From positions 666,623 to 730,622 of the forward strand of contig NZ_JACOFU010000002.1 in NCBI RefSeq assembly GCF_014284275.1: a stretch of DNA of 64,000 nt, in the 5' to 3' direction. The notes under the pieces are model-generated. The model made no database searches. It saw only the letters and a list, made by a program, of their open reading frames with translations, and was not told the origin of the DNA. This document shows, in pieces, positions 1-64,000 of the stretch. The position numbers were made by a program, and so were the translations under genes. Origin of the DNA: Affinundibacterium amnicola (GTDB lineage Bacteria > Pseudomonadota > Gammaproteobacteria > Burkholderiales > Burkholderiaceae_D). Position 1 is the stretch's first letter, and every line of letters begins with the position of its first letter.

Positions 1-1
1 C

Positions 2-832
2 TCTTTAATTTTAAAAGCTGTGCAAAAAGCTGAATACCAACCATTGCTGGCGCAAGCGGTCGCACAGAATGCGGGTAAGTCAAGTGATGAAATAATTGAT
101 CAGTTGTTGATTAGCTTTGGCATCAAAATTTTAGAGATCGTACCAGGACGTGTGTCAACTGAGACGGATGCGCGCTTATCGTTTGACACCGAGGCAACCG
201 TCGCAAAAGGACGTCAATTAATTGCGTTATATGAAGCCGCTGGCATTTCCCGTGAACGCATTTTGATTAAGATCGCATCCACTTGGGAAGGAATACGTGC
301 TGCAGAAATTCTAGAAAAAGAAGGCATCCGTTGCAATATGACCTTGCTGTTTAGTTTGGCACAAGCTGCCGCTTGTGCAGAAGCAGGGGCACAACTGATC
401 TCACCGTTTGTTGGTCGCATTTATGACTGGTTTAAAAAGCAAACTGGGCAAGAAATTTTCGGCGCAGATGATCCAGGTGTTTTGTCGGTAAAACGTATCT
501 ACAATTACTATCGCAAGTTTGACTATAAGACTGAAATTATGGGTGCGAGCTTCCGTAACACTTCACAAATTTTGGAATTGGCAGGCTGTGATTTGTTAAC
601 GATCAGTCCTGATCTATTGCAAAAACTCAGTGATAGCGACACAAAAATTTCATCAAAATTGAATCCAGAAACAGCCAAATTATCCAATCTCGAAAAAATC
701 GAAATAACGGAAAAATCCTTCCGTTTCTTACTCAACGAAGATGCAATGGCAACTGAGAAATTATCGGAAGGCATACGTCTTTTTTGCGCAGACACCATCA
801 AGCTCGAAGCTTTAATTGCAGGAATGCGTTAA
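2..832 (+). CDS. tal: Transaldolase, 5' end cut by window edge
   Basis: Transaldolase of the non-oxidative pentose phosphate pathway; it moves a dihydroxyacetone unit between sugar phosphates through a Schiff base. The frame is open from base 2 (reading S-L-I-L-K-A-V), so the true start lies outside the window; the GTG at base 20 is internal. The 276 visible residues cover most of a TalB-type protein of about 315 aa. The segment [16 protein letters not shown] carries the Schiff-base lysine, and [33 protein letters not shown] and MGASFRN are family blocks. It runs alone on the plus strand and ends before a hairpin. Confidence 0.95.
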
Positions 833-852
833 CGGGGAACAGGTATCAATTA

Positions 853-893
853 GCTGAATTTGATCATTCCATTATTGGATCATCGAATTCAGC
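853..893 (+). terminator. Hairpin after tal, possible terminator
   Basis: GCTGAATT-TGATC (853-865) pairs with GATCA-TCG-AATTCAGC (878-893), a 13-bp stem with a 3-nt bulge, followed by TTCTTAT. The T-run is weak, so termination is inferred from its place between convergent tal and rnhA. Confidence 0.4.
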
Positions 894-945
894 TTCTTAT
901 GAGAATCATCATTTGAATTATAAGTGCCACATTAAAACCTGCCAC

Positions 946-1380
946 TTACAGCATCGATTCCACACCCAAATTCGCCAGTTGATCTGCGCGTTCATTGCCC
1001 AAATTACCGGTATGTCCACGTACCCAAATCCAGTCAATCTTGTGTATTTGACGAGCTTGGTCTAATTGCTGCCACAAATCGACATTTTTTACTGGCGCTT
1101 TCGACGCAGTTTTCCATCCTTTTGCTTTCCAACCATCGATCCATTCAGTGATGCCTTTCAAAACATACTGACTATCTGTGTATAGTGCAATTTCACAAGG
1201 TCGCTTTAACGCTTGCAGTGCTTGGATAACCGCCATCAATTCCATACGATTATTGGTAGTCTCTAGCTCGCCACCAAATAATTCTTTTTCTCGACTTCCT
1301 GCAATGAGTATTGCCCCCCATCCACCGACACCTGGATTTCCTTTACATGCACCGTCTGTATAAATCTTAATTTTGTCCAT
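946..1380 (-). CDS. rnhA: Ribonuclease HI
   Basis: Degrades the RNA strand of RNA-DNA hybrids. The 144-aa length is usual for RNase HI. The four acidic catalytic residues sit in their motifs: D9 ([12 protein letters not shown]), E47 ([11 protein letters not shown]), D69 ([11 protein letters not shown]) and the late Asp in [10 protein letters not shown], with the HTG histidine loop before it. I place the start at the ATG at 1380, where the family N-terminus [10 protein letters not shown] begins. An upstream in-frame ATG at 1413 would add 11 unusual residues and deepen the overlap with the methyltransferase gene. Even so the two genes overlap by 14 bp, which suggests translational coupling. Confidence 0.95.
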
Positions 1381-2158
1381 GTTCTCTAATCTTGTTTGCG
1401 ACTGGTACTGCATGCGCTTGCCGTACGTTTTTCTGTTTTAATGCTGGCCCAACCAAATGCATTCCCCTTACCCGCTTTATCGCTTCTATCATGTAAACCG
1501 CACCAAATCGTGGCCACCAACGACTGCCAAGACTTTCCATCATTCCTGAATTCTGCAGCCACTGAGCATTATCAACTGGAAGTGCATAGCAACCAAAACG
1601 TGTCTGACTCACTTCCATACTGAGCAACTTTAACCAATCTTTCAATCGGTGAGGGCTAATGAACTCGCCGTCTTCAGGCAAAAAATGTTGGCCTGCGACA
1701 CGCCCGAAAAATTGTCTCCCACCCCATAAACTAACGCGGTTAAGACCACTAATAATTAAGCGACCTTCTGGAATCAAAATTCTATCGACTTCGCGCAAAA
1801 CCTGATGTGGCTCGCTGGCAAATTCCAATACATGTGGCAAGATAATTAAATCAATACTTTGCGATGCAAATGGCAATTCGGCAAAATCATGTAACAGTAC
1901 AACCTGTTGTGCCAACTTCGTTTCTTTCGATGAAAACTGACTGGCACTTTGCCATTGATGTGGCATACGGCTAGCCGCAAGCGCAGGAAGCTGGGGCAAA
2001 CCGATCTGCAGTGCATGAAAACCGAAAATATCAGCCGTCATCAAATCAAACTGAGCTTGCTCCCAAGCGCCGATATAATTTCCTGCTGGCTGCATCAGCC
2101 AGTCACCTAAGTCTATAATGGCGGATTGCGTAGAATTGAATGCGTTCACTTCTCTCAC
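1367..2158 (-). CDS. Class I SAM-dependent methyltransferase-like protein (YafS context)
   Basis: 263-aa protein with a methyltransferase type 11 fold: the block [32 protein letters not shown] matches the post-motif II/III region of class I methyltransferases. The usual glycine-rich motif I is poorly preserved ([16 protein letters not shown]). It lies between gloB (divergent) and rnhA, the same neighbourhood as yafS between gloB and rnhA in Escherichia coli, so it is probably the orthologue. Its substrate is unknown. It starts 22 bp from gloB, so the two promoters share a short divergent region. Confidence 0.8.
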
Positions 2159-2180
2159 TTAAATTCAGGATAATCCTAAT

Positions 2181-2981
2181 ATGAATAATCAGGTAAATGA
2201 TCAAGCGCTTAGTATATTGACTGTCCCTGCTTTTGACGACAATTATCTGTGGCTGATTCATAACGGTCACGATGCCATCGTGGTTGATCCAGGTGACGCA
2301 AACGCTATTTCTGTCGCATTGGGCAAATACAATCTGGTATTACGAGCAATTTTACTGACACATCATCACATCGATCATATCGGTGGTGTCGACGAATTAG
2401 TAACTCAATTCAATATTCCAGTTTATGGTCCTGCTCACGATGGTATTGCAGCGGTCACAATTCCACTCGACGATGGCGATCAGCTGAGTATCGATTCTCT
2501 CAATCTTAATTTGGATGTGATCGCCGTACCAGGTCATACTTTCGGCCATATCGCCTACTATGCAGCAACACTGAACAGTGTGTTTTGCGGTGATACTTTA
2601 TTTGCAGGCGGCTGTGGTCGATTGTTTGAAGGTACCGCTGCACAAATGTTAAGTTCACTTGATAGTTTAGCCGCATTGCCAGACGACACAGCCGTGTATT
2701 GTGCGCATGAATATACTTTATCTAATTTAAAATTTGCGTTGGAAGTCGAGCCTGACAACCCAGATCTGCAGAAACGTGTCATTCAAGAACAAGAAAAACG
2801 TGCTCAAGGAGTACCAACAATTCCCACTAACATTGGCCTAGAAAAATTAACTAATCCGTTTTTACGAACACGCACTGATGCGGTGATTCAAAAGCTCGTC
2901 TCCACCGAGAAGGTCGCCGAGAATCAAGATGAAGTCAGTCACTTTGCTGCTTTACGCGAATGGAAAAATAACTACCGTTAG
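2181..2981 (+). CDS. gloB: Hydroxyacylglutathione hydrolase (glyoxalase II)
   Basis: Hydrolyses S-D-lactoylglutathione to D-lactate and glutathione, the second step of methylglyoxal detoxification in the cytoplasm. The metallo-beta-lactamase motif THHHIDH is at residues 60-66. Further metal ligands lie in [12 protein letters not shown] and in [18 protein letters not shown], and [10 protein letters not shown] is the glyoxalase II signature. The 266-aa length is normal for the family. The ATG is preceded by AGGA about 10 nt upstream. It is divergent from the methyltransferase/rnhA pair. Confidence 0.95.
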
Positions 2982-3028
2982 ATTTTAAAGGCCATCACAT
3001 TCACAGCCCAACTCCCGTATTTGACGCA

Positions 3029-4222
3029 ATGATTCAAACCCAATTTCACCCACCATCTTCGCCTTCAACAAGTTTGGCGTTATTCTGTAAAGTCATCGAT
3101 AATTTTGGCGACATTGGGATCTGCTGGAGATTGGCTCGTCAACTCTCTAACGAACATCAAATTACCGTCACGCTGTGGGTCGATGACTTAATCAGCTTTA
3201 AGAAAATATGTCCTGAACTCGACGTTGAAACTGAACGACAAATCGTACAAAACATCCACGTACGTCATTGGCGCAATCAAGATGCTTATTTCGAAATTAC
3301 TGAGATTGCCGATATCGTCATTGAGTTTTTTGGCTGCGACATCCCACCGAACTACATCGCGACAATGTCGAAGTGTCAGCCCAAACCTGTTTGGCTAAAT
3401 CTCGAAGGTTTAAGCGCGGAAGAATGGGTGGAAGGGTGTCACACCCTTCCCTCTTCTCATCCTCAATATCCATTAACAAAGTATTTTTTCTTTCCCGGCT
3501 TTACGTATCAAACTGGTGGCCTATTGTTGGAGAACAACTTAATCAAAGAGCGCGAGCAGTTTGTACATGCTGCAACACAGGTGAACGACTTTCTTAAACA
3601 ATTAGGTTTAACACCTGAAGAAATGAATTCATTCAAAGTATCTATGTTTTGCTATCCACATGCACCGCTCTCAACACTATTCGACACATGGAAGCAATCA
3701 AACGAAGCGATCACTTGCTTAGTTCCCGCTGGCGTTGCCAACGAAGCCGTTTCCGTATTCTTGGAAAGTGATGCGATACCCGGTGCAAACAGAAAACGCG
3801 GCAATTTAACTTTGCGAGTAATCCCTTTTGTGCCCCAGAATGCGTACGATAAACTACTGTGGAGCTGTGACCTGAACTTCGTTCGTGGTGAAGACTCGTT
3901 TGTCCGTGCGCAATGGGCAGGCAAAGCATTTATTTGGCACATTTACCCTCAAGATGAAAATTTACATCATAAAAAACTCCAAGCTTTTTTAAATGCCCAC
4001 ACGGCAGAGTCAACATCAAGCAGACGTTTTGCACTTGCATGGAATGCTGCACTGACCGAATCTGACTGGTCTGATTTATGGTTAACCTATCGAAAAGATC
4101 TCACTGAAATTCAATCCCTTAGCCTGATGTGGCAACAAAAAATACAGAGTATTGGAGATATGACATCGAATTTATTGAGCTTCATCAACTCAAAAATCGA
4201 AAAGCGACCGAAAATAGGTTAA
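3029..4222 (+). CDS. earP: Elongation factor P arginine rhamnosyltransferase EarP
   Basis: Transfers rhamnose from dTDP-L-rhamnose to an arginine of EF-P, which EF-P needs to rescue ribosomes stalled at polyproline. The N-terminal block FCKVIDNFGDIGICWRLARQ holds the family aspartates (D24 and D28 here; Asp13/Asp17 in the characterised enzymes, quoted from memory), and RGEDSFVRAQWAGKAFIWHI is the C-terminal donor-binding signature. At 397 aa it is slightly longer than typical, because about ten residues precede the conserved core. The gene lies 123 bp upstream of efp in the same direction, the usual arrangement for EarP bacteria. Confidence 0.95.
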   Translation: MIQTQFHPPSSPSTSLALFCKVIDNFGDIGICWRLARQLSNEHQITVTLWVDDLISFKKICPELDVETERQIVQNIHVRHWRNQDAYFEITEIADIVIEFFGCDIPPNYIATMSKCQPKPVWLNLEGLSAEEWVEGCHTLPSSHPQYPLTKYFFFPGFTYQTGGLLLENNLIKEREQFVHAATQVNDFLKQLGLTPEEMNSFKVSMFCYPHAPLSTLFDTWKQSNEAITCLVPAGVANEAVSVFLESDAIPGANRKRGNLTLRVIPFVPQNAYDKLLWSCDLNFVRGEDSFVRAQWAGKAFIWHIYPQDENLHHKKLQAFLNAHTAESTSSRRFALAWNAALTESDWSDLWLTYRKDLTEIQSLSLMWQQKIQSIGDMTSNLLSFINSKIEKRPKIG

Positions 4223-4345
4223 AATGTGCGGTTAATTTTTAATGTATTTTCGATTCAATCTAAGCTGGGCTTGCAGGGCAATATTTCAAATATTCCAGTA
4301 GGCAACAGATAATTTTTAAGCAACCTACTTTTTATATAAATTACT

Positions 4346-4921
4346 ATGAAACCTGCAAAAGAAATTCGCGTTGGCAACATTATTATGGTCGACAGCAAGC
4401 CTATGATCGTGCTGCGTTCTGACGTCAACGGCTCTAGCCGTACTGGCTTCACTTACAAGTGGAAAATGAAAAACTTGTTGACGAATAGCCCATTGGAAAA
4501 CGTATTCCGTGGCGACGACAAATTTGACGTTGTTGTATTGGATAAAAAGCCAGTAACTTACTCTTACTTCGCTGATCCTTTGTATGTATTCATGGACACA
4601 GAATACAACCAATATGAAATCGAAGAAGAAAACTTGGGCGATGCATTGCATTACCTGAAAGACGGCATGGAATGTGAAGCTGTTTTCTACGACGGCAAAG
4701 CAATCTCTGTAGAATTGCCTACCACAATCGCTCGCTTGGTGATCTACTCTGAACCAGCAGTGAAGGGCAACACTTCCGGTAACGTTTTGAAAGAAGCGAA
4801 AATCGAGAACGCAATCGAAGCGCATTGCCATACAGTGCAAGTGCCATTATTCGTTAGCCAAGATGACGTTATCGAAATCGATACACGCACCAATGAATAC
4901 AAGCGCGTAGTTCGCAACTAA
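4346..4921 (+). CDS. efp: Elongation factor P (EarP-modified type)
   Basis: Translation factor that promotes peptide bond formation at consecutive prolines. The 191-aa protein has the KOW-like N-terminal domain ([19 protein letters not shown]) and two OB domains, ending in [14 protein letters not shown]. The modified loop reads NGSSRTGF with arginine at residue 32, the residue rhamnosylated by EarP; lysine-type EF-Ps carry K34 instead. Having earP just upstream agrees with this. A strong intrinsic terminator follows the stop codon. Confidence 0.97.
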
Positions 4922-4943
4922 TCTTTTACGGAAGATTCAAGAA

Positions 4944-4973
4944 AACGCTGTTCAACTGAACAGCGTTTTTTTT
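4944..4973 (+). terminator. Rho-independent terminator of efp
   Basis: Perfect 10-bp stem AACGCTGTTC / GAACAGCGTT with loop AACT, followed by a run of seven or more T. It lies 22 bp after the efp stop. Confidence 0.9.
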
Positions 4974-5085
4974 CGAGAAAAATATAGTGATTTCTCAAAA
5001 TCCTGACAAGCAGGCATAAAATATCTAAACAAATATTTCACTAACAATCTCAACAGCACAAACAAACTTTGCTCACCCCATAAAA

Positions 5086-5114
5086 AAACCCGCATCTGAG
5101 GCGGGTTTCTTTTT
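5086..5114. terminator. Bidirectional terminator between efp and the CobD-like gene
   Basis: Stem AAACCCGC / GCGGGTTT with a 7-nt loop, an A-run to the left and a T-run to the right, so it can act on both strands. On the minus strand it ends the CobD/AmpE-like gene. Confidence 0.8.
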
Positions 5115-5129
5115 TCAATTACGGAGGCC

Positions 5130-6083
5130 TTACAACCAAACCGCAAACGACAATAACAGGAGGAGTAGCATCCACAATAACAGTGCTCGCCACACCAAAC
5201 CAACCGCACTTTGCAAAGAACGAGGAGTCGCCTCCATTCCCGGCTGGCTTTCTAAATCCAGGCTATCGACATCAACGGCACTAGCATCTGCATTTAGTAC
5301 GACCAACGCCTTTGTTTCAGGCTCTCCCAAACGCACACCAATCGCACCACCACCAGCTGACAAAATAATTCCCAGCAATTCATCGTTCCAGCGGCTTGCA
5401 TAATTACGCCAAGAGTAAATCGCATCTTCAAAATTTCCTACTACTGCAAATGCGACCGCAGTTAAGCGAGCTGGAACCCAATCTATCCAATAAAAAACTT
5501 TTTTTGCAAATTGCCCGAATTCTTCATTTTGCATGTGATCAGGTTCACACCATTCACGTGATAAAAACTCAGACATACGATACATCACCGCGCACGCAGG
5601 GCCAACGGGCATCAAAAACCAAAAAAATACTCCGAACACATTACGATGAGAAGCGACCAAAGATCTTTCGACCGCACCTCGCGCAACATCTGTCGCGCTC
5701 ATTGCTGAACAATCTTTATTCGTCCAGTCGGACAAATACTTGCGAGCGGCATCATCATCACCGGCATTTAGCGCCACCTGAATCGATGTGAAATAATGGC
5801 TATATCGACGAAACCCCAAGGTCAAATAAACGATAAGAACATTCCAGATGAAAGCAGCGAATGGATTCAAATGTAAGCACAACCAATAAATCAACGCGGT
5901 CGGTATTGTTAAAGCCCCGACCACAATAAACCAACCAGTGCGACCATGATGTGCCTTACCAGCATTGCACCAAGCTTCAACTTTAGCGGCAAAAAACTGT
6001 ACCTGTGTGTATACCGGATTATCCACTCTCAGTGGCTTGAGTTGCTCAATCAAGAGCGCGAAGAGTATGGAGAGAAATGTCAT
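5130..6083 (-). CDS. CobD/CbiB/AmpE-family membrane protein
   Basis: 317-aa integral membrane protein. It opens with MTFLSILFALLIEQLKPL and ends with a strongly hydrophobic helix (LLLWMLLLLLLSFAVWL). Between these are further membrane segments (VVGALTIPTALIYWLCLHL; FIWNVLIVYLTLGF; FFWFLMPVGPACAVMY). The segment TDVARGAVERSLVASHRNVFGVFFWF resembles the CobD/CbiB core, and the overall layout matches the AmpE-type regulatory membrane proteins of Burkholderiales. The window has no other cobalamin-ring genes beyond the siroheme branch, so a true cobinamide-phosphate synthase role is doubtful. The function is not established. Confidence 0.75.
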   Translation of the reverse strand: MTFLSILFALLIEQLKPLRVDNPVYTQVQFFAAKVEAWCNAGKAHHGRTGWFIVVGALTIPTALIYWLCLHLNPFAAFIWNVLIVYLTLGFRRYSHYFTSIQVALNAGDDDAARKYLSDWTNKDCSAMSATDVARGAVERSLVASHRNVFGVFFWFLMPVGPACAVMYRMSEFLSREWCEPDHMQNEEFGQFAKKVFYWIDWVPARLTAVAFAVVGNFEDAIYSWRNYASRWNDELLGIILSAGGGAIGVRLGEPETKALVVLNADASAVDVDSLDLESQPGMEATPRSLQSAVGLVWRALLLWMLLLLLLSFAVWL

Positions 6084-6174
6084 AGTGGGTCTTCAAACTT
6101 CCCTGTGGAGGAATGACTTAGAAAAGAGCTCCAGTGTAAACTGATTTGGGCTGTTTATGAAGTAGATCACCATC

Positions 6175-6861
6175 TCATTCTGGCAGATCAGCACGTAAAA
6201 AATGGAATAAATTACGCAACATACCCGCAGTAGCACCCCAGATAAAATAATCTTGATAAGGCATCGCGTAAAAGCTGCGGGAACCACGTCCATCAGGAAA
6301 ATCAATCTGGCGACGCTGATGATGACGTGGGTCCATCAAAAAGTTCAAAGGCACTTCAAAAATTGATGCGACTTCAAATGGATCTGAACTAAATTCAAAG
6401 GGAGGATGTACCAACCCCACCACTGGCGTGACCGAAAACCCGGTACCTGTATAGTACTGTGGTAAGCGCCCTAGCACTTCGACCTGAGTTTCAACCAAGC
6501 CTATCTCCTCTTGCGCCTCACGCAGGGCTGTATGCTCGGCGGAAGTATCTGTATCATCCACCCGACCTCCCGGGAAACTGATTTGACCGGCATGATGATG
6601 CAAATGCGCAGCCCTTTGCGTCAACAAGACTTGCAATCCATGCTCACGCACGATGATAGGCATTAAGACCGAAGCGGGTCTGAATATATCGCCTTTAAAT
6701 AAACTGGATTCCTCGGTATTTTCAGGCGACCAAAGAATATCTTGCTGGAAGCGATGTCGCAAGAAATCCAAAGAGATTCTGGCGGACGGCAGCACTGGCT
6801 CATCTGCGCATGAATGAATCGGTAACAACTGTGGATCAAAGCTGGAGGTCACGATAATCAC
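6175..6861 (-). CDS. CoA pyrophosphatase-type NUDIX hydrolase
   Basis: 228-aa NUDIX enzyme of the YeaB/NudL group, predicted to cleave coenzyme A or its derivatives to phosphopantetheine and 3',5'-ADP. The NUDIX box runs from PGGRVDDTDTSAEH to REAQEEIGL (residues 97-122). It is preceded by LLTQRAAHLHHHAGQISF, the CoA-NUDIX signature UPF0035. The only start that includes the full N-terminus is the GTG at 6861 (a second GTG lies at 6852). No clear Shine-Dalgarno sequence is visible for either, so the start is uncertain by a few residues. Confidence 0.85.
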   Translation of the reverse strand: MIIVTSSFDPQLLPIHSCADEPVLPSARISLDFLRHRFQQDILWSPENTEESSLFKGDIFRPASVLMPIIVREHGLQVLLTQRAAHLHHHAGQISFPGGRVDDTDTSAEHTALREAQEEIGLVETQVEVLGRLPQYYTGTGFSVTPVVGLVHPPFEFSSDPFEVASIFEVPLNFLMDPRHHQRRQIDFPDGRGSRSFYAMPYQDYFIWGATAGMLRNLFHFLRADLPE

Positions 6862-6874
6862 AACATTAAGATAG

Positions 6875-6909
6875 GTAAAAACAAAAAAGGGATGCCACTG
6901 GCACCCCTT
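6875..6909 (-). terminator. Terminator of the rpsP-rimM-trmD-rplS operon
   Basis: Read on the minus strand: stem AAGGGGTGCC / GGCATCCCTT with one mismatch and a 3-nt loop (6887-6909), followed by TTTTTTGTTTTT. It sits 33 bp after the rplS stop. Confidence 0.85.
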
Positions 6910-6941
6910 CTTTAAGACTCACAAAACAAGCATGGCTATGA

Positions 6942-7316
6942 TTAAACAGCTGCTGCTTTGCGGTTTGGTAATTTCTCTTTAATACGAGCAGATTTACCTG
7001 AACGTTCACGCAAGTAGTACAACTTAGCGCGACGTACATCACCACGACGTTTCACTTCGATAGAAGCGATCAATGGTGAGTACAATTGGAATGTACGTTC
7101 AACGCCTTCGCCGGAAGAAATTTTACGAACGATGAAGTTCGAATTCAAACCACGGTTACGACGGGAAATAACAACGCCTTCGTACGCCTGAGCACGCTTA
7201 CGTGTGCCTTCAACGACATTAACGTTAACTACGACTGTATCACCAGGCGCGAACGCAGGGATATTTTTAGCTAAGCGAGCAATTTCTTCTTGCTCTAATG
7301 TTTGGATCAAATCCAT
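6942..7316 (-). CDS. rplS: 50S ribosomal protein L19
   Basis: L19 of the large ribosomal subunit, located at the 30S-50S interface. The 124-aa protein starts [15 protein letters not shown] and contains [25 protein letters not shown] and [14 protein letters not shown] chose the ATG at 7316 because it matches the family N-terminus and has GGAGTG 8 nt upstream; an in-frame ATG at 7337 would add seven residues. It is the last gene of the operon and is separated from trmD by 181 bp, a longer gap than those between the other members. Confidence 0.97.
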
Positions 7317-7497
7317 TTTTATCACTCCAGATACCATCTTGCTGACGCCTAAGTTTGTTTACACAAGCTTGCTCAGTAGAGGATGGGGTTAAACATGTGA
7401 ACACATTACTTCTTCAGTTCACTCTAAACACATGCAAAAAATTTTGCATGATTTATTCGTACAAAAAGTTACGAATTCTTTATAAAGGCCAGTTCAA

Positions 7498-8253
7498 TCA
7501 AATTGGATTGAGCGATTTCAAAAACTGCTCATCGGCCTTACTTAACAAGCCAGCCTTACGCGCTTGCTCAATTAATTCTGGGCGCTTCTGCCAACTCACC
7601 AGTAAGGATTGTTGACGTCGCCACTTTGCGATCTCTGCGTGATTACCACCCATTAAAATCGTCGGTACGCATTGATCTTCAAAAATTTCTGGTCTGGTGT
7701 AATGCGGACAATCCAGCAAACCATTGACAAAACTATCTTCGACTGCCGACGCTTCATCGTGCAATACGCCAGGCAACTGACGTATCACTGCATCCATCAA
7801 AGCCATTGCTGGTAATTCACCGCCAGACAAAACGAAATCGCCGAGGCTGATTTCTTCATCGACTTCACGATCTAATAATCGTTGATCGACAGCTTCATAA
7901 CGACCACACAACAAAACTAAACCATCTTGCGCCGCCCACTCCATCACACGAGTGTGATTCATAGGCTTGCCTTGTGGCGATAAATAAAGCACTTTAGGCT
8001 TTGCAAATCCAAGTTCTTGTTGCCGCGCTTTTGCTGCATGCAGTGCCATCTGCAAAGGCTTGGCCATCATCACCATGCCAGGACCACCACCGTACGACCG
8101 GTCGTCTACAGTTCTATGCTTGTCTGTCGTAAAATCACGTGGATTCCAAAACTGCAATGCACATTTTCTTTGCTCAAACGCCCGTCGCGTCACACCGGAT
8201 TCGGTAATCGCAGCAAACATTTCCGGGAACAGCGTAATGACATCAAATTGCAT
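7498..8253 (-). CDS. trmD: tRNA (guanine-37-N1)-methyltransferase
   Basis: SPOUT-family enzyme making m1G37 next to the anticodon, which prevents +1 frameshifting. The 251-aa length is usual. Conserved blocks are [62 protein letters not shown] and [13 protein letters not shown]; the last three belong to the trefoil-knot SAM pocket and the catalytic loop. GGAGCG lies 7 nt before the ATG. Confidence 0.97.
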
Positions 8254-8302
8254 TCATCACGCTCCACAATGCAAACAACTGCAACTCTTTACAAACCGGG
8301 AC

Positions 8303-8902
8303 TTAATAATCACTGCCCCAGTCCACAACGATCTTCTTCGCTTCACGATCTACTTCTTTAACGAAATGATCAACAAAAGGAATTAGGCGCTCATGCTTCA
8401 TCAATTCTGCTTCTGGTACATCGCTGGCCGCGACCCGCAAAATTGACTGCGCACCGTTGTCCATCATAGCGCGGACAACGCCAAGGTCTTCACCTTGTAA
8501 ATTCTGTACCGTTAAGCCGATCAGATCGACCCAATAAAACTCGTCTTGTTCTAGCGCCGGAAATGCTTGACGCGATACTTTCACCACAGTGCCTTTTAAG
8601 GCTTCTGCAGCTGTACGATCTGGCACTTCATCCAATCTCGCAACCACATCTTCGCCATGAATCTTAGAGCTCAGGCGTTTAACTTGACGCAGAGTCGGAG
8701 CAACACCCGCTTGCGCTGCGCTTTCCAACCAGAACAGCGGCGCATCTAACAAAGCATCGGCAGTGCTCGAATAAGGGCGGATTTTTACCCACCCTTGAAG
8801 ACCAAATGCCCCTGAGACATAGCCAACAATGACTAAATCATCAGGAGCAGATTGATTTGCAGATACTTGCACTGCCTGCCCTACATCAGTTTGAGCAGAC
8901 AA
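8303..8902 (-). CDS. rimM: Ribosome maturation factor RimM
   Basis: Assists maturation of the 30S head by binding S19. It has the RimM N-terminal domain (VIVGYVSGAFGLQGWVKIRPYS) and the PRC-barrel C-terminal domain (DEFYWVDLIGLTVQN, RLIPFVDHFV). No ATG exists before the conserved core. The longest reading starts at a TTG at 8902, directly abutting the rpsP stop. A GTG at 8872 preceded by AGGGCAGG is an alternative that gives 189 aa, nearer the family norm. The start is therefore uncertain by ten residues. Confidence 0.93.
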   Translation of the reverse strand: MSAQTDVGQAVQVSANQSAPDDLVIVGYVSGAFGLQGWVKIRPYSSTADALLDAPLFWLESAAQAGVAPTLRQVKRLSSKIHGEDVVARLDEVPDRTAAEALKGTVVKVSRQAFPALEQDEFYWVDLIGLTVQNLQGEDLGVVRAMMDNGAQSILRVAASDVPEAELMKHERLIPFVDHFVKEVDREAKKIVVDWGSDY

Positions 8903-9154
8903 TTAAGCTGCTTTTTTTGCTACTTGAGCAACCAAACGAGCAACAGCTGGTGACAATTGTGCACCTACGCCTTGCCAGTAAGCCAAACGATCTGCAGCAA
9001 CGCGAACTTCTTCAGCATTGCCAGTTGCTACTGGATTGTAAAAACCGATACGCTCGATGAAACGACCATCACGACGATTGCGTGAATCAGCTGCAACGAT
9101 ATTGTAGAAAGGGCGCTTTTTTGCACCACCACGAGCTAAACGAATAACGACCAT
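8903..9154 (-). CDS. rpsP: 30S ribosomal protein S16
   Basis: 83-aa S16, first gene of the operon rpsP-rimM-trmD-rplS. It begins [20 protein letters not shown] and contains [15 protein letters not shown] and [16 protein letters not shown], all hallmarks of S16. A promoter-like sequence lies about 45 bp upstream. Confidence 0.98.
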
Positions 9155-9195
9155 AATATTTCCAAAAAATTGTCAAAGGACGGAAAAAGCCGCAA

Positions 9196-9225
9196 ATTAT
9201 AGCCTGCAAAGCAGTAACTTCGCAA
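9196..9225 (-). promoter_or_regulatory. Putative sigma-70 promoter of the rpsP operon
   Basis: On the minus strand: TTGCGA (9225-9220), an 18-nt spacer, then a perfect TATAAT (9201-9196). The predicted start is roughly 35 nt before the rpsP ATG. Prediction from sequence only. Confidence 0.55.
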
Positions 9226-9408
9226 GAACTATTCAATGGTGGCTTTGTAAAACTAAGCATTCTACCTGATTTTTGTTCGCTATTTATAGCTTCAATCAAA
9301 GAATTTTGAGTGCAGGAGCATTTCCTGCGCCAACAAGAATGAGTAACAACACATGACAGCAAATCCGATAAAATCGCACTTTTCCTAAAAAGCATTAAGA
9401 ATTTAATT

Positions 9409-9828
9409 ATGACAACAAACTCACATAAGAATAAAACCATCACCGTTTTAATTTGCCTGCTTTTTGGTAGTCTTGGTGGACACCGATTTTATCTATATGG
9501 TAAACGTGACAACTTTGCATGGTTACACTTCATCAGTCTGCCTCTCTCCTTTTTGCTATCCAAACTCTATTTCAATTTAAACTTCTTTGTAACCTATGCG
9601 CCATGGATGCTGTCATTTTTAATCAGCCTGCTAATGTGCTTGCTACTGGGGTTAAAATCGGATGAGCACTGGGATGCGCAATTTAATACGCAATCAGGAA
9701 AACAAAGCGCTTCTTCATGGCCATTAGCAGTTTTACTGATTTTTAGTGTTGGCCTTGGCGCCATCTCCCTATTATTCGTAATGGCTCGCGGATTTGATTT
9801 GCTGTACACAGGCGGCGCATACGGTTAA
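9409..9828 (+). CDS. TM2-domain-like small membrane protein
   Basis: 139-aa protein with three to four membrane segments. The N-terminal part, VLICLLFGSLGGHRFYLYGKRD, matches the TM2 domain pattern (hydrophobic helix, then G-x-x-G-x-H-R-F-Y-L). Later hydrophobic segments are FISLPLSFLLSKLYF, WMLSFLISLLMCLLLGL and WPLAVLLIFSVGLGAISLLF. The function of TM2 proteins in bacteria is not settled. It is a single gene between the ribosomal operon and an intrinsic terminator, and its start has only a weak AAGAA ribosome-binding site. Confidence 0.7.
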   Translation: MTTNSHKNKTITVLICLLFGSLGGHRFYLYGKRDNFAWLHFISLPLSFLLSKLYFNLNFFVTYAPWMLSFLISLLMCLLLGLKSDEHWDAQFNTQSGKQSASSWPLAVLLIFSVGLGAISLLFVMARGFDLLYTGGAYG

Positions 9829-9850
9829 GTAAATTCGGGCATTAAAATAA

Positions 9851-9885
9851 AAATGGCGCGAAGTCAAAAACTTCGCGCCATTTTT
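9851..9885. terminator. Bidirectional terminator
   Basis: Perfect 13-bp stem AAATGGCGCGAAG / CTTCGCGCCATTT with loop TCAAAAA, A-rich on the left and T-rich on the right. It separates the convergent TM2-like gene and the acyl-CoA dehydrogenase gene. Confidence 0.88.
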
Positions 9886-9908
9886 ACTACAAAGCCTATA
9901 ACAAAGTC

Positions 9909-11699
9909 TTAAAACTGCTCTTCAGTCAAAGCCAACACACCCGCACTACCATCCACAATAGAAGTGCGCAAACCTTGCGCTGTACTTAATACGTGATCAG
10001 CGAAAAAGCGTGCTGTCGCGACTTTCGCTTGATTGAAACTGGCATCACCTTCACCGGCTTGCAATTTTGCCTGCGCGATCAAAGCCGCACGCGCCATTTG
10101 CCAGCCGCCCAATACGACACCTGCCAATTTCAAGTAAGGCACGCTGCCCGAGAACACTGCTTTGATATCGGATTTGAAGTTCGCCACCACGAATTCAACC
10201 ACGTCTTCCATTGCTTTCGCGCCAATTGCTAATTGTGCTGCAATGGCTTTCAAATTTGCATCACCAGTCGCGTTCAATTCGACTTCAACCGCACGCACTT
10301 GTGCGATGAATTGTTTCGCCACTGCGCCGCCATCACGTGAAGTCTTACGACCGACCAAATCATTTGCTTGAATCGCCGTTGTACCTTCATAGATCGTCAA
10401 AATCTGCGCATCGCGATAATGCTGGGCAGCGCCAGTTTCTTCAATAAAGCCCATACCACCATGCACTTGCACGCCAGTTGAAGTCACATCTAAAGACAAC
10501 TCAGTTGACCAACCTTTAACGATAGGCACCAAGAATTCATACGCCGCCTGATTTTGCTTACGCACTTCAGCATCTGCGTGATGATGCGCTTTATCGCTCA
10601 TCGCAGCGGCCACATACGCCAAGGCACGTGAGCCTTCGATCTGTGCACGCATAGACATCAACATACGACGCACGTCAGGATGATGAATGATGCTCACCGG
10701 GCCGGCTGAACCTGCCAGATCACGTGACTGCACGCGATCTTTTGCGTATTGCACGGCTTTTTGATAAGCGCGTTCCGCCACTGCCACACCTTGTATACCA
10801 ACGCCAAAACGCGCTGCGTTCATCATGATGAACATGTATTCCAAGCCGCGATTTTCTTCCCCAACCAAAGTACCGATTGCACCGCCGTTATCGCCAAATT
10901 GCAAGACACAAGTTGGGCTCGCTTTGATACCTAGCTTATGCTCAATCGATACGCAATGTGCATCGTTACGCGCGCCTAGGCTGCCATCTGCATTGACCAG
11001 GAATTTTGGTACGATAAACAGGGAAATCCCCTTCACGCCTTCTGGTGCATTTGGCGTACGCGCCAATACTAAGTGCACGATATTTTCCGCCATATCGTGC
11101 TCACCATAGGTGATGAAAATCTTAGTACCAAATACTTTGTAAGTGCCATCATCTTGTGGCACAGCACGTGTACGTACCATTGCCAAATCAGAGCCCGCTT
11201 GTGGCTCAGTCAGATTCATGGTGCCGGTCCATTTGCCGGAGATCAGGTTTTCGAGATAAGTTGCTTTATCAGCGTCACTACCAGCGGTCAACAAGGCTTC
11301 AATCGCACCATCGCTCAACAATGGGCACAATGCAAAAGATAAATTCGCTGAATGCAGCATTTCGATACAAGGAGTTGCCACCAATTTTGGCAAGCCTTGA
11401 CCACCAAATTCTGTTGGATGCTGCACGCCTTGCCAGCCTGCTTCGGCGAACATTTTAAAGGCTTCTTTAAAGCCTTTTGTGGTGAAGACCTGGCCATCTT
11501 TCCAATAGCTTGGTTCTTGATCGCCCGCCCAGTTCAAAGGCGCAATCACTTCACTCGTAAAACGTGCATTTTCTTCGAGTACCGCTTCGACGGTTTCAGG
11601 CGTAGCATCTTCGCAGCCAGGCAATCCATTTACTTCAGTCAGGCCAGCCAATTCGTTCATCACGAACAGCATGTCTTTCATTGGCGCTACATAACTCAT
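9909..11699 (-). CDS. Acyl-CoA dehydrogenase, long form with C-terminal domain
   Basis: 596-aa flavoprotein that oxidises an acyl-CoA to the enoyl-CoA and passes electrons to ETF. Domains in order: helical N-terminal domain, beta domain (TGTMNLTEPQAGSDL; KVFGTKIFITYGEHDM), C-terminal helical domain ending in QILTIYEGTTAIQANDLVGRK with the catalytic-base position in YEGTT, then an extra domain of about 130 aa. This matches the AcdA/DmdC-like class rather than short-chain enzymes. I start at the ATG at 11699 (MSYVAPMKDM), which has GGGAG upstream, instead of 11711. It lies downstream of etfB and etfA, its likely electron acceptor. Chain-length specificity cannot be read from sequence. Confidence 0.9.
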   Translation of the reverse strand: MSYVAPMKDMLFVMNELAGLTEVNGLPGCEDATPETVEAVLEENARFTSEVIAPLNWAGDQEPSYWKDGQVFTTKGFKEAFKMFAEAGWQGVQHPTEFGGQGLPKLVATPCIEMLHSANLSFALCPLLSDGAIEALLTAGSDADKATYLENLISGKWTGTMNLTEPQAGSDLAMVRTRAVPQDDGTYKVFGTKIFITYGEHDMAENIVHLVLARTPNAPEGVKGISLFIVPKFLVNADGSLGARNDAHCVSIEHKLGIKASPTCVLQFGDNGGAIGTLVGEENRGLEYMFIMMNAARFGVGIQGVAVAERAYQKAVQYAKDRVQSRDLAGSAGPVSIIHHPDVRRMLMSMRAQIEGSRALAYVAAAMSDKAHHHADAEVRKQNQAAYEFLVPIVKGWSTELSLDVTSTGVQVHGGMGFIEETGAAQHYRDAQILTIYEGTTAIQANDLVGRKTSRDGGAVAKQFIAQVRAVEVELNATGDANLKAIAAQLAIGAKAMEDVVEFVVANFKSDIKAVFSGSVPYLKLAGVVLGGWQMARAALIAQAKLQAGEGDASFNQAKVATARFFADHVLSTAQGLRTSIVDGSAGVLALTEEQF

Positions 11700-11744
11700 A
11701 CAGTCTCCCAATATCTCAATTCATTGTTTTGCTCAGATAACCAA

Positions 11745-11780
11745 AGGGCGCAGAGAATTCTGATGATTTCTCTACGCCCT
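11745..11780 (-). other. Intercistronic hairpin between etfA and acyl-CoA dehydrogenase
   Basis: AGGGCG-C-AGAGAA (11745-11757) pairs with TTCTCT-A-CGCCCT (11768-11780), 12 pairs around one mismatch with a 10-nt loop. There is no real T-run on either side, so it looks more like an mRNA stability or attenuation element than a full terminator. Confidence 0.5.
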
Positions 11781-11836
11781 CTACGATCGATGATTCTCGT
11801 TAGTCGAAAATCACAACATCTAATTGTAGCTAGCGC

Positions 11837-12766
11837 TTAGCCTAACTCTGCCACCAACTGTGGCACGATCTCAAACAAATCACCAACGATACCGTAATCC
11901 GCTACAGAGAAAATCGGTGCTTCTGGATCTTTGTTGATCGCTACGATGGTTTTAGAATCTTTCATACCAGCCAAATGTTGAATCGCGCCAGAGATACCAA
12001 CCGCAATGTACAAAGTTGGGGCAACGATCTTACCTGTTTGACCGACTTGCCAGTCATTTGGCACGTAGCCTGCGTCAACCGCCGCGCGAGAAGCACCCAT
12101 CGCTGCACCGAGTTTATCTGCCAATGGTTCCAATACTTTGAATGCTTCTGCAGAACCCATACCACGGCCACCAGAAACGATGACTTTCGCCGCTGTCAAT
12201 TCTGGACGATCTGACTTCGCAACTTCGCGAGAAACGAATGCAGACTTGCCGCTATCAGCCACTGCAGCAACTGATTCAACCGCTGCCGAACCACCCATTG
12301 CAGCTGCATCGAAGCCCGTTGTACGAACGGTGATCACTTTGATGGCGTCAGTCGATTGCACAGTAGCGATTGCGTTACCAGCGTATATAGGACGTTCGAA
12401 TGTATCAGCAGATTCCACTTTGGTGATTTCTGAGATTTGCGCGACGTCGAGTTTAGCTGCAACGCGTGGCAAAATGTTTTTACCGTAGGCAGTTGCTGGT
12501 GCCAAGATGTGGGTGTAGCCAGAAGCGATCGTCATTACTTGTTCCGCGACGTTTTCCGCCAAACCTTCGGCGAAGTAAGCTGCATCTATATGCAAGACTT
12601 TGCTAACGCCAGCGATTTGTGCAGCAGCTTGCGCAACAGCGCCAGCATTGTGACCAGCAACCAATACGTGTACGTCACCACCGCATTTTGCAGCGGCAGT
12701 AACAGTGTTCAATGTACTTCCTTTCAAGGAAGTATTATCGTGTTCAGCGATGACGAGTGTAGTCAT
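11837..12766 (-). CDS. etfA: Electron transfer flavoprotein alpha subunit
   Basis: FAD-binding subunit of ETF, which carries electrons from acyl-CoA dehydrogenases to ETF:ubiquinone oxidoreductase. The 309-aa protein starts [15 protein letters not shown]. The FAD domain carries [36 protein letters not shown] and the end block [34 protein letters not shown]. The start at 12766 matches the family N-terminus and has GTGGAA upstream; an earlier ATG at 12796 adds ten residues not seen in the family. It is 90 bp downstream of etfB and probably co-transcribed with it. Confidence 0.96.
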
Positions 12767-12856
12767 GATGTTTTCCACTTGTTTCCGCAAATTCAAAGAT
12801 GAATTTGCTTAAAAATTTGATTGAAATGAATTTCGAAAAAGATCGAAAACGAAAAA

Positions 12857-13609
12857 TTAACCAATCACTTTGGCTTCGTTTTTCAACTTACTGACCAGAG
12901 TCGCAACGTCAGGAACGATAATACCGGCAGAGCGTTTTGCTGGTTCTGCGACTTTTAAAGTCTTGATGCGAGAAGTCACATCAACGCCCAAATCGGCTGG
13001 CTTGACGTTATCCAAAGTTTTCTTCTTCGCCTTCATGATGTTTGGCAAAGTCACGTAACGTGGCTCATTCAAACGCAAGTCAGTCGTGATAATCGCTGGC
13101 AAAGTCAGGCTCAAAGTTTCCAAGCCGCCGTCTACTTCACGTGTGACCATTGCTTTGCCATCCGCGACCACAACCTTAGAAGCGAATGTCGCTTGTGGCC
13201 AGCCCAACAAGGCAGCCAACATTTGACCTGTTTGATTGCAATCATCATCAATCGCTTGCTTACCCAAGATGATCAATTGTGGTTGTTCTTTGTCAGCCAA
13301 AGCTTTCAAAAGCTTCGCAACAGCCAATGGTTGTAACTCTTCGTCAGTTTCAACCAAAATACCGCGATCAGCACCGATTGCCATTGCCGTACGCAGTGTT
13401 TCCTGGCATTGCAACACGCCGCAAGAAACCGCGATCACTTCCGTCACCACACCAGCTTCTTTTAAGCGGGTCGCTTCTTCCACTGCGATTTCATCGAATG
13501 GGTTCATAGACATCTTGACGTTAGCAACATCAACGCCAGAACCATCGGATTTGACGCGGACTTTAACGTTATAGTCAACCACGCGCTTAACTGGTACTAA
13601 GACTTTCAT
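12857..13609 (-). CDS. etfB: Electron transfer flavoprotein beta subunit
   Basis: AMP-binding subunit of ETF. The 250-aa protein begins [20 protein letters not shown] and contains [34 protein letters not shown] and the signature [39 protein letters not shown]. It is the first gene of etfB-etfA, with the acyl-CoA dehydrogenase gene downstream. Two dyad sequences upstream (13732-13747 and 13791-13804) could be operators. Confidence 0.97.
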
Positions 13610-13964
13610 AGTTTTGCCTTTACTGTGCGGTTCTAAGATAAAAATAAATAAGGTAGAAAACGAATATAAAACGAATAAAAATCAAAAAATTCTGTTGCCA
13701 GTCTACGCCAAGGGGAAATAATCCTCGCTAATTGACGTAAACGTAAAGTAGATGATTATAGATGTTAACAGGAAACGCGTCTGCATTTTTAGAACGTTCG
13801 TTCTTTTTTATGAAAACTGATGAATTCCTCTATGAAATCCTTGCGATTTGATAAAAAAAAACCACAAAAATATTTGTGGTTTTTTAAGACATTGTCGTTC
13901 TGAGCTTATTTCAAACACTAAGCAAGCGCCATGTTAAGCAGACATTCTGTTCAAATCGCTTGAG
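13610..13964 (-). promoter_or_regulatory. etfB upstream region with two dyads
   Basis: This 355-bp gap has no gene. It contains TTGACGT-AA-ACGTAAA (13732-13747), an imperfect dyad, and AGAACG-TT-CGTTCT (13791-13804), a perfect dyad. Both lie upstream of etfB. The end nearest the TusA-type gene holds that gene's terminator. The dyads resemble MerR- and TetR-type operators seen upstream of acyl-CoA catabolic genes in Proteobacteria; the assignment is inference. Confidence 0.45.
13857..13884 (-). terminator. Terminator of the TusA-type gene
   Basis: Perfect 12-bp stem AAAAACCACAAA / TTTGTGGTTTTT with loop AATA. On the minus strand it is followed by a T-run. Confidence 0.8.
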
Positions 13965-14192
13965 TTATTTGCGTTTCAAGAAATATTCAAATTCATTGCT
14001 AACTTCGATATGCGACAACAACTCATTGCCAGTTTGTTTAGAAAAAGCTTTGAAATCACGTACCGAACCGGGATCGGTAGCAATCACGCGCAAGACTTCG
14101 CCCGTAATCATTTCGGCTAAAGCTTTTTTTGCTTTTAAGATAGGAAGCGGGCAACTTAATCCACGAGCATCCAGTTCTTTATTGAATTGCAT
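13965..14192 (-). CDS. TusA-family sulfurtransferase
   Basis: 75-aa single-domain protein (SirA/TusA/YedF fold) with the signature ARGLSCPLPILKAKKAL. Cys14 in the CPxP motif is the persulfide-carrying residue. Family members relay sulfur for tRNA thiolation, molybdopterin synthesis or sulfur oxidation. There is no TusBCD or oxidation cluster nearby, so the acceptor cannot be named. It stands alone between alaS and etfB. Confidence 0.9.
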   Translation of the reverse strand: MQFNKELDARGLSCPLPILKAKKALAEMITGEVLRVIATDPGSVRDFKAFSKQTGNELLSHIEVSNEFEYFLKRK

Positions 14193-14365
14193 GATTTTAC
14201 CTGTTACAAGAGTAATAATAGCTTTTGAGAAAACTTTGCACTGCTAAAACTTAATGCGAGCAATTCTACCGGAAATTTTGGAGAATTGTGCAACGCAACA
14301 AGCAAAACATGTTTTACTTTTGCTTCCAACCTACATTAACTGTAATAAGAATAATGATTAATGCA

Positions 14366-14412
14366 AGGGATTACTTGAACACTGACGTTCCCGCTTTCTT
14401 CAAGTATTCCCT
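14366..14412 (-). terminator. Long hairpin after alaS
   Basis: AGGGATTACTTGAA (14366-14379) pairs with TTCAAGTATTCCCT (14399-14412) with one mismatch and a 19-nt loop, 46 bp after the alaS stop. There is no clear T-run, so terminator function is tentative. Confidence 0.4.
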
Positions 14413-14457
14413 GATTATTGCCTGACCATCCTATAACGCAGTAAGCAAGGATTCGGC

Positions 14458-17070
14458 TTACAGTTTCGCGGCCAACCATGCAGGCACCGCCGCCAAAGCT
14501 GCTGGCAGGCCTTCTGGATTCGTCCCACCTGCTTGCGCCATGTCTGGACGACCACCACCTTTACCACCGACTTGTTGCGCTACAAAATTCACCAAATCAC
14601 CTGCTTTAACTTTGGCTGTGCAATCTGCGCTCACACCCGCTGTCAGACTCACTTTGCCATCAATCACAGAGGCCAAAACAACGACCGCTGTCTTCAATTG
14701 ATCTTTGAGACGTGTAACGGAGTCACGCAAAGCATTGGCATCAGCACCATCCAATGTCGCTACCAAGACTTTCACACCATTGATATCCGTTGCTTGCGAC
14801 AACATCGCATCGGCTTGATTAGAGGCTAATTTGGATTTCAATGCAGTCACTTCTTTTTCCAATGACTTCATTTGATCTTGCCATTGATTTAAGCGCGCAG
14901 CGATATCTTCTGGCTGCACTTTCATCGTTGCTGCAACTTGGCTGATACGGGCATCCATCTCTTGTACCAGACTGAATGCACCTTCGCCAGTCACAGCTTC
15001 AACGCGACGAATACCAGCCGCAATACCGCCCTCGCCGACGATTTTAAACAAACCGATATCGCCAGTACGATGGACATGGACACCACCGCACAACTCGCGG
15101 GAAGTGCCAATGTCTAAGACACGCACTTCATCACCATATTTTTCACCAAACAGCGCCATCGCACCATGTTTGACCGCATCATCGAACGACATCAATTGCG
15201 CCTGCGTCGCAACGTTAGACAAAATTTCACGATTAACGATTACTTCGACTTGACGAATTTCTTCTGCAGTCATCGGTGCATTGTGACTAAAATCGAAACG
15301 CGTTTTTTCCGCATCGACCAAAGAACCTTTTTGTGCAACGTGCGCGCCGAGAACTTCGCGCAAAGCTTTGTGCATCAAATGGGTTGCGGAGTGGTTGCGT
15401 ATCGTATGGCTACGCAAAACTTTGTCGACTTGGGCGCTGACGGCATCACCAACAGCCAAACTACCAGCGGTCAACACACCATGATGACCGAACACATCCG
15501 CTTGAATTTTCTGTGTATCTGCAACATCAAAAGACACACCATTCGCCGCTTGCAAAACACCCGCATCGCCACATTGACCACCAGATTCAGCATAGAACGG
15601 TGTCACATCCAACACTACAATCGCTGGCTGACCCGCTTCAATTTTTTGCACTGCTGCGCCATCTACATATAAGGCGATCACTTTACTGTCATAGCTTAAC
15701 TGCTCGTAACCGACGAACTTCGATTTCTCGCCGCTATACTCAATCGCGGTATTCATTTTGAACTTACCAGCGGCGCGTGCCATTTGCTTTTGATTCGCCA
15801 TCGCTGCATCAAAACCAGCTTCGTCCAATACTACGCTACGTTCGCGGCAAATATCGGCCGTTAAATCTAATGGAAAACCATACGTGTCGTACAAAGTAAA
15901 GGCAGTATTGCCATCCAGATTTTTACTATCTTTAGCAAGCGCTGCTTCCAGAATCTTCATACCGTGTTCCAGTGTTTCACCGAAACGCTCTTCTTCTTGC
16001 TTCAAAACTTGTGCAACGCGCTCACCGGCTTCGGCCAACTCTGGATAAGCGACACCCATTTCCTTCACTAGATCAGCTACCAGCTTAAAGAAGAATGGTT
16101 TAGTCTGACCGAGTTTATGACCATGACGCAAAGCGCGACGTGTGATGCGGCGCAATACGTATCCGCGGCCTTCATTGCCCGGAATAATGCCATCGACAAT
16201 CAGGAAGCCTGCGCAACGGATATGGTCGGCGATAACTTTGAGGGAATTGTTATTCAAATCCGCACAGCCAGTTTCGCGTGCAGCGGCTTTAATCAAAGCC
16301 TGGAAAGTATCGATTTCATAGTTGGAATGTACGTGTTGCAAAACAGCCGCAATACGCTCTAAGCCCATGCCGGTATCGACGCAAGGTTTTGGCAATGGAT
16401 GCAAAACACCTTGTTCGTCTTTATTGAATTGCATGAAGACCAAGTTCCATACTTCAATAAAGCGGTCGCCATTTTCGTCAGGCGAACCTGGAGGGCCACC
16501 AAAAATTTCAGCGCCGTGATCATAGAAAATTTCGCTACAAGGGCCGCAAGGGCCGGTATCTGCCATCTGCCAGAAATTATCCGAGGCGTAACGTGCGCCT
16601 TTGTTGTCACCGATACGGATAATGCGCTCTGCCGGGACGCCGATTTCATCTTTCCAGATGTTGTAGGCTTCGTCATCTTCTTGATAAACAGTGACAGTCA
16701 ACTTTTCTTTTGGCAAACCGTAAGTGACCGTCAGCAATTCCCAAGCGTAGTTAATCGCATCGCGCTTGAAATAGTCACCAAACGAAAAATTACCCAACAT
16801 TTCGAAGAAAGTGTGGTGACGCGCTGTATAGCCTACATTTTCCAAATCATTATGCTTACCACCTGCGCGCACACTGCGTTGTGCAGTCGTTGCGCGCGTA
16901 TAGCTACGCTTATCTTGGCCCAAAAACACGTCTTTAAACTGCACCATACCTGAGTTAGTAAACAACAAAGTTGGATCATTACCCGGAATTAGGCTAGAAG
17001 AACGGACGATGCTATGTCCTTTAGATTCAAAGAATTTGAGGAATTTTTCGCGAATTTCTGACGAGTTCAT
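14458..17070 (-). CDS. alaS: Alanyl-tRNA synthetase
   Basis: Charges tRNA-Ala and edits mis-charged Ser/Gly. At 870 aa it is full length. Domains in order: class II catalytic core ([53 protein letters not shown]), tRNA-recognition region, editing domain with HSATHLMH and the [13 protein letters not shown] metal site, then the C-Ala domain ([19 protein letters not shown]). All editing ligands are present. No Shine-Dalgarno sequence is obvious before the ATG. Confidence 0.98.
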
Positions 17071-17153
17071 AGTTTATATAGAGGCAAAGGCCATGCAAAA
17101 AGTGAATTTAACCTTTGATTATACGTGAAGACGCAGGCATTTTTATCACGACA

Positions 17154-17190
17154 ACAAAAAACCCGCCTAGTGCGCACACTCCAGCGGGTT
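17154..17190 (-). terminator. Terminator of the small secreted-protein gene
   Basis: On the minus strand: AACCCGC ... GCGGGTT with an inner AGTG/CACT stem, followed by TTTTTTGTTG. It separates the 17301-17624 gene from alaS. Confidence 0.8.
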
Positions 17191-17300
17191 TCGACTATTT
17201 TCACAAAGACGGCCTACAAGCATTTCAAAATTAGCCGGCAAAGATTAATCACAACAAACCGCTTCAAGTTTTATAAAAATCTGAAGCGATTGTTAAACGA

Positions 17301-17624
17301 TTATTGGGCGCTTCTTAGGTTGTGTTTTTTATTATAAATTTTTCTGCTTGCACGGTTTTGCTCTGCTTGCAGTTTCGCGCGTTCGGCATCGGTCACCACG
17401 CCATCCGCTTTGGCGGCTTTCTTGTCGGCTTGAATCTTCGCTTCGCGCATTTCTAAGTGCGCAGTTTCTCTTACCGTTAACTCCCCAGACCGCACCCCAT
17501 CTGCAATGCGTTTTTGTTGTGCGACCTGACGTTTTCCAATATGAGGTGTAGCCGTAGTTTGCGCAAATGCAGGGATAGTCAGTGCTGTTGCAAGCAACAA
17601 TACTATGCTGTTTGTCATTTTCAT
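17301..17624 (-). CDS. Small secreted protein of unknown function
   Basis: 107-aa protein with a signal peptide (MKMTNSIVLLLATALTIPAFA, cleavage after AFA). The mature part is highly charged: RIADGVRSGELTVRETAHLEMREAKIQADKKAAKADGVVTDAERAKLQAEQ, with a pattern of short helices and a D-G-V-V-T-D-A-E turn that recalls an EF-hand-like loop. I use the ATG at 17624 because AAGGA is 6 nt upstream; the ATG at 17630 directly abuts that sequence. Similar small periplasmic proteins occur in Burkholderiales, but I know of no function. It has its own terminator and faces away from the glycerophosphodiesterase gene's end. Confidence 0.75.
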   Translation of the reverse strand: MKMTNSIVLLLATALTIPAFAQTTATPHIGKRQVAQQKRIADGVRSGELTVRETAHLEMREAKIQADKKAAKADGVVTDAERAKLQAEQNRASRKIYNKKHNLRSAQ

Positions 17625-17786
17625 GTTCATTCCTTTTTCATCAAAAAATTAAGTACCGAGGAGCGTTATCATCACTAGTTACGGGTGTCAGCGCTTTGCT
17701 GATGAAAACTATAACGCGACTTGTTAGAAAATGATGACCCATTTTTTGTAAGGAAAGTAAGCATTTGTAAGTTCTGTAAAATGCCC

Positions 17787-18539
17787 TTAAATGCATTCAA
17801 CAAAATCAGCTCCAATCAAGTCTATACGGTCGGTGCAAAAACCATCAACACCCCAAGACATGATTTCTCGCCCTCGCTCAGGGCTATTCACCGTATAACA
17901 AAACAAGCCATATCCGGCTGTTTTAATCTCTTTTGCCCATGCCAGAGTTAATTTTTTTTGATTCGTATGTAAAGCAACAGCTTCTAATTTACGTAAAGAA
18001 TCCAACCAGTCAGGTTCATAATCATCTAATAGATAGCCACGAGCGATTTCAGGTGCAGCCAGTTTTGCCGACATCAAAGCGTCGAATGAAAAGGATGAAA
18101 ACAAAGGTGGCTTTGCTGCAGCACCGCCTGCCAGCAATAGTTTTTGTGTCAAGCTAGCGACCACGCTGCCAGTTTCCTTTTCAAATCCTGGCGCAGGCTT
18201 AATCTCTACATTCATCCATATTTGATTAGCCTGACAAAATAAGAATATGGCTTCGTAACTAGGGATACGTACTTGCGCGAAGCGAGGATCAAACCAGGAG
18301 CCTGCATCCATTTGAAATAACTCATTTGCTAAAGTCGTTGCCACTGAACCAGATCCAGCGACTGTTCTACCAAAATCAGGATCGTGCATTAGCACAGGAA
18401 CACCATCTTTTGATAGCATCACATCAAACTCCACAGCATGGAAACCATAATCTAAGCCACATTGCATTGCGGCCAGTGTATTCTCCGGTGCAAGGCTACC
18501 ACCACCACGATGAGCAACAATTTTAGGATATGACCACAT
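17787..18539 (-). CDS. Glycerophosphodiester phosphodiesterase
   Basis: Hydrolyses glycerophosphodiesters to glycerol-3-phosphate and an alcohol. The 250-aa cytoplasmic form (UgpQ type) has the GDPD motif IVAHRGGGSLAPENTLAA with catalytic His10, the acidic ligands in FHAVEFDVMLSKDG (E37, D39), and His52 in LMHDPDF. No signal peptide is present if translation starts at the ATG at 18539, which has AAGAGGTG upstream. Longer readings extend into the divergent CoA-transferase gene and look non-coding. Confidence 0.92.
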   Translation of the reverse strand: MWSYPKIVAHRGGGSLAPENTLAAMQCGLDYGFHAVEFDVMLSKDGVPVLMHDPDFGRTVAGSGSVATTLANELFQMDAGSWFDPRFAQVRIPSYEAIFLFCQANQIWMNVEIKPAPGFEKETGSVVASLTQKLLLAGGAAAKPPLFSSFSFDALMSAKLAAPEIARGYLLDDYEPDWLDSLRKLEAVALHTNQKKLTLAWAKEIKTAGYGLFCYTVNSPERGREIMSWGVDGFCTDRIDLIGADFVECI

Positions 18540-18582
18540 CAGGCACCTCTTTAAAATATTGGTTAAAAAGAAAACAGAATAT

Positions 18583-19824
18583 ATGCAAAACTCTACACCA
18601 CATAAGACAGCGCTTGGGCACATTCGTGTATTGGATCTGACACGTGTTTTGGCTGGCCCTTGGTGCTCCCAAAATCTGGCAGATTTAGGGGCAGATGTCA
18701 TCAAAGTCGAACGCCCGCTAAATGGCGACGATACGCGCAGTTGGGGGCCGCCTTACTTACGTGATAGCGAAGGCAAAGATACAAGCGAAGCGGCTTACTA
18801 TCTGTGTGCAAATCGTGGAAAACGGGCTATTACTGTGGATCTTTCCAAGCCACAAGGGCAAGAAATTATTCGCAAGTTAGCGATGCAATCTGACGTAGTC
18901 ATAGAAAACTATAAAGTTGGCCAACTTAAAAAATACAATCTGGACTATGAATCACTGAAGCAAATGAAGCCTGATCTGGTGTACTGCGCAATTACAGGCT
19001 TCGGGCAGGACGGCCCCTACGCCCATCGTGCAGGCTACGATTTCATCATTCAAGGGATGGGCGGCTTAATGTCACTCACTGGCGAACGTGATGATCTTGC
19101 GGGAGGCGGCCCGCAAAAAGCAGGCGTCGCCATTACCGATTTAATGACAGGAATGTATGCAACGATTGCCATCTTAGCTGCACTCACACACAGAGATAAA
19201 ACTGGTGAAGGTCAATTCATCGACATGGCATTACTGGATGTTCAGGTTGCCATGTTAGCCAATATGGGATCCAATTATCTGACTAGTGGTAGTACACCGA
19301 AACGCTGGGGTAATGCACATCCAAATATTGTGCCCTACCAAAGTTTTGCAACTTCAGACAGCCATATCATTGTCGCCGCGGGAAACGATACCCAGTATCG
19401 CAAATTTGTGGAAATTGGTGGCGAACCTACACTAGCGGACGATCCTCGTTTTATCAGCAACCCATTGCGAGTACAACATCGTGATGTTTTGGTTCCATTA
19501 TTGAAAGATATGGTCAAACGTCGATCAAAAAAGGAATGGATAACCGCATTAGAAGCAGCTGGCGTACCTTGCGGTCCGATTAATGACCTAGCTGAAGTTT
19601 TTCAAGATCCGCAAGTACAGGCTCGCGGAATGCAAATACAAATGCCGCATCCAACAGCTGGAAAGCTTGCCTTGGTTGCCAATCCCATGAAATTATCCAA
19701 AACGCCTGTTCGATACGAGCAAGCGCCTCCTATACTCAGTCAACATACAGAACAGTGCTTACGTGAACTGCTACAATTTGACGATGAAAAAATTGCCATG
19801 CTGAAGAGCCAAGGGATCATTTAA
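18583..19824 (+). CDS. CaiB/BaiF-family (class III) CoA-transferase
   Basis: 413-aa enzyme that moves CoA between an acyl-CoA and a free carboxylate through an aspartyl-anhydride intermediate. Family blocks: HIRVLDLTRVLAGPWCSQNLADLGADVIKVE, CANRGKRAITVDL, FGQDGPYAHRAGYDFIIQ and AITDLMTGMYAT, whose Asp is the nucleophile position. The start is the ATG at 18583; an in-frame TTG at 18559 has no good ribosome site. It is divergent from the glycerophosphodiesterase gene. The substrates cannot be decided from sequence. Confidence 0.9.
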   Translation: MQNSTPHKTALGHIRVLDLTRVLAGPWCSQNLADLGADVIKVERPLNGDDTRSWGPPYLRDSEGKDTSEAAYYLCANRGKRAITVDLSKPQGQEIIRKLAMQSDVVIENYKVGQLKKYNLDYESLKQMKPDLVYCAITGFGQDGPYAHRAGYDFIIQGMGGLMSLTGERDDLAGGGPQKAGVAITDLMTGMYATIAILAALTHRDKTGEGQFIDMALLDVQVAMLANMGSNYLTSGSTPKRWGNAHPNIVPYQSFATSDSHIIVAAGNDTQYRKFVEIGGEPTLADDPRFISNPLRVQHRDVLVPLLKDMVKRRSKKEWITALEAAGVPCGPINDLAEVFQDPQVQARGMQIQMPHPTAGKLALVANPMKLSKTPVRYEQAPPILSQHTEQCLRELLQFDDEKIAMLKSQGII

Positions 19825-20019
19825 ATGCCCTCAGAGTAGCAAAACACAGTACCACGCAAATTCGCCTAAGGATAAGGCACCAATAAGGGTCAACTAAGCG
19901 CAAAGCGAGCGCGTTATGGCGCTATCTCGTCGATTTGTTGGCTTGTTTTAATACGCAAATGTTGTGTAATGAATTGATTCCAGACAGATCTCTTAATGAC
20001 TCAATTTTATGGAAGTATC

Positions 20020-20628
20020 ATGCAAAAAATTGCCCTTATTGCTGTTGTTCTGACACTGACACAACTGACTGGATGCGTAGTGCATCGCTATCGTTCCGAG
20101 CCGGTGCGTGATTACAATTCAGCATATAACACTGAATACCCTCGACAATATCAAGAACAATATACAACCAGATATTCAAGTCAACATGGTGAACAATACT
20201 CATCAAGTTATCAAGAAAGCCCAACCGAAGTAGCGCAAATTGTGGATATTCGGAATATCAGCGAAGTGCGTGAAAGCAGCGGCGGAGGTGCCGTCGTTGG
20301 CGCGATTTTGGGCGGAATTATCGGCAACCAAATTGGACGAGGCAACGATCATTCGTCTTATCGCGGACGTGGCTATAGTCGTTACCGTAGCAGAGGTCAC
20401 GACAATGATGGCGGGCGCGCAGTTGCCACTGTCGGTGGTGCAATTATTGGCGGTGTGATTGGCAATGAGCTGGATCGCGGTACAAGTGAGCAGCGTACGC
20501 GTACAGAAATCACCATCAGAATGAGTAATGGTCAGACCCATGCAGTATTGATGAGTAATCCTGGCCAATTCCGTATCGGTGATCGCGTCAGGGTTAGTTA
20601 CCGAAGTGGACGTTGGTTAATTGTGTAG
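20020..20628 (+). CDS. Glycine-zipper outer-membrane lipoprotein
   Basis: 202-aa lipoprotein. A signal peptide ends in the lipobox LTGC (residues 13-16), then comes a Tyr/Arg/Gln/Ser-rich linker. Two glycine-zipper hairpins follow (AVVGAILGGIIGNQIGRG and VGGAIIGGVIGNELDRG), separated by an Arg/Ser/Tyr/Gly-rich stretch. The C-terminal domain (TEITIRMSNGQTHAVLM ... GDRVRVSY) is beta-rich. This is the Rick_17kDa/SlyB-like 2TM glycine-zipper family, likely anchored in the outer membrane. The start at 20020 has GGAAG upstream; an earlier ATG at 19996 would spoil the signal peptide. Confidence 0.85.
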   Translation: MQKIALIAVVLTLTQLTGCVVHRYRSEPVRDYNSAYNTEYPRQYQEQYTTRYSSQHGEQYSSSYQESPTEVAQIVDIRNISEVRESSGGGAVVGAILGGIIGNQIGRGNDHSSYRGRGYSRYRSRGHDNDGGRAVATVGGAIIGGVIGNELDRGTSEQRTRTEITIRMSNGQTHAVLMSNPGQFRIGDRVRVSYRSGRWLIV

Positions 20629-20680
20629 TTGAGACTCTTTACAATAGATTGAGAAACGATTTAGATCAATGTTAAAAGAA

Positions 20681-20715
20681 AAAGGCGCAGTGTGAAAATC
20701 ACACTGCGCCTTTTT
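20681..20715 (+). terminator. Terminator of the glycine-zipper lipoprotein gene
   Basis: Perfect 15-bp stem (20681-20695 with 20699-20713, AAAGGCGCAGTGTGA and its complement), a 3-nt loop and a T-run. Confidence 0.92.
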
Positions 20716-20771
20716 TATCAGAAACGAAATCTCATCAATCCACTTCGCTCTTCAGTTTCAACACGGCATTG

Positions 20772-20814
20772 AGAAAAAGACTTGCCACCTCCTTGCAACC
20801 TACTAATGGCAAGT
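20772..20814 (-). terminator. Probable terminator of the M16 peptidase gene
   Basis: On the minus strand: ACTTGCCA ... TGGCAAGT (arms 20807-20814 and 20780-20787), followed by CTTTTTCTC, 24 bp after the stop. The loop is long (19 nt). Confidence 0.5.
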
Positions 20815-20837
20815 TTTAAGCCTCATCTAACCACAAC

Positions 20838-23630
20838 TTACTTAGCTGCCGCTTTCTTTGCTGCACCAACAAAATCACCTGCATAGTAATGTGCGATGCT
20901 TTCTGGTTTGATAAATTGACGAATCGCTGTATTGACTTGATCTAAGGTCAATGCGGCGATTTTCGCATCCAATTCTGCATCAAAGGCCATACTGCGGCCT
21001 AAGAATAATTGACTACGCAATGCACCAGCTAATGCAGGATCTTGCGCACGACGCAAAGCATAAGTCTGTGCCAGAGCTTGTTTTGCGTCGGCCAATTCTG
21101 TTGCTGTGATGCCGTCTTTTACAAACAAGCTCAACTCTTCTTTGATCGCGTTTTGCAAACGCTCTAAGTTTTGCGGTGCGAACATCGCATACAAAGCCAA
21201 ACTTGCTGTTTTATCTAAAGCAGGTACAGAAACACCACTACCTACGCCATAGCTAATACCCTCTTTCTGACGAATACGACCGAACAAGCGAGACTTGATA
21301 CCACCGCCCAAGACATTGTCAGCAACCAATAAAGCAGGATATTCTGGCGCCTGATCATTTAATGCAAACGGCAAATCTGCCAAATAAAAAGCGTTCGCTT
21401 TATCTGGTGTTTCCAATTTAACAGAAGCCGTCGCAGCTGCCACTGGCAAACTTGGGGCACGTGTGAATTTTGCTGGACTATTCCAATCACCAATGATGTT
21501 CGCCAATTTGGCTTTCACTGCTGGCGCATCAAAGTCACCAACTAAAGTAAATTCTGCAGCACTTGCGCCATAGAAGTTCTTGTAGAAGTCTTTCGCAGCA
21601 TCCAATTTAATCGCACTATATTCAGCGATGCCGTCATCAATCGAGGCTGCATAACGAATATCACCTTTTTTATACGGTGCGTTTTTCTTGACTTTCATCG
21701 CTTCAGACGCTGCCGTTTGTGGCTCGCTACGTGAGCTTTCGAGTGCAGACAAGTTCTCTTTCACCAGCAATTCAAATTCGGTTTGTGGGAATGTTGGCGC
21801 GCGCAATACGTCGCGCATAATGTCTAACAATGCGGGCAAATTGGCGCGCACAGTTTCAAAACTGACCGCTACATTTTGACCAGCACCAGAAATAGATAAC
21901 TTAGCCTTCAACTCACCTAATTTGGTATCCAATTCCGCACGTGTAAACTTGCTAGAACCACGCATCAACATATCAGCAGCGATATCTGAGGCAACGACTT
22001 TGCCAAAGAGTGAAGTTTCATCACCCAAATGCAAATTCAAGCGACCACTCACAGTTTCACCGCGTGTCTTTTTACTCAACAACGCAACTTTCGCACCATT
22101 TGCCAAATTGAATTTTTCAGTACGCTTGTCAATATTTGCTGGTGTTGCATCAAAAGTTTCACCAGCAGCGACTTTCGCGCGGCCTTTATAGCCATCGACT
22201 AATTTAGCGACATCAGGCGTATCAGGAACTTCGGCGCGATCTGGTGTTGCGACTGGAATGAACTGACCAAAACTACGGTTATCTTGTTTGAAGTAATTCT
22301 TCGCAACACGATTGACATCCGCCAAAGTTAAGGCATCAATACGATCGCGCTGAATGAAGAATAAACGCCAATCGCCCATCGCGATAGACTCAGACATACT
22401 CACACACAAGCGTTGCGGATCGTTAATCGTCTTTTCTAAATCGTTGAGCAAAGTCGTTTTGGCACGCTTTAATTCCGCTTCGGTGACTGGATTCTTTTCC
22501 AGACCTTCCACTGTATCGATCAAAGTTTTTTTCGCAGCATCGACGCTTTGGTCCTTGCTCAACATCGTCATATACATAGAATATCCAGGCTCAGCCAATT
22601 GGAACACGATGTTACCAACCCCGACTGCTTGCTTGGATTCGACCAATTGTTTATGCAGGCGCCCGTTTGGCGCAGATCCCAAAATATCACCCAAAGCCGA
22701 CAACGCTGCTGCGTCAGCATGGCTACCTGGTGCTGTTGGATACAACACTGCTGCCATCTGTTGATCCGTCACGCGACGGACAGTCACTTCACGTACACCA
22801 TCACGCGCTTGTTCACGTGTCCAGGTTTTCTCTAATTGACGACCAGGTTTTGCAATACCGCCAAAGGTCTTTTCAATCAATGCTAGTGTTTTTGCGGTAT
22901 CAAATTTACCGGCTACCATCAAGACAGCATTATCTGGTTGATAGAACTTGCGATAAAAGCCTTGCAGATTTTCAATCTTCACACCTTCCACGTCGGCACG
23001 TGCGCCAATCGTGTTGTTACCATAGTTGTGCCAGTCGAAAGTTACTGCGGCTAATTGTTTCCATAACACGCGGAATGGATTGTTTTCGCCAATTTCCATC
23101 TCATTTCGCACTACTGAGAATTCTGTATCCAGATCGCTACGCGCAATTTTGGAATTGATCATACGATCTGCTTCCATGCTCAAAGCCCATTGCAAATTAT
23201 CTTCGCTAGCGGGGAAAGTTTCGTAGTAATTTGTACGATCATAGAAAGTCGTACCATTAAATTGCATACCGCGCTTACTTAATTGATCCATTAAGTTGCC
23301 GCTAGTTTTCGTACCTTTAAACAGTAAATGCTCCAACAAATGCGCCATCCCTGTCTCACCATAACTTTCATGACGTGAACCAACCATGTAGGTGACGTTG
23401 ACCGTCGTGGTAGGCTTAGATGCATCGGGAGCGAGCAAAACCCGCAAGCCATTGGCTAAACGGTATTCGGTAATACCTTCAACAGAAGTGTAAACGGCAG
23501 CAGGTGCTGCCTTAGCAGCTTTTGCAGCCTTTGCCGCAGGTGCTTTCGCATCTTGCGCAACAGCGGGTATAACGACAGAGGCAGAACTAAATGCTAACGC
23601 AAAGGCGAGACAGATTGGTTTCAGTTTCAT
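20838..23630 (-). CDS. Exported M16-family zinc metallopeptidase (two-domain)
   Basis: 930-aa pitrilysin/insulinase-type peptidase. A signal peptide (to about residue 25, AVAQ) is followed by an Ala/Lys-rich linker (APAAKAAKAAKAAP). The inverted zinc motif HLLEH is at residues 97-101, and the distal Glu lies in SVVRNEMEIGENN. The second half (from about residue 480) repeats the M16 fold without a zinc motif, as in other periplasmic two-part M16 enzymes. It is probably periplasmic and degrades peptides. It faces away from the S9 peptidase gene, with a 372-bp shared upstream region. Confidence 0.93.
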   Translation of the reverse strand: MKLKPICLAFALAFSSASVVIPAVAQDAKAPAAKAAKAAKAAPAAVYTSVEGITEYRLANGLRVLLAPDASKPTTTVNVTYMVGSRHESYGETGMAHLLEHLLFKGTKTSGNLMDQLSKRGMQFNGTTFYDRTNYYETFPASEDNLQWALSMEADRMINSKIARSDLDTEFSVVRNEMEIGENNPFRVLWKQLAAVTFDWHNYGNNTIGARADVEGVKIENLQGFYRKFYQPDNAVLMVAGKFDTAKTLALIEKTFGGIAKPGRQLEKTWTREQARDGVREVTVRRVTDQQMAAVLYPTAPGSHADAAALSALGDILGSAPNGRLHKQLVESKQAVGVGNIVFQLAEPGYSMYMTMLSKDQSVDAAKKTLIDTVEGLEKNPVTEAELKRAKTTLLNDLEKTINDPQRLCVSMSESIAMGDWRLFFIQRDRIDALTLADVNRVAKNYFKQDNRSFGQFIPVATPDRAEVPDTPDVAKLVDGYKGRAKVAAGETFDATPANIDKRTEKFNLANGAKVALLSKKTRGETVSGRLNLHLGDETSLFGKVVASDIAADMLMRGSSKFTRAELDTKLGELKAKLSISGAGQNVAVSFETVRANLPALLDIMRDVLRAPTFPQTEFELLVKENLSALESSRSEPQTAASEAMKVKKNAPYKKGDIRYAASIDDGIAEYSAIKLDAAKDFYKNFYGASAAEFTLVGDFDAPAVKAKLANIIGDWNSPAKFTRAPSLPVAAATASVKLETPDKANAFYLADLPFALNDQAPEYPALLVADNVLGGGIKSRLFGRIRQKEGISYGVGSGVSVPALDKTASLALYAMFAPQNLERLQNAIKEELSLFVKDGITATELADAKQALAQTYALRRAQDPALAGALRSQLFLGRSMAFDAELDAKIAALTLDQVNTAIRQFIKPESIAHYYAGDFVGAAKKAAAK

Positions 23631-24002
23631 AGTGTTCCCATTTGAAAGAGATAGCGAAGCAACAAAAAAGATTCCTGAAGATTATTTCATTGCACTAAAT
23701 CAAGTATTAATATTCTTATCGTTAATTTAATAAAACGATATCATCAGCATATCAAAAATGACATGCAATTAGGTGGTTTCTGATCAAAATAGTTTAAACG
23801 AGGATGAAGTACGCGAAATGTGTGATGAGTTTCAATCGCAGACTTTTCCATATATAACAGCAAAACTTCATCTCACATTTTTTTCATGTATCAATAAGAT
23901 TATTTACATGAGATCAATTTCAATCTGACAGCTTGCGGCTAAAATGCACAGTCTCGTGACAACGCATGAGATGAACGAGCAAGAACACCCACTGGAGAAA
24001 TA
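23631..24002. promoter_or_regulatory. Shared upstream region of the two peptidase genes
   Basis: 372 AT-rich bases without a gene, between divergent M16 and S9 peptidase genes. It holds the inverted repeat TATCGTT-N10-AACGATA (23717-23740), a possible operator. The S9 gene has GGAGAAATA before its ATG. I could not place convincing -35/-10 pairs. Confidence 0.4.
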
Positions 24003-26090
24003 ATGAAAATTAAAAATTTTGTTTTAAACGCAGCCGTCGTTGCCCTTGCAAGTATCGGCATGAATTCGCAGGCTTTGGCCGATGGTCGTGGTTTCACCGT
24101 CGAAGATTTAGTGAAGATGGATCGCGTTGTGAGTCCGGTCGTATCACCTGACGGCAAACACGTCGTGTATGCACAACGCACCACGGATTTGGAGAAAAAC
24201 CGTGGTCGCTGGGATCTCTGGCTGCTAAGCTTGACCGATCCAAAGCCAACACCGAAAAAACTCACCAACGTTGCGAACAACAACGAAGGTAATAACTCCG
24301 GCCCACAATGGTCAGCCAAAGGCGATGCGATCTATTTCGTATCCAGCCGTTCTGGTAGTGGACAAGTATGGCGTTTAGCTATCGCTGGCGGCGAGGCACA
24401 AAAAGTCACTGATTTACCGCTCGATATCGAAAGTTTCAAAGTCGCGCCTACGGAAAACCAAATCGCCATGGCGATTGAAGTTTTTCGCGATTGTCCAGAC
24501 TTAATCTGCACAAAAGACCGTTTAGAGGCCAAAGCAAAAAATCAGGCCAGCGGTAAAATTCATGACAAACTTTTTATTCGTCACTGGGACACCTGGGCTG
24601 ATGGTCGCCGTAATGTATTGTTCTCAGCTGAGCTCAACAATCAACATATTGCCAGCAAAGCACCAGTGAATTTGTCTGGCACTTTAGAAGCCGATGTCCA
24701 CTCCAAACCGGACGGCGATCAAGAAGATTATGCATTTACGCCAGATGGTAAGCATCTCGTGTTTTCAGCACGTATCGCCGGAAAGACCGAGCCTTGGTCA
24801 ACGAACTTTGATTTATTCAAAGTGTCCGCAACTGGCGGCACTGCACCACAAAATTTGACTGCTGACAATCCAGCATGGGATGCAAAGCCAGCGTTTTCAC
24901 CAGACGGCAATACCCTGGCATATTTGGCGATGAAGCGTCCCGGCTTCGAAGCGGACCGCTTCCAGATTATGTTAATGGATCTCAGAACTGGCAAGAAGCG
25001 CGCCTTGGCAGAAAGCTGGGATCGCTCTGCCAGCAATTTAACTTGGTCCGAAGATGGCAAAACCTTGTACACCAGTGCTTTTGACATTGGTCAATTGCGC
25101 TTGTTTTCAATTGATGCGACTAATGGCAAAGTCAAGGCACTCTCAGACCAAGGCTCGGTCGCTGGTTATGACGTACGCGCGAATACAGCAGTCATCGCTA
25201 AGACGGATCTGGCTTCAGGCGCACAACTCTACAAATCTGCATTGCCACAAAACGCTTGGACACAAATCACCGAGGTCAACAAGCAAGCATTAGCAGATGT
25301 GCGCTTTGGCGAATACGAGCAGTTTAGTTACGCCGGTGCCAAAGGCGAAAAAGTCTATGGCTATGTGATGAAACCGTGGAATGCAAAAGCGGGACAAAAA
25401 TATCCAATCGCATTCATCGTTCATGGCGGTCCGCAAAGTAGTTTTGCGAACAACTGGAGCTATCGTTGGAATCCACAAACTTATGCAGGTGCAGGCTACG
25501 CGGTCGTGTTTATTGATTTCCATGGTTCGCTCGGCTACGGTCAACAATTTACGGATTCCATCAGCCAAGATTGGGGTGGCAAACCTTTGGTCGATTTAAA
25601 ACTTGGCATGGCGGCCGCTGCAAAGAAGTTTGCTTGGTTGGATAGCAGTAAGGCCTGTGCCTTGGGCGCATCCTACGGTGGATTCATGATGAACTGGATT
25701 GCTGGCAATTGGAGTGACGGCTTTAAGTGCATCGTCAATCACGCGGGTATTTTTGACAGTCGTTCTATGTATTACACCACGGAAGAATTATGGTTCACTG
25801 AATGGGAAAATGGTGGCACGTATTATGATGTGCCGGCGAAACATGAAAAACATAATCCGTCCGCGCATGTATTGAAATGGAAAACGCCAATGTTAGTGAC
25901 ACAAGGTGAACTCGATTTCCGTGTTCCTAGCGCACAATCATTCGCCGCATTCACAGCCTTACAACGCCGCGGAATAGACAGTCAGTTACTAACCTTCCCA
26001 GATGAAAATCATCATATCTTAAAACCTGCAAACTCATTGTTGTGGCATCACACGGTACTAAATTGGATGAATAAGCATTTGCAAAAATAA
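24003..26090 (+). CDS. Exported S9-family serine peptidase (acylaminoacyl/dipeptidyl peptidase type)
   Basis: 695-aa prolyl-oligopeptidase-type enzyme. A signal peptide (MKIKNFVLNAAVVALASIGMNSQALA is 26 residues) is followed by a WD40-like beta-propeller with PDG motifs (SPDGKHVVYA, TPDGKHLVFSA, SPDGNTLAYLA) and then an alpha/beta hydrolase domain. The catalytic triad is visible: Ser in GASYGGFM (about residue 558), Asp in GELDFRVP (about 637) and His in DENHHILKP (about 670). It probably cleaves dipeptides or acyl-amino acids in the periplasm. Its neighbour on the other strand is another exported peptidase. Confidence 0.93.
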   Translation: MKIKNFVLNAAVVALASIGMNSQALADGRGFTVEDLVKMDRVVSPVVSPDGKHVVYAQRTTDLEKNRGRWDLWLLSLTDPKPTPKKLTNVANNNEGNNSGPQWSAKGDAIYFVSSRSGSGQVWRLAIAGGEAQKVTDLPLDIESFKVAPTENQIAMAIEVFRDCPDLICTKDRLEAKAKNQASGKIHDKLFIRHWDTWADGRRNVLFSAELNNQHIASKAPVNLSGTLEADVHSKPDGDQEDYAFTPDGKHLVFSARIAGKTEPWSTNFDLFKVSATGGTAPQNLTADNPAWDAKPAFSPDGNTLAYLAMKRPGFEADRFQIMLMDLRTGKKRALAESWDRSASNLTWSEDGKTLYTSAFDIGQLRLFSIDATNGKVKALSDQGSVAGYDVRANTAVIAKTDLASGAQLYKSALPQNAWTQITEVNKQALADVRFGEYEQFSYAGAKGEKVYGYVMKPWNAKAGQKYPIAFIVHGGPQSSFANNWSYRWNPQTYAGAGYAVVFIDFHGSLGYGQQFTDSISQDWGGKPLVDLKLGMAAAAKKFAWLDSSKACALGASYGGFMMNWIAGNWSDGFKCIVNHAGIFDSRSMYYTTEELWFTEWENGGTYYDVPAKHEKHNPSAHVLKWKTPMLVTQGELDFRVPSAQSFAAFTALQRRGIDSQLLTFPDENHHILKPANSLLWHHTVLNWMNKHLQK

Positions 26091-26147
26091 GTGCTAACTA
26101 AACCAGATCTTACCGTGATCTAGATTAAAACGAAGTCACAAAAAAAT

Positions 26148-26185
26148 AAAAAGGAAGCTGCTCAAAACAGTTTCCTTTTTTATTT
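26148..26185 (+). terminator. Terminator of the S9 peptidase gene
   Basis: 13-bp stem AAAAAGGAAGCTG / CAGTTTCCTTTTT (one G-U pair), 7-nt loop, T-rich tail. Confidence 0.85.
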
Positions 26186-26330
26186 TGTATTTCGCATTAA
26201 AAAAATAATTCGTAAGAATTGTGTCAGCCGCTGGCAACAAATTTCACCTAAATAATTTTTTTGTCCTACACTGAAAACCAGTTGATAGTCTTCGGTTTTT
26301 ATTCTGACATTTCTTATGGACAGGAATTTT

Positions 26331-26741
26331 ATGAAACAGTTGATACGTTCTTTGACAATGGCCGCTGCACTATCAAGCATCAGTCTCCCTGCATGGTCTG
26401 AACTAGTCATTGTGGTGAATCCGCTCAATGACATTAAGAGCATGACCCCATCACAAGTCGCGCAATATTTCTTAGGCGGTTCTGTCCAATTTACACCTTT
26501 AGAACAAGCAAACGGATCGCCAATCCGCTTAGAGTTCTATAAAAAAGTCTTAGAAAAAGAACCTCCACAAGTACAAGCAATTTGGGCACGTATTGTGTTC
26601 ACTGGTAAGGGAAAACCTCCAAGAGAATTAAAAAGTAGTGAAGACATAAAAAAAGCTATTCGCGAAAATGTGAACGCGATCGGGTATATAGAAAAAGCCG
26701 CAGTGGATGATAGCGTCAAAGTCCTTATCTCAATACCTTGA
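26331..26741 (+). CDS. Small PstS-like periplasmic phosphate-binding-domain protein
   Basis: 136-aa exported protein: signal peptide MKQLIRSLTMAAALSSISLPAWS, then about 115 residues resembling one lobe of phosphate ABC transporter binding proteins (IVVNPLNDIKSMTPSQVAQYFLGGSVQF; GSPIRLEFYKKVLEK; IWARIVFTGKGKPPREL; NVNAIGYIEKAAVD). It is far shorter than a full PstS (about 320 aa), and no permease or ATPase genes are nearby. The start at 26331 has AGGA 6 nt upstream; an ATG five codons earlier is unlikely. The next gene, 37 bp downstream, encodes a beta-barrel-like protein, so the two probably form an operon. Confidence 0.8.
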   Translation: MKQLIRSLTMAAALSSISLPAWSELVIVVNPLNDIKSMTPSQVAQYFLGGSVQFTPLEQANGSPIRLEFYKKVLEKEPPQVQAIWARIVFTGKGKPPRELKSSEDIKKAIRENVNAIGYIEKAAVDDSVKVLISIP

Positions 26742-26778
26742 ATAGCAAGATAGGCTTTCACTTCTTGGAGATTACAAA

Positions 26779-27948
26779 ATGAAAAAATCACTACTCGCAC
26801 TCACGCTGTTCTTGCTCACGCCGACTTTCGCCAATGCGATCGATTTAAGTGAAGATGGCTCACTTAAGTTAACTGGCTTCTATAATATTACCGGAGCTAA
26901 GGTACTCAGCGGGTCTGCCCTTGGCAAAAGTACACCGTGGACTTACCAACAATGGCAGTGCCCCTGTTCCATGCAGGCTTGGGAATATGCGGGAGTCTAT
27001 GAAAAAAGTAAGGGCTTCCAATTTGACCAAGAATCGCTGCTAGGCATACAAATAAAAAAGGACTTTAGCCCAACTTTTTCTGCCACTACCCAAATCATTA
27101 GTCGCGCTAACAATCCCAATAAGGGGTCCCGCCCGACTGTTGATTGGTTATATGCGACTTGGACACCAAAGCAAGACTCTCCTTGGACTTTTCAAGCTGG
27201 CAAAATGCGCATCCCTTTGTACTACTACAGTGACTATCTGTATATAGGCTACGCCTATCCATGGGTGCGTCCGGCACCTGACGTTTACGGTTGGCCTATC
27301 TACGCATATAACGGTGCGAATCTCAGCTACCGTATGCAGTTAGGGCAATCTGAATGGGCATCGACCATCTCAGCCTGGACGGGTGGCTATACCCAGAAAA
27401 ATAATGCTTACGATACCTTAATTTATTACACGACTCCGACCCATGAATCTTGGAAAAAAATTCTAGGCGTTTCGGTTGCAGCCAATAATGGCATCGTTGA
27501 TGTACGTGCAATGTATATGCGCTACAAAGATACTTTATGGCAGGATCAAGTCGGCGGTGGCAAGCTGTATCTTGTGAATAATCAATCCACTCAAATTATG
27601 GGTGTGTCTGCCAATATGGATTACAAAAACTGGTTGATTAAAGCCGAAGTTGATCGCTATCAGCAGGTGGATGCATCAAAAGGATTAAATAATATTTACA
27701 AATACGCTTTAGTCGGTGTTGGCTACCAATTTGGTAGTTGGACGCCCATGTACACCTATTCACAATACACCACGGTGAATGAACCAACAGAAGGAAGAAA
27801 AACACAGTATTTATCTTTGCGTTGGGATTTCCGCCAAGATACGGCATTAAAAATTCAGTACGACATTTCTAAAGATAAGTCACATTATCCTTATCCTTTT
27901 TTTGGCGATTCAAAATTGTTTTCGGTTTCTTTGCAAGGCATTTTCTAA
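26779..27948 (+). CDS. Outer-membrane beta-barrel (porin-like) protein of unknown specificity
   Basis: 389-aa protein with a signal peptide (MKKSLLALTLFLLTPTFANA). The mature sequence is rich in aromatic and alternating residues and closes with SVSLQGIF, a C-terminal Phe as required for BAM-dependent barrels. Patterns such as FSPTFSATTQIISRAN, WLYATWTPKQDSPWTFQAGKMRIPLYYYSDYLY and YLSLRWDFRQDTALKIQYD are typical of phosphate- or anion-type porins (OprO/P-like group; the assignment is weak). It follows the PstS-like gene with GGAG before its ATG, suggesting a two-gene uptake or sensing unit. Confidence 0.75.
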   Translation: MKKSLLALTLFLLTPTFANAIDLSEDGSLKLTGFYNITGAKVLSGSALGKSTPWTYQQWQCPCSMQAWEYAGVYEKSKGFQFDQESLLGIQIKKDFSPTFSATTQIISRANNPNKGSRPTVDWLYATWTPKQDSPWTFQAGKMRIPLYYYSDYLYIGYAYPWVRPAPDVYGWPIYAYNGANLSYRMQLGQSEWASTISAWTGGYTQKNNAYDTLIYYTTPTHESWKKILGVSVAANNGIVDVRAMYMRYKDTLWQDQVGGGKLYLVNNQSTQIMGVSANMDYKNWLIKAEVDRYQQVDASKGLNNIYKYALVGVGYQFGSWTPMYTYSQYTTVNEPTEGRKTQYLSLRWDFRQDTALKIQYDISKDKSHYPYPFFGDSKLFSVSLQGIF

Positions 27949-27975
27949 AATAGGCGTGAGAAGAGTTCTGTTCTC

Positions 27976-28019
27976 AGATAAAAACTCAGATCCAGACATC
28001 GCTTTGTGTTTGGATCTGA
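27976..28019 (-). terminator. Terminator of the second RNase H gene
   Basis: 13-bp stem TCAGATCCAGACA (27986-27998) / TGTTTGGATCTGA (28007-28019) with one G-U pair and an 8-nt loop. On the minus strand it is followed by GTTTTTATC, 36 bp after the stop. Confidence 0.75.
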
Positions 28020-28054
28020 ACTGTTCGACACTATTTTATTAGCGCGTAAATTTT

Positions 28055-28720
28055 CTAAATGACTGTTTGCTGAGTCGCTTGAAGTGCCAAACGGTCAGCA
28101 TGTTGATTTCTAGCTCTAGGTATCCACTTCAACTGCAAATCAGGTATCTGCGACATCAACTCATTTGCTTGCTGGCGTAACTCACTAAGACCCTGTGCAT
28201 ATTTTTGTGATCCTGATTGAAGATCATCAATCACCACCCGGCTGTCACCAAACACGATCATCGAGTTTAACTGCTGCTTCAGAGCCAGTTCCAATAAAGC
28301 AATCAAGGCGTGATATTCAGCGTAACTACTATTGCCATAGCCAATCGAACGGCTGATTTCCCAACGCTGCCCATCAGGTGACTGAAGCAATGCGCCAATA
28401 CTACAACTTCCAGGATTAGGCCGTGCTGAACCGTCAAACCATCCACACCACACAGAATCGGGAATTTTATTGCAAGCCAACTTAATCGCGTATTTATCTT
28501 CTGCCTGACGTTTTTTCTTCAGTTTGATCTCTGCCAGCTTTGCAAAGTGCTGACGACGCTCTTGCAACAAATTGAGCAGACCTGACTGCCCTGCAGTCGC
28601 TGTCAAGATTTGCTCCAATGCGATCGACAAAGTCAGCCCCTGACTGTGCGCTAAACGACGACTTGCTACTAGCTCTCGATGAAAAGCTAACATTTTCATC
28701 GTTTCAAAATCTCTATGCAT
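28055..28720 (-). CDS. RNase H-like protein with N-terminal helical extension
   Basis: 221-aa protein. The C-terminal 130 residues form an RNase HI/RVT_3 domain with the acidic residues D96 (WFDGSARPNPG), E135 (SSYAEYHAL), D159 (IVFGDSRVV) and the late Asp in NQHADRLAL. The first 90 residues are helical and basic (QERRQHFAKLAEIKLKKKRQAEDKY) and have no match I recognise. This is a second RNase H fold in the window besides rnhA. The start at 28720 has GAGGTG 5 nt upstream. Whether it cleaves RNA-DNA hybrids is not shown, but the catalytic set is intact. Confidence 0.85.
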   Translation of the reverse strand: MHRDFETMKMLAFHRELVASRRLAHSQGLTLSIALEQILTATAGQSGLLNLLQERRQHFAKLAEIKLKKKRQAEDKYAIKLACNKIPDSVWCGWFDGSARPNPGSCSIGALLQSPDGQRWEISRSIGYGNSSYAEYHALIALLELALKQQLNSMIVFGDSRVVIDDLQSGSQKYAQGLSELRQQANELMSQIPDLQLKWIPRARNQHADRLALQATQQTVI

Positions 28721-29171
28721 ATTGCACCTCTGATTTGGGGATCAGTGAACTTGCCCACCTGTCTTCCCAAGAAAAACACAGCTTATCAAGAATTTTTTGA
28801 AAATTGTTGTATGTACGAAGCAAATTCGCAGACACAAATCACGCCAACACTATTCCTATGATAATCTTCGACCAGCATAGACAGGAAGCACGGACGCAGC
28901 AGAAACGCTAGGTCTAAATTCTCTGTTTGTTCTGAGCGACTGTTTTCCATGACCTAGTTCACGGATTACTTTTGGTCAAAGCAATGATGGCTGACAATCT
29001 CGTTCTCTCAGATCAGTTTTTTTGCACGTACATTAAACGCGATGAATAATTCAGATTCTCGTCTAACCTCAATACAGCTTACTATTTTTTCGCGATCAAC
29101 ATCACCATGATCAACTTTACTATCCTATCTAAGGATACACATCACGTCACTTCACGTTGATCGCTGCGCTT
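28721..29171. other. Long intergenic region, no gene seen
   Basis: 451 bases between the divergent RNase H-like and sulfatase-fold genes. It contains stop codons in all frames, no clear hairpin with a T-run and no tRNA. It presumably holds both promoters, but I cannot assign them. An AAGGA lies at 29131-29135 without a nearby ATG in the frame of the following gene. Confidence 0.4.
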
Positions 29172-30851
29172 ATGTCTCTCGTTCCACTTCGTCTACATCC
29201 AACAATCCAATCCTGGTTCACAAGTGCATGGTCCAACCCTAGTCGTCCAGTGTGGGCATGGTGGACATTGTTACTGTTATTAATTGGCATTGAAGCGTTT
29301 GGTCATGATCAAATAAAAACAGCACAAATGCTGACGCTAGCACTTCCTTTTTTATTGATCTTATTATTGCCAATCGCAAACAAGCGCTATTTTCAGCTAC
29401 GTAAACTGATCGTTTGCACGGCACTCGTCAGCTTCGTTATGGATAGCGTTTTAAGGCACTTTATCAGCGAAGCCTATCAAGCCGCACCCGATAGCTCCAT
29501 GGTCCTCAGCGCTGTCGCAAATACAAGCTTGCTCGAATCCACCGAATTTATCGCTAGTTACGCAACGCCTATCATTCACCTGCTATTCATTAGCGCCTTC
29601 ACCATCGGCTTAGTGATTATATTAATCAATGCAGCCAGCGCGTCTCAAGAAAATGCCGAGCAATTTCAGATGAAAACATTTTGGCTGAAGGCGCTTTTGG
29701 TATTGGCTATATTGCTTTGCGCAATTGGATATGCAAGCAAACCATGGCGTAAGCTTCACCCTTTGTTTTTTTGGCCCAGAATTTCACTCGTTGCAATCGA
29801 ATTGAGAACAAGCTGGCATGACTTACGGGCTCAACGCCAACAACAACTGAAGTTCGCACAATCACTACAACCAATCGTAGATAATAGTGAATCATCCACT
29901 GTCGTTCTGATTTTGTCAGACAGCCTCAATCGAGACAATATGTCGACACATGGATATCATCGCCCGACTTCGCCGCGTTTGCTTGAATTAACAAAACGAA
30001 TGCCAGAACACTTAATCAATTTTCGCTATGCATGGTCGGTTGAAGCGGCGACTCTGGCTTCCTTAGAAAGTTTCTTTTACCTCGACACGCCAAGTGCAAA
30101 ACCCGTTCATTTGTTAGCCCTCGCTAAAGCCGCTGGCTACCACATCACCTGGATCAGCAATCACGATGGTCAGGCGATAGAACAAGAGCATGCGCGTTTT
30201 GCCGATCATCTAGAAATGCTTAACAACATTCCAGGACGAGATAGTCATTCTTCAGACAGCAGCACACATCAACCGCTTAGTGCCGCATTAGCACGACCTG
30301 TTCAACGTAAGCTGATCGTGGTTCATATGTTGGGAGCACACCCACAATATAAAATGCGTTACCCGGAAAATGCTAACGCTTTTGCCGACGTAACAGACAA
30401 AGTGACACGCGATTTAGAAAAGCAGGGGCGCTCCAATTGGTTGATAGAGAAGCGCAATGAATATGATGCAGCGATACTGAACCACGACACCCAAGTTGTA
30501 AAGACTTTGGAGCTCACCCAACAAGCGCTTTCAGAAACTCAACGAGGAGTTTGGATTTTTGTCTCAGACCATGGGCAAGAAGTAGGCCATTCCCGCAATC
30601 ACGCTGGACATAGTGCGAGCACACCGGCTGGTTTTCGTATTCCTGCATTTATTTGGAATAAACATCCGCCAGCGCAAGCAAATCCCGCATTTGCGCAGCG
30701 TCCCTTCCGACTAGATTGGCTAGGTTGGACCATGCTGTCACTGATGGATATCCGATGGAATGGCCAACAAACCAGCAAAGACATCCTGAGTCAGGAATAT
30801 CAATTTAAAAACCCCAAGCTCGGTATACCTATACAGACTTTTCGCAATTAA
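29172..30851 (+). CDS. Phosphoethanolamine transferase-like sulfatase-fold membrane enzyme
   Basis: 559-aa protein. The N-terminal 200 residues hold about five membrane helices (VWAWWTLLLLLIGIEAF; MLTLALPFLLILLLPIA; IIHLLFISAFTIGLVIIL; ALLVLAILLCAIGYA). The rest is a periplasmic alkaline-phosphatase/sulfatase domain. The motif SDSLNRDNMSTHGYHRPTSPRL aligns with the EptA/CptA block GESxxR...SLYGY, placing a Ser at the nucleophile position and Asp where Glu is usual. The second metal site is SDHGQEVGHSRNHAGH. Family members decorate lipid A or core oligosaccharide with phosphoethanolamine. The start is uncertain: TTG at 29157 or ATG at 29172. Confidence 0.75.
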   Translation: MSLVPLRLHPTIQSWFTSAWSNPSRPVWAWWTLLLLLIGIEAFGHDQIKTAQMLTLALPFLLILLLPIANKRYFQLRKLIVCTALVSFVMDSVLRHFISEAYQAAPDSSMVLSAVANTSLLESTEFIASYATPIIHLLFISAFTIGLVIILINAASASQENAEQFQMKTFWLKALLVLAILLCAIGYASKPWRKLHPLFFWPRISLVAIELRTSWHDLRAQRQQQLKFAQSLQPIVDNSESSTVVLILSDSLNRDNMSTHGYHRPTSPRLLELTKRMPEHLINFRYAWSVEAATLASLESFFYLDTPSAKPVHLLALAKAAGYHITWISNHDGQAIEQEHARFADHLEMLNNIPGRDSHSSDSSTHQPLSAALARPVQRKLIVVHMLGAHPQYKMRYPENANAFADVTDKVTRDLEKQGRSNWLIEKRNEYDAAILNHDTQVVKTLELTQQALSETQRGVWIFVSDHGQEVGHSRNHAGHSASTPAGFRIPAFIWNKHPPAQANPAFAQRPFRLDWLGWTMLSLMDIRWNGQQTSKDILSQEYQFKNPKLGIPIQTFRN

Positions 30852-31044
30852 TTTTGGTTTCTGATAGCAAAGATTGAGCACTTCGCTGCTCCAATCAGGC
30901 TTTCAGCCCGTATTTCACTTCGTGCCAAACTGAATTAAAAACCACATTTCTATATAGTCAAACTGCATATAAGCAAATAAATACTAAGTAGTTGGTTATA
31001 AAGTAAGCTGCACTTATCATGCATGCTACTTTGTTTGAGGCTCT

Positions 31045-31818
31045 ATGACACTTACTTATATCATCTCTGGATTTGCAGTCGGTACCTTGGTTGGATTAAC
31101 CGGGGTAGGTGGCGGCTCGTTGATGACGCCTTTGCTAACCTTATTATTTGGGGTATCTCCCGCAGTAGCAGTAGGCACCGATTTGGCATTCGCATCGATC
31201 ACCAAAGCGACCGGCACTTTCACCCACCGCTTACGTGGATCTGTTGAATGGCATGTCGTACGATTATTGTGCTATGGCGCACTACCAGCAGCTTTAATAT
31301 CGACCTTAGCACTCAAATATTTTGGCGGTTTAAGTGCAGAGCTAGGTCAACTAATTCGTTACTCAATTGCAGGGTCTGTATTTCTCACAGTCATCGCGAT
31401 TTTGTATCGCAGCAAATTAATCGCCTGGATAAACGCGCACCCAGAGCGTCAGTTACATGGAAAAAAATTGGCGACGGCGACCATTATTGCAGGCGCAATT
31501 TTAGGCGTTCTGGTCACGATCTCCTCAATTGGCGCTGGCGCTATCGGCGCTACCATTCTCGTTTTACTCTATCCGAAAATGCCAGCAGCACATGTGGCTG
31601 GCACGGATATCGCCTATGCAGTTCCACTTACCGCCATTGCTGCCATTGGTCACTGGTGGTTAGGATCCATTAACTGGGAACTTTTGGGTTCCTTGTTACT
31701 TGGTTCAGTACCAGGCATCACGCTCGGCTCACTTGCTGCCAAAGCTGTTCCAGAAAAATTATTGCGCGGCATATTGGCAACGACACTAACCTTAGTTGCC
31801 TGCAAATTAGTCTTATAA
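31045..31818 (+). CDS. TauE/SafE-family sulfite/sulfonate exporter
   Basis: 257-aa membrane permease with about eight hydrophobic helices and the family repeats GTLVGLTGVGGGSLMTPLL and VLVTISSIGAGAIGATILVLL, plus VAVGTDLAFASITKATGTF and HVAGTDIAYAVPLTAIAA. TauE/SafE proteins export small sulfur-containing anions such as sulfite or sulfoacetate. It lies 99 bp upstream of cysI in the same direction, so control of sulfite during sulfate reduction is a reasonable inference. GAGG precedes the ATG. Confidence 0.88.
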   Translation: MTLTYIISGFAVGTLVGLTGVGGGSLMTPLLTLLFGVSPAVAVGTDLAFASITKATGTFTHRLRGSVEWHVVRLLCYGALPAALISTLALKYFGGLSAELGQLIRYSIAGSVFLTVIAILYRSKLIAWINAHPERQLHGKKLATATIIAGAILGVLVTISSIGAGAIGATILVLLYPKMPAAHVAGTDIAYAVPLTAIAAIGHWWLGSINWELLGSLLLGSVPGITLGSLAAKAVPEKLLRGILATTLTLVACKLVL

Positions 31819-31875
31819 ATTAGTAGTCATCTAGGTATTCATTAATAAGTCCCTCACCACATTGATAATGTCGAG

Positions 31876-31890
31876 ACCAGACTATCTGGT
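31876..31890. promoter_or_regulatory. Perfect palindrome upstream of cysI
   Basis: ACCAGA-CTA-TCTGGT, centred about 35 bp before the cysI ATG. Its position fits an operator or a short 5'-leader hairpin. No T-run follows. The role is unproven. Confidence 0.35.
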
Positions 31891-31917
31891 AAGACGTTTT
31901 AAATAGGAAGTTTGAAG

Positions 31918-33624
31918 ATGTATCGTTACGACCAACATGACCATTTGATTATTCAAGAACGCGTCGCCCAATTTCGCGATCAGGTAAGCCGTCGCATTAC
32001 TAATGAACTGACGGAAGATGAATTCCGAATCTTGCGTTTGCAAAATGGTTTATACATGCAGCGTCACGCTTACATGTTGCGCGTGGCTGTGCCTTACGGT
32101 TTGCTGTCATCAACGCAAATGCGCAAGTTCGCTTTTATCGCGCGCAAATATGATCGTGGCTATGGCCATTTCACGACACGTCAAAACATCCAATACAACT
32201 GGATTAATCTGGAAGACACGCCAGATATTTTGGCGGAGTTGGCGAGCGTAGAAATGCACGCAATTCAAACTTCAGGCAATTGCATGCGCAATATCACTTC
32301 GGATGAATTTGCTGGCGTGGCTGCGGATGAAATTATTGATCCTCGTCCTTATGCTGAAATCTTGCGTCAATGGACGACCTTTCATCCAGAGTTTGCCTAT
32401 TTACCGCGTAAATTTAAGATCGCCATCAATGGAGCGAAAGAAGACCGCGCAGCAATTGCGGTGCACGATATCGGCTTAACGGTCGTACATAACGAGGCTG
32501 GTGAAGTTGGCTTTAAAGTCATGGTCGGCGGTGGCATGGGTCGCACGCCAATTTTAGGTAGCGTGATTCGTGAATTCCTGCCATGGCAGCACGTCATGAC
32601 TTATCTCGAAGCGATCTTGCGTATTTATAACCAGTTTGGCCGTCGCGACAATATTTACAAAGCGCGTATCAAAATTTTAGTCAAAGCAATCGGTGCCGAA
32701 GAATTCGCACGTCAAGTTGAAGAAGAATGGCAAGACATTAAAGATGGTCCAGGTACTTTGACAGAAGCCGAGTTGCAACGTGTTGCCGCCTATTTCACAG
32801 CGCCCGCCTACGCCAATTTGCCTGCAAGCGATAGCAATTTTGTGCATTTACAACAAGAAAATAAGGCATTTTCTAATTGGGTGAAGCGGAATGTCAAACC
32901 GCACAAACAAGCAGGTTACAATGCAGTTTTGTTATCACTTAAAAAACCTGGCGTGCCACCAGGCGATGCGAGTGCGGATCAAATGGATTTCATCGCGGAC
33001 TTGGCTGATCGCTATAGCTTTGGCGAAATTCGTGTGACACATGAACAAAATCTGGTACTGGCCGATGTCGAACAAAGTAAGTTGTTCGATCTATGGAAAG
33101 AAGCCAAAGCACACGGTCTGGCAACACCAAATATTGGTTTATTGACCGATATGATTTGCTGCCCTGGCGGTGATTTTTGTGCATTGGCAAATGCAAAATC
33201 AATTCCGATTGCCTTAGATATTACAGATCGTTTCAACGACCTCGATTATTTACACGATATTGGTGATCTGGAATTGAATATGTCGGGCTGTATCAATGCT
33301 TGTGGTCATCATCATGTCGGCAATATCGGTATCTTGGGTGTCGATAAAGATGGTAGTGAATGGTATCAAGTATCTATCGGTGGTGCGCAAGGCAATCAAT
33401 CTGCCATCGGCAAAATCATAGGGCCATCATTTTCAGCAGGACAGATGCCTGAAGTGATCGAGCGCATCGTACAAGTGTATTTGCGTGATCGCGTGAATGG
33501 CGAACGCTTCATTGATACCGCACAACGTCTGGGTATCGCGCCGTTCAAAGAATATGTTTATGCAACACCAATAAAAACAATCGAGCATCACGGAGAGGAT
33601 GCCGGTTCTGCAGTTGTGTACTAA
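31918..33624 (+). CDS. cysI: Assimilatory sulfite reductase hemoprotein (nitrite/sulfite reductase family)
   Basis: 568-aa siroheme/[4Fe-4S] enzyme reducing sulfite to sulfide with six electrons. It has two ferredoxin-like half domains (HAYMLRVAVPYGLLSSTQMRKF and the second copy near RYSFGEIRVTHEQNLVLADV). The cluster cysteines are in CCPGGDFC (about residues 415-422) and CINACGHHH (about 459-467). The siroheme-binding basic residues lie in YGHFTTRQNIQYNW and SGNCMRNI. There is no CysJ flavoprotein gene next to it, so the electron donor is another protein. The start at 31918 has AGGAAG upstream; the TTG at 31912 overlaps that site. Confidence 0.94.
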   Translation: MYRYDQHDHLIIQERVAQFRDQVSRRITNELTEDEFRILRLQNGLYMQRHAYMLRVAVPYGLLSSTQMRKFAFIARKYDRGYGHFTTRQNIQYNWINLEDTPDILAELASVEMHAIQTSGNCMRNITSDEFAGVAADEIIDPRPYAEILRQWTTFHPEFAYLPRKFKIAINGAKEDRAAIAVHDIGLTVVHNEAGEVGFKVMVGGGMGRTPILGSVIREFLPWQHVMTYLEAILRIYNQFGRRDNIYKARIKILVKAIGAEEFARQVEEEWQDIKDGPGTLTEAELQRVAAYFTAPAYANLPASDSNFVHLQQENKAFSNWVKRNVKPHKQAGYNAVLLSLKKPGVPPGDASADQMDFIADLADRYSFGEIRVTHEQNLVLADVEQSKLFDLWKEAKAHGLATPNIGLLTDMICCPGGDFCALANAKSIPIALDITDRFNDLDYLHDIGDLELNMSGCINACGHHHVGNIGILGVDKDGSEWYQVSIGGAQGNQSAIGKIIGPSFSAGQMPEVIERIVQVYLRDRVNGERFIDTAQRLGIAPFKEYVYATPIKTIEHHGEDAGSAVVY

Positions 33625-33637
33625 GGGGGAGAAGAGT

Positions 33638-34165
33638 ATGACGAAAATTATTAAAGACCGAGCGATAGTCGAAGACGACTGGGAAATTTTGCAACTATCT
33701 GAAGACGATACAGCAGACGCGATTGAAGTACCTGAAGGTAAAGTGATCGTGCCGCTCAAAGTCTGGCAATTACAGCGTGATAAGTTAATTCAGCGTGCCA
33801 AAGATCGTGCGGATATTGCGATCTGGTTTAGTAGTAATGAACAGGCGAAGGAGTTGCAGACCGATCTGCAGTTTTTCCATTTACTAGCCGTGGATTTTCC
33901 TAAGTTTGCTGATGGACGTGGTTACTCTATCGCCTACAATTTACGCACACGTTTTAATTACAGTGGCGAATTGCGTGCGATTGGCGATGTCTTACGTGAT
34001 CAATTGTTTTATATGCAGCGTGTAGGTTTCAATTCTTTTGCGGTACGCGCCGACAAGAACATTCATGATGCGATCAAAGGTCTGACAGATTTCAGTGAAA
34101 AATATCAGACTTCAGTCGATGAGAAAAATCCACTGTTCCGTCGTGTGGAAAGAACAGGTATTTAA
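33638..34165 (+). CDS. DUF934 protein of the cysteine cluster
   Basis: 175-aa cytoplasmic protein of family DUF934, found in Proteobacteria between cysI and cysH. It contains VIVPLKVWQLQRDKL, DFPKFADGRGYSIAYNLRTRFNYSGELRAIGDVLRDQLFYMQRVGFNSFAVR. Its role in sulfite reduction is unproven; partnering CysI is an inference from constant linkage. The start at 33638 follows GGGGGAGAAG. The stop TAA directly precedes the cysH ATG. Confidence 0.9.
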   Translation: MTKIIKDRAIVEDDWEILQLSEDDTADAIEVPEGKVIVPLKVWQLQRDKLIQRAKDRADIAIWFSSNEQAKELQTDLQFFHLLAVDFPKFADGRGYSIAYNLRTRFNYSGELRAIGDVLRDQLFYMQRVGFNSFAVRADKNIHDAIKGLTDFSEKYQTSVDEKNPLFRRVERTGI

Positions 34166-34876
34166 ATGCGTGATTTTGCAGTGCGCTTGGCGACGACGCT
34201 CAGTATTTTAGAAAAAATCGCAACTGAGTTTTCCCCTGCTGTTTTCGCGTCTAGCTTAGCAGCGGAAGATATGGTGTTGACCGATCTGATTTTGCGTCAC
34301 AAGCTCAACATAGACATCTTTTCTTTGGAAACGGGTCGCTTGCATAAAGAAACTTTGAGTATGTTAGATCGTATCAAAGAGACTTATGAATATGAAGTGA
34401 CACTCTACAAACCTGAAACTGAAGCAGTAGACAACTATGTCAAACAGCACGGTTTGAATGCGTTTTACGATAGCGTCGAGATGCGCAAAGAGTGTTGCAG
34501 AATTCGTAAAGTCGAACCACTAAATCGTGCGCTAAGTGGTAAGAAAGCTTGGATCACCGGACAACGTCGGGCGCAGTCCGCCACGCGTAATGAACTCGCA
34601 GTGCAAGAAGATGATGTCGCGCATGCTATGCAAAAATTCAATCCCTTAACGGATTGGTCTGAAGAAGACGTTTGGCACTATATTCGCAGCAACAATGTGC
34701 CTTACAATCCACTACATGACAAAGGCTATCCATCTATCGGCTGCGAGCCTTGCACCCGCGCCATTCAGCCGGGTGAAGATGTACGTGCTGGACGCTGGTG
34801 GTGGGAAAATCCAGAGTCCAAAGAATGTGGCTTGCATGTGGTAGATGGAAAATTGGTCCGTATCAAATCCATTTAA
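34166..34876 (+). CDS. cysH: Thioredoxin-dependent adenylylsulfate (APS) reductase
   Basis: 236-aa reductase producing sulfite. It carries the PAPS-reductase fold and both cysteine pairs of a [4Fe-4S] cluster: KECCRIRKVEPLNRAL (about residues 108-110) and GCEPC (about 193-196), plus the catalytic C-terminal Cys in SKECGLH. Enzymes with the CC...CxxC set use APS directly. This agrees with the absence of an APS kinase (CysC) domain on CysN and of a cysC gene here. ATG 34166 follows the DUF934 stop without a gap. Confidence 0.93.
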   Translation: MRDFAVRLATTLSILEKIATEFSPAVFASSLAAEDMVLTDLILRHKLNIDIFSLETGRLHKETLSMLDRIKETYEYEVTLYKPETEAVDNYVKQHGLNAFYDSVEMRKECCRIRKVEPLNRALSGKKAWITGQRRAQSATRNELAVQEDDVAHAMQKFNPLTDWSEEDVWHYIRSNNVPYNPLHDKGYPSIGCEPCTRAIQPGEDVRAGRWWWENPESKECGLHVVDGKLVRIKSI

Positions 34877-34909
34877 ATAGAAAATTGAAATCGAATTAAA
34901 AGGCAAAGC

Positions 34910-35845
34910 ATGAACACCGTAGTTGAAAATCACTTCATTGATGCCGCGAGTAATCGCCATCTCGATTGGCTGGAATCAGAAGCCATCCACATCATGCGTG
35001 AAGTGGCTGCTGAATGTACTAACCCTGCCCTGCTGTTTTCAGGTGGCAAGGATTCTGTGGTGTTGTTACGTATCGCCGAAAAAGCTTTCCGTCCGGGTAA
35101 ATTCCCTTTCCCATTGGTGCATGTGGATACTGGTCATAATTTCCCAGAAGTGATCACCTTTCGCGATAAACGCGTAGCGGAATTAGGCGAGCGTTTGATC
35201 GTAGGTTCAGTCGAAGAATCGATCAATCGCGGTACTGTACGTTTGCGTAATCCAAAAACTGATTCACGCAATGCAGCACAAGCTGTGACCTTATTAGAAA
35301 CGATTGCTGAACACAAATTTGACGCTTGTATCGGTGGTGCGCGTAGGGATGAAGAAAAAGCCCGCGCTAAAGAACGCATCTTTTCTTTCCGCGATGAATT
35401 CGGTCAATGGAATCCCAAAGCACAACGCCCTGAATTATGGGACTTGTATAACACCCGCGTTCATCCCGGCGAAAACATGCGCGTTTTCCCAATTTCTAAC
35501 TGGACTGAACTGGACGTTTGGCAGTACATCGCTCGTGAAAAACTAGAGCTGCCACCGATTTATTTTGCGCACGAACGCGAAGTCATTCCTCGCAATGGCT
35601 TGCTAGTTCCAGTGACAGATTTAACGCCTCCACGCGAAGGTGAAACGGTAGAAAAACAAATCGTACGCTTCCGTACTGTCGGTGATATTTCTTGTACTTG
35701 CCCAGTATCGTCAGATGCCGCAACAGTAGAAGCGATTATCGAAGAAACCGCAGTCACCCAAATTACAGAACGCGGCGCAACGCGCATGGATGATCAGACT
35801 TCAGAGTCGTCCATGGAAAAACGTAAAAAAGAAGGATATTTCTAA
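34910..35845 (+). CDS. cysD: Sulfate adenylyltransferase subunit 2
   Basis: 311-aa catalytic subunit of ATP sulfurylase, forming APS from sulfate and ATP. Family blocks: ALLFSGGKDSVVLLRIAEKAF (PP-loop SGGKDS), VHVDTGHNFPEVI, CIGGARRDEEKARAKERIFSFRD and the C-terminal end SSMEKRKKEGYF. It overlaps cysN by one base (TAATG), indicating translational coupling. Confidence 0.97.
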   Translation: MNTVVENHFIDAASNRHLDWLESEAIHIMREVAAECTNPALLFSGGKDSVVLLRIAEKAFRPGKFPFPLVHVDTGHNFPEVITFRDKRVAELGERLIVGSVEESINRGTVRLRNPKTDSRNAAQAVTLLETIAEHKFDACIGGARRDEEKARAKERIFSFRDEFGQWNPKAQRPELWDLYNTRVHPGENMRVFPISNWTELDVWQYIAREKLELPPIYFAHEREVIPRNGLLVPVTDLTPPREGETVEKQIVRFRTVGDISCTCPVSSDAATVEAIIEETAVTQITERGATRMDDQTSESSMEKRKKEGYF

Positions 35846-37170
35846 TGAGCACCCAGGTACAACAATCCGCCACGTCTATTGATATCGCGCGTGAACGCGG
35901 CTTACTGCGTTTCATCACGGCAGGTTCAGTGGATGATGGCAAGAGTACGCTCATCGGTCGTTTACTGTTTGATAGCAAAGGTATTTTTGCTGATCAGTTA
36001 AATGCAATTTCTAAAGCCAAACACAAACGCACGGTCGGCGACACGATTGACTTGTCTTTGTTGACGGATGGCTTGGAAGCGGAACGCGAACAAGGCATCA
36101 CGATCGACGTCGCTTACCGTTATTTCGCCACACCAAAACGCAAATTCATCATCGCCGATACGCCAGGTCATGAGCAATACACGCGCAACATGGTGACAGG
36201 TGCATCGACTGCCGATGCCGTGATTATTTTGATCGACGTCTCCAAAGTTAAACTGGGTGACGATGGTAGTGTTGAGCTACTCACGCAAACCAAACGTCAT
36301 TCTACGATTGCGCATTTACTGCAAATCGAACACGTGATCGTTGCCGTCAATAAAATGGATTTGGTGAATTACGATCAAACTGTGTATGACCGTATCGTCG
36401 GTGCTTACCAAGAATTCGCTGCACAATTAGGCTTACGCGATGTACATCCAATTCCTTTGTCGGCATTAGCTGGCGATAACGTCGTCACCAATAGCGATAA
36501 TCTGGCCTGGTACCAAGGTCCGACTTTGATCGAGCTACTGGAATCCTTAAGCGTCTACGATGAGTGCCATGACGAACCTTTCCGTTTCCCTGTGCAATTA
36601 GTGGCGCGCCACAATGGACATGAAGCAAATGACTTCCGTGGTTACATGGGACGTATCGAAGCTGGCAAGATCAGCGTCGGCGACAGCATTATCGTTCAGC
36701 CGTCCGGTCATACCGCGACCGTAAAAGATATACAGACTTTGGATGGCTCTTTGCAAACCGCCGTCGTTGGGCAATCGGTCACCATTTTGCTCAATGAATA
36801 TGTCGATATCTCACGCGGCGATATGTTGGCAGGTGCGGATCGACCTGCGACGGTATTAAAAACTTTGAGTGCCGATTTGTGTTGGTTATCGGAAGATGCC
36901 TTAGATGTTCGTCGTAAATATTGGCTGAAACATACGACACGCCAGGTCGCTGCACGTGTTGCATCGGTTGACACTTTGTTAGATATCAATACCCAAGAAC
37001 GCCGCGCAACTGATACACTTAAATTGAACGACATCGCTCGCGTCAATATCAATGTACAGCAAGCCTTGGCAGCCGATGCTTACGACATCACCCGCGCTAC
37101 AGGGGCATTCATTTTGATCGACGAAGTCACCCATCAAACTGTCGCAGCGGGAATGATACGTCTTGGCTAA
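35845..37170 (+). CDS. cysN: Sulfate adenylyltransferase subunit 1 (GTPase)
   Basis: 441-aa GTPase subunit that drives APS synthesis. It has the P-loop AGSVDDGKSTLIGRLL, G2/G3 (REQGITIDVAYRYF; DTPGHEQYTRNM) and G4 (VNKMD). Then come EF-Tu-like domains II and III. It ends after domain III, so no CysC kinase is fused. Its last codons overlap the start of cobA by 8 bp. Confidence 0.97.
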   Translation: MSTQVQQSATSIDIARERGLLRFITAGSVDDGKSTLIGRLLFDSKGIFADQLNAISKAKHKRTVGDTIDLSLLTDGLEAEREQGITIDVAYRYFATPKRKFIIADTPGHEQYTRNMVTGASTADAVIILIDVSKVKLGDDGSVELLTQTKRHSTIAHLLQIEHVIVAVNKMDLVNYDQTVYDRIVGAYQEFAAQLGLRDVHPIPLSALAGDNVVTNSDNLAWYQGPTLIELLESLSVYDECHDEPFRFPVQLVARHNGHEANDFRGYMGRIEAGKISVGDSIIVQPSGHTATVKDIQTLDGSLQTAVVGQSVTILLNEYVDISRGDMLAGADRPATVLKTLSADLCWLSEDALDVRRKYWLKHTTRQVAARVASVDTLLDINTQERRATDTLKLNDIARVNINVQQALAADAYDITRATGAFILIDEVTHQTVAAGMIRLG

Positions 37171-37912
37171 TCCACCTGAATCAACTACATCCCCAGTTAA
37201 AAATGAAACCGGTATCGTCTACTTAGTCGGTGCCGGGCCGGGTGCAGTTGATTTAATTACCGTGCGCGGTGCAAAACTCTTAGCGCAAGCGAATATCGTT
37301 TTGCACGACGCATTGGTCACTTCCGACATGCTGGCACTCTGCCCGCAAGCAATTAAAATCTCGGTCGGCAAACGCAGTGGACAACGCTCTGCCGCGCAGG
37401 AACACATCAATCAGCAATTAGTCGAAGCCGCGCAACAACACGCGATCGTCGTGCGCCTGAAAGGTGGCGATCCTATGTTGTTTGGTCGTGCCGATGAAGA
37501 AATGACCGCACTGGAGCAAGCTGGTATACGTTTTGAAATTGTGCCAGGTATTACCACCGCAATGGCCGCTGCTGCCAGCGTGAAACTGCCATTAACCAAA
37601 CGCGGTGTGGCACGTAGTGTTGCGCTATTTACTTCCAGTACCGCACCCGGTGAATCCGTCGAAACTCGTATTCCTGATTGCGACACTTTGATTCAATACA
37701 TGGGTGGCAAAGAGGCGATACTCACTGCGCAACGTATGCTGGCAAAAGGTTTCCCTGAAAGCCATCCCATCGTGATCGTACAGAGTTGCAGTCGTCCTGA
37801 AGAACAGCATTTGCACCTGACGCTTGCTGATTTGGCACATGGTTTGCCAGAATGCGACGGACCCGTGTTGGTCATGATGGGCGAAGCGATGCGCGACCGT
37901 AACAGCAATTGA
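37163..37912 (+). CDS. cobA: Uroporphyrinogen-III C-methyltransferase
   Basis: 249-aa SUMT that methylates uroporphyrinogen III twice to precorrin-2, feeding siroheme for CysI. It carries VYLVGAGPGAVDLITVRGAKLL, VRLKGGDPMLFGR, EIVPGITTAMAAAA and IQYMGGKEA. There is no fused oxidase/chelatase domain (unlike CysG). No ATG precedes the core; the frame opens at a TTG at 37163 inside the end of cysN, with GGGA 10 nt upstream, so a TTG start with translational coupling is the best reading. Confidence 0.94.
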   Translation: MANPPESTTSPVKNETGIVYLVGAGPGAVDLITVRGAKLLAQANIVLHDALVTSDMLALCPQAIKISVGKRSGQRSAAQEHINQQLVEAAQQHAIVVRLKGGDPMLFGRADEEMTALEQAGIRFEIVPGITTAMAAAASVKLPLTKRGVARSVALFTSSTAPGESVETRIPDCDTLIQYMGGKEAILTAQRMLAKGFPESHPIVIVQSCSRPEEQHLHLTLADLAHGLPECDGPVLVMMGEAMRDRNSN

Positions 37913-38051
37913 AATCAACATTCTCGGTCTGATCAAATAAATAGTAATTTTTCATTCAAAAACTTGCGCTACAACAAGTTTATTCCTTGCTTAGCCTCGT
38001 AAAATTTGCCTCTTTGAAACTTTTCGACGATCAATAGTCGTCAGGCATCGC

Positions 38052-38489
38052 ATGGAATATTTTGAATGGAATGATAGTTTGAGCGTTCACGACGTATTAA
38101 TTGACGAAGATCACAAGATCTTGATTGGCATGGTCAATGAACTACATGACGCTGCAGACTTGGGAAAAGATTACATCACGCTTTCCAGCATATTAGAGAG
38201 ACTTGCTGCTTATACACGGGAACATTTTCAGCGTGAAGAAGACTTGATGCAGTCAATTGCCTATCCGCGATACAAAGCGCATAAAGAACAACATAGAAAG
38301 TTGTTGGAGCGCGTCACCGACCTGCAACAGGAATTAAATCGCGCCCGTGAGATGGTTGCGCTGGAAACCGCAGAACTGCTGCGTTTCTGGCTTAGCTCGC
38401 ATATTTTGCTAAGCGATAAACATCTAGCAGATACATTGCATGGCACTGCCTTGATTGCAGAAACAGAACAACTGCCTGCTACGGATTAA
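38052..38489 (+). CDS. Bacteriohemerythrin
   Basis: 145-aa single-domain di-iron oxygen-binding protein. All expected ligands are present: H21 (DEDHKILIG), H58 and E62 (REHFQREEDLM), H77 and H81 (YKAHKEQHRKLL), H117 and D122 (SSHILLSDKHL). It may deliver or sense oxygen in the cytoplasm. Its last 11 bp overlap the end of the convergent CbiX gene. Confidence 0.93.
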   Translation: MEYFEWNDSLSVHDVLIDEDHKILIGMVNELHDAADLGKDYITLSSILERLAAYTREHFQREEDLMQSIAYPRYKAHKEQHRKLLERVTDLQQELNRAREMVALETAELLRFWLSSHILLSDKHLADTLHGTALIAETEQLPATD

Positions 38490-38853
38490 TCGAGCCTAAA
38501 CAATAATCACGAATCGCCAGCAAGACACCTGCATCTTCCCCAGCAGCAGCAACTTGCTTGATCTGAAGATCAGGATATCGTTGGCGCAATTCGTCGACCA
38601 TCAAAGGGAGGTCGCGTAACAGGTGCCCGCCCTGCCCCAAAAAAATGGGAGTAATCGTCAATGCCTCATAACCTTGATCAACCAAATTACTAACCACTTC
38701 CGGCAATGGCGGCTGCATCAATTCCAGAAAAGCTAATTCCACTTTAAGTTCGGGGGAATTTTCCTGAATTAATTGTTGCAGACGTTGAAATGGTTCAGCC
38801 CAGCTCGCTGCTCGTGCGCCATGGGCGAATAAAATTAATGCCTGCTTTTTCAT
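38479..38853 (-). CDS. cbiX: Short CbiX-type sirohydrochlorin chelatase
   Basis: 124-aa class II chelatase of the small CbiX/SirB type, inserting cobalt or iron into sirohydrochlorin. It contains LILFAHGARAASWAEPF with the metal-binding His11 and TITPIFLGQGGHLLRDLP with the second His. Given cobA and cysI nearby, iron insertion for siroheme is plausible, but metal choice cannot be read from sequence. It lies 38 bp downstream of lptG on the same strand and may share its transcript. Confidence 0.88.
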   Translation of the reverse strand: MKKQALILFAHGARAASWAEPFQRLQQLIQENSPELKVELAFLELMQPPLPEVVSNLVDQGYEALTITPIFLGQGGHLLRDLPLMVDELRQRYPDLQIKQVAAAGEDAGVLLAIRDYCLGSINP

Positions 38854-38891
38854 GTTCAGCCTTCAAAATGAAATCTATGGATATCTGCAAA

Positions 38892-40022
38892 CTAATGTCG
38901 CTCTACATATCGCAAGCCCGCAAAAGCTAATAGCGAAAATATCAGGCTGGGGAATAAGGCCGTCATCAGAGCTGGCCAAGTATTAATCTGTCCAAGATAA
39001 GCAAACAAACTATTCACCAGATAAAACACCATGCCCAGCATAATGCCACTAAAAATGCGTAGGCTAATGCCGCCATCGCGCGCATGCAAATATGCGAATG
39101 GCAGTGCCAAGGCCATCATCACTAAAATAGAAACCGGATAAGTTATTTTCTTCCAAAACGCAATTTCATAACGATCAGTTGATTGCTTATTTTCTGCCAA
39201 ATGTTTGGTGTAAGAAGCTAGTTCGTAAGCGGACATACGATCTACTTCTGTAAATAAGACGGATAAAATATTGGGCGTAATTTCGGAAATCAACTCCTTG
39301 GTATCCAACTTATGTGTATCAGAAGCAATCGCCGTCTCAGTCGCTAAATTTTGAGGAAAGCTGGTTTCCACAACTTCGCTCAATTGCCAAACATGAGAAC
39401 GCACGTATACCGCCTGCTTCGCATTAATTTCACGAAGCAATTGGAAATTGGAATCAAACTCATAAATCTTCACGCCAAGTAAAGTCCGCGCTGGCGAGAC
39501 CTCACGCACATTCAGAAAACGCGTTCCAATCACCGTGCCGTTCGCATCACTGTCACGAATCAGATCCTTGGTCCATAAACCACTACGAAATCCTTGTGTC
39601 AGAGGCGCAGAAGCTGCCTGCATCATCATTTGTTTGGATAGTTTGGTCGACATCGGCGCAACGATCTCACCTAAAAAATAGGTAAACAAAATAAATACGA
39701 TGGCAATTTTTCCTAAGATTTTTGCCGCAGTCCAAGAAGACATGCTGGCGGCTCGCATGATCGTAAATTCGGAGTTGCTGGCAAATTGTGCCATCACATA
39801 AATCGTCCCGATTAAGACTGCAATCGGCAGAAAATCATAAGCGTTTCCGGGGATATTGAGCAAAACGGTGAAGATCGCGTGCTTAAGTAAGTAACCGTTT
39901 TTATTGATAGCACCCAGTTCTTTCATTAAATCGAAAAAAGAAGTCAACACCAATAATGCGAACAGTACGAAGAAAACGGCGCGAATAATTTCACTACCAA
40001 AATAGCGTTGTAGTACCTTCAT
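38892..40022 (-). CDS. lptG: LPS export permease LptG
   Basis: 376-aa inner-membrane subunit of the LptB2FG transporter, which pulls lipopolysaccharide from the membrane. Six helices flank a periplasmic beta-jellyroll domain. The opening MKVLQRYFGSEIIRAVFFVLFALLVLTSFFDLM and the closing KKITYPVSILVMMALALPFAYLHARDGGISLRIFSGIMLG are family blocks. It starts within the stop of lptF (TAATG). Confidence 0.95.
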   Translation of the reverse strand: MKVLQRYFGSEIIRAVFFVLFALLVLTSFFDLMKELGAINKNGYLLKHAIFTVLLNIPGNAYDFLPIAVLIGTIYVMAQFASNSEFTIMRAASMSSWTAAKILGKIAIVFILFTYFLGEIVAPMSTKLSKQMMMQAASAPLTQGFRSGLWTKDLIRDSDANGTVIGTRFLNVREVSPARTLLGVKIYEFDSNFQLLREINAKQAVYVRSHVWQLSEVVETSFPQNLATETAIASDTHKLDTKELISEITPNILSVLFTEVDRMSAYELASYTKHLAENKQSTDRYEIAFWKKITYPVSILVMMALALPFAYLHARDGGISLRIFSGIMLGMVFYLVNSLFAYLGQINTWPALMTALFPSLIFSLLAFAGLRYVERH

Positions 40023-41182
40023 TAATTACCCACCATCTGATTGTGATCAACGCATTGCTGTTTTGTCTTACGATAAATCTGGCACTTAATACGCCCCCAA
40101 ATACTACTTGGGTGCCAACTACTATTGACCTTCAAACGCCACATAAAAAACAGCATAATTAATATTCCCACTACCACATGCATAGGCCATGAAGCGCGCC
40201 AAAAACTCATGCGTCCCTGCACTACCGATAATTGCAGCATATTTAAAATATTCAAATTCACCGCAACCAAGATCAAGGCAATAATCATATTCGCTGAACG
40301 ACCAACTCGCGGATTCACATAGCCAAGCGGAATCGCCAGCAACATCAAGAGCAAGCCCATAAAAGGTAAAGATACGCGCCACAATAATTCTCCGTCGCGT
40401 ACCGGACTAGGGTCATCGATCAAAGTTTTTGAAGGCAGAGCTTTCGCAGATTTATTGTTTGCATCTAAGGTACTTTGCGTTGATAACAAGACGGCGTATT
40501 TTTCAAACTGCATCATTTGAAAATCACCTTCGGTTGGCAAACCATCGTAGCGTCGCCCTTGGCTCATCACCAAGAAGCGGTCGCCATGTTCATCAATTTC
40601 GACTTTGCCTTCTTTTGCCACGATCACACTAGAACGTCCGTCATTGATCATGCTGGTGAAGATATTCTGTACTTTGCTCAAATCGCCCGATACTTCCTCG
40701 ACAAACGACACCCGACCGCCTCCACGTGATTCTTGAAATTTCCCAGGTGAGACTTTCGCAATATCTTCACGTTTTTCGTAGCGATTGCGAACTTCCTGCA
40801 TTTGTTCGTTTGCCCAAGGTGATACCAATAAACTCAGCGTACCAACCACCAAACTTAATGGTATCGCGACACTTAATATAGGCGTAATCCAGCGCGTCAA
40901 ACTTAAACCAGAAGCAAACCACACCACCATTTCCGAATCTTGATAGGCACGCGTCACCACCAACAGCACCGAAATGAAGCCGGTCAAAATCAATAGAATT
41001 GGGAAATAATCGAGCGCGTAAAAGCCAATTAATATCAACACATCACTAGAAGCAATTTTGCCGCCTGCTGCATCGCGCAAAATGCGAATCAGCATAAAGG
41101 TAACAGTGATGGTAAATAATGTCGTAAATACAGCGCTAGCAGCACTAAATAATTCTCGTCTGAGCGCACGTTGAAAAATCAT
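40022..41182 (-). CDS. lptF: LPS export permease LptF
   Basis: 386-aa partner of LptG with the same layout: MIFQRALRRELFSAASAVFTTLFTITVTFMLIRIL, a periplasmic domain with SPGKFQESRGGGRVSFVEE, and LLWRVSLPFMGLLLMLLAIPLGYVNPRVGRSANM. It overlaps lptG by one base. It is divergent from pepA, the usual arrangement in beta- and gammaproteobacteria. Confidence 0.95.
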   Translation of the reverse strand: MIFQRALRRELFSAASAVFTTLFTITVTFMLIRILRDAAGGKIASSDVLILIGFYALDYFPILLILTGFISVLLVVTRAYQDSEMVVWFASGLSLTRWITPILSVAIPLSLVVGTLSLLVSPWANEQMQEVRNRYEKREDIAKVSPGKFQESRGGGRVSFVEEVSGDLSKVQNIFTSMINDGRSSVIVAKEGKVEIDEHGDRFLVMSQGRRYDGLPTEGDFQMMQFEKYAVLLSTQSTLDANNKSAKALPSKTLIDDPSPVRDGELLWRVSLPFMGLLLMLLAIPLGYVNPRVGRSANMIIALILVAVNLNILNMLQLSVVQGRMSFWRASWPMHVVVGILIMLFFMWRLKVNSSWHPSSIWGRIKCQIYRKTKQQCVDHNQMVGN

Positions 41183-41205
41183 AATGGAGTTGGTCTTATT
41201 AGTAG

Positions 41206-41234
41206 TTATGGAGACTAAGCAAGGGGGTTATAAT
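41206..41234 (+). promoter_or_regulatory. Putative pepA promoter
   Basis: Perfect -10 TATAAT (41229-41234) with a weak -35 TTATGG (41206-41211) at 17-nt spacing, 64 bp before the pepA start. Confidence 0.4.
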
Positions 41235-41297
41235 AGTCGTTTTACGCTTTAAGCGAAATTCAAAAGATCATCGCTGATCGACAATAAGGAGCAAGAC

Positions 41298-42809
41298 GTG
41301 GACTTTAGCATAAAAACACTAGCAGCCAAAAGCACAGCAGCAGACAATGCCAGCACCATCAAGACCGCCTGTATCGTTGTCGGCGTATTTGAAAATAAAA
41401 AATTATCAACATCAGCAACACAATTAAACAAAAAAGGCGCGATTGATGCGGCGCTCAAATCTGGCGATATTTCTGGCAAAGTCGGCTCCACCTTAATGTT
41501 ACGCAATCTGGCAGAAGTCAGCGCCGAGCGCGTGTTATTGGTTGGTCTGGGTGACGATCCCAACAAAGTATCTGAAAAAGCCTACATCAGCGCGGTACAA
41601 AATGCGGCGCGTGGCTTGAATAATCTGGGCGGTTCTGATGTCAGTTTGGTATTGCCTGAAGTGGATGGACGCGATCTGGCTTGGGCAATTCGTCAGGCTG
41701 TGATCGCCTTCAAGGAGGCGATTTTCCGCACTGATGCGCACAAAAGCAAAAAAGACACAATTGCTGCCAACGTCAAAAAAGTGGCAATCTACGTTGCGGC
41801 AAGCGAAGCAGCCGCCGCTAAGGTCGCGCTGGCTCAAAGTATCGCTTTGGTGAACGGTATGGAATTAACCAAAGAATTGGGCAATATGCCAGCCAACTTC
41901 TGCACACCAACCCACTTAGCAAATACCGCGAAAAAAATCGCAGCCGATTTCAAAATGGGCGTAGAAGTCTTGGAACGTAAGCAAATTCAAGCTTTAAAGA
42001 TGAATAGCTTTTTGTCGGTTTCTGCCGGCACCGATGAACCGCCAAAGTTTATCGTGTTAAAACACATGGGTGGCAAGGCCAAAGATGCGCCAATCGTATT
42101 GGTCGGTAAAGGCATCACTTTTGACTCTGGTGGTATCTCTTTGAAACCAGGCGCAGGCATGGATGAAATGAAATACGATATGGGCGGTGCAGGCTCTGTT
42201 TTGGGCACCATGCGCGCTATCGGCGAAATGAAATTAAAACTCAACGTCATCGCCGTCATCCCAACATGTGAAAACATGCCATCTGGCAGTGCGACACGTC
42301 CTGGTGATATTGTTACCTCAATGTCTGGTCAAACGATTGAGGTCTTAAATACCGACGCTGAAGGTCGCTTGATTTTGTGCGACGCATTGACCTATGTAGA
42401 GCGCTTCAAGCCAGCCGCGGTAATTGACGTTGCGACCTTAACTGGCGCCATCATCACTTCACTCGGCCATCACACTACTGGTTTGTTCACGCGTCACGAT
42501 GATACCCATGACAAGTTAGCAGAAGAATTACTAAGTGCTGGCAAACAAGCGAATGATGTTGCATGGCGCTTGCCAATTGGCGAACTGTATAACGAGCAGT
42601 TGAAATCCAATTTTGCTGATATCGCCAACATCGGTGGGCCTGCGGCTGGTTCGATTACTGCCGCTTGTTTTTTGGAGCGTTTCACTAAGAAATATACTTG
42701 GGCACATTTAGACATCGCTGGTGTGTCATGGAAATCGGGCGCAGCAAAAGGTTCTACTGGCCGTCCAGTACCGATGCTGACTACGTTCTTAATGAACCGC
42801 GCAGGCTAA
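41298..42809 (+). CDS. pepA: Leucyl aminopeptidase (M17)
   Basis: 503-aa cytosolic hexameric aminopeptidase using two metal ions; some orthologues also bind DNA. The catalytic domain shows [31 protein letters not shown] and the signature [16 protein letters not shown], which hold the Lys, Asp and Glu ligands. It starts at a GTG (41298) with AAGGAG 7 nt upstream; the earliest ATG is too far in. Confidence 0.97.
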
Positions 42810-42827
42810 GCTGCGGATGTTTCAGTC

Positions 42828-42862
42828 AACGCGCTCTTTGCTTGCATTGAGCGCGTTTTTAT
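42828..42862 (+). terminator. Terminator of pepA
   Basis: Perfect 9-bp stem AACGCGCTC / GAGCGCGTT with a 12-nt loop and a T-run. Confidence 0.85.
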
Positions 42863-42918
42863 TTTTAGCGTATCTTCTATGTTTTTTTAACGTATAGCGC
42901 TTTTGCATGAGATTGAAT

Positions 42919-43683
42919 ATGAAACTAGTCACCTGGAATGTTAACTCTCTGAAGGTTCGTCTGCCGCAAGTCTTACAGTGGCTGGAGATGAATCCTGTCG
43001 ATGTCTTGTGCATACAAGAAACCAAATTAACCGATGATAAATTTCCACAAGCCGAGATAGAAGCTGCTGGTTATCATGTAGTGTTCACAGGTCAAAAAAC
43101 CTATAACGGTGTCGCCATTGTCTCTCGTCATCCTATCGATGCTGTGCAAAAAAATAATCCCTTGTTTGAAGATGAACAGCAACGCATCATCGCTGCGACG
43201 ATTGCAGGCATGCGCATTATTTGCGCCTATGTGCCAAACGGCCAGGCCTTAGATTCTGAAAAATATCCGTATAAACTAAGCTGGTTGGCAGCTTTGCGTG
43301 ACTGGGTAAAAGCCGAGATGGAACAACATCCACAACTGGCTCTGCTGGGCGATTACAACATCGCCCCCGATGATCGTGACGTACATGATCCAGCAGCATG
43401 GGAAGGGATGAATCTGGTTTCACCACCGGAACGCGCCGCATTTCAGGCACTGCTTGATCTTGGTTTGAGCGATAGTTTCCGTCAGTTTGAACAAGCAGAA
43501 AAAACCTTTAGCTGGTGGGACTATCGCCAGCTTGGCTTCCGCTTAAATAAAGGTGTGCGGATTGATCATGTGCTTCTATCCAAACCTTTAGCAGCGCGCT
43601 GCACTTCTTGCGTGGTTGATCGGGTTCCGCGCAAATGGGAGCAACCATCTGACCATGCGCCAGTGATCGCGACTTTAGCCTAG
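42919..43683 (+). CDS. xth: Exodeoxyribonuclease III family AP endonuclease
   Basis: 254-aa enzyme of base excision repair. Motifs: KLVTWNVNSLKVRLPQ, CIQETKLTDDKF (catalytic Glu), LLGDYNIAPDDRDVHDP (Asp and Asn), FSWWDYRQLGFRLNKGVRIDHVLLS and SDHAPVIATL (Asp-His). I use the ATG at 42919 (MKLVTWNVN) rather than the ATG at 42907. It is a single gene flanked by two terminators. Confidence 0.95.
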   Translation: MKLVTWNVNSLKVRLPQVLQWLEMNPVDVLCIQETKLTDDKFPQAEIEAAGYHVVFTGQKTYNGVAIVSRHPIDAVQKNNPLFEDEQQRIIAATIAGMRIICAYVPNGQALDSEKYPYKLSWLAALRDWVKAEMEQHPQLALLGDYNIAPDDRDVHDPAAWEGMNLVSPPERAAFQALLDLGLSDSFRQFEQAEKTFSWWDYRQLGFRLNKGVRIDHVLLSKPLAARCTSCVVDRVPRKWEQPSDHAPVIATLA

Positions 43684-43710
43684 TTCCCGCCGATTCAACA
43701 CCCTCCTTCG

Positions 43711-43743
43711 AAAGCCGACTGCAAAAGATAGTCGGCTTTTTTA
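43711..43743 (+). terminator. Terminator of xth
   Basis: Perfect 10-bp stem AAAGCCGACT / AGTCGGCTTT, 9-nt loop, T-run. Confidence 0.88.
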
Positions 43744-43879
43744 TTGATCTGGCACAAAGTAACTAAAATCAACTACATTTACTTTTGTAGACTGACTTCC
43801 AAATCATTCTTTCTCCAGCTTTTCATGAAACTATATTGAAAATAGATCTAATTCTCAATTCTCTGAAAACGCAATCTCT

Positions 43880-46483
43880 ATGCCCACTTCAAAAAACTTC
43901 CGTGGACTCAGTGAACAAGAGGCTCATACCCGATTATTAGCTGATGGGCTCAACGAATTACCAAGCGCGCAGCCACAAAACTTATGGCAAATCGCCTGGC
44001 ATGTTCTATCAGAACCAATGATTTTATTACTGCTTGGCTGTGCGACTATTTATCTAAGTTTGGGTGATTGGCATGATGCTGTCGTGTTGTCTGGTTTTGT
44101 GATGGGCATGGTTCTAATCAGCTTCTATCAAGAACATAAAACCGAACGTGCACTCGAAGCACTACGCGACTTATCTCATCCACATGCCGAGGTCATACGT
44201 GATGGAAGCAGAATCAGCATCCCCAGCAATCAAGTTGTCACTGGCGACTACCTTGTGCTAACGGAGGGAGACAGAGTTGCCGCTGATGGTATCTTGGTTT
44301 CTTGTTTAAATCTGACGGTTGATGAATCTTTGCTCACGGGTGAATCACTTGCTGTCAATAAGTCCAGTGCATTCAATTCTGACGCTCAATTGATGGAAGA
44401 AAAATTCGTCGACAATATTTCTATGGGAGCTGCAGGCGGTGACGATACCGTCTTTGTCTTTTCGGGAAGCCTAGTGGTGCAAGGACAAGGTATCGCCATC
44501 ATCAAACGAACTGGCGCCCATACAGCAATCGGCAAAATCGGCAGCGCTCTTGCAGAAATCCAAGAAGAACCAACGCGCGTACAGAAAGAAACGAAACGCG
44601 TAGTGAAGTATGTGGCTTCGGCGAGTTTGGGCTTAGCGATCTTGCTGGCAATCTGGTATGGCTGGAGTCGTGACGATTGGACTCGTGGCATTCTGGTGGG
44701 ACTGACTTTTGCAATGGCGATGATTCCTGAAGAATTGCCAGTCGTGTTAACTATATTCTTAGGTATCGGCGCCTGGCGCATAGGGCAGAAACGCGTACTG
44801 ACACGTCGTATTCCTGCCATCGAAACCTTAGGCTCAGCAAATGTCTTATGCGTCGATAAAACCGGCACCTTAACGCAAAACAAAATGGCGCTTGCGCAAA
44901 TTGTTAGTGGCAGCCTAAATTTCAGTGCCGCCTCAGATGCATGCTTGCCAGATGAATTACATGAAGTGTTAGAAATCGCGATCTTGGCCAGCCAAAGGCA
45001 AGGTAGCGAGCCGATGGATCAGGCACTTCAAGCGGCAGGACAAACATGGCTGATCGATACCGAGCATCTACATCAGGATTGGCAACTCGTCGAAGAATAT
45101 CCTCTCTCAAAACAATTACTCGCAGTATCACGCGTCTGGCAAAGTAAAGACCCACAACAACCACACACTGTGGTCGCAAGTAAAGGCGCACCGGAAGCCA
45201 TTGCCGATCTCTGTCATCTTGATTCTGCTAAAACCGCTACGTTAATGGCACAAGTCAATGCGATGGCGGAACAAGGTTTGCGTGTTTTAGCGGTCGCCAA
45301 AGCCAAATTCGATCATCAGCTTGCTGTCGAAAATCTACCGAAGCAACAACATGATTTCAATTTTCAACTTGCAGGCTTAGTTGCCTTCGCCGACCCGATC
45401 CGGGACGGTGTGCCCGAAGCCATTCAAGAATGTCGTAGTGCTGGCATACGTGTGATGATGATTACAGGCGACTACCCAGCAACCGCATTGAATATCGCGA
45501 ATCAATGTGGCATCGACAGCAGTGCTGGCACTTTAAGCGGTAGTGCAATGCAAGCACTATCAGATGAACAGTTACAAGAACAATTGGAACATATACATAT
45601 TTACTGTCGTGTCATGCCGGAACAGAAATTACGCATCGTAAAACTACTGAAAAAAAATGGTGCCATCGTTGGAATGACCGGAGATGGAGTCAATGACGCA
45701 CCAGCGTTGAAAGCTGCGCATATCGGGATCGCGATGGGCAAAAGAGGCACCGAAGTTGCACGCGAATCGGCCGACTTGGTTCTGCTCGATGATGCATTCT
45801 CTGCGATCGTTGCCGCAGTACGTTTGGGACGACGTATTTTTGATAATTTACGCAAAACTTTAAGTTTTATTATTGCGGCACATGTCCCTATCGTCGCGCT
45901 CTCCTTCCTGCCGGTGATGTTTGGATGGCCGGTCTTGCTCATGCCAGTTCATATCCTCATCCTAGAGTTAATTATCGATCCCAGCTGTTCACTTGTATTT
46001 GAAGCCGAAGAAGAGGAAGAAAATATCATGCAACGGGCACCGCGCTCTGTGCAGTCGAGCATTTTCCAAGCTGAGGTGATGTGGCGAGGATTCTGGCAAG
46101 GTAGTAGTGTTTTTCTGATGATACTGGCAATCTATTGGTTCACTATCCAACATGGCATCGCAACCGACGAAGCGCGAGCAATCACATTTACCGCAATCGT
46201 AATTGGCAATCTAGGATTCATTTTTCTAAATCGCTCAATGAGCGGCAATTTGCAACATGCTATTCGTTCACCGAATCCCATACTCTGGTGGGTCTGTGCT
46301 GCCACTGGATTCACCCTACTACTCATCCTGAGCGTACCTAAACTTAGACATCTATTCTATTTTGGCAACCCAGAGCCTGCTCACCTGTTATACAGTGCAG
46401 CAAGCGCCGCTATCGCAGTTTGCATCATCGCTGTGATCCAAGGTTTACTGTTAAAAGATAAAATCCTAAGCTCTCAAGGATGA
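43880..46483 (+). CDS. P2-type cation-transporting ATPase
   Basis: 867-aa P-type ATPase. An N-terminal cation-ATPase domain (GLSEQEAHTRLLADGLNELP) is followed by the actuator loop VDESLLTGESLAVNK, M4 motif PEELPVVLT, phosphorylation site DKTGTLTQNK (Asp about 326), hinge MTGDGVNDAPALKAAHIGIAMG and six C-terminal helices. The PEELP helix resembles calcium/manganese pumps (PEGLP in SERCA). M6 reads LELIIDPSCSLVFEAE, with Glu where P2A calcium pumps have Asn, so the cation is uncertain. A run of six acidic residues (EAEEEEEN) follows M6. It has no metal-binding N-terminal domain and no accessory gene. Confidence 0.9.
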   Translation: MPTSKNFRGLSEQEAHTRLLADGLNELPSAQPQNLWQIAWHVLSEPMILLLLGCATIYLSLGDWHDAVVLSGFVMGMVLISFYQEHKTERALEALRDLSHPHAEVIRDGSRISIPSNQVVTGDYLVLTEGDRVAADGILVSCLNLTVDESLLTGESLAVNKSSAFNSDAQLMEEKFVDNISMGAAGGDDTVFVFSGSLVVQGQGIAIIKRTGAHTAIGKIGSALAEIQEEPTRVQKETKRVVKYVASASLGLAILLAIWYGWSRDDWTRGILVGLTFAMAMIPEELPVVLTIFLGIGAWRIGQKRVLTRRIPAIETLGSANVLCVDKTGTLTQNKMALAQIVSGSLNFSAASDACLPDELHEVLEIAILASQRQGSEPMDQALQAAGQTWLIDTEHLHQDWQLVEEYPLSKQLLAVSRVWQSKDPQQPHTVVASKGAPEAIADLCHLDSAKTATLMAQVNAMAEQGLRVLAVAKAKFDHQLAVENLPKQQHDFNFQLAGLVAFADPIRDGVPEAIQECRSAGIRVMMITGDYPATALNIANQCGIDSSAGTLSGSAMQALSDEQLQEQLEHIHIYCRVMPEQKLRIVKLLKKNGAIVGMTGDGVNDAPALKAAHIGIAMGKRGTEVARESADLVLLDDAFSAIVAAVRLGRRIFDNLRKTLSFIIAAHVPIVALSFLPVMFGWPVLLMPVHILILELIIDPSCSLVFEAEEEEENIMQRAPRSVQSSIFQAEVMWRGFWQGSSVFLMILAIYWFTIQHGIATDEARAITFTAIVIGNLGFIFLNRSMSGNLQHAIRSPNPILWWVCAATGFTLLLILSVPKLRHLFYFGNPEPAHLLYSAASAAIAVCIIAVIQGLLLKDKILSSQG

Positions 46484-46650
46484 GCAATTAATTTTGTAAA
46501 AATTATTGTTAAGCAATCGAAACTGATTAGAAATTACTGAGAAACCTTGTCTTTAAATACAACAGTTTAAATAAAATTTCCAAGAGGCAAGCTTATCTGC
46601 TACATTGTAATTTGACGAAATGCATAATCAAGCACAGAATTTGACTGATT

Positions 46651-46670
46651 CACTTATCGACAAATAAGTG
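46651..46670. repeat. Short inverted repeat
   Basis: CACTTAT-N6-ATAAGTG, about 80 bp before the HDOD gene; a possible operator, with no further support. Confidence 0.3.
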
Positions 46671-46749
46671 CTGAACGCTCAGGTGGTATTTCTGGGTAAA
46701 TTGAAGCGAGATGAAGTGCGTTTTTCTCTACGTGGAGCGACACTGTGTC

Positions 46750-47631
46750 ATGAATAAACCCGAAGCCCTAGCATTACTGGTGCAACAAGCGCGTCAAGGT
46801 GAATTAATTTTCTCTGCGAGTGTCGCCACCTCCCTCAAAGTGCAAGAAGCGATCGATGTCGCAGATTGCAGCCTTGATACAGCCACCAAAATTGTTTTAA
46901 ACGAACCTTTGCTCGCCGCGAAAGTTGTCGCCGTCGCCAACAGTGCGGCGTATTCACGCGGTTCTGAAGTAACCAACGTTCGTTCGGCGATTGCCCGACT
47001 GGGCTTTAACACACTCCGTGGATTAGTCGCTTCGGTCGTGATGCGACAAATTGCTGGCGCCAGTAGAAATCCGATTATTCGTGCAAAAATCAATCAATTA
47101 TGGGAACACTCAGCGCAAGTAGCTGCGTTGTCGCAAGTCATCGCAAGACGAGTGACAAAATTGAATCCTGATACGGCAATGTTCGCCGGCATTGTGCACG
47201 AAGTTGGTGGATTTTATTTGCTCTCACGCGCAGAAGAATTTCCTTGTTTGCTTGAGCCTGATGATTTATCTGGCGCAAATGACGACGAAAACTTTGATGA
47301 ATTCAGCGAAACCGCTGCGAAAGAAGAATCACAAGACGCTATCATTGGTCGCGCAGTATTGAAAAATCTGAATTTACCAACCGAGGTCAACGAAGCTGTC
47401 GAGGCGATGTGGTATGGATTGCACGCAATGCCTCCGGAAACCTTGGGCGATACCTTACTCCTAGCCAATGATCTCGCAAAAACAGTCTCCCCTTTAGACA
47501 CGAGAACTGATTCCGAAACCAATCGTTGCGAATCTGAAATTGACTTTGTGGTGGGGGAAGGAAGTCTCTTGAGTATTTTGGAAGAGTCCGAAGACGAAGT
47601 GATCACCTTATCTGCGGCATTGATCATTTGA
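46750..47631 (+). CDS. HDOD-domain signalling protein
   Basis: 293-aa protein with one HDOD domain (residues about 15-215), the non-catalytic relative of HD-type phosphodiesterases: GELIFSASVATSLKVQEAID, NEPLLAAKVVAVANSAAYSRG, VTNVRSAIARLGFNTLRGLV and MFAGIVHEVGGFYLLS. HDOD proteins act in regulatory relays (motility, biofilm, cell cycle). The C-terminal 80 residues are acidic and hold no domain I recognise. The start at 46750 fits the domain; a longer reading from 46711 is possible. It lies 337 bp before the SxtJ cluster. Confidence 0.85.
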   Translation: MNKPEALALLVQQARQGELIFSASVATSLKVQEAIDVADCSLDTATKIVLNEPLLAAKVVAVANSAAYSRGSEVTNVRSAIARLGFNTLRGLVASVVMRQIAGASRNPIIRAKINQLWEHSAQVAALSQVIARRVTKLNPDTAMFAGIVHEVGGFYLLSRAEEFPCLLEPDDLSGANDDENFDEFSETAAKEESQDAIIGRAVLKNLNLPTEVNEAVEAMWYGLHAMPPETLGDTLLLANDLAKTVSPLDTRTDSETNRCESEIDFVVGEGSLLSILEESEDEVITLSAALII

Positions 47632-47968
47632 AGCATTCAAAAAGTAAAGTACACGCATTTTGCATGACTTATTAATTCATTTTGGTGACTCGCACTGATG
47701 ATTCACCAATTCGACAATTGCATCGCAGATCATCTAGGAATGACAATTCATACATCAAACTTAGCTGAGTAGTATTGAACAAAAAATCTCCTGCACGTTG
47801 CGAACAGTAACTGTTTAGTGACGCACTTTCTGTTCGCAATTCTTCCTCAAATGTGACATTGAGCATTAGCCATCTCTAGGCTTAATATGCGATACTACGG
47901 GCTATTTTTGATTGCCTGACAATAAACACAAGATTTGTCACCTTAAACCTCACCAGAGTTTGACCAAG
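47632..47968. other. Intergenic region before the SxtJ cluster
   Basis: 337 bases without a supported gene. A 64-codon open frame on the minus strand (47672-47866) has no convincing ribosome site and no family features. The promoter of the downstream cluster should lie here, but no good -35/-10 pair stands out. Confidence 0.4.
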
Positions 47969-48385
47969 ATGCATTCGCAATCTCCGCCATCCAAAGAAAT
48001 TGCCAGGTCATCGGATCGAAATTTCGGTCTCATCATGTCCGCGTTTTTCTTCATCATCGCATTGTTTCCACTTCTGCATAGTCAGACGATCCGCTACTGG
48101 GCACTACTCTTGGCGGCATTATTTTTTATTCCTGCGTTGTTACGTCCAAGGCTCCTATCTCAATTAAACATCTTATGGATGCAGTTTGGCGAAATACTTT
48201 CAAAAATTATCAGCCCTATTGCCTTAGGTTTGGTATTTTTCTTAGCGATCACCCCCTTCGCGCTCGTCATGCGCCTGATTGGAAAACGAACATTAGACTT
48301 GAAATTCGATCCATCTTGTGAAAGTTATTGGAAGAACAGACAAGTTCCAGGGCCAGATCCTAAATCCATGAAAGATCAGTTTTAA
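47969..48385 (+). CDS. SxtJ-family membrane protein
   Basis: 138-aa membrane protein. Hydrophobic segments are FGLIMSAFFFIIALFPLL, YWALLLAALFFIPALL and ISPIALGLVFFLAITPFALVMRLIGK, followed by a short soluble tail ending SYWKNRQVPGPDPKSMKDQF. That layout, and the RLIGK...W..R tail, match the SxtJ family named after the saxitoxin cluster, where the role is unknown. It starts at the ATG at 47969; upstream codons back to a TTG at 47912 look non-coding. It heads a run with DUF5989, a carbamoyltransferase and an SGNH hydrolase. Confidence 0.82.
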   Translation: MHSQSPPSKEIARSSDRNFGLIMSAFFFIIALFPLLHSQTIRYWALLLAALFFIPALLRPRLLSQLNILWMQFGEILSKIISPIALGLVFFLAITPFALVMRLIGKRTLDLKFDPSCESYWKNRQVPGPDPKSMKDQF

Positions 48386-48494
48386 TAAAAATTTGTTTAA
48401 AGAACGTTCTTTTAGATTCAATAGTTTAAACAGAGAATTCGCCCAATCTTTTTTTATACATTCGCAAACGATTTTCAAATCAAGGATCACGATT

Positions 48495-48644
48495 TTGTTA
48501 TTTATTAAAGAACTATTTAATTATTTGCGTGCTCGCAAAAAATTCTGGCTGCTACCCATTTTCATGGTCATGGCCTTACTCGGTGCGCTCATCGTATTAG
48601 CGCAAGGTAGCGCCATCGCCCCTTTCATTTACACTCTTTTTTAA
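48495..48644 (+). CDS. DUF5989 small membrane protein
   Basis: 49-aa protein reading LFIKELFNYLRARKKFW, then one membrane helix (LLPIFMVMALLGALIVLA), then QGSAIAPFIYTLF. This closely fits DUF5989, a family of about 50 residues that accompanies SxtJ and carbamoyltransferases. No ATG lies near the family start. A TTG at 48495 has AAGGA 8 nt upstream and gives the normal length, so I prefer it to the ATG at 48393, which adds 34 residues of poor quality. The stop is 6 bp before the carbamoyltransferase start. Confidence 0.82.
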   Translation: MLFIKELFNYLRARKKFWLLPIFMVMALLGALIVLAQGSAIAPFIYTLF

Positions 48645-48650
48645 GCACCT

Positions 48651-50486
48651 ATGTTTGTTGTCGGTATTTCCGCTTATTACCACGACAGTGCTGTGGCACT
48701 GATACGTGATGGTGTCATCATCGCAGCGGCACAAGAAGAACGCTTCACACGTAAAAAACACGATGCCGCATTCCCGGCACAAGCTTTGCAATTTTGCTTG
48801 GCACAAGCAGGCATACAAGCGGACGAAGTGGACTATGTCGCATTTTATGACAAACCTTTCCTCAAATTTGAGCGTCTGCTGGAAACCTATCTGGCATTCG
48901 CCCCCAAAGGCTTTTCCTCGTTCCGGCTAGCACTGCCAGTTTGGTTACGCGAAAAACTGTTTCTAAAAAACTTGCTGGCAAAAGAGCTCAAGAATTTTTC
49001 TCCCACGATCAATTGGGAAGATAAATTATTATTCGGCGAACACCATGTCAGCCATGCCGCCAGCGCGTTTTACCCCTCGCCTTTCGAAGAGGCGGCAGTA
49101 TTAACCTTAGATGGCGTTGGTGAGTGGGCGACTAGTTCCTTAGCCATAGGCCGCGGTAAAAAACTGGAAGTCATTAAGGAAATACATTTTCCACATTCCT
49201 TGGGCTTACTGTATTCGGCCTTCACTTATCATTTGGGTTTCAAAGTCAATTCGGGCGAATATAAAGTCATGGGTCTGGCCCCCTACGGGAGACCGATCTA
49301 TGTCGACACCATTTTTAAGCACTTAATCGATGTCAAGTCAGATGGTTCCTTCCGTCTGGATATGAAGTATTTTGATTACTGTGCTGGCTTGACCATGACC
49401 AATCGTCATTTTGGCGAACTGTTTCAATTATCGGTGCGCAAAGCTGAACAAGAATTAACTCAAGCCCACATGGATATGGCAGCTTCTTTACAAGCCGCCA
49501 CCGAGCAAGTGATCAGTCTATTAGTTGCAGAAGTCGCCAAAGAAACTGGCTTGAAAAACTTATGTTTGGCAGGTGGTGTTGCGCTCAACTGTGTCGCCAA
49601 TGGCAAGATTTTTAAAGACAAACATTTTGAGAATATTTGGGTACAACCAGCAGCAGGTGATGCCGGTGGTGCGCTAGGCGCAGCGCTTGCTGCCTATCAT
49701 GGCTATCTTGATCAAGAACGCGAACCTTGCATTGGTTTTGATCATATGCGGGGCAGTTATCTTGGTCCAGAGTTTGCTCAAGCCGATATCGAAAGTCGCC
49801 TGCGAGCAGCAGGCGCCGAGTTTGAGGTTTTAGATGAGGCAACGCTGATCGCCAATTGTGTCGATGATCTGCAAATGGGCAACGCGATAGGCTGGTTTCA
49901 AGGTCGTATGGAATTTGGTCCCAGAGCTTTGGGTGCTCGTTCCATACTTGGTGATGCGCGCTCACCACATATGCAAAGCACACTCAATCTCAAGGTCAAA
50001 TTTCGCGAATCTTTCCGCCCATTTGCTCCGTCGATTTTGCGCGAAGACGTCACTACATGGTTTGATTTCGACGCGGATAGTCCCTACATGCTGATGGTAG
50101 CAGAAGTCAAAGAAAGCCAAAGGATAGCAACACCCGAGGCAGAGAAAGATCTGTTCGGTATCGATAAACTCAAGGTAGCACGTTCCACTATTCCTGCCGT
50201 CACGCATGTGGATTATTCAGCTCGGCTGCAAACAGTAACGGCCGACACCAATCCGCGCTACCACGCTTTGCTATCAAGCTTTAAACAACTGACTGGCTGC
50301 CCTATTTTAGTCAATACCAGTTTTAACGTGCGTGGTGAACCCATTGTGAATACACCAGAAGAAGCTTTCAAATGTTTTATGGGCACCGATATTGAGCGCT
50401 TAGCGATTGGCAATTGTTATCTCAAAAAAGAAAAACAAAACCCTGCTTTGAAAATCAGTTACGAAAACGCGTTCGAACTAGATTAA
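48651..50486 (+). CDS. NodU/TobZ-family O-carbamoyltransferase
   Basis: 611-aa two-part enzyme. The N-terminal Kae1-like domain (GISAYYHDSAVALIRDGVIIAAAQEERFTRKKHDAAFP; EHHVSHAASAFYPSPFEEAAVLTLDGVGEW; YKVMGLAPYG) makes carbamoyl-adenylate from carbamoyl phosphate and ATP. The C-terminal domain (GWFQGRMEFGPRALGARSILGDAR; RESFRPFAPSIL; NTSFNVRGEPIVNTPEEAF) transfers the carbamoyl group to a hydroxyl. Known acceptors are nodulation factors, antibiotics and sugars; here the acceptor is unknown. No nod or antibiotic synthase genes are nearby. The next gene starts 2 bp after the stop. Confidence 0.92.
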   Translation: MFVVGISAYYHDSAVALIRDGVIIAAAQEERFTRKKHDAAFPAQALQFCLAQAGIQADEVDYVAFYDKPFLKFERLLETYLAFAPKGFSSFRLALPVWLREKLFLKNLLAKELKNFSPTINWEDKLLFGEHHVSHAASAFYPSPFEEAAVLTLDGVGEWATSSLAIGRGKKLEVIKEIHFPHSLGLLYSAFTYHLGFKVNSGEYKVMGLAPYGRPIYVDTIFKHLIDVKSDGSFRLDMKYFDYCAGLTMTNRHFGELFQLSVRKAEQELTQAHMDMAASLQAATEQVISLLVAEVAKETGLKNLCLAGGVALNCVANGKIFKDKHFENIWVQPAAGDAGGALGAALAAYHGYLDQEREPCIGFDHMRGSYLGPEFAQADIESRLRAAGAEFEVLDEATLIANCVDDLQMGNAIGWFQGRMEFGPRALGARSILGDARSPHMQSTLNLKVKFRESFRPFAPSILREDVTTWFDFDADSPYMLMVAEVKESQRIATPEAEKDLFGIDKLKVARSTIPAVTHVDYSARLQTVTADTNPRYHALLSSFKQLTGCPILVNTSFNVRGEPIVNTPEEAFKCFMGTDIERLAIGNCYLKKEKQNPALKISYENAFELD

Positions 50487-50488
50487 AC

Positions 50489-51697
50489 ATGATGAAGCTT
50501 CTAAAAAATTTATTACTATCGATAATCTCCATCGCCATTGTCTTAGGCATTGCGGAAACGGCACTGCATTTTGCAGATTTCCCCGCCACTCCAAAACACG
50601 GTTGGAAATGGGACGAAAGCCCTTATCGTGGCCCCATGAATCAACATGATCAACACACGAATCAACTCGGCCTACGCGGACAAAATATCGCTTACACCGA
50701 TGAAGACTTCGTCGTTGTATTGGTCGGCGATTCACAAACCGAAGCGGGAACGCAGGTGTTCGAAAACATGCCCGAAGGGCTTTTAGAAAAAGCCATCAAA
50801 GTACAGTCAGGTCGCGACAAAGTGAAAGTTTTTTCGATCGCCTCTGCTGGTTGGGGACAAGATCAGCAACTACTCTGGCTGACAAAGTACTTCGAAAAAT
50901 ATCGTGCCAATGCGGTTCTGGTATGGACCACACCGGTCAATGACTACTGGGAAAATACGTTTATCGACCGCAGCATCACACTCGAAGCAGGCAAGCTAAA
51001 ACCAACCTATACCTTGGATGGTGAGAAGCTCAAAGCGGTGATACCTGCAAGTTTCGAATGGAAGTTACTGACGCTCTTGGGTGTCGCCTTGAGTAGTCAA
51101 GACAAAGACGAAAAAAGCTCAATTGAACAAATTCATTTAAATCATTGGCTAGCAAAATTACCTTCCACCGATCGAGTGGCGACTGCGCCAGAAACTTGTC
51201 CAAAAAATGAAGTCATCGAACAGGAAGTCATAGAAGCCTATCGCAAAGGAGAACGCGCCTACACTATCGTGACGGAAGAAGACGTGGAAGGTGGCCGCAA
51301 CCATTTCTCACCTTATTTGACACATCTGTCGCCGCGTGAAGAATACTCAATAGCCATTACTCATCGCTTGTTTCAAGAGATTGCCAAAGTCAGCCAGCAA
51401 CACGGTGCCAGTTTTAATATCGTGCATACCTACAGAAACGACCTAGACGCAGCGTTCCGTGAAATAAGATGCATCAAGAATTTGAAGACCAATACCTACT
51501 TTACCTATGATGGTTCGGATTGGTTGCGCCATTTGAAAAAGTCACCATTAGCCGATCAACTCATCCCCCTCAAAATCGAGAGCGAGCAAGCATTGAATGT
51601 ACGCGAGGGAGACTGGCATTTTGGCAAAGAAGGAAATCAATTAGCGATGCAGGAATTGGCAAAAGTGATTACACAAAAATACTTGAGCAAACCTTGA
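50489..51697 (+). CDS. Membrane-anchored SGNH/GDSL-type hydrolase
   Basis: 402-aa protein with an N-terminal anchor (LLLSIISIAIVLGIAETAL) and a periplasmic SGNH domain: VVVLVGDSQTEAG carries the nucleophile Ser (block I), and GDWHFGKEGNQLAMQ carries the Asp-His dyad (block V). Such proteins add or remove acyl groups on polysaccharides. It begins 2 bp after the carbamoyltransferase stop (ATG at 50489 or 50492), so both are surely one transcript, and modification of one extracytoplasmic product is the likely common task. Length and sequence outside the two motifs are not familiar to me. Confidence 0.85.
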   Translation: MMKLLKNLLLSIISIAIVLGIAETALHFADFPATPKHGWKWDESPYRGPMNQHDQHTNQLGLRGQNIAYTDEDFVVVLVGDSQTEAGTQVFENMPEGLLEKAIKVQSGRDKVKVFSIASAGWGQDQQLLWLTKYFEKYRANAVLVWTTPVNDYWENTFIDRSITLEAGKLKPTYTLDGEKLKAVIPASFEWKLLTLLGVALSSQDKDEKSSIEQIHLNHWLAKLPSTDRVATAPETCPKNEVIEQEVIEAYRKGERAYTIVTEEDVEGGRNHFSPYLTHLSPREEYSIAITHRLFQEIAKVSQQHGASFNIVHTYRNDLDAAFREIRCIKNLKTNTYFTYDGSDWLRHLKKSPLADQLIPLKIESEQALNVREGDWHFGKEGNQLAMQELAKVITQKYLSKP

Positions 51698-51722
51698 TTA
51701 CACTTCTACTCTAAAAATAATG

Positions 51723-51757
51723 AGCCCAGCAGAAATTGATTGCTGGGCTTATTTTTT
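51723..51757 (+). terminator. Terminator of the SxtJ/carbamoyltransferase cluster
   Basis: Perfect 9-bp stem AGCCCAGCA / TGCTGGGCT, 9-nt loop, then TATTTTTTATT. It marks the end of the four-gene unit. Confidence 0.88.
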
Positions 51758-51770
51758 ATTCAAACCGTTC

Positions 51771-53660
51771 TTACTGTCCTAAGGCGTTTTTAATTTGTTG
51801 CAGGGATTGTGGATCTTCGATTGTCGTCAAGTCACCCGCATCACGGCCTTCACATACCGCCTGTATCGAACGGCGCAGTAATTTTCCTGAACGGGTTTTC
51901 GGTAACATCGCCACAAAATAAACACGCGCTGGACGCGCCACGGCGCCTAATTGCTTATCAACCACGGCCATCACTTCGGCCTCCAAAGCTTTTGCTAACT
52001 CAGGTGTCGCTGCACGTTCTGGATTTTTAATAATGGCAAATGCTACCGCGACCTGGCCTTTCAATTTATCTTCAATACCCACCACCGCGACCTCTGAAAT
52101 TTGCGGATGACTGGAGATACTTTCTTCGATTTCACGTGTGCCAAGGCGATGTCCTGCCACATTAATCACGTCATCGGTACGTCCTAAAATAAAGAAATAA
52201 CCATCTTCATCACGTATGCCCCAATCGAAAGTTGAATACAGTTGATCGTGCGCGAAGTTAGACCAGTAGGTTTGTACAAAACGTGCGTCGTCACCGTAAA
52301 TGGTTTGCATGCAGCCCGGTGGCAATGGCCCTTTAATCGCCACCACACCTTTTTCATTTGCATCGCAAACCGCACCTGTGGCTTCGTTAATAATGGTCAC
52401 GTTGTAGCCGTACATCGCGATGCCTGGACTACCGAGACGCGTATCGTTGTGTTCAACGCCGCGCGCAACGGAAAGAATAGGCCAGCCAGTTTCGGTCTGC
52501 CAGTAGTTATCAATAATCGGCACACCCAGCTCAGTCGCGATCCAATTTGAAGTCGTTTCATCGAGTGGCTCGCCGGCCAAATAAAGTGCTTTGAGCGAAG
52601 AAATATCATATTTCTTCATCAACTCGACCGGGTGTTTTTTCAGCACACGAACTGCCGTCGGCGCTGAGAACATGCGCGTGACTTTGTATTTCTCGACGAT
52701 ACTCCACCACACACCAGCATCAGGGCGTATCGGTGTGCCTTCGTACATAATCGTCGCCATACCTGCAATCAGCGGGCCATAAACAATGTAAGAATGGCCG
52801 ACAACCCAACCGATATCGGAAGTCGCGAAATAGGTTTCGCCCGGATTGCCGCAGAAAATATTTTTCATCGAGGAAGCCAGCGCCACCGCATAACCACCGA
52901 CATCGCGCTGTACACCTTTCGGCTTACCAGTCGTGCCAGAAGTGTAGAGCACATAAGACATCTCATTCGATTCCAGCCAGGTCACGGGCACTTGCGCGTC
53001 CATGTGTTGCTCACGTAATGCTGCGTAATCTTCATCGCGACCTGCAACAATATTCATCGCGTCGAGACCACGATTCACCAACAGGACTTTTGCAGGTTTA
53101 TGCTCGGCCAACTGAATTGCTTCATCCAGCAAAGGTTTGTAAGGCACCGCCTTACCGCCACGCATCCCGGCGTCGGCAGACACCACCAATACGGGTTTAG
53201 CATCATCAATACGTGTTGCTAAACTCTTGGAGGCGAAGCCACCGAACACCACGGAATGCACAGCACCGATGCGCGCACAAGCCAACATGGCAAATGCGGC
53301 TTCGGCAATCATGGGCATATAGATGAGAACTCTATCGCCCTGCTTGACTCCGAGATCTAACATCATCGCTGCCATGCATTGCACTTCAACATGTAGTTCA
53401 GCAAAGCTGTAAGTTTTCTCGGAATTGGTTTCAGTCGAAATGGCGATCAATGCTGCCTTATCTGACTGTGTCTCCAACCAACGATCAATCGCGTTATAAC
53501 AAAGATTGGTTTCGCCACCGACAAACCATTTGGCGAATGGTGGTTTGCTGTGATCGAGTACTTGAGTATAGGGTTTGTGCCAGCTGATGAGTTGGGCTTG
53601 TGTGTCCCAAAAGCTGGTGGGGTCTTGAATTGAGGCTTGATAAAAATCTTGGTAGTTCAT
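51771..53660 (-). CDS. prpE: Propionyl-CoA synthetase
   Basis: 629-aa adenylate-forming enzyme activating propionate to propionyl-CoA, the entry to the methylcitrate cycle. Motifs: YTSGTTGKPKGVQRDVGG (P-loop), YWQTETGWPI, the hinge GRTDDVINVAGHRLGTREIEE and the C-terminal lysine in LPKTRSGKLLRRS. The prp setting and the PrpE-like N-terminus (NYQDFYQASIQDPTSFWDTQAQLISWHKPYTQVLD) favour PrpE over acetyl-CoA synthetase. GGAGAC precedes the ATG. It is separated from prpF by a 730-bp repeat-rich gap and may have its own promoter. Confidence 0.95.
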   Translation of the reverse strand: MNYQDFYQASIQDPTSFWDTQAQLISWHKPYTQVLDHSKPPFAKWFVGGETNLCYNAIDRWLETQSDKAALIAISTETNSEKTYSFAELHVEVQCMAAMMLDLGVKQGDRVLIYMPMIAEAAFAMLACARIGAVHSVVFGGFASKSLATRIDDAKPVLVVSADAGMRGGKAVPYKPLLDEAIQLAEHKPAKVLLVNRGLDAMNIVAGRDEDYAALREQHMDAQVPVTWLESNEMSYVLYTSGTTGKPKGVQRDVGGYAVALASSMKNIFCGNPGETYFATSDIGWVVGHSYIVYGPLIAGMATIMYEGTPIRPDAGVWWSIVEKYKVTRMFSAPTAVRVLKKHPVELMKKYDISSLKALYLAGEPLDETTSNWIATELGVPIIDNYWQTETGWPILSVARGVEHNDTRLGSPGIAMYGYNVTIINEATGAVCDANEKGVVAIKGPLPPGCMQTIYGDDARFVQTYWSNFAHDQLYSTFDWGIRDEDGYFFILGRTDDVINVAGHRLGTREIEESISSHPQISEVAVVGIEDKLKGQVAVAFAIIKNPERAATPELAKALEAEVMAVVDKQLGAVARPARVYFVAMLPKTRSGKLLRRSIQAVCEGRDAGDLTTIEDPQSLQQIKNALGQ

Positions 53661-53824
53661 TTTGTCTCCAGTTTTTATAGCGTTTTTACGTTGAATTATT
53701 TTTGGCGTTTTGTTGATTGTTGTTCGTTTTAGTTAATCGCCTTTTGTACTACATCAAAATTTGTGATTCTCACTTCATCTTTTCGTTGGAATGATTTAAT
53801 TCCGCGGTTAATCAGCTTCCTCTG

Positions 53825-54030
53825 GTCGGGGGTAGCCCGACAGCTACTTACTTTTCTTTGCTTCGCCAAAGAAAAAGTAAGCAAAAGAAAGGCGACCGTA
53901 GACTCGCCCCTGCGGGGTGCTTGCGCTACGCTTCAGCATAATTTGTGCATCACAAAAAATGGGAAAGTGTTGAAACTCGCTTCGCTCAAACAACAACACT
54001 TTCTTATCCATTTTCTGTGACGCACAAATT
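53825..54030 (+). repeat. Three-hairpin repeat module, copy A
   Basis: Three hairpins in a row: GTCGGG/CCCGAC (53825-53841); CTTACTTTTCTTTG pairing with CAAAGAAAAAGTAAG (53847-53881); and a long one with arms AATTTGTGCATCACA / TGTGACGCACAAATT (53940-54030) whose loop holds GAAACTCGCTTCGCTCAAAC. The same module occurs in inverted orientation at 54176-54362. Open reading frames across it look accidental. Confidence 0.85.
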
Positions 54031-54175
54031 ACATCGTCTCAAACGGGGGCAAGTCAAAAACAACGACCTACAACTGCTCATAGAAAAATGGATGTCTATC
54101 GGTACTGCTTGTTTTGATGTTGCCGTTGCTTTTGATGTTGTTGTTGATTTTGACCTTCATCCACTTCTGACACTG

Positions 54176-54362
54176 CCAATTGTGCAAGACAGAAAATGGA
54201 TAAAGAAAGCTTCGTTGTTTGAGCGAAGCGAGTTTCGAAGCTTTCCCATTTTTTGTCTTGCACAATTGGGAACCCGAAGGGCAGTGGCAGCGTGGTCGCC
54301 TTTCTTTGCTTCCTTTCTTTGGCGAAGCAAAGAAAGGAAGTGGCTGTCGGGCCACACCCGAC
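54176..54362 (-). repeat. Three-hairpin repeat module, copy B (inverted)
   Basis: Mirror copy of the 53825-54030 module: a hairpin with perfect arms CCAATTGTGCAAGACA / TGTCTTGCACAATTGG (54176-54269), CTTCCTTTCTTTG / CAAAGAAAGGAAG (54309-54340) and GTCGGG/CCCGAC (54346-54362). The loop motif GTTTGAGCGAAGCGAGTTTC is the complement of that in copy A. Paired differences keep the stems intact. Confidence 0.85.
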
Positions 54363-54390
54363 CTACAGGCCTCAATTCAAAACAGCAAAC

Positions 54391-55578
54391 TCAAAAACAA
54401 TCACCAGGCACCCGAACAAACCCCTCCATCAAAACCCGCGCACTACGACTCATACTAGCCTTAGTAACATTCCACTCACCACCAACCAACTGTGCCTCAG
54501 CCCCAACCCGCAAGGTTCCAGAAGGATGACCAAATCGGACAGCAGACAAAGCTCCACCGCCTGCGGCGATATTCACCAAAGTACCAGGAATCGCCGCCGC
54601 AGTACCAATGGCAACAGCAGCAGTTCCCATCATCGCGTGATGAAGTTTTCCCATAGACATAGCACGTACACACAAATCAATTTCGTTCGCATGGACCTGT
54701 TTTCCGCTTGAGGAAACATAATCCAAAGGTTTGGCGACAAAAGCAACTTTTGGTGTATGTTGACGCTTAGCGGCTTCATCGATATGTTTGATCAAACCCA
54801 TACGCACCGCACCATAGGCACGAATGGTTTCGAACTTCGCTAAGGCTGCAGCATCGCTATTGATTACGTCTTGTAATTCAGTACCGATGTAGCCGATTTC
54901 TTCGGCATTCACAAAAATCGTTGGAATGCCCGCATTAATCATGGTCGCCTTCAGCGTGCCTATGTCTGGCACCTCTAAATCATCGATCAGATTTCCAGTC
55001 GGGAACATAGAACCGCCAGCGCCTTCTTCTTCGGCGGCTGGGTCCATAAATTCCAATTGCACTTCGGCGGCGGGGAAAGTCACGCCGTCGAGTTCAAAGT
55101 CACCAGTCTCTTGCACTTCACCATTCGTCATCGGCACATGGGCGATGATGGTTTTGCTGATATTCGCTTGCCAGATACGCACAACAGCAATACCGTTTTG
55201 CGGTACATTGTCGACCAAGCCCATACTGATTGCACAAGAGCCTACCGCTGCGGATAAATTGCCGCAGTTACCGCTCCAATCGACGAAGGCTTTGTCGATC
55301 GAAACTTGGCCAAACAAGTAGTCAACGTCGTGATCGGGTTTACTGCTTTTGGCAAGTAAGACCGTTTTGGATGTACTTGACGTTGCGCCCCCCATACCAT
55401 CGATTTGTTTGCCATACGGATCGGGGCTACCGATCACGCGCAGTAACAAGGCATCGCGTGCTGCACCCGCTTGCTGTGCCGCTTCAGGCAAATCCTGCAC
55501 GCGGAAGAACACGCCTTTGCTGGTGCCGCCGCGCATGTAGACTGCGGGGATTTTTATTTGGGGTTGATGGAGCATCAT
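54391..55578 (-). CDS. prpF: 2-methylaconitate cis-trans isomerase PrpF
   Basis: 395-aa isomerase of the AcnD-dependent route; it converts the AcnD product to cis-2-methylaconitate so that dehydration and hydration can be completed. It has the diaminopimelate-epimerase-like fold with the signature IPAVYMRGGTSKGVFF near the N-terminus, DPYGKQIDGMGGATSSTSKTVLL and DWSGNCGNLSAAVG. AAGGAAAA precedes the tandem ATG-ATG start. It lies between acnD and prpE. Confidence 0.95.
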   Translation of the reverse strand: MMLHQPQIKIPAVYMRGGTSKGVFFRVQDLPEAAQQAGAARDALLLRVIGSPDPYGKQIDGMGGATSSTSKTVLLAKSSKPDHDVDYLFGQVSIDKAFVDWSGNCGNLSAAVGSCAISMGLVDNVPQNGIAVVRIWQANISKTIIAHVPMTNGEVQETGDFELDGVTFPAAEVQLEFMDPAAEEEGAGGSMFPTGNLIDDLEVPDIGTLKATMINAGIPTIFVNAEEIGYIGTELQDVINSDAAALAKFETIRAYGAVRMGLIKHIDEAAKRQHTPKVAFVAKPLDYVSSSGKQVHANEIDLCVRAMSMGKLHHAMMGTAAVAIGTAAAIPGTLVNIAAGGGALSAVRFGHPSGTLRVGAEAQLVGGEWNVTKASMSRSARVLMEGFVRVPGDCF

Positions 55579-55605
55579 TTTTCCTTTTGTATTGGCTTTA
55601 AAGTC

Positions 55606-55641
55606 CCCTCTCCCGCAAGCGGGAGAGGGTTAGGGTGAGGG
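55606..55641. repeat. REP-like palindrome between prpF and acnD, copy 1
   Basis: Hairpin CCCTCTCCCGC-AA-GCGGGAGAGGG followed by TTAGGGTGAGGG. An inverted copy lies at 55729-55766. Such elements are common between genes in Burkholderiales and other Proteobacteria. Confidence 0.85.
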
Positions 55642-55688
55642 ATGTTCAGACTGCACTATAGGTCGAAAAAGATCTCAATCAAATCTCA

Positions 55689-55707
55689 AATTGTTCAGCG
55701 AACAATT
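55689..55707. repeat. Small palindrome between the REP copies
   Basis: AATTGTTC-AGC-GAACAATT, 8-bp perfect arms, located between the two inverted REP-like copies in the acnD-prpF gap. Confidence 0.6.
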
Positions 55708-55728
55708 AATAGTATCAATAATCAACCA

Positions 55729-55766
55729 CCCTCATCCCAACCCTTCTCCCGCTTGCGGGAGAAGGG
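55729..55766. repeat. REP-like palindrome between prpF and acnD, copy 2
   Basis: CCCTCATCCCAA followed by hairpin CCCTTCTCCCGC-TT-GCGGGAGAAGGG, the inverted partner of 55606-55641, 14 bp after the acnD stop on the minus strand. Confidence 0.85.
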
Positions 55767-55779
55767 CTTATTTCATCGG

Positions 55780-58374
55780 CTAAACATTCTTCGTCGACTC
55801 CAAAAAATCCTGAGCAAAACGTTGCAACACCCCACCCGCTTCGTAAATCGACACTTCTTCCGCCGTATCTAAACGACAGGTTACAGGCACTTCTACACGC
55901 TCACCATTTTTACGATGAACAACCAAAGTCAAAGTCGTACGTGGGGTTCGTTCACCAATCACGTCATAGGTTTCTGTACCATCCAAGCCTAAGGTCAAAC
56001 GATTCACGCCGACTTTAAATTCGAGCGGCAACACACCCATACCGATCAGATTCGTGCGATGGATACGCTCAAAACCTTCCGCTACAATCACTTCCACGCC
56101 CGCCAAGCGCACGCCCTTCGCCGCCCAGTCGCGTGAAGAACCTTGACCGTAATCAGCACCAGCAATAATGATCAGTGGTTGCTTACGTTCCATGTAGGTT
56201 TCTATCGCTTCCCACATGCGCGTGACTGTGCCTTCTGGTTCTATGCGTGCCAGTGAACCGGCTTTGATCTTGCCATCGGCATCGCGCACCATTTCATTTT
56301 TCAAAGTGGGATTAGCGAAGGTAGCGCGTTGTGCAGTTAAGTGATCGCCGCGATGGGTTGCGTAAGAATTGAAGTCTTCTTCCGGCAAACCCATCTTGGC
56401 CAAATAAGCACCTGCCGCGCTGTCTAGCATAATCGCGTTGGATGGCGATAAGTGGTCGGTCGTGATGTTATCGCCCAATACCGCCAAAGCACGCATGCCT
56501 TTCATCGTACGCTCACCTGCCAAAGCACCCTCCCAATACGGCGGGCGACGGATGTAAGTGGATGGCGCACGCCAATCATACAAAGGTGCGACGCTAGCTA
56601 CTTGTTCAGTCGAGATCGCGAACATAGGCTCATACACTTTGCGGAACATCTCAGGTTTGACGCTGGACTTCACAATCGCATCGATCTCTTCATCGGTCGG
56701 CCAGATATCTTTCAAGCGTATTTCTTTGCCATCGACTACCGTCAATACATCTTTCTCGATATCGAAACGTATCGTGCCAGCAATCGCGTAGGCTACTACC
56801 AAAGGTGGCGAAGCGAGGAAAGCTTGTTTGGCATAAGGATGAATACGGCCGTCAAAATTACGATTACCAGATAACACGGCAGTCGCATACAAATCGCGGT
56901 CAATAATCTCTTGTTGAATCACTGGATCAAGTGCGCCAGACATGCCATTACAGGATGTGCAAGCGTAAGCGACAACGCCAAAACCAAGCGCTTCCAAATC
57001 AGACATCAAGCCTGCTTCTTCCAGATACAAAGTCACTGCTTTAGAGCCAGGCGCTAAGGATGATTTCACCCAAGGCTTGCGCGTTAAACCAAGACGATTG
57101 GCGTTGCGTGCTAATAGGCCGGCGGCAATCACATTACGTGGGTTTGAAGTATTGGTGCAACTGGTAATCGCAGCGATGATGACCGCGCCATCTGGCATTT
57201 GGCCTGGCACGTCATCCCACGCTGCTGCGATGCCTTTGGCAGATAAATCTGCTGTTGCGACACGCGCATGTGGATTCGATGGACCCGCCATATTGCGTAC
57301 TACCGATGACAAATCAAATTGCAGTACGCGTTCATATTCGGCTGTTACTAAGGAGTCTGACCACAGGCCAGCAACTTTGGCGTAAGTTTCTACCAAAGCG
57401 ACTTGTGCGTCTTCACGCCCCGTCAATTTCAAGTAATCGATGGTTTGTTGATCGATACTGAACATCGCCGCGGTGGCACCATACTCAGGTGCCATATTCG
57501 AAATCGTAGCACGATCACCGAGCGTCAATGCTGCCGCACCGCTGCCGTAGAATTCAAGATAAGCGCCGACCACTTTTGATTTGCGCAAAAATTCTGTGAG
57601 TGCCAAAACGATGTCAGTTGCAGTAATACCTGGTTGTGGCTTACCGCTCAGTTCGACACCGATAATATCGGGCAAACGCATCCAAGATGCGCGACCTAAC
57701 ATGACGTTTTCTGCTTCCAGGCCACCAACACCAATTGCGATCACACCCAGTGCATCGACGTGTGGTGTATGACTATCGGTACCAACTAAAGTATCAGGAA
57801 AAGCCACGCCATTTTGTGATTGGACTACCGGTGACATACGCTCCAGATTAATCTGATGCATGATGCCGTTACCCGGCGGGATCACTTCCATGTTTTTAAA
57901 TGCGAGCTTGGTCCAGTTAATGAAGTGAAAACGATCTTCATTGCGTCTATCTTCAATCGCACGATTCTTTTCAAAGGCTTGCGGATCAAAACCACCGCAC
58001 TCAACTGAGAGTGAATGATCAACGATCAACTGCACCGGCACCACAGGATTCACCTGCGCCGGATCGCCACCTTGATCAGCAATCGCATCACGCAAACCCG
58101 CCAAATCGACCAAAGCTGTTTGACCGAGAATATCGTGGCACACCACGCGTGCTGGAAACCACGGGAAATCCAGATCACGCTTGCGTTCTATGAACTGCTT
58201 TAAGGAATCCGTCAAAGTCGCAGGGTCGCAACGACGTACTAGATTTTCTGCGAGGACACGTGACGTGTATGGCAGCTTGGCGTAGGCACCGGCTTCGATG
58301 GCATCGACGGCTTCACGTGCATCGAAGTAATCGAGTGAAGTACCGGGAAGGTTTTTGCGGAATTGTGTGTTCAT
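55780..58374 (-). CDS. acnD: Fe/S-dependent 2-methylcitrate dehydratase AcnD
   Basis: 864-aa aconitase-family enzyme dehydrating 2-methylcitrate. Aconitase motifs are LVGTDSHTPHVDALGVIAIGVGG, SCTNTSNPRNVIAAG (first cluster Cys) and GVVAYACTSCNGMSGAL (the other two cluster Cys), and the C-terminal swivel domain has AGADYGQGSSRDWAAKG. The neighbouring prpF, which AcnD needs, separates it from ordinary AcnA. There is no prpD in the window. Confidence 0.95.
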   Translation of the reverse strand: MNTQFRKNLPGTSLDYFDAREAVDAIEAGAYAKLPYTSRVLAENLVRRCDPATLTDSLKQFIERKRDLDFPWFPARVVCHDILGQTALVDLAGLRDAIADQGGDPAQVNPVVPVQLIVDHSLSVECGGFDPQAFEKNRAIEDRRNEDRFHFINWTKLAFKNMEVIPPGNGIMHQINLERMSPVVQSQNGVAFPDTLVGTDSHTPHVDALGVIAIGVGGLEAENVMLGRASWMRLPDIIGVELSGKPQPGITATDIVLALTEFLRKSKVVGAYLEFYGSGAAALTLGDRATISNMAPEYGATAAMFSIDQQTIDYLKLTGREDAQVALVETYAKVAGLWSDSLVTAEYERVLQFDLSSVVRNMAGPSNPHARVATADLSAKGIAAAWDDVPGQMPDGAVIIAAITSCTNTSNPRNVIAAGLLARNANRLGLTRKPWVKSSLAPGSKAVTLYLEEAGLMSDLEALGFGVVAYACTSCNGMSGALDPVIQQEIIDRDLYATAVLSGNRNFDGRIHPYAKQAFLASPPLVVAYAIAGTIRFDIEKDVLTVVDGKEIRLKDIWPTDEEIDAIVKSSVKPEMFRKVYEPMFAISTEQVASVAPLYDWRAPSTYIRRPPYWEGALAGERTMKGMRALAVLGDNITTDHLSPSNAIMLDSAAGAYLAKMGLPEEDFNSYATHRGDHLTAQRATFANPTLKNEMVRDADGKIKAGSLARIEPEGTVTRMWEAIETYMERKQPLIIIAGADYGQGSSRDWAAKGVRLAGVEVIVAEGFERIHRTNLIGMGVLPLEFKVGVNRLTLGLDGTETYDVIGERTPRTTLTLVVHRKNGERVEVPVTCRLDTAEEVSIYEAGGVLQRFAQDFLESTKNV

Positions 58375-58443
58375 AGTTTTTCCAATTATTTTTTTAAACC
58401 CATCAACGCCGAAACGCTGAGCAATGTAGGAGTTATTTTGTCA

Positions 58444-58551
58444 CTCCTCCCCCCTTCAAGAAGAGGGGGGGAGGTTGGGAGGAGGATAGGGTTTTATCTC
58501 GCACAACAGAAATCCATCCCCACCCCAACCCTCCCCTTGAAGGGGAGGGAG
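58444..58551. repeat. G/C-run palindromes between prpC and acnD
   Basis: Hairpin CTCCTCCCCCCTTC...GAGGGGGGGAG (from 58444) and a second hairpin CCCTCCCCTT-G-AAGGGGAGGG ending near 58549, with GGTTGGG/CCCAACC also pairing between them. It resembles the elements at 55606-55766 and 59829-59903. Confidence 0.75.
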
Positions 58552-58578
58552 ACTTCATCAAGACTCGCTCATCATTAA

Positions 58579-58604
58579 CCTCTGCGCTCCTCTGCGCCTC
58601 TGCG
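58579..58604. repeat. CCTCTGCG direct repeats
   Basis: Three copies of CCTCTGCG (58579, 58589, 58597) in the prpC-acnD gap. Similar CTCTGCG runs are scattered between genes in many bacteria; no function is implied. Confidence 0.6.
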
Positions 58605-58638
58605 TCTCAGCGTTGAGGGGTTCTAAAGCCATCCAAAT

Positions 58639-59793
58639 TTACTTACGATCTCTTAACGCCACAAACGCCAAATCCTCAGGCCCCACATAATTCGCACTTG
58701 GACGAATAATCTTGTTATCGATACGCTGTTCAATGATATGAGCCGACCAGCCTGAAGTACGTGCGATCACGAACAATGGTGTGAACATTGCGGTTGGTAC
58801 GCCCATCACATGATAAGAAACTGCAGAGAACCAATCCAGATTCGGGAACATTTTTTTGATATCCCACATCACCGTTTCTAAGCGTTCAGCGATGTCATAC
58901 ATTTTGGTGGAGCCAGCTTCGACTGACAAAGTACGCGCCACTTCTTTGATGACTTTATTACGTGGATCAGACACGGTGTACACAGGGTGACCGAAACCGA
59001 TCACGACTTCTTTGTTTTCTACACGACGTTTGATATCCGCTTCTGCTTCATCGGGATTGTCGTAACGCTTTTGAATTTCAAACGCCACTTCGTTTGCACC
59101 GCCATGTTTAGGACCACGCAAGGCACCAATCGCGCCAGTGATGGCGGAATGAATATCGGAACCTGTACCCGCGATCACGCGGCTGGTGAATGTTGATGCA
59201 TTGAACTCATGCTCTGCGTACAAAATCAAAGAAGTGTGCATCGCACGTACCCAAGAAGCTTTTGGTTTTTCGCCGTGCAAGAGATGCAGGAAATGTCCAC
59301 CGATGGAATCATCATCCGTTTCCACATCGATGCGTTTGCCGTTGTGGCTGAAGTGGTACCAATACAAAAGCATAGAACCGAATGACGCCATCAAACGATC
59401 AGCGATATCGCGTGCACCTGGGGTATTGTGGTCATCTTTTTCTGGCAGCGTGCAACCCAATACGGATGAGCCCGTACGCATTACGTCCATAGGGTGTGAG
59501 GATGCTGGCAAGGCTTCCAAAGCTAATTTCAAGTTCGCTGGCAAGCCGCGTAAAGATTTTAATTTTGCTTTGTAGGCAGATAATTCCGCTGCTGTTGGCA
59601 ATTTACCGTGCACCAGCAAATGCGCGATTTCTTCGAATTCGCAATTATCTGCCACGTCTAGAATATCGTAACCGCGGTAGTGCAAATCGTTACCAGTTTT
59701 ACCTACGCTGCATAGCGCGGTGTTACCAGCAGCAACGCCGGATAAGGCTACGGATTTTTTTGGTTTAAATGTTGGGGTTTCTTGTGTGGTCAT
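58639..59793 (-). CDS. prpC: 2-methylcitrate synthase
   Basis: 384-aa citrate-synthase-fold enzyme condensing propionyl-CoA with oxaloacetate. Markers: [20 protein letters not shown] at the N-terminus, typical of Prp[40 protein letters not shown] (catalytic His); [15 protein letters not shown] (His); and [25 protein letters not shown] (Asp region). It is shorter than type I citrate synthases (about 430 aa). GGAGAAAG precedes the ATG. Confidence 0.96.
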
Positions 59794-59828
59794 GTTCTTT
59801 CTCCGAAGGTATGTGTGTCTTTATTTCG

Positions 59829-59903
59829 CTATCGTCTCTTGTCTGAAGCTCCTCCCCCTTCAAGGGGGAGGGAGTTAACACATCACTACACTTCAGACGA
59901 TAG
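59829..59903. repeat. Nested palindrome between prpB and prpC
   Basis: Outer arms CTATCGTCT...CTGAAG (59829-59848) pair with CTTCAGACGATAG (59891-59903). They enclose CTCCTCCCCCTT-C-AAGGGGGAGGGAG (59849-59873), a G/C-run palindrome of the type seen in the other prp gaps. Confidence 0.75.
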
Positions 59904-59933
59904 GAATGTACTTTTTAAATTAATTCAAACCAG

Positions 59934-60824
59934 TTACTTCGCCTTTTGCTGCGCAAACAATGCATCCAATTTTTGTTCAAAATCGTGATAGTTAATGCGT
60001 TCGTAGAGCTCCATACGCGTCTGCATAGTATCGACAACATTCTTTTGCGTGCCATCACGACGAATCGCGCTGTAGACATTTTCCGCAGCCTTATTCATCG
60101 CGCGGAAAGCACTCAGTGGATACAGCACCAAACCAACATCAGCAGAAGCTAATTCTTCTACCGTGTACAAAGGTGTGGAACCGAATTCGGTGATATTCGC
60201 GAGGATAGGTACTTTGACTAAATTGGCAAATTGTTTGTACATTGCCAGCTCAGTGATCGCTTCTGGGAAAATCATGTCAGCGCCCGCCTCTACGCAAGCT
60301 AAGGCACGATCTATCGCTGCTTCTAAGCCTTCGACAGCTAAAGCATCAGTACGCGCCATGATGACGAAATTTTCATCAGTGCGTGCATCAACCGCGGCTT
60401 TCACGCGATCGACCATTTCTTGTTTGCTGACGATTTCTTTACCCGGACGATGACCACAACGTTTCGCGCCAACCTGATCTTCAATATGCATCGCTGCAGC
60501 ACCAAACTTAATCATCGATTTAACTGTGCGTGCCACGTTGAAAGCGGATGAACCAAAACCGGTATCCACATCCACTAACAAAGGCAAATCACACACATCC
60601 GTAATTCGACGCACGTCGGTCAATACATCATCGAGGTTAGAGATACCGAGATCGGGCAAACCCAAGGAACCAGCAGCGACACCGCCACCCGACAAATAAA
60701 TCGCCTTAAAACCTGCGCGTTTTGCTAATAAAGCATGATTGGCATTAATTGCGCCAACCACTTGTAATGGAGATTCTTCTTGCATCGCCTTGCGGAAGGC
60801 AGCACCTGCGGAATATTGGGACAT
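59934..60824 (-). CDS. prpB: 2-methylisocitrate lyase
   Basis: 296-aa isocitrate-lyase-family enzyme splitting 2-methylisocitrate into pyruvate and succinate, the last step of the cycle. Motifs: [41 protein letters not shown], the catalytic loop [11 protein letters not shown] (Cys) and [19 protein letters not shown]. The start at 60824 ([13 protein letters not shown]) has AAGGAAAAG upstream; a longer reading to 60902 would run through the sigma-54 promoter. First gene of the operon. Confidence 0.97.
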
Positions 60825-60858
60825 GTTCTTTTCCTTTTGTTTGGATGCTAATGGCATT

Positions 60859-60873
60859 GCAAAGCGCGTGCCA
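60859..60873 (-). promoter_or_regulatory. Consensus sigma-54 promoter of prpB
   Basis: On the minus strand: TGGCAC (60873-60868), five bases, TTGC (60862-60859), a full match to the -24/-12 consensus TGGCAC-N5-TTGC. The expected start lies about 12 nt downstream, near 60847, leaving a leader of about 23 nt before the prpB ATG. The divergent gene encodes a sigma-54 activator (PrpR). Confidence 0.88.
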
Positions 60874-60995
60874 ATACCGCTAAAGAGAAAGGATACTGAC
60901 AAAATTAATTATAGAATCTTTAAAAATCAATAGCTTAGGAAAAATCAACATAGAGAAAACTTGAGTAAAACACTCGACTACGTTGCACAAAGGCG

Positions 60996-61024
60996 TTGCA
61001 GATGAAACATAAATGAAACATAAT
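60996..61024 (+). promoter_or_regulatory. Candidate prpR promoter
   Basis: TTGCAG (60996-61001), a 17-nt spacer, CATAAT (61019-61024). The -35 is poor. Two TGAAACA repeats fall inside this promoter, which would allow autoregulation. Confidence 0.35.
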
Positions 61025-61056
61025 TTGAAACACGAGATTCGCATCAATTGAAACAC
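61003..61056 (+). promoter_or_regulatory. Phased TGAAACA repeats, likely PrpR binding sites
   Basis: Four direct copies of TGAAACA followed by T or C, starting at 61003, 61014, 61026 and 61049. The steps of 11, 12 and 23 bp put them on one face of the helix. They lie about 155-200 bp upstream of the predicted prpB start, a usual distance for sigma-54 enhancer sites, and directly upstream of prpR. Binding by PrpR is inference. Confidence 0.65.
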
Positions 61057-61084
61057 TTCATCACATTAGCACCTCCAAAAGCCC

Positions 61085-62779
61085 ATGAGCCGACGCCCAC
61101 CAATCCCACGCGACCCCCAAGACAAACCGATCATTTGGACGGTTTCCATTTCTCGTTTGTTTGATTTATTCCGCGACATCATGGTGGAATACGATGCCAG
61201 CGCCGATATAGAACCGATTCATCTTGGCTTCGAAGAGGCGGCTCAGGTACTACGTGAACGCCTGCAAACCGAGCGCTGCGATGCAGTGATTGCGGCTGGC
61301 TCGAATGGTGCCTATCTGAGAAATCGCTTACCGATTCCGGTCGTAATCGCCAAGGCAAGTGGTTTCGATGTGATGCAAGCTTTAGCTAGGGCACGCAAAG
61401 TATCACGTCAAATCGCCATCGTCACGTATCAAGAAACCATGCCCGAATTACTTGATTTCAAAACGACCTTTGGATTTCAGGTTGAGCAAAGAACTTACGT
61501 GACCGAAGAGGATGCGAAAAGTCAGATCAGCGAGCTCAAAGCAATGGGCATTCAAGCAATCGTTGGCGCTGGCTTAATTACCGATCTGGCGGAAGAAGCT
61601 GGCCTCACTGGTATCTTTATGTATTCAGCAGGATCGATCCGTCAGGCATTTGATGACGCGATTGAAATTTCTAGACTCACCCGACTCGAAGCATCAAAAG
61701 GCAGGCAACAACCTGTTGGCGAATTACGTGCACGCCATAGCATTAAAGATCTGCGTGGCGACTCTGAATTGATGCAAGATGTCCGCCAATCCATCATGCT
61801 ATACGCACGCTCTCCCGCCACTGTTCTATTGCAAGGCGAAACTGGCACAGGTAAAGAGCTCGCAGCACAAGCTATCCATAAAGAAAGTTCGCGGGCAAGA
61901 CAGTCATTCGTCGCCGTCAATTGTGGCGCAATCGCAGAGTCCCTATTGGAATCAGAATTATTTGGTTACGAAGAAGGTGCATTTACCGGCTCACGACGCG
62001 GCGGTCACGCTGGACTATTTGAAGCCGCGCACCGCGGCACCTTATTTCTAGATGAGATCGGCGAAATGCCGCTCAATTTACAAACACGATTATTGCGGGT
62101 GTTAGAGGAAAGAGAAGTCGTACGCGTTGGCGGTGTGCGACCGATTCCTGTGGACATTCGTATTATCAGCGCCACCCATTGTGATCTGGAACAACGCATA
62201 CGCGAAGGCCGATTTCGTGTCGATCTGTTTTATCGACTTGCGGTGTTGCGTCTACGCCTGCCTGCATTACGTGAGCGCCCTGAAGATTTACTTGCACTGG
62301 CACAGTGGAGCCTCAAACAAGCTTGTGCTGCCATTGGCAGCCGTCCACATCCAAATTCGCAGGTCGAAGTCGCCCACTGCCACGATGTACTACAGCAGTA
62401 CAGCTGGCCGGGCAACGTACGGGAACTACGCAATGTCATGGAACGCTTAGCCCTGCATCTTTCAGCTGCCCCCTTACAAGCCATTACGCCGAATTATTTA
62501 TCCAAACTACTGCCAGAGTTACAAGCACCAATCTCAGCAACAATTACAGCAAGTGCCCAAGCAACTACGACAGCAACTACCACCGCAACAACGGGCAACA
62601 ATCAAGTAGCAGCCACATCAGTGACAACGGCGCTTTCCAATGACGAGGATTGCCTAGATAATTTAATGAGAAAATTCAACAATAATCGGGAAGAAGTTGC
62701 ACGACATCTAGGGATCAGCCGCACCACATTATGGCGACGATTAAGTAGCCAAAAAACTTTCGCCAAAAAGAAACAATAA
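61085..62779 (+). CDS. prpR: Propionate catabolism sigma-54 activator PrpR
   Basis: 564-aa enhancer-binding protein. The N-terminal PrpR_N sensor domain (about 1-200; [35 protein letters not shown]) senses 2-methylcitrate in studied homologues. The AAA+ domain has Walker [12 protein letters not shown] (about 250-258), the sigma-54-contacting [10 protein letters not shown] loop and Walker [12 protein letters not shown]. The C-terminal Fis-type helix-turn-helix is [24 protein letters not shown] Thr/Ala-rich linker (TATTTATTGN region, about 480-515) precedes the DNA-binding part. It is divergent from the prpB operon that it should activate. Confidence 0.96.
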
Positions 62780-62892
62780 GTAACAAACACCACCGAAAAT
62801 CTAAGGTATAACTAAGTCTATTTTTTTAAAAAAGAAGCGCTTGGGTTAAAATGCGACTATTCTGAACTACCCATTACTAACAGGACAAATCC

Positions 62893-63270
62893 ATGACAAG
62901 TGCTACGACAATCAAAAAATTGTTAGTTGTTGATGACAGCAAAGTGTCCCGTATGATTATTCGTGCCAGAGTTTTAGCGGTACAGCCTGATTGGGAAATC
63001 ATCGAAGCAAGTACGGGTGCTGAAGGCATTGCGATGGTGAAAGAACATCAGCCAGATTTTTGTACGATGGATATCAACATGCCAGGCATGTTAGGCACAG
63101 AAGCAGCGGAAATTATTTTAGGAGACAACCCAACAATTCGGGTCGTTATTTTTTCTGCCAATATTCAAGAAAGCTTTCAAGATAGAGCCACTGCGATGGG
63201 CGCAATTTTCGTCGCGAAACCCATCACAGAAAAATCGATCGCAGAAGCATTGCATTACTTTTTAGGATAA
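62893..63270 (+). CDS. CheY-like single-domain response regulator
   Basis: 125-aa receiver domain without output domain. Acidic pocket D14/D15 (LVVDDSK), phosphoacceptor D60 (FCTMDINMPG), S88 and K109 (VAKPIT) are all in place. It is followed after 2 bp by a CheC-type phosphatase gene and then by a PAS-type gene, so the three form one unit. No chemotaxis kinase or receptor is in view. Confidence 0.92.
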   Translation: MTSATTIKKLLVVDDSKVSRMIIRARVLAVQPDWEIIEASTGAEGIAMVKEHQPDFCTMDINMPGMLGTEAAEIILGDNPTIRVVIFSANIQESFQDRATAMGAIFVAKPITEKSIAEALHYFLG

Positions 63271-63272
63271 TT

Positions 63273-63887
63273 GTGGATAGTCTAAGCGAACTCCATCTCG
63301 ACGCACTGGCTGAAGTATTTAATGTCGGCGCGGGTCGTGCTGCGGCCAGTTTGAGTGAAATTGTCGGCGACGAAGTCAAACTTTCTGTTCCCTCTGTGGA
63401 AATCAAAAAGAGTTCTGAAGTCGACGCCAGCATCATGGATTTAAGTAGTATGAAATTTGGCGTAGTTAGCCAACATTTCTCTGGTCCTTTTGACGCACAA
63501 GCACTACTGCTGTTTACCGAGAGTCACGCGCTGGAAATTGTGCGCGATATGATGGGCTCACAAATGAGCATAGAAGAGCTGGCTGAATTCGAACAAGAAG
63601 CCATGTGCGAGCTCGGTAATATTATTCTGAATGCTTGCTTGTCTGCGATGGCTGATATGCTACACATTTCCCTCAATAGTTCATTACCAGATTATCGCAT
63701 TGCATCCACCGAAGATATTTTCAAAAGTCTGCAAAGCTCAGCCGATCAACCCTATATTTTGGTTTTACATATTGACCTTTCAATCGAGAAACGTCATTCC
63801 GAAGGACATTTAATTTTCTTGCTAAGTTCGATGTCACTTCGTAGTTTAGTGCAGCAATTGGAGCTGTTTTTAGGAAATATTGAATGA
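63273..63887 (+). CDS. CheC-type CheY-P phosphatase
   Basis: 204-aa protein with both CheC phosphatase motifs: DALAEVFNVGAGRAAASLSEIVG (D-x3-E-x2-N) and EQEAMCELGNIILNACLSAMADML (E-x3-E-x2-N). It should dephosphorylate a CheY-like protein, probably the one encoded 2 bp upstream. The start is a GTG at 63273. Its TGA stop overlaps the ATG of the next gene (ATGA). Confidence 0.88.
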   Translation: MDSLSELHLDALAEVFNVGAGRAAASLSEIVGDEVKLSVPSVEIKKSSEVDASIMDLSSMKFGVVSQHFSGPFDAQALLLFTESHALEIVRDMMGSQMSIEELAEFEQEAMCELGNIILNACLSAMADMLHISLNSSLPDYRIASTEDIFKSLQSSADQPYILVLHIDLSIEKRHSEGHLIFLLSSMSLRSLVQQLELFLGNIE

Positions 63888-64000
63888 ATTTTGTAGAACA
63901 TTACCAAAGTAAGATTTTTGATAGCCTAAGTATTGGCTTAATCGTGGTCAATGCCAACGAAGAAATCTTATTGTGGAATACCTGGTTAGAAAAACACTCA
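63884..64000 (+). CDS. PAS-type sensor protein, 3' end beyond window
   Basis: Only 39 codons are visible: MNFVEHYQSKIFDSLSIGL, then IVVNANEEILLWNTWLEKHS. This is the start of a PAS domain (F-D-S-L-x-I-G-L-I-V-V-x-x-x-x-x-I-x-x-W-N). The output domain (kinase or GGDEF) is outside the window. The ATG overlaps the stop of the CheC gene, so it is coupled to it. Confidence 0.7.
   Translation, partial: MNFVEHYQSKIFDSLSIGLIVVNANEEILLWNTWLEKHS

What the first reader, a model, noticed from the sequence alone, without database searches (positions are those of the whole stretch)
47969..51757. SxtJ / DUF5989 / carbamoyltransferase / SGNH hydrolase cluster with no known product
Four genes run in one direction, the last three with gaps of 6 and 2 bp, and end in a strong terminator. 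Two are small membrane proteins of unknown function (SxtJ and DUF5989), one is a NodU/TobZ-type carbamoyltransferase and one a membrane-anchored SGNH enzyme with both catalytic blocks. SxtJ and DUF5989 are known to travel with carbamoyltransferases, but no product is known and no natural-product or nodulation genes are near. I infer a machine that carbamoylates, and acylates or deacylates, an envelope molecule: the small membrane proteins may present a lipid-linked or surface substrate.
Basis: partly seen in the sequence, partly recalled or inferred. Interest (0 to 1): 0.75.

Follow-up and report, generated by a model that had tools for sequence, protein, structure and literature searches.

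The report
Portable membrane carbamoylation gene cassette
A four-gene cassette that probably attaches a small carbamoyl group to some exported or surface molecule at the bacterial inner membrane; it is made of the same kinds of genes as the carbamoylation part of the saxitoxin gene cluster but stands alone here, so its natural substrate is an open and testable question.

Summary
In detail: SxtJ, DUF5989, a class III O-carbamoyltransferase (CT) and a membrane-anchored SGNH enzyme run together and end in a strong terminator. In a close relative the flanking genes are about 117 bp apart, so this is a discrete cassette. In 276 genomes of the class, SxtJ or DUF5989 lies within 3 kb of 36 of 37 high-scoring CTs and of 0 of 59 lower-scoring ones. 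SGNH genes lie within 600 bp of the module in 34 of 87 loci, in several positions, against 0 of 20 control CTs. Two genomes from different classes carry CT-SxtJ fusions. Best reading: SxtJ and DUF5989 tether the CT to the inner membrane, where it carbamoylates an exported or envelope molecule made elsewhere; the periplasmic SGNH enzyme works on the same product. The module as a unit is well supported; acceptor and SGNH reaction are inferred. Hopanoids are disfavoured. New variant of a known kind.

The parts
47969..48385 (+). SxtJ-family membrane protein, 138 aa, predicted helices 16-36, 43-58, 60-104 and tail 131-137; tail motif SYW..R ... DQF
   Evidence: PF19588 48.2 bits; helices from model m61abd37b5bb7, pLDDT 72, pTM 0.46; SY(W) of the tail conserved in an alignment of 47 sequences
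48495..48644 (+). DUF5989, 49 aa, one hydrophobic helix, TTG start, very conserved RKK..WL.P...LLG..........GSA.APFIYTLF
   Evidence: PF19451 88.5 bits; alignment of 49 sequences
48651..50486 (+). Class III O-carbamoyltransferase, 611 aa, Kae1-like plus YrdC-like domains; general base H11, Fe ligands H131 H135 D154 D337; C-terminal FELD
   Evidence: Pfam; PDB relatives NovN/GdmN/TobZ, best E 3e-96; residues near invariant in 40 and 72 homologues; C-termini listed
50489..51697 (+). SGNH enzyme, 402 aa, N-terminal membrane helix (2-28), catalytic domain inferred periplasmic, triad S82-D375-H377
   Evidence: Alignment A1; model m04ce5153f8a8 with SGNH folds among Foldseek hits; no Pfam hit of its own
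51719..51753 (+). Intrinsic terminator, 14-bp stem, 7-nt loop, T run
47632..51780 (.). Whole cassette interval, absent from relative G002 where the flanks are about 114-117 bp apart
46711..47631 (+). Left flank: HDOD-domain protein, present with or without the cassette
51771..53660 (-). Right flank: acyl-CoA synthetase, propionyl-CoA-synthetase-like (name recalled, no family search), present with or without the cassette

Best explanation
This is a portable, membrane-tethered O-carbamoylation module. The cytosolic CT makes carbamoyl-AMP from carbamoyl phosphate and ATP and moves the carbamoyl group to a hydroxyl of its acceptor (shown for relatives, inferred here). SxtJ, helped by DUF5989, docks the CT on the inner face of the inner membrane, probably through the basic SYW tail of SxtJ and the C-terminal end of the CT (supported by fusions and co-conservation; the contact itself is inferred). 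The acceptor is a molecule made elsewhere in the genome that leaves through or stays in the envelope, most likely a glycan, glycolipid or similar hydroxylated compound (inferred). The SGNH enzyme is anchored in the same membrane with its active site on the periplasmic side and trims or re-esterifies the carbamoylated product after it has crossed (inferred).
For: Co-occurrence in the same 276 genomes (counted by eye): SxtJ within 3 kb of 38 of 40 DUF5989 places, DUF5989 within 3 kb of 38 of 39 SxtJ places, either within 3 kb of 36 of 37 CTs of at least 260 bits and of 0 of 59 CTs of 84-221 bits (Fisher p about 1e-25, not corrected for kinship). Core composition CT+DUF5989+SxtJ in 77 of 87 loci. 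CT-SxtJ gene fusions in two genomes of different classes, L087 and L152, CT first, 739 and 738 aa. In a Streptomyces plasmid SxtJ is reduced to one helix plus the tail, 48 aa, next to the CT. SGNH within 600 bp in 34 of 87 loci, 37 genes (18 downstream, 5 upstream, 4 inside, 10 upstream divergent), about ten times the density further out, and 0 of 20 around other CTs (p 0.0003). Independent of my profile: Pfam GDSL_2 is the commonest family among immediate neighbours of the module, 12 of 62 and 13 of 66 proteins, and is not among the 25 commonest around control CTs, so at most 1 of 38. 36 of 37 adjacent SGNH proteins have an N-terminal hydrophobic helix and 36 of 37 a GxS plus DxxH-like pair. 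Catalytic residues of the CT are kept. Stand-alone cassette with an empty site in 9 of 14 genus members examined. Leisingera and Aquisphaera relatives lie next to YjbH/YjbF and exosortase genes.
Against: SGNH is absent within 600 bp in 53 of 87 loci; 5 loci have CT and DUF5989 without a detectable SxtJ, 4 have DUF5989 alone (two of these at a contig start), 1 has DUF5989 and SxtJ without CT at a contig end. G106 has both small genes but no PF02543 match. Two plasmid CTs, 53% and 42% identical to the window's (L166, L167), have neither SxtJ nor DUF5989 within about 8 kb. Glycosyltransferases flank control CTs more often (6 and 5 of 38 for two families) than the module (0-4 per 62-66), so the module is not typically in glycan clusters. 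Exosortase genes are only mildly enriched (21 of 39 against 70 of 237 genomes, p 0.005, not corrected for kinship) and the window genome has none. Saxitoxin, the one product assigned to such a set, is a soluble alkaloid. SxtJ topology is unresolved: three predicted helices with a cytosolic N-terminus would put the basic tail outside. No interaction was modelled.
Confidence: 0.5

Rival explanations
1. Soluble-metabolite module: the cassette carbamoylates a small secreted metabolite, as sxtI-J-K-L is thought to do, and the SGNH enzyme is a decarbamoylase; the membrane proteins serve export or regulation.
For: Same four gene types in saxitoxin clusters, with SxtL proposed to remove the carbamoyl group; in Lyngbya wollei sxtI is truncated, sxtL is absent and the held text names neither sxtJ nor sxtK. 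A Streptomyces relative lies among radical SAM, dioxygenase and MFS genes. The module is seldom beside glycosyltransferases.
Against: No biosynthetic cluster is apparent near the window cassette (ORF list read by eye), and the neighbours scanned elsewhere are varied. Many positions of the acceptor-pocket region of the CT are at least 90% conserved across 72 CTs, which speaks for one kind of acceptor or one docking partner rather than many metabolites.
Confidence: 0.27
2. Polysaccharide-tailoring module: the CT decorates a repeat unit on its lipid carrier and the SGNH protein acts as an O-acyltransferase or esterase of the AlgX/PatB/DltD kind.
For: AlgX-family matches for six of the SGNH proteins scanned, two over cut-off; PatB and DltD among Foldseek hits; polysaccharide neighbours in Leisingera and Aquisphaera; a family that includes NAD-dependent epimerases adjacent in 4 loci.
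Against: Foldseek matches are weak (TM-scores below 0.45 in the 50 rows shown; the first row is TroA, not an SGNH protein). No membrane acyl donor protein (MBOAT) among the 30 neighbour proteins scanned one by one or the commonest neighbour families. Glycosyltransferases are rarer beside the module than beside control CTs.
Confidence: 0.15
3. Hopanoid module: the acceptor is a bacteriohopanepolyol, since carbamoylated hopanoids are known (recalled).
For: A membrane lipid with free hydroxyls would suit a membrane-docked CT.
Against: Hopene cyclase over cut-off in 4 of 39 DUF5989 genomes against 34 of 237 others, and no match in the window genome.
Confidence: 0.01

Closest known systems
sxtI-sxtJ-sxtK-sxtL of cyanobacterial saxitoxin clusters
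   Same: Same four gene types: carbamoyltransferase, SxtJ, a roughly 54-aa protein of unknown function, a GDSL-type enzyme of about 426 aa (sizes; annotations; passages seen).
   Different: Gene order differs (window SxtJ-DUF5989-CT-SGNH); no saxitoxin genes near. That SxtK is DUF5989 and that SxtL is related to this SGNH protein was not tested by sequence.
Class III O-carbamoyltransferases TobZ, NovN, GdmN
   Same: Two-domain fold, Fe ligands and catalytic His; PDB relatives at E 3e-96 to 4e-82.
   Different: Those act on soluble antibiotics and, as far as recalled, without SxtJ/DUF5989. Against 17 other CTs of the class, this clade has its own residues at 65-106 and a C-terminal Asp, mostly in a FELD-like end.
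NodU of rhizobia
   Same: Same enzyme family.
   Different: NCBIfam NodU model 158.5 bits against a cut-off of 1000; no nod genes noticed in the ORF list (by eye).
AlgX / PatB / DltD periplasmic SGNH acyltransferases
   Same: Membrane-anchored SGNH fold on the periplasmic side (their topology recalled).
   Different: Only weak fold similarity; no MBOAT partner among the neighbours scanned.

Membership tests
Class III O-carbamoyltransferase | Kae1-like N-domain plus YrdC-like C-domain | tested here: met
   PF02543 347 bits, PF16861 241 bits
Class III O-carbamoyltransferase | Fe ligands (GdmN H133, H137, D156, D333) and general base H27 | tested here: met
   Window H131, H135, D154, D337, H11; H11 in 72 of 72 of the clade and 7 of 17 other CTs; Fe ligands in 89 of 89. 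Mapped through the NovN alignment and GdmN residues named in PMC9633730.
Class III O-carbamoyltransferase | ATP- and carbamoyl-phosphate-dependent activity | not testable with these tools
   needs protein
SGNH/GDSL superfamily | Blocks I (GDS), II (G), III (N), V (D..H) | tested here: met
   G80 S82 D152 H377 invariant, G121 and D375 at 90% or more in 16 sequences; N151 of block III is not in that list; spacing at block V is DxH in the window
SGNH/GDSL superfamily | Match to a Pfam GDSL model over cut-off | tested here: not met
   No GDSL hit for the window protein up to E 1. Of 15 other SGNH-profile proteins checked one by one, all had a GDSL or AlgX match at E 0.002 or better and 9 were over a cut-off
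SxtJ family | PF19588 over cut-off | tested here: met
   48.2 against 24.4 bits
DUF5989 family | PF19451 over cut-off | tested here: met
   88.5 against 27 bits
Saxitoxin sxtIJKL module | Same four gene types together | tested here: met
   Composition only, window against published tables
Saxitoxin sxtIJKL module | Sequence relatedness of SGNH to SxtL and DUF5989 to SxtK | not tested
Saxitoxin pathway | Presence of other sxt genes near | tested here: not met
   Window ORF list read by eye only, no family search of the other ORFs
NodU | NCBIfam nodul_NodU over cut-off | tested here: not met
   158.5 against 1000 bits

The most novel reading that the evidence does not exclude
A 'write inside, erase outside' carbamate cycle: the membrane-docked CT tags a hydroxyl in the cytosol, and the periplasmic SGNH esterase takes the tag off once the molecule has crossed. 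The carbamoyl group would serve as a temporary protecting or export handle, and the toxin gene SxtL would be a descendant of this general eraser.
Probability: 0.18. Interest if true: 0.85.

Novelty: new variant of a known kind. Interest (0 to 1): 0.6.

Why it matters
It turns two families of unknown function (SxtJ, DUF5989) into marker subunits of one carbamoyltransferase group found in Pseudomonadota and Planctomycetota and, in reduced form, Actinomycetota. It suggests that the carbamoylation segment of a famous toxin cluster belongs to a common bacterial module whose native substrate I found described in none of the papers searched. Because Sinorhizobium meliloti 1021 carries all four genes, the function can be tested directly in a harmless, genetically easy laboratory strain.

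Tried and rejected
Hopanoid acceptor: rejected by phyletic profile. Exosortase dependence: rejected as a requirement, the window genome has no exosortase match, though there is mild enrichment. A CT-SGNH 'fusion' in L073 (997-aa frame) was rejected: its middle is out of frame, so it is a frameshifted CT followed by an SGNH gene. Structure: the SGNH model is mediocre (pLDDT 66, pTM 0.64), Foldseek gives 2 matches at E 0.001 or better, the first of them TroA; the SxtJ model was too weak for a fold search. The CT tree groups all 72 CTs of the clade under midpoint rooting but with support only 0.53; the clade claim rests on the bit-score gap and signature residues. Of 59 lower-scoring CTs 20 were fetched and 17 entered that tree (three were short). 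I therefore added the Pfam tally of immediate neighbours, which also made me move some odds from the polysaccharide rival (0.20 to 0.15) to the soluble-metabolite rival (0.25 to 0.27). Papers: DUF5989 0 papers; SxtJ with carbamoyltransferase 7 papers, all on saxitoxin or toxic algae by title (listing); 'SxtJ family', 'DUF5989 family', 'SxtJ domain' 0; carbamoyltransferase with SGNH, gene cluster and exopolysaccharide 0; S. meliloti with carbamoyltransferase and pSymB 2 papers, of which one was opened and spoke only of ornithine and aspartate carbamoyltransferases; the locus tags searched were guesses (0 papers).
Full report
Observation. The SGNH protein has no GDSL match in Pfam up to E 1 and no sequence match in the PDB up to E 10, but the SGNH blocks are clear and conserved. 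The closest named relatives of the SGNH gene are in Undibacterium (91%) and other Oxalobacteraceae. The genome has one PF02543 match and one DUF5989 match.

A discrete cassette. In G002, whose HDOD and acyl-CoA-synthetase proteins are 97% and 96% identical to those of the window, the two matches end 117 bp apart; in the window it is 4146 bp. DNA alignment stops at window 47631 and resumes at 51781. Of 14 genus members examined, nine have no cassette between these genes: G002, G004, G014 and G016 (89-117 bp), G013 (126 bp), G001, G011, G012 and G015 (757-849 bp). The window and G038 have it there; in G010 the synthetase is on another contig; in G003 and G005 it was not found at the threshold. 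DUF5989 was found in 10 of 98 relatives examined, among them 6 of the 43 of the window's genus, window included. Whether this is gain or loss was not tested.

A subunit-marked enzyme group. In 276 genomes of the class I searched DUF5989 (40 places over cut-off in 39 genomes), SxtJ (39 places, 38 over cut-off) and PF02543. SxtJ is within 3 kb of 38 of 40 DUF5989 places; the misses are G106:C53, at a contig start, and G127:C356. CTs fall into two sets: 37 places of 260 bits or more, of which 36 have SxtJ or DUF5989 within 3 kb (the miss, G331, is at a contig end), and 59 places of 84-221 bits, of which none has. Three fragments of broken copies (G287 twice, G264) were set aside, and hits under 84 bits, many on short C-terminal stretches, were not counted. 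G106 has both small genes but no PF02543 match. The 72 CTs of 560-720 aa from module loci differ from 17 others mainly at window residues 65-106, including a short insertion at 87-91, and at the C-terminus. By alignment offset, 65-106 covers the helix that lines the acceptor pocket in GdmN (E85-E98; PMC9633730, passages seen). The catalytic His is present in 72 of 72 of the clade but in 7 of 17 others.

Why docking. Two genomes, one from the window's class and one from another, carry a CT whose C-terminus runs straight into SxtJ, 739 and 738 aa from the CT start (L087 and L152). The Streptomyces relative has only a 48-aa remnant of SxtJ, one hydrophobic helix and the TYW tail. Most unfused CTs of the clade end in a motif like FELD. 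I infer that the SxtJ tail and the CT end touch. DUF5989 is the most conserved part: most of the 49 sequences end in APFIYTLF or a close variant; its role is unknown, and a structural one in the membrane is my guess. Five of 87 loci have CT and DUF5989 without a detectable SxtJ, four have DUF5989 alone, one DUF5989 and SxtJ only.

The SGNH partner. Among 87 loci (the window, 9 from relatives, 37 from the class sample, 40 from the phylum sample) an SGNH gene lies within 600 bp of the core in 34: 7 of the first 10, 14 of 37 and 13 of 40 (split counted by eye). With at least 1.5 kb on both sides it is 30 of 68. L087 has a further SGNH fragment beside it, seen by an earlier profile and by Pfam AlgX but not counted. 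Positions vary: after the CT, before SxtJ, before the CT, between SxtJ and DUF5989 in either order, after DUF5989, or divergent. The adjacent genes fall into several groups not joined by BLAST at 1e-6. Some carry TPR repeats. The control, 20 of the 59 other CTs, 7 of them from genomes that also hold the module, gave 0 of 20. Since that profile was trained on module neighbours, I repeated the test with Pfam: among 128 immediate neighbours of at least 200 aa, Lipase_GDSL_2 matched 25 (12 of 62, 13 of 66), more than any other family shown, whereas around control CTs it is not among the 25 families shown of 66, so it matched at most 1 of 38; there glycosyltransferases lead. SGNH genes inside the core were not in that tally. 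Other adjacent families exist: HDOD in the window's relatives and an unnamed family of about 377 aa in four loci.

What it is like. In saxitoxin clusters sxtI, sxtJ, sxtK and sxtL are listed together; sxtI is the carbamoyltransferase, sxtJ and sxtK are of unknown function (405 and 165 bp) and sxtL is a GDSL-lipase-like gene of 1281 bp (PMC2679770, PMC2684587, PMC2885083; passages seen). PMC2679770 states that SxtI acts with SxtJ and SxtK. SxtL is called a decarbamoylase by proposal. In Lyngbya wollei, which makes no carbamoylated toxins, sxtI is truncated, sxtL is missing, and the held text never names sxtJ or sxtK (PMC3037375, passages seen); against this, PMC5132012 counts sxtI, J and K as core genes of all producers (passages seen). 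So the window cassette is composed like that segment; by-sequence membership for SGNH and DUF5989 was not tested.

Substrate and reach. The cassette stands among what look like housekeeping genes (by eye), so its acceptor is probably made elsewhere. Hopene cyclase does not follow it (4 of 39 against 34 of 237) and is absent here. Exosortase is enriched (21 of 39 against 70 of 237) but absent here. A plasmid search found 55 records with a CT like the window's; I looked at nine regions. S. meliloti 1021 and ABS7, Methylosinus, a Rhodobacteraceae strain and Aquisphaera (Planctomycetota) have CT, SxtJ and DUF5989; Streptomyces has the SxtJ remnant; Leisingera (cut at the record start), Paraburkholderia caribensis and Azospirillum oryzae show neither small gene. 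Seven of these nine regions have an SGNH-profile gene within about 1.5 kb of the CT or its partners, Aquisphaera has none, and in Streptomyces the gene is annotated 'Inducer of phenazine A'. In S. meliloti the CT is 65.6% identical to the window's, the SGNH gene is divergent, and SxtJ is below the Pfam cut-off (14.9 against 24.4 bits) but clear with my profile (E 1.5e-34). Strain ABS7 shows a glycoside hydrolase and a DUF995 gene about 7.5 kb upstream. I know of no phenotype for it.

Verdict. Unit of function: well supported (about 0.9). CT docked by SxtJ: likely (about 0.7). Envelope or exported acceptor: somewhat more likely than not. SGNH as eraser or as acyltransferase: open. These figures are my judgement.

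Noticed in passing
window 53824-54363: About 540 bp with nested inverted repeats (arms 63 nt at 87%, 64 nt at 72%, 31 nt at 87%) between the acyl-CoA synthetase and the PrpF-like gene (name recalled); similar DNA aligns in both directions in G002 and G038 at the same place. Possibly a miniature mobile or palindromic element.
   Followed up: partly
window 43880-46483: A P-type ATPase gene (named by eye) lies between the exonuclease-like and HDOD genes here and in G002, but no such gene is between them in cassette-bearing relatives L004, L049 and L050, so this site varies on both sides of the HDOD gene.
   Followed up: no
L165 (Streptomyces plasmid) 10027-10173 and 6908-7825: A 48-aa 'mini-SxtJ' after a CT of this type, and a gene annotated 'Inducer of phenazine A' that matches the SGNH profile (E 1e-13) before it.
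   Followed up: partly
L162 (Leisingera plasmid) 1-4790: CT of this type, SGNH, then a second, divergent carbamoyltransferase, next to YjbH/YjbF genes.
   Followed up: no
L080, L146: DUF5989 genes without CT or SxtJ nearby and not at a contig start (L146 next to a divergent 706-aa SGNH-profile protein); whether these work with a CT elsewhere is unknown.
   Followed up: no
L133: Two DUF5989 genes in tandem beside one CT.
   Followed up: no
L070, L082, L086, L091: A family of roughly 360-410 aa without Pfam match (three scanned) lies next to the module in all four loci where it was seen, all of them with TPR-bearing or similar long SGNH proteins.
   Followed up: partly
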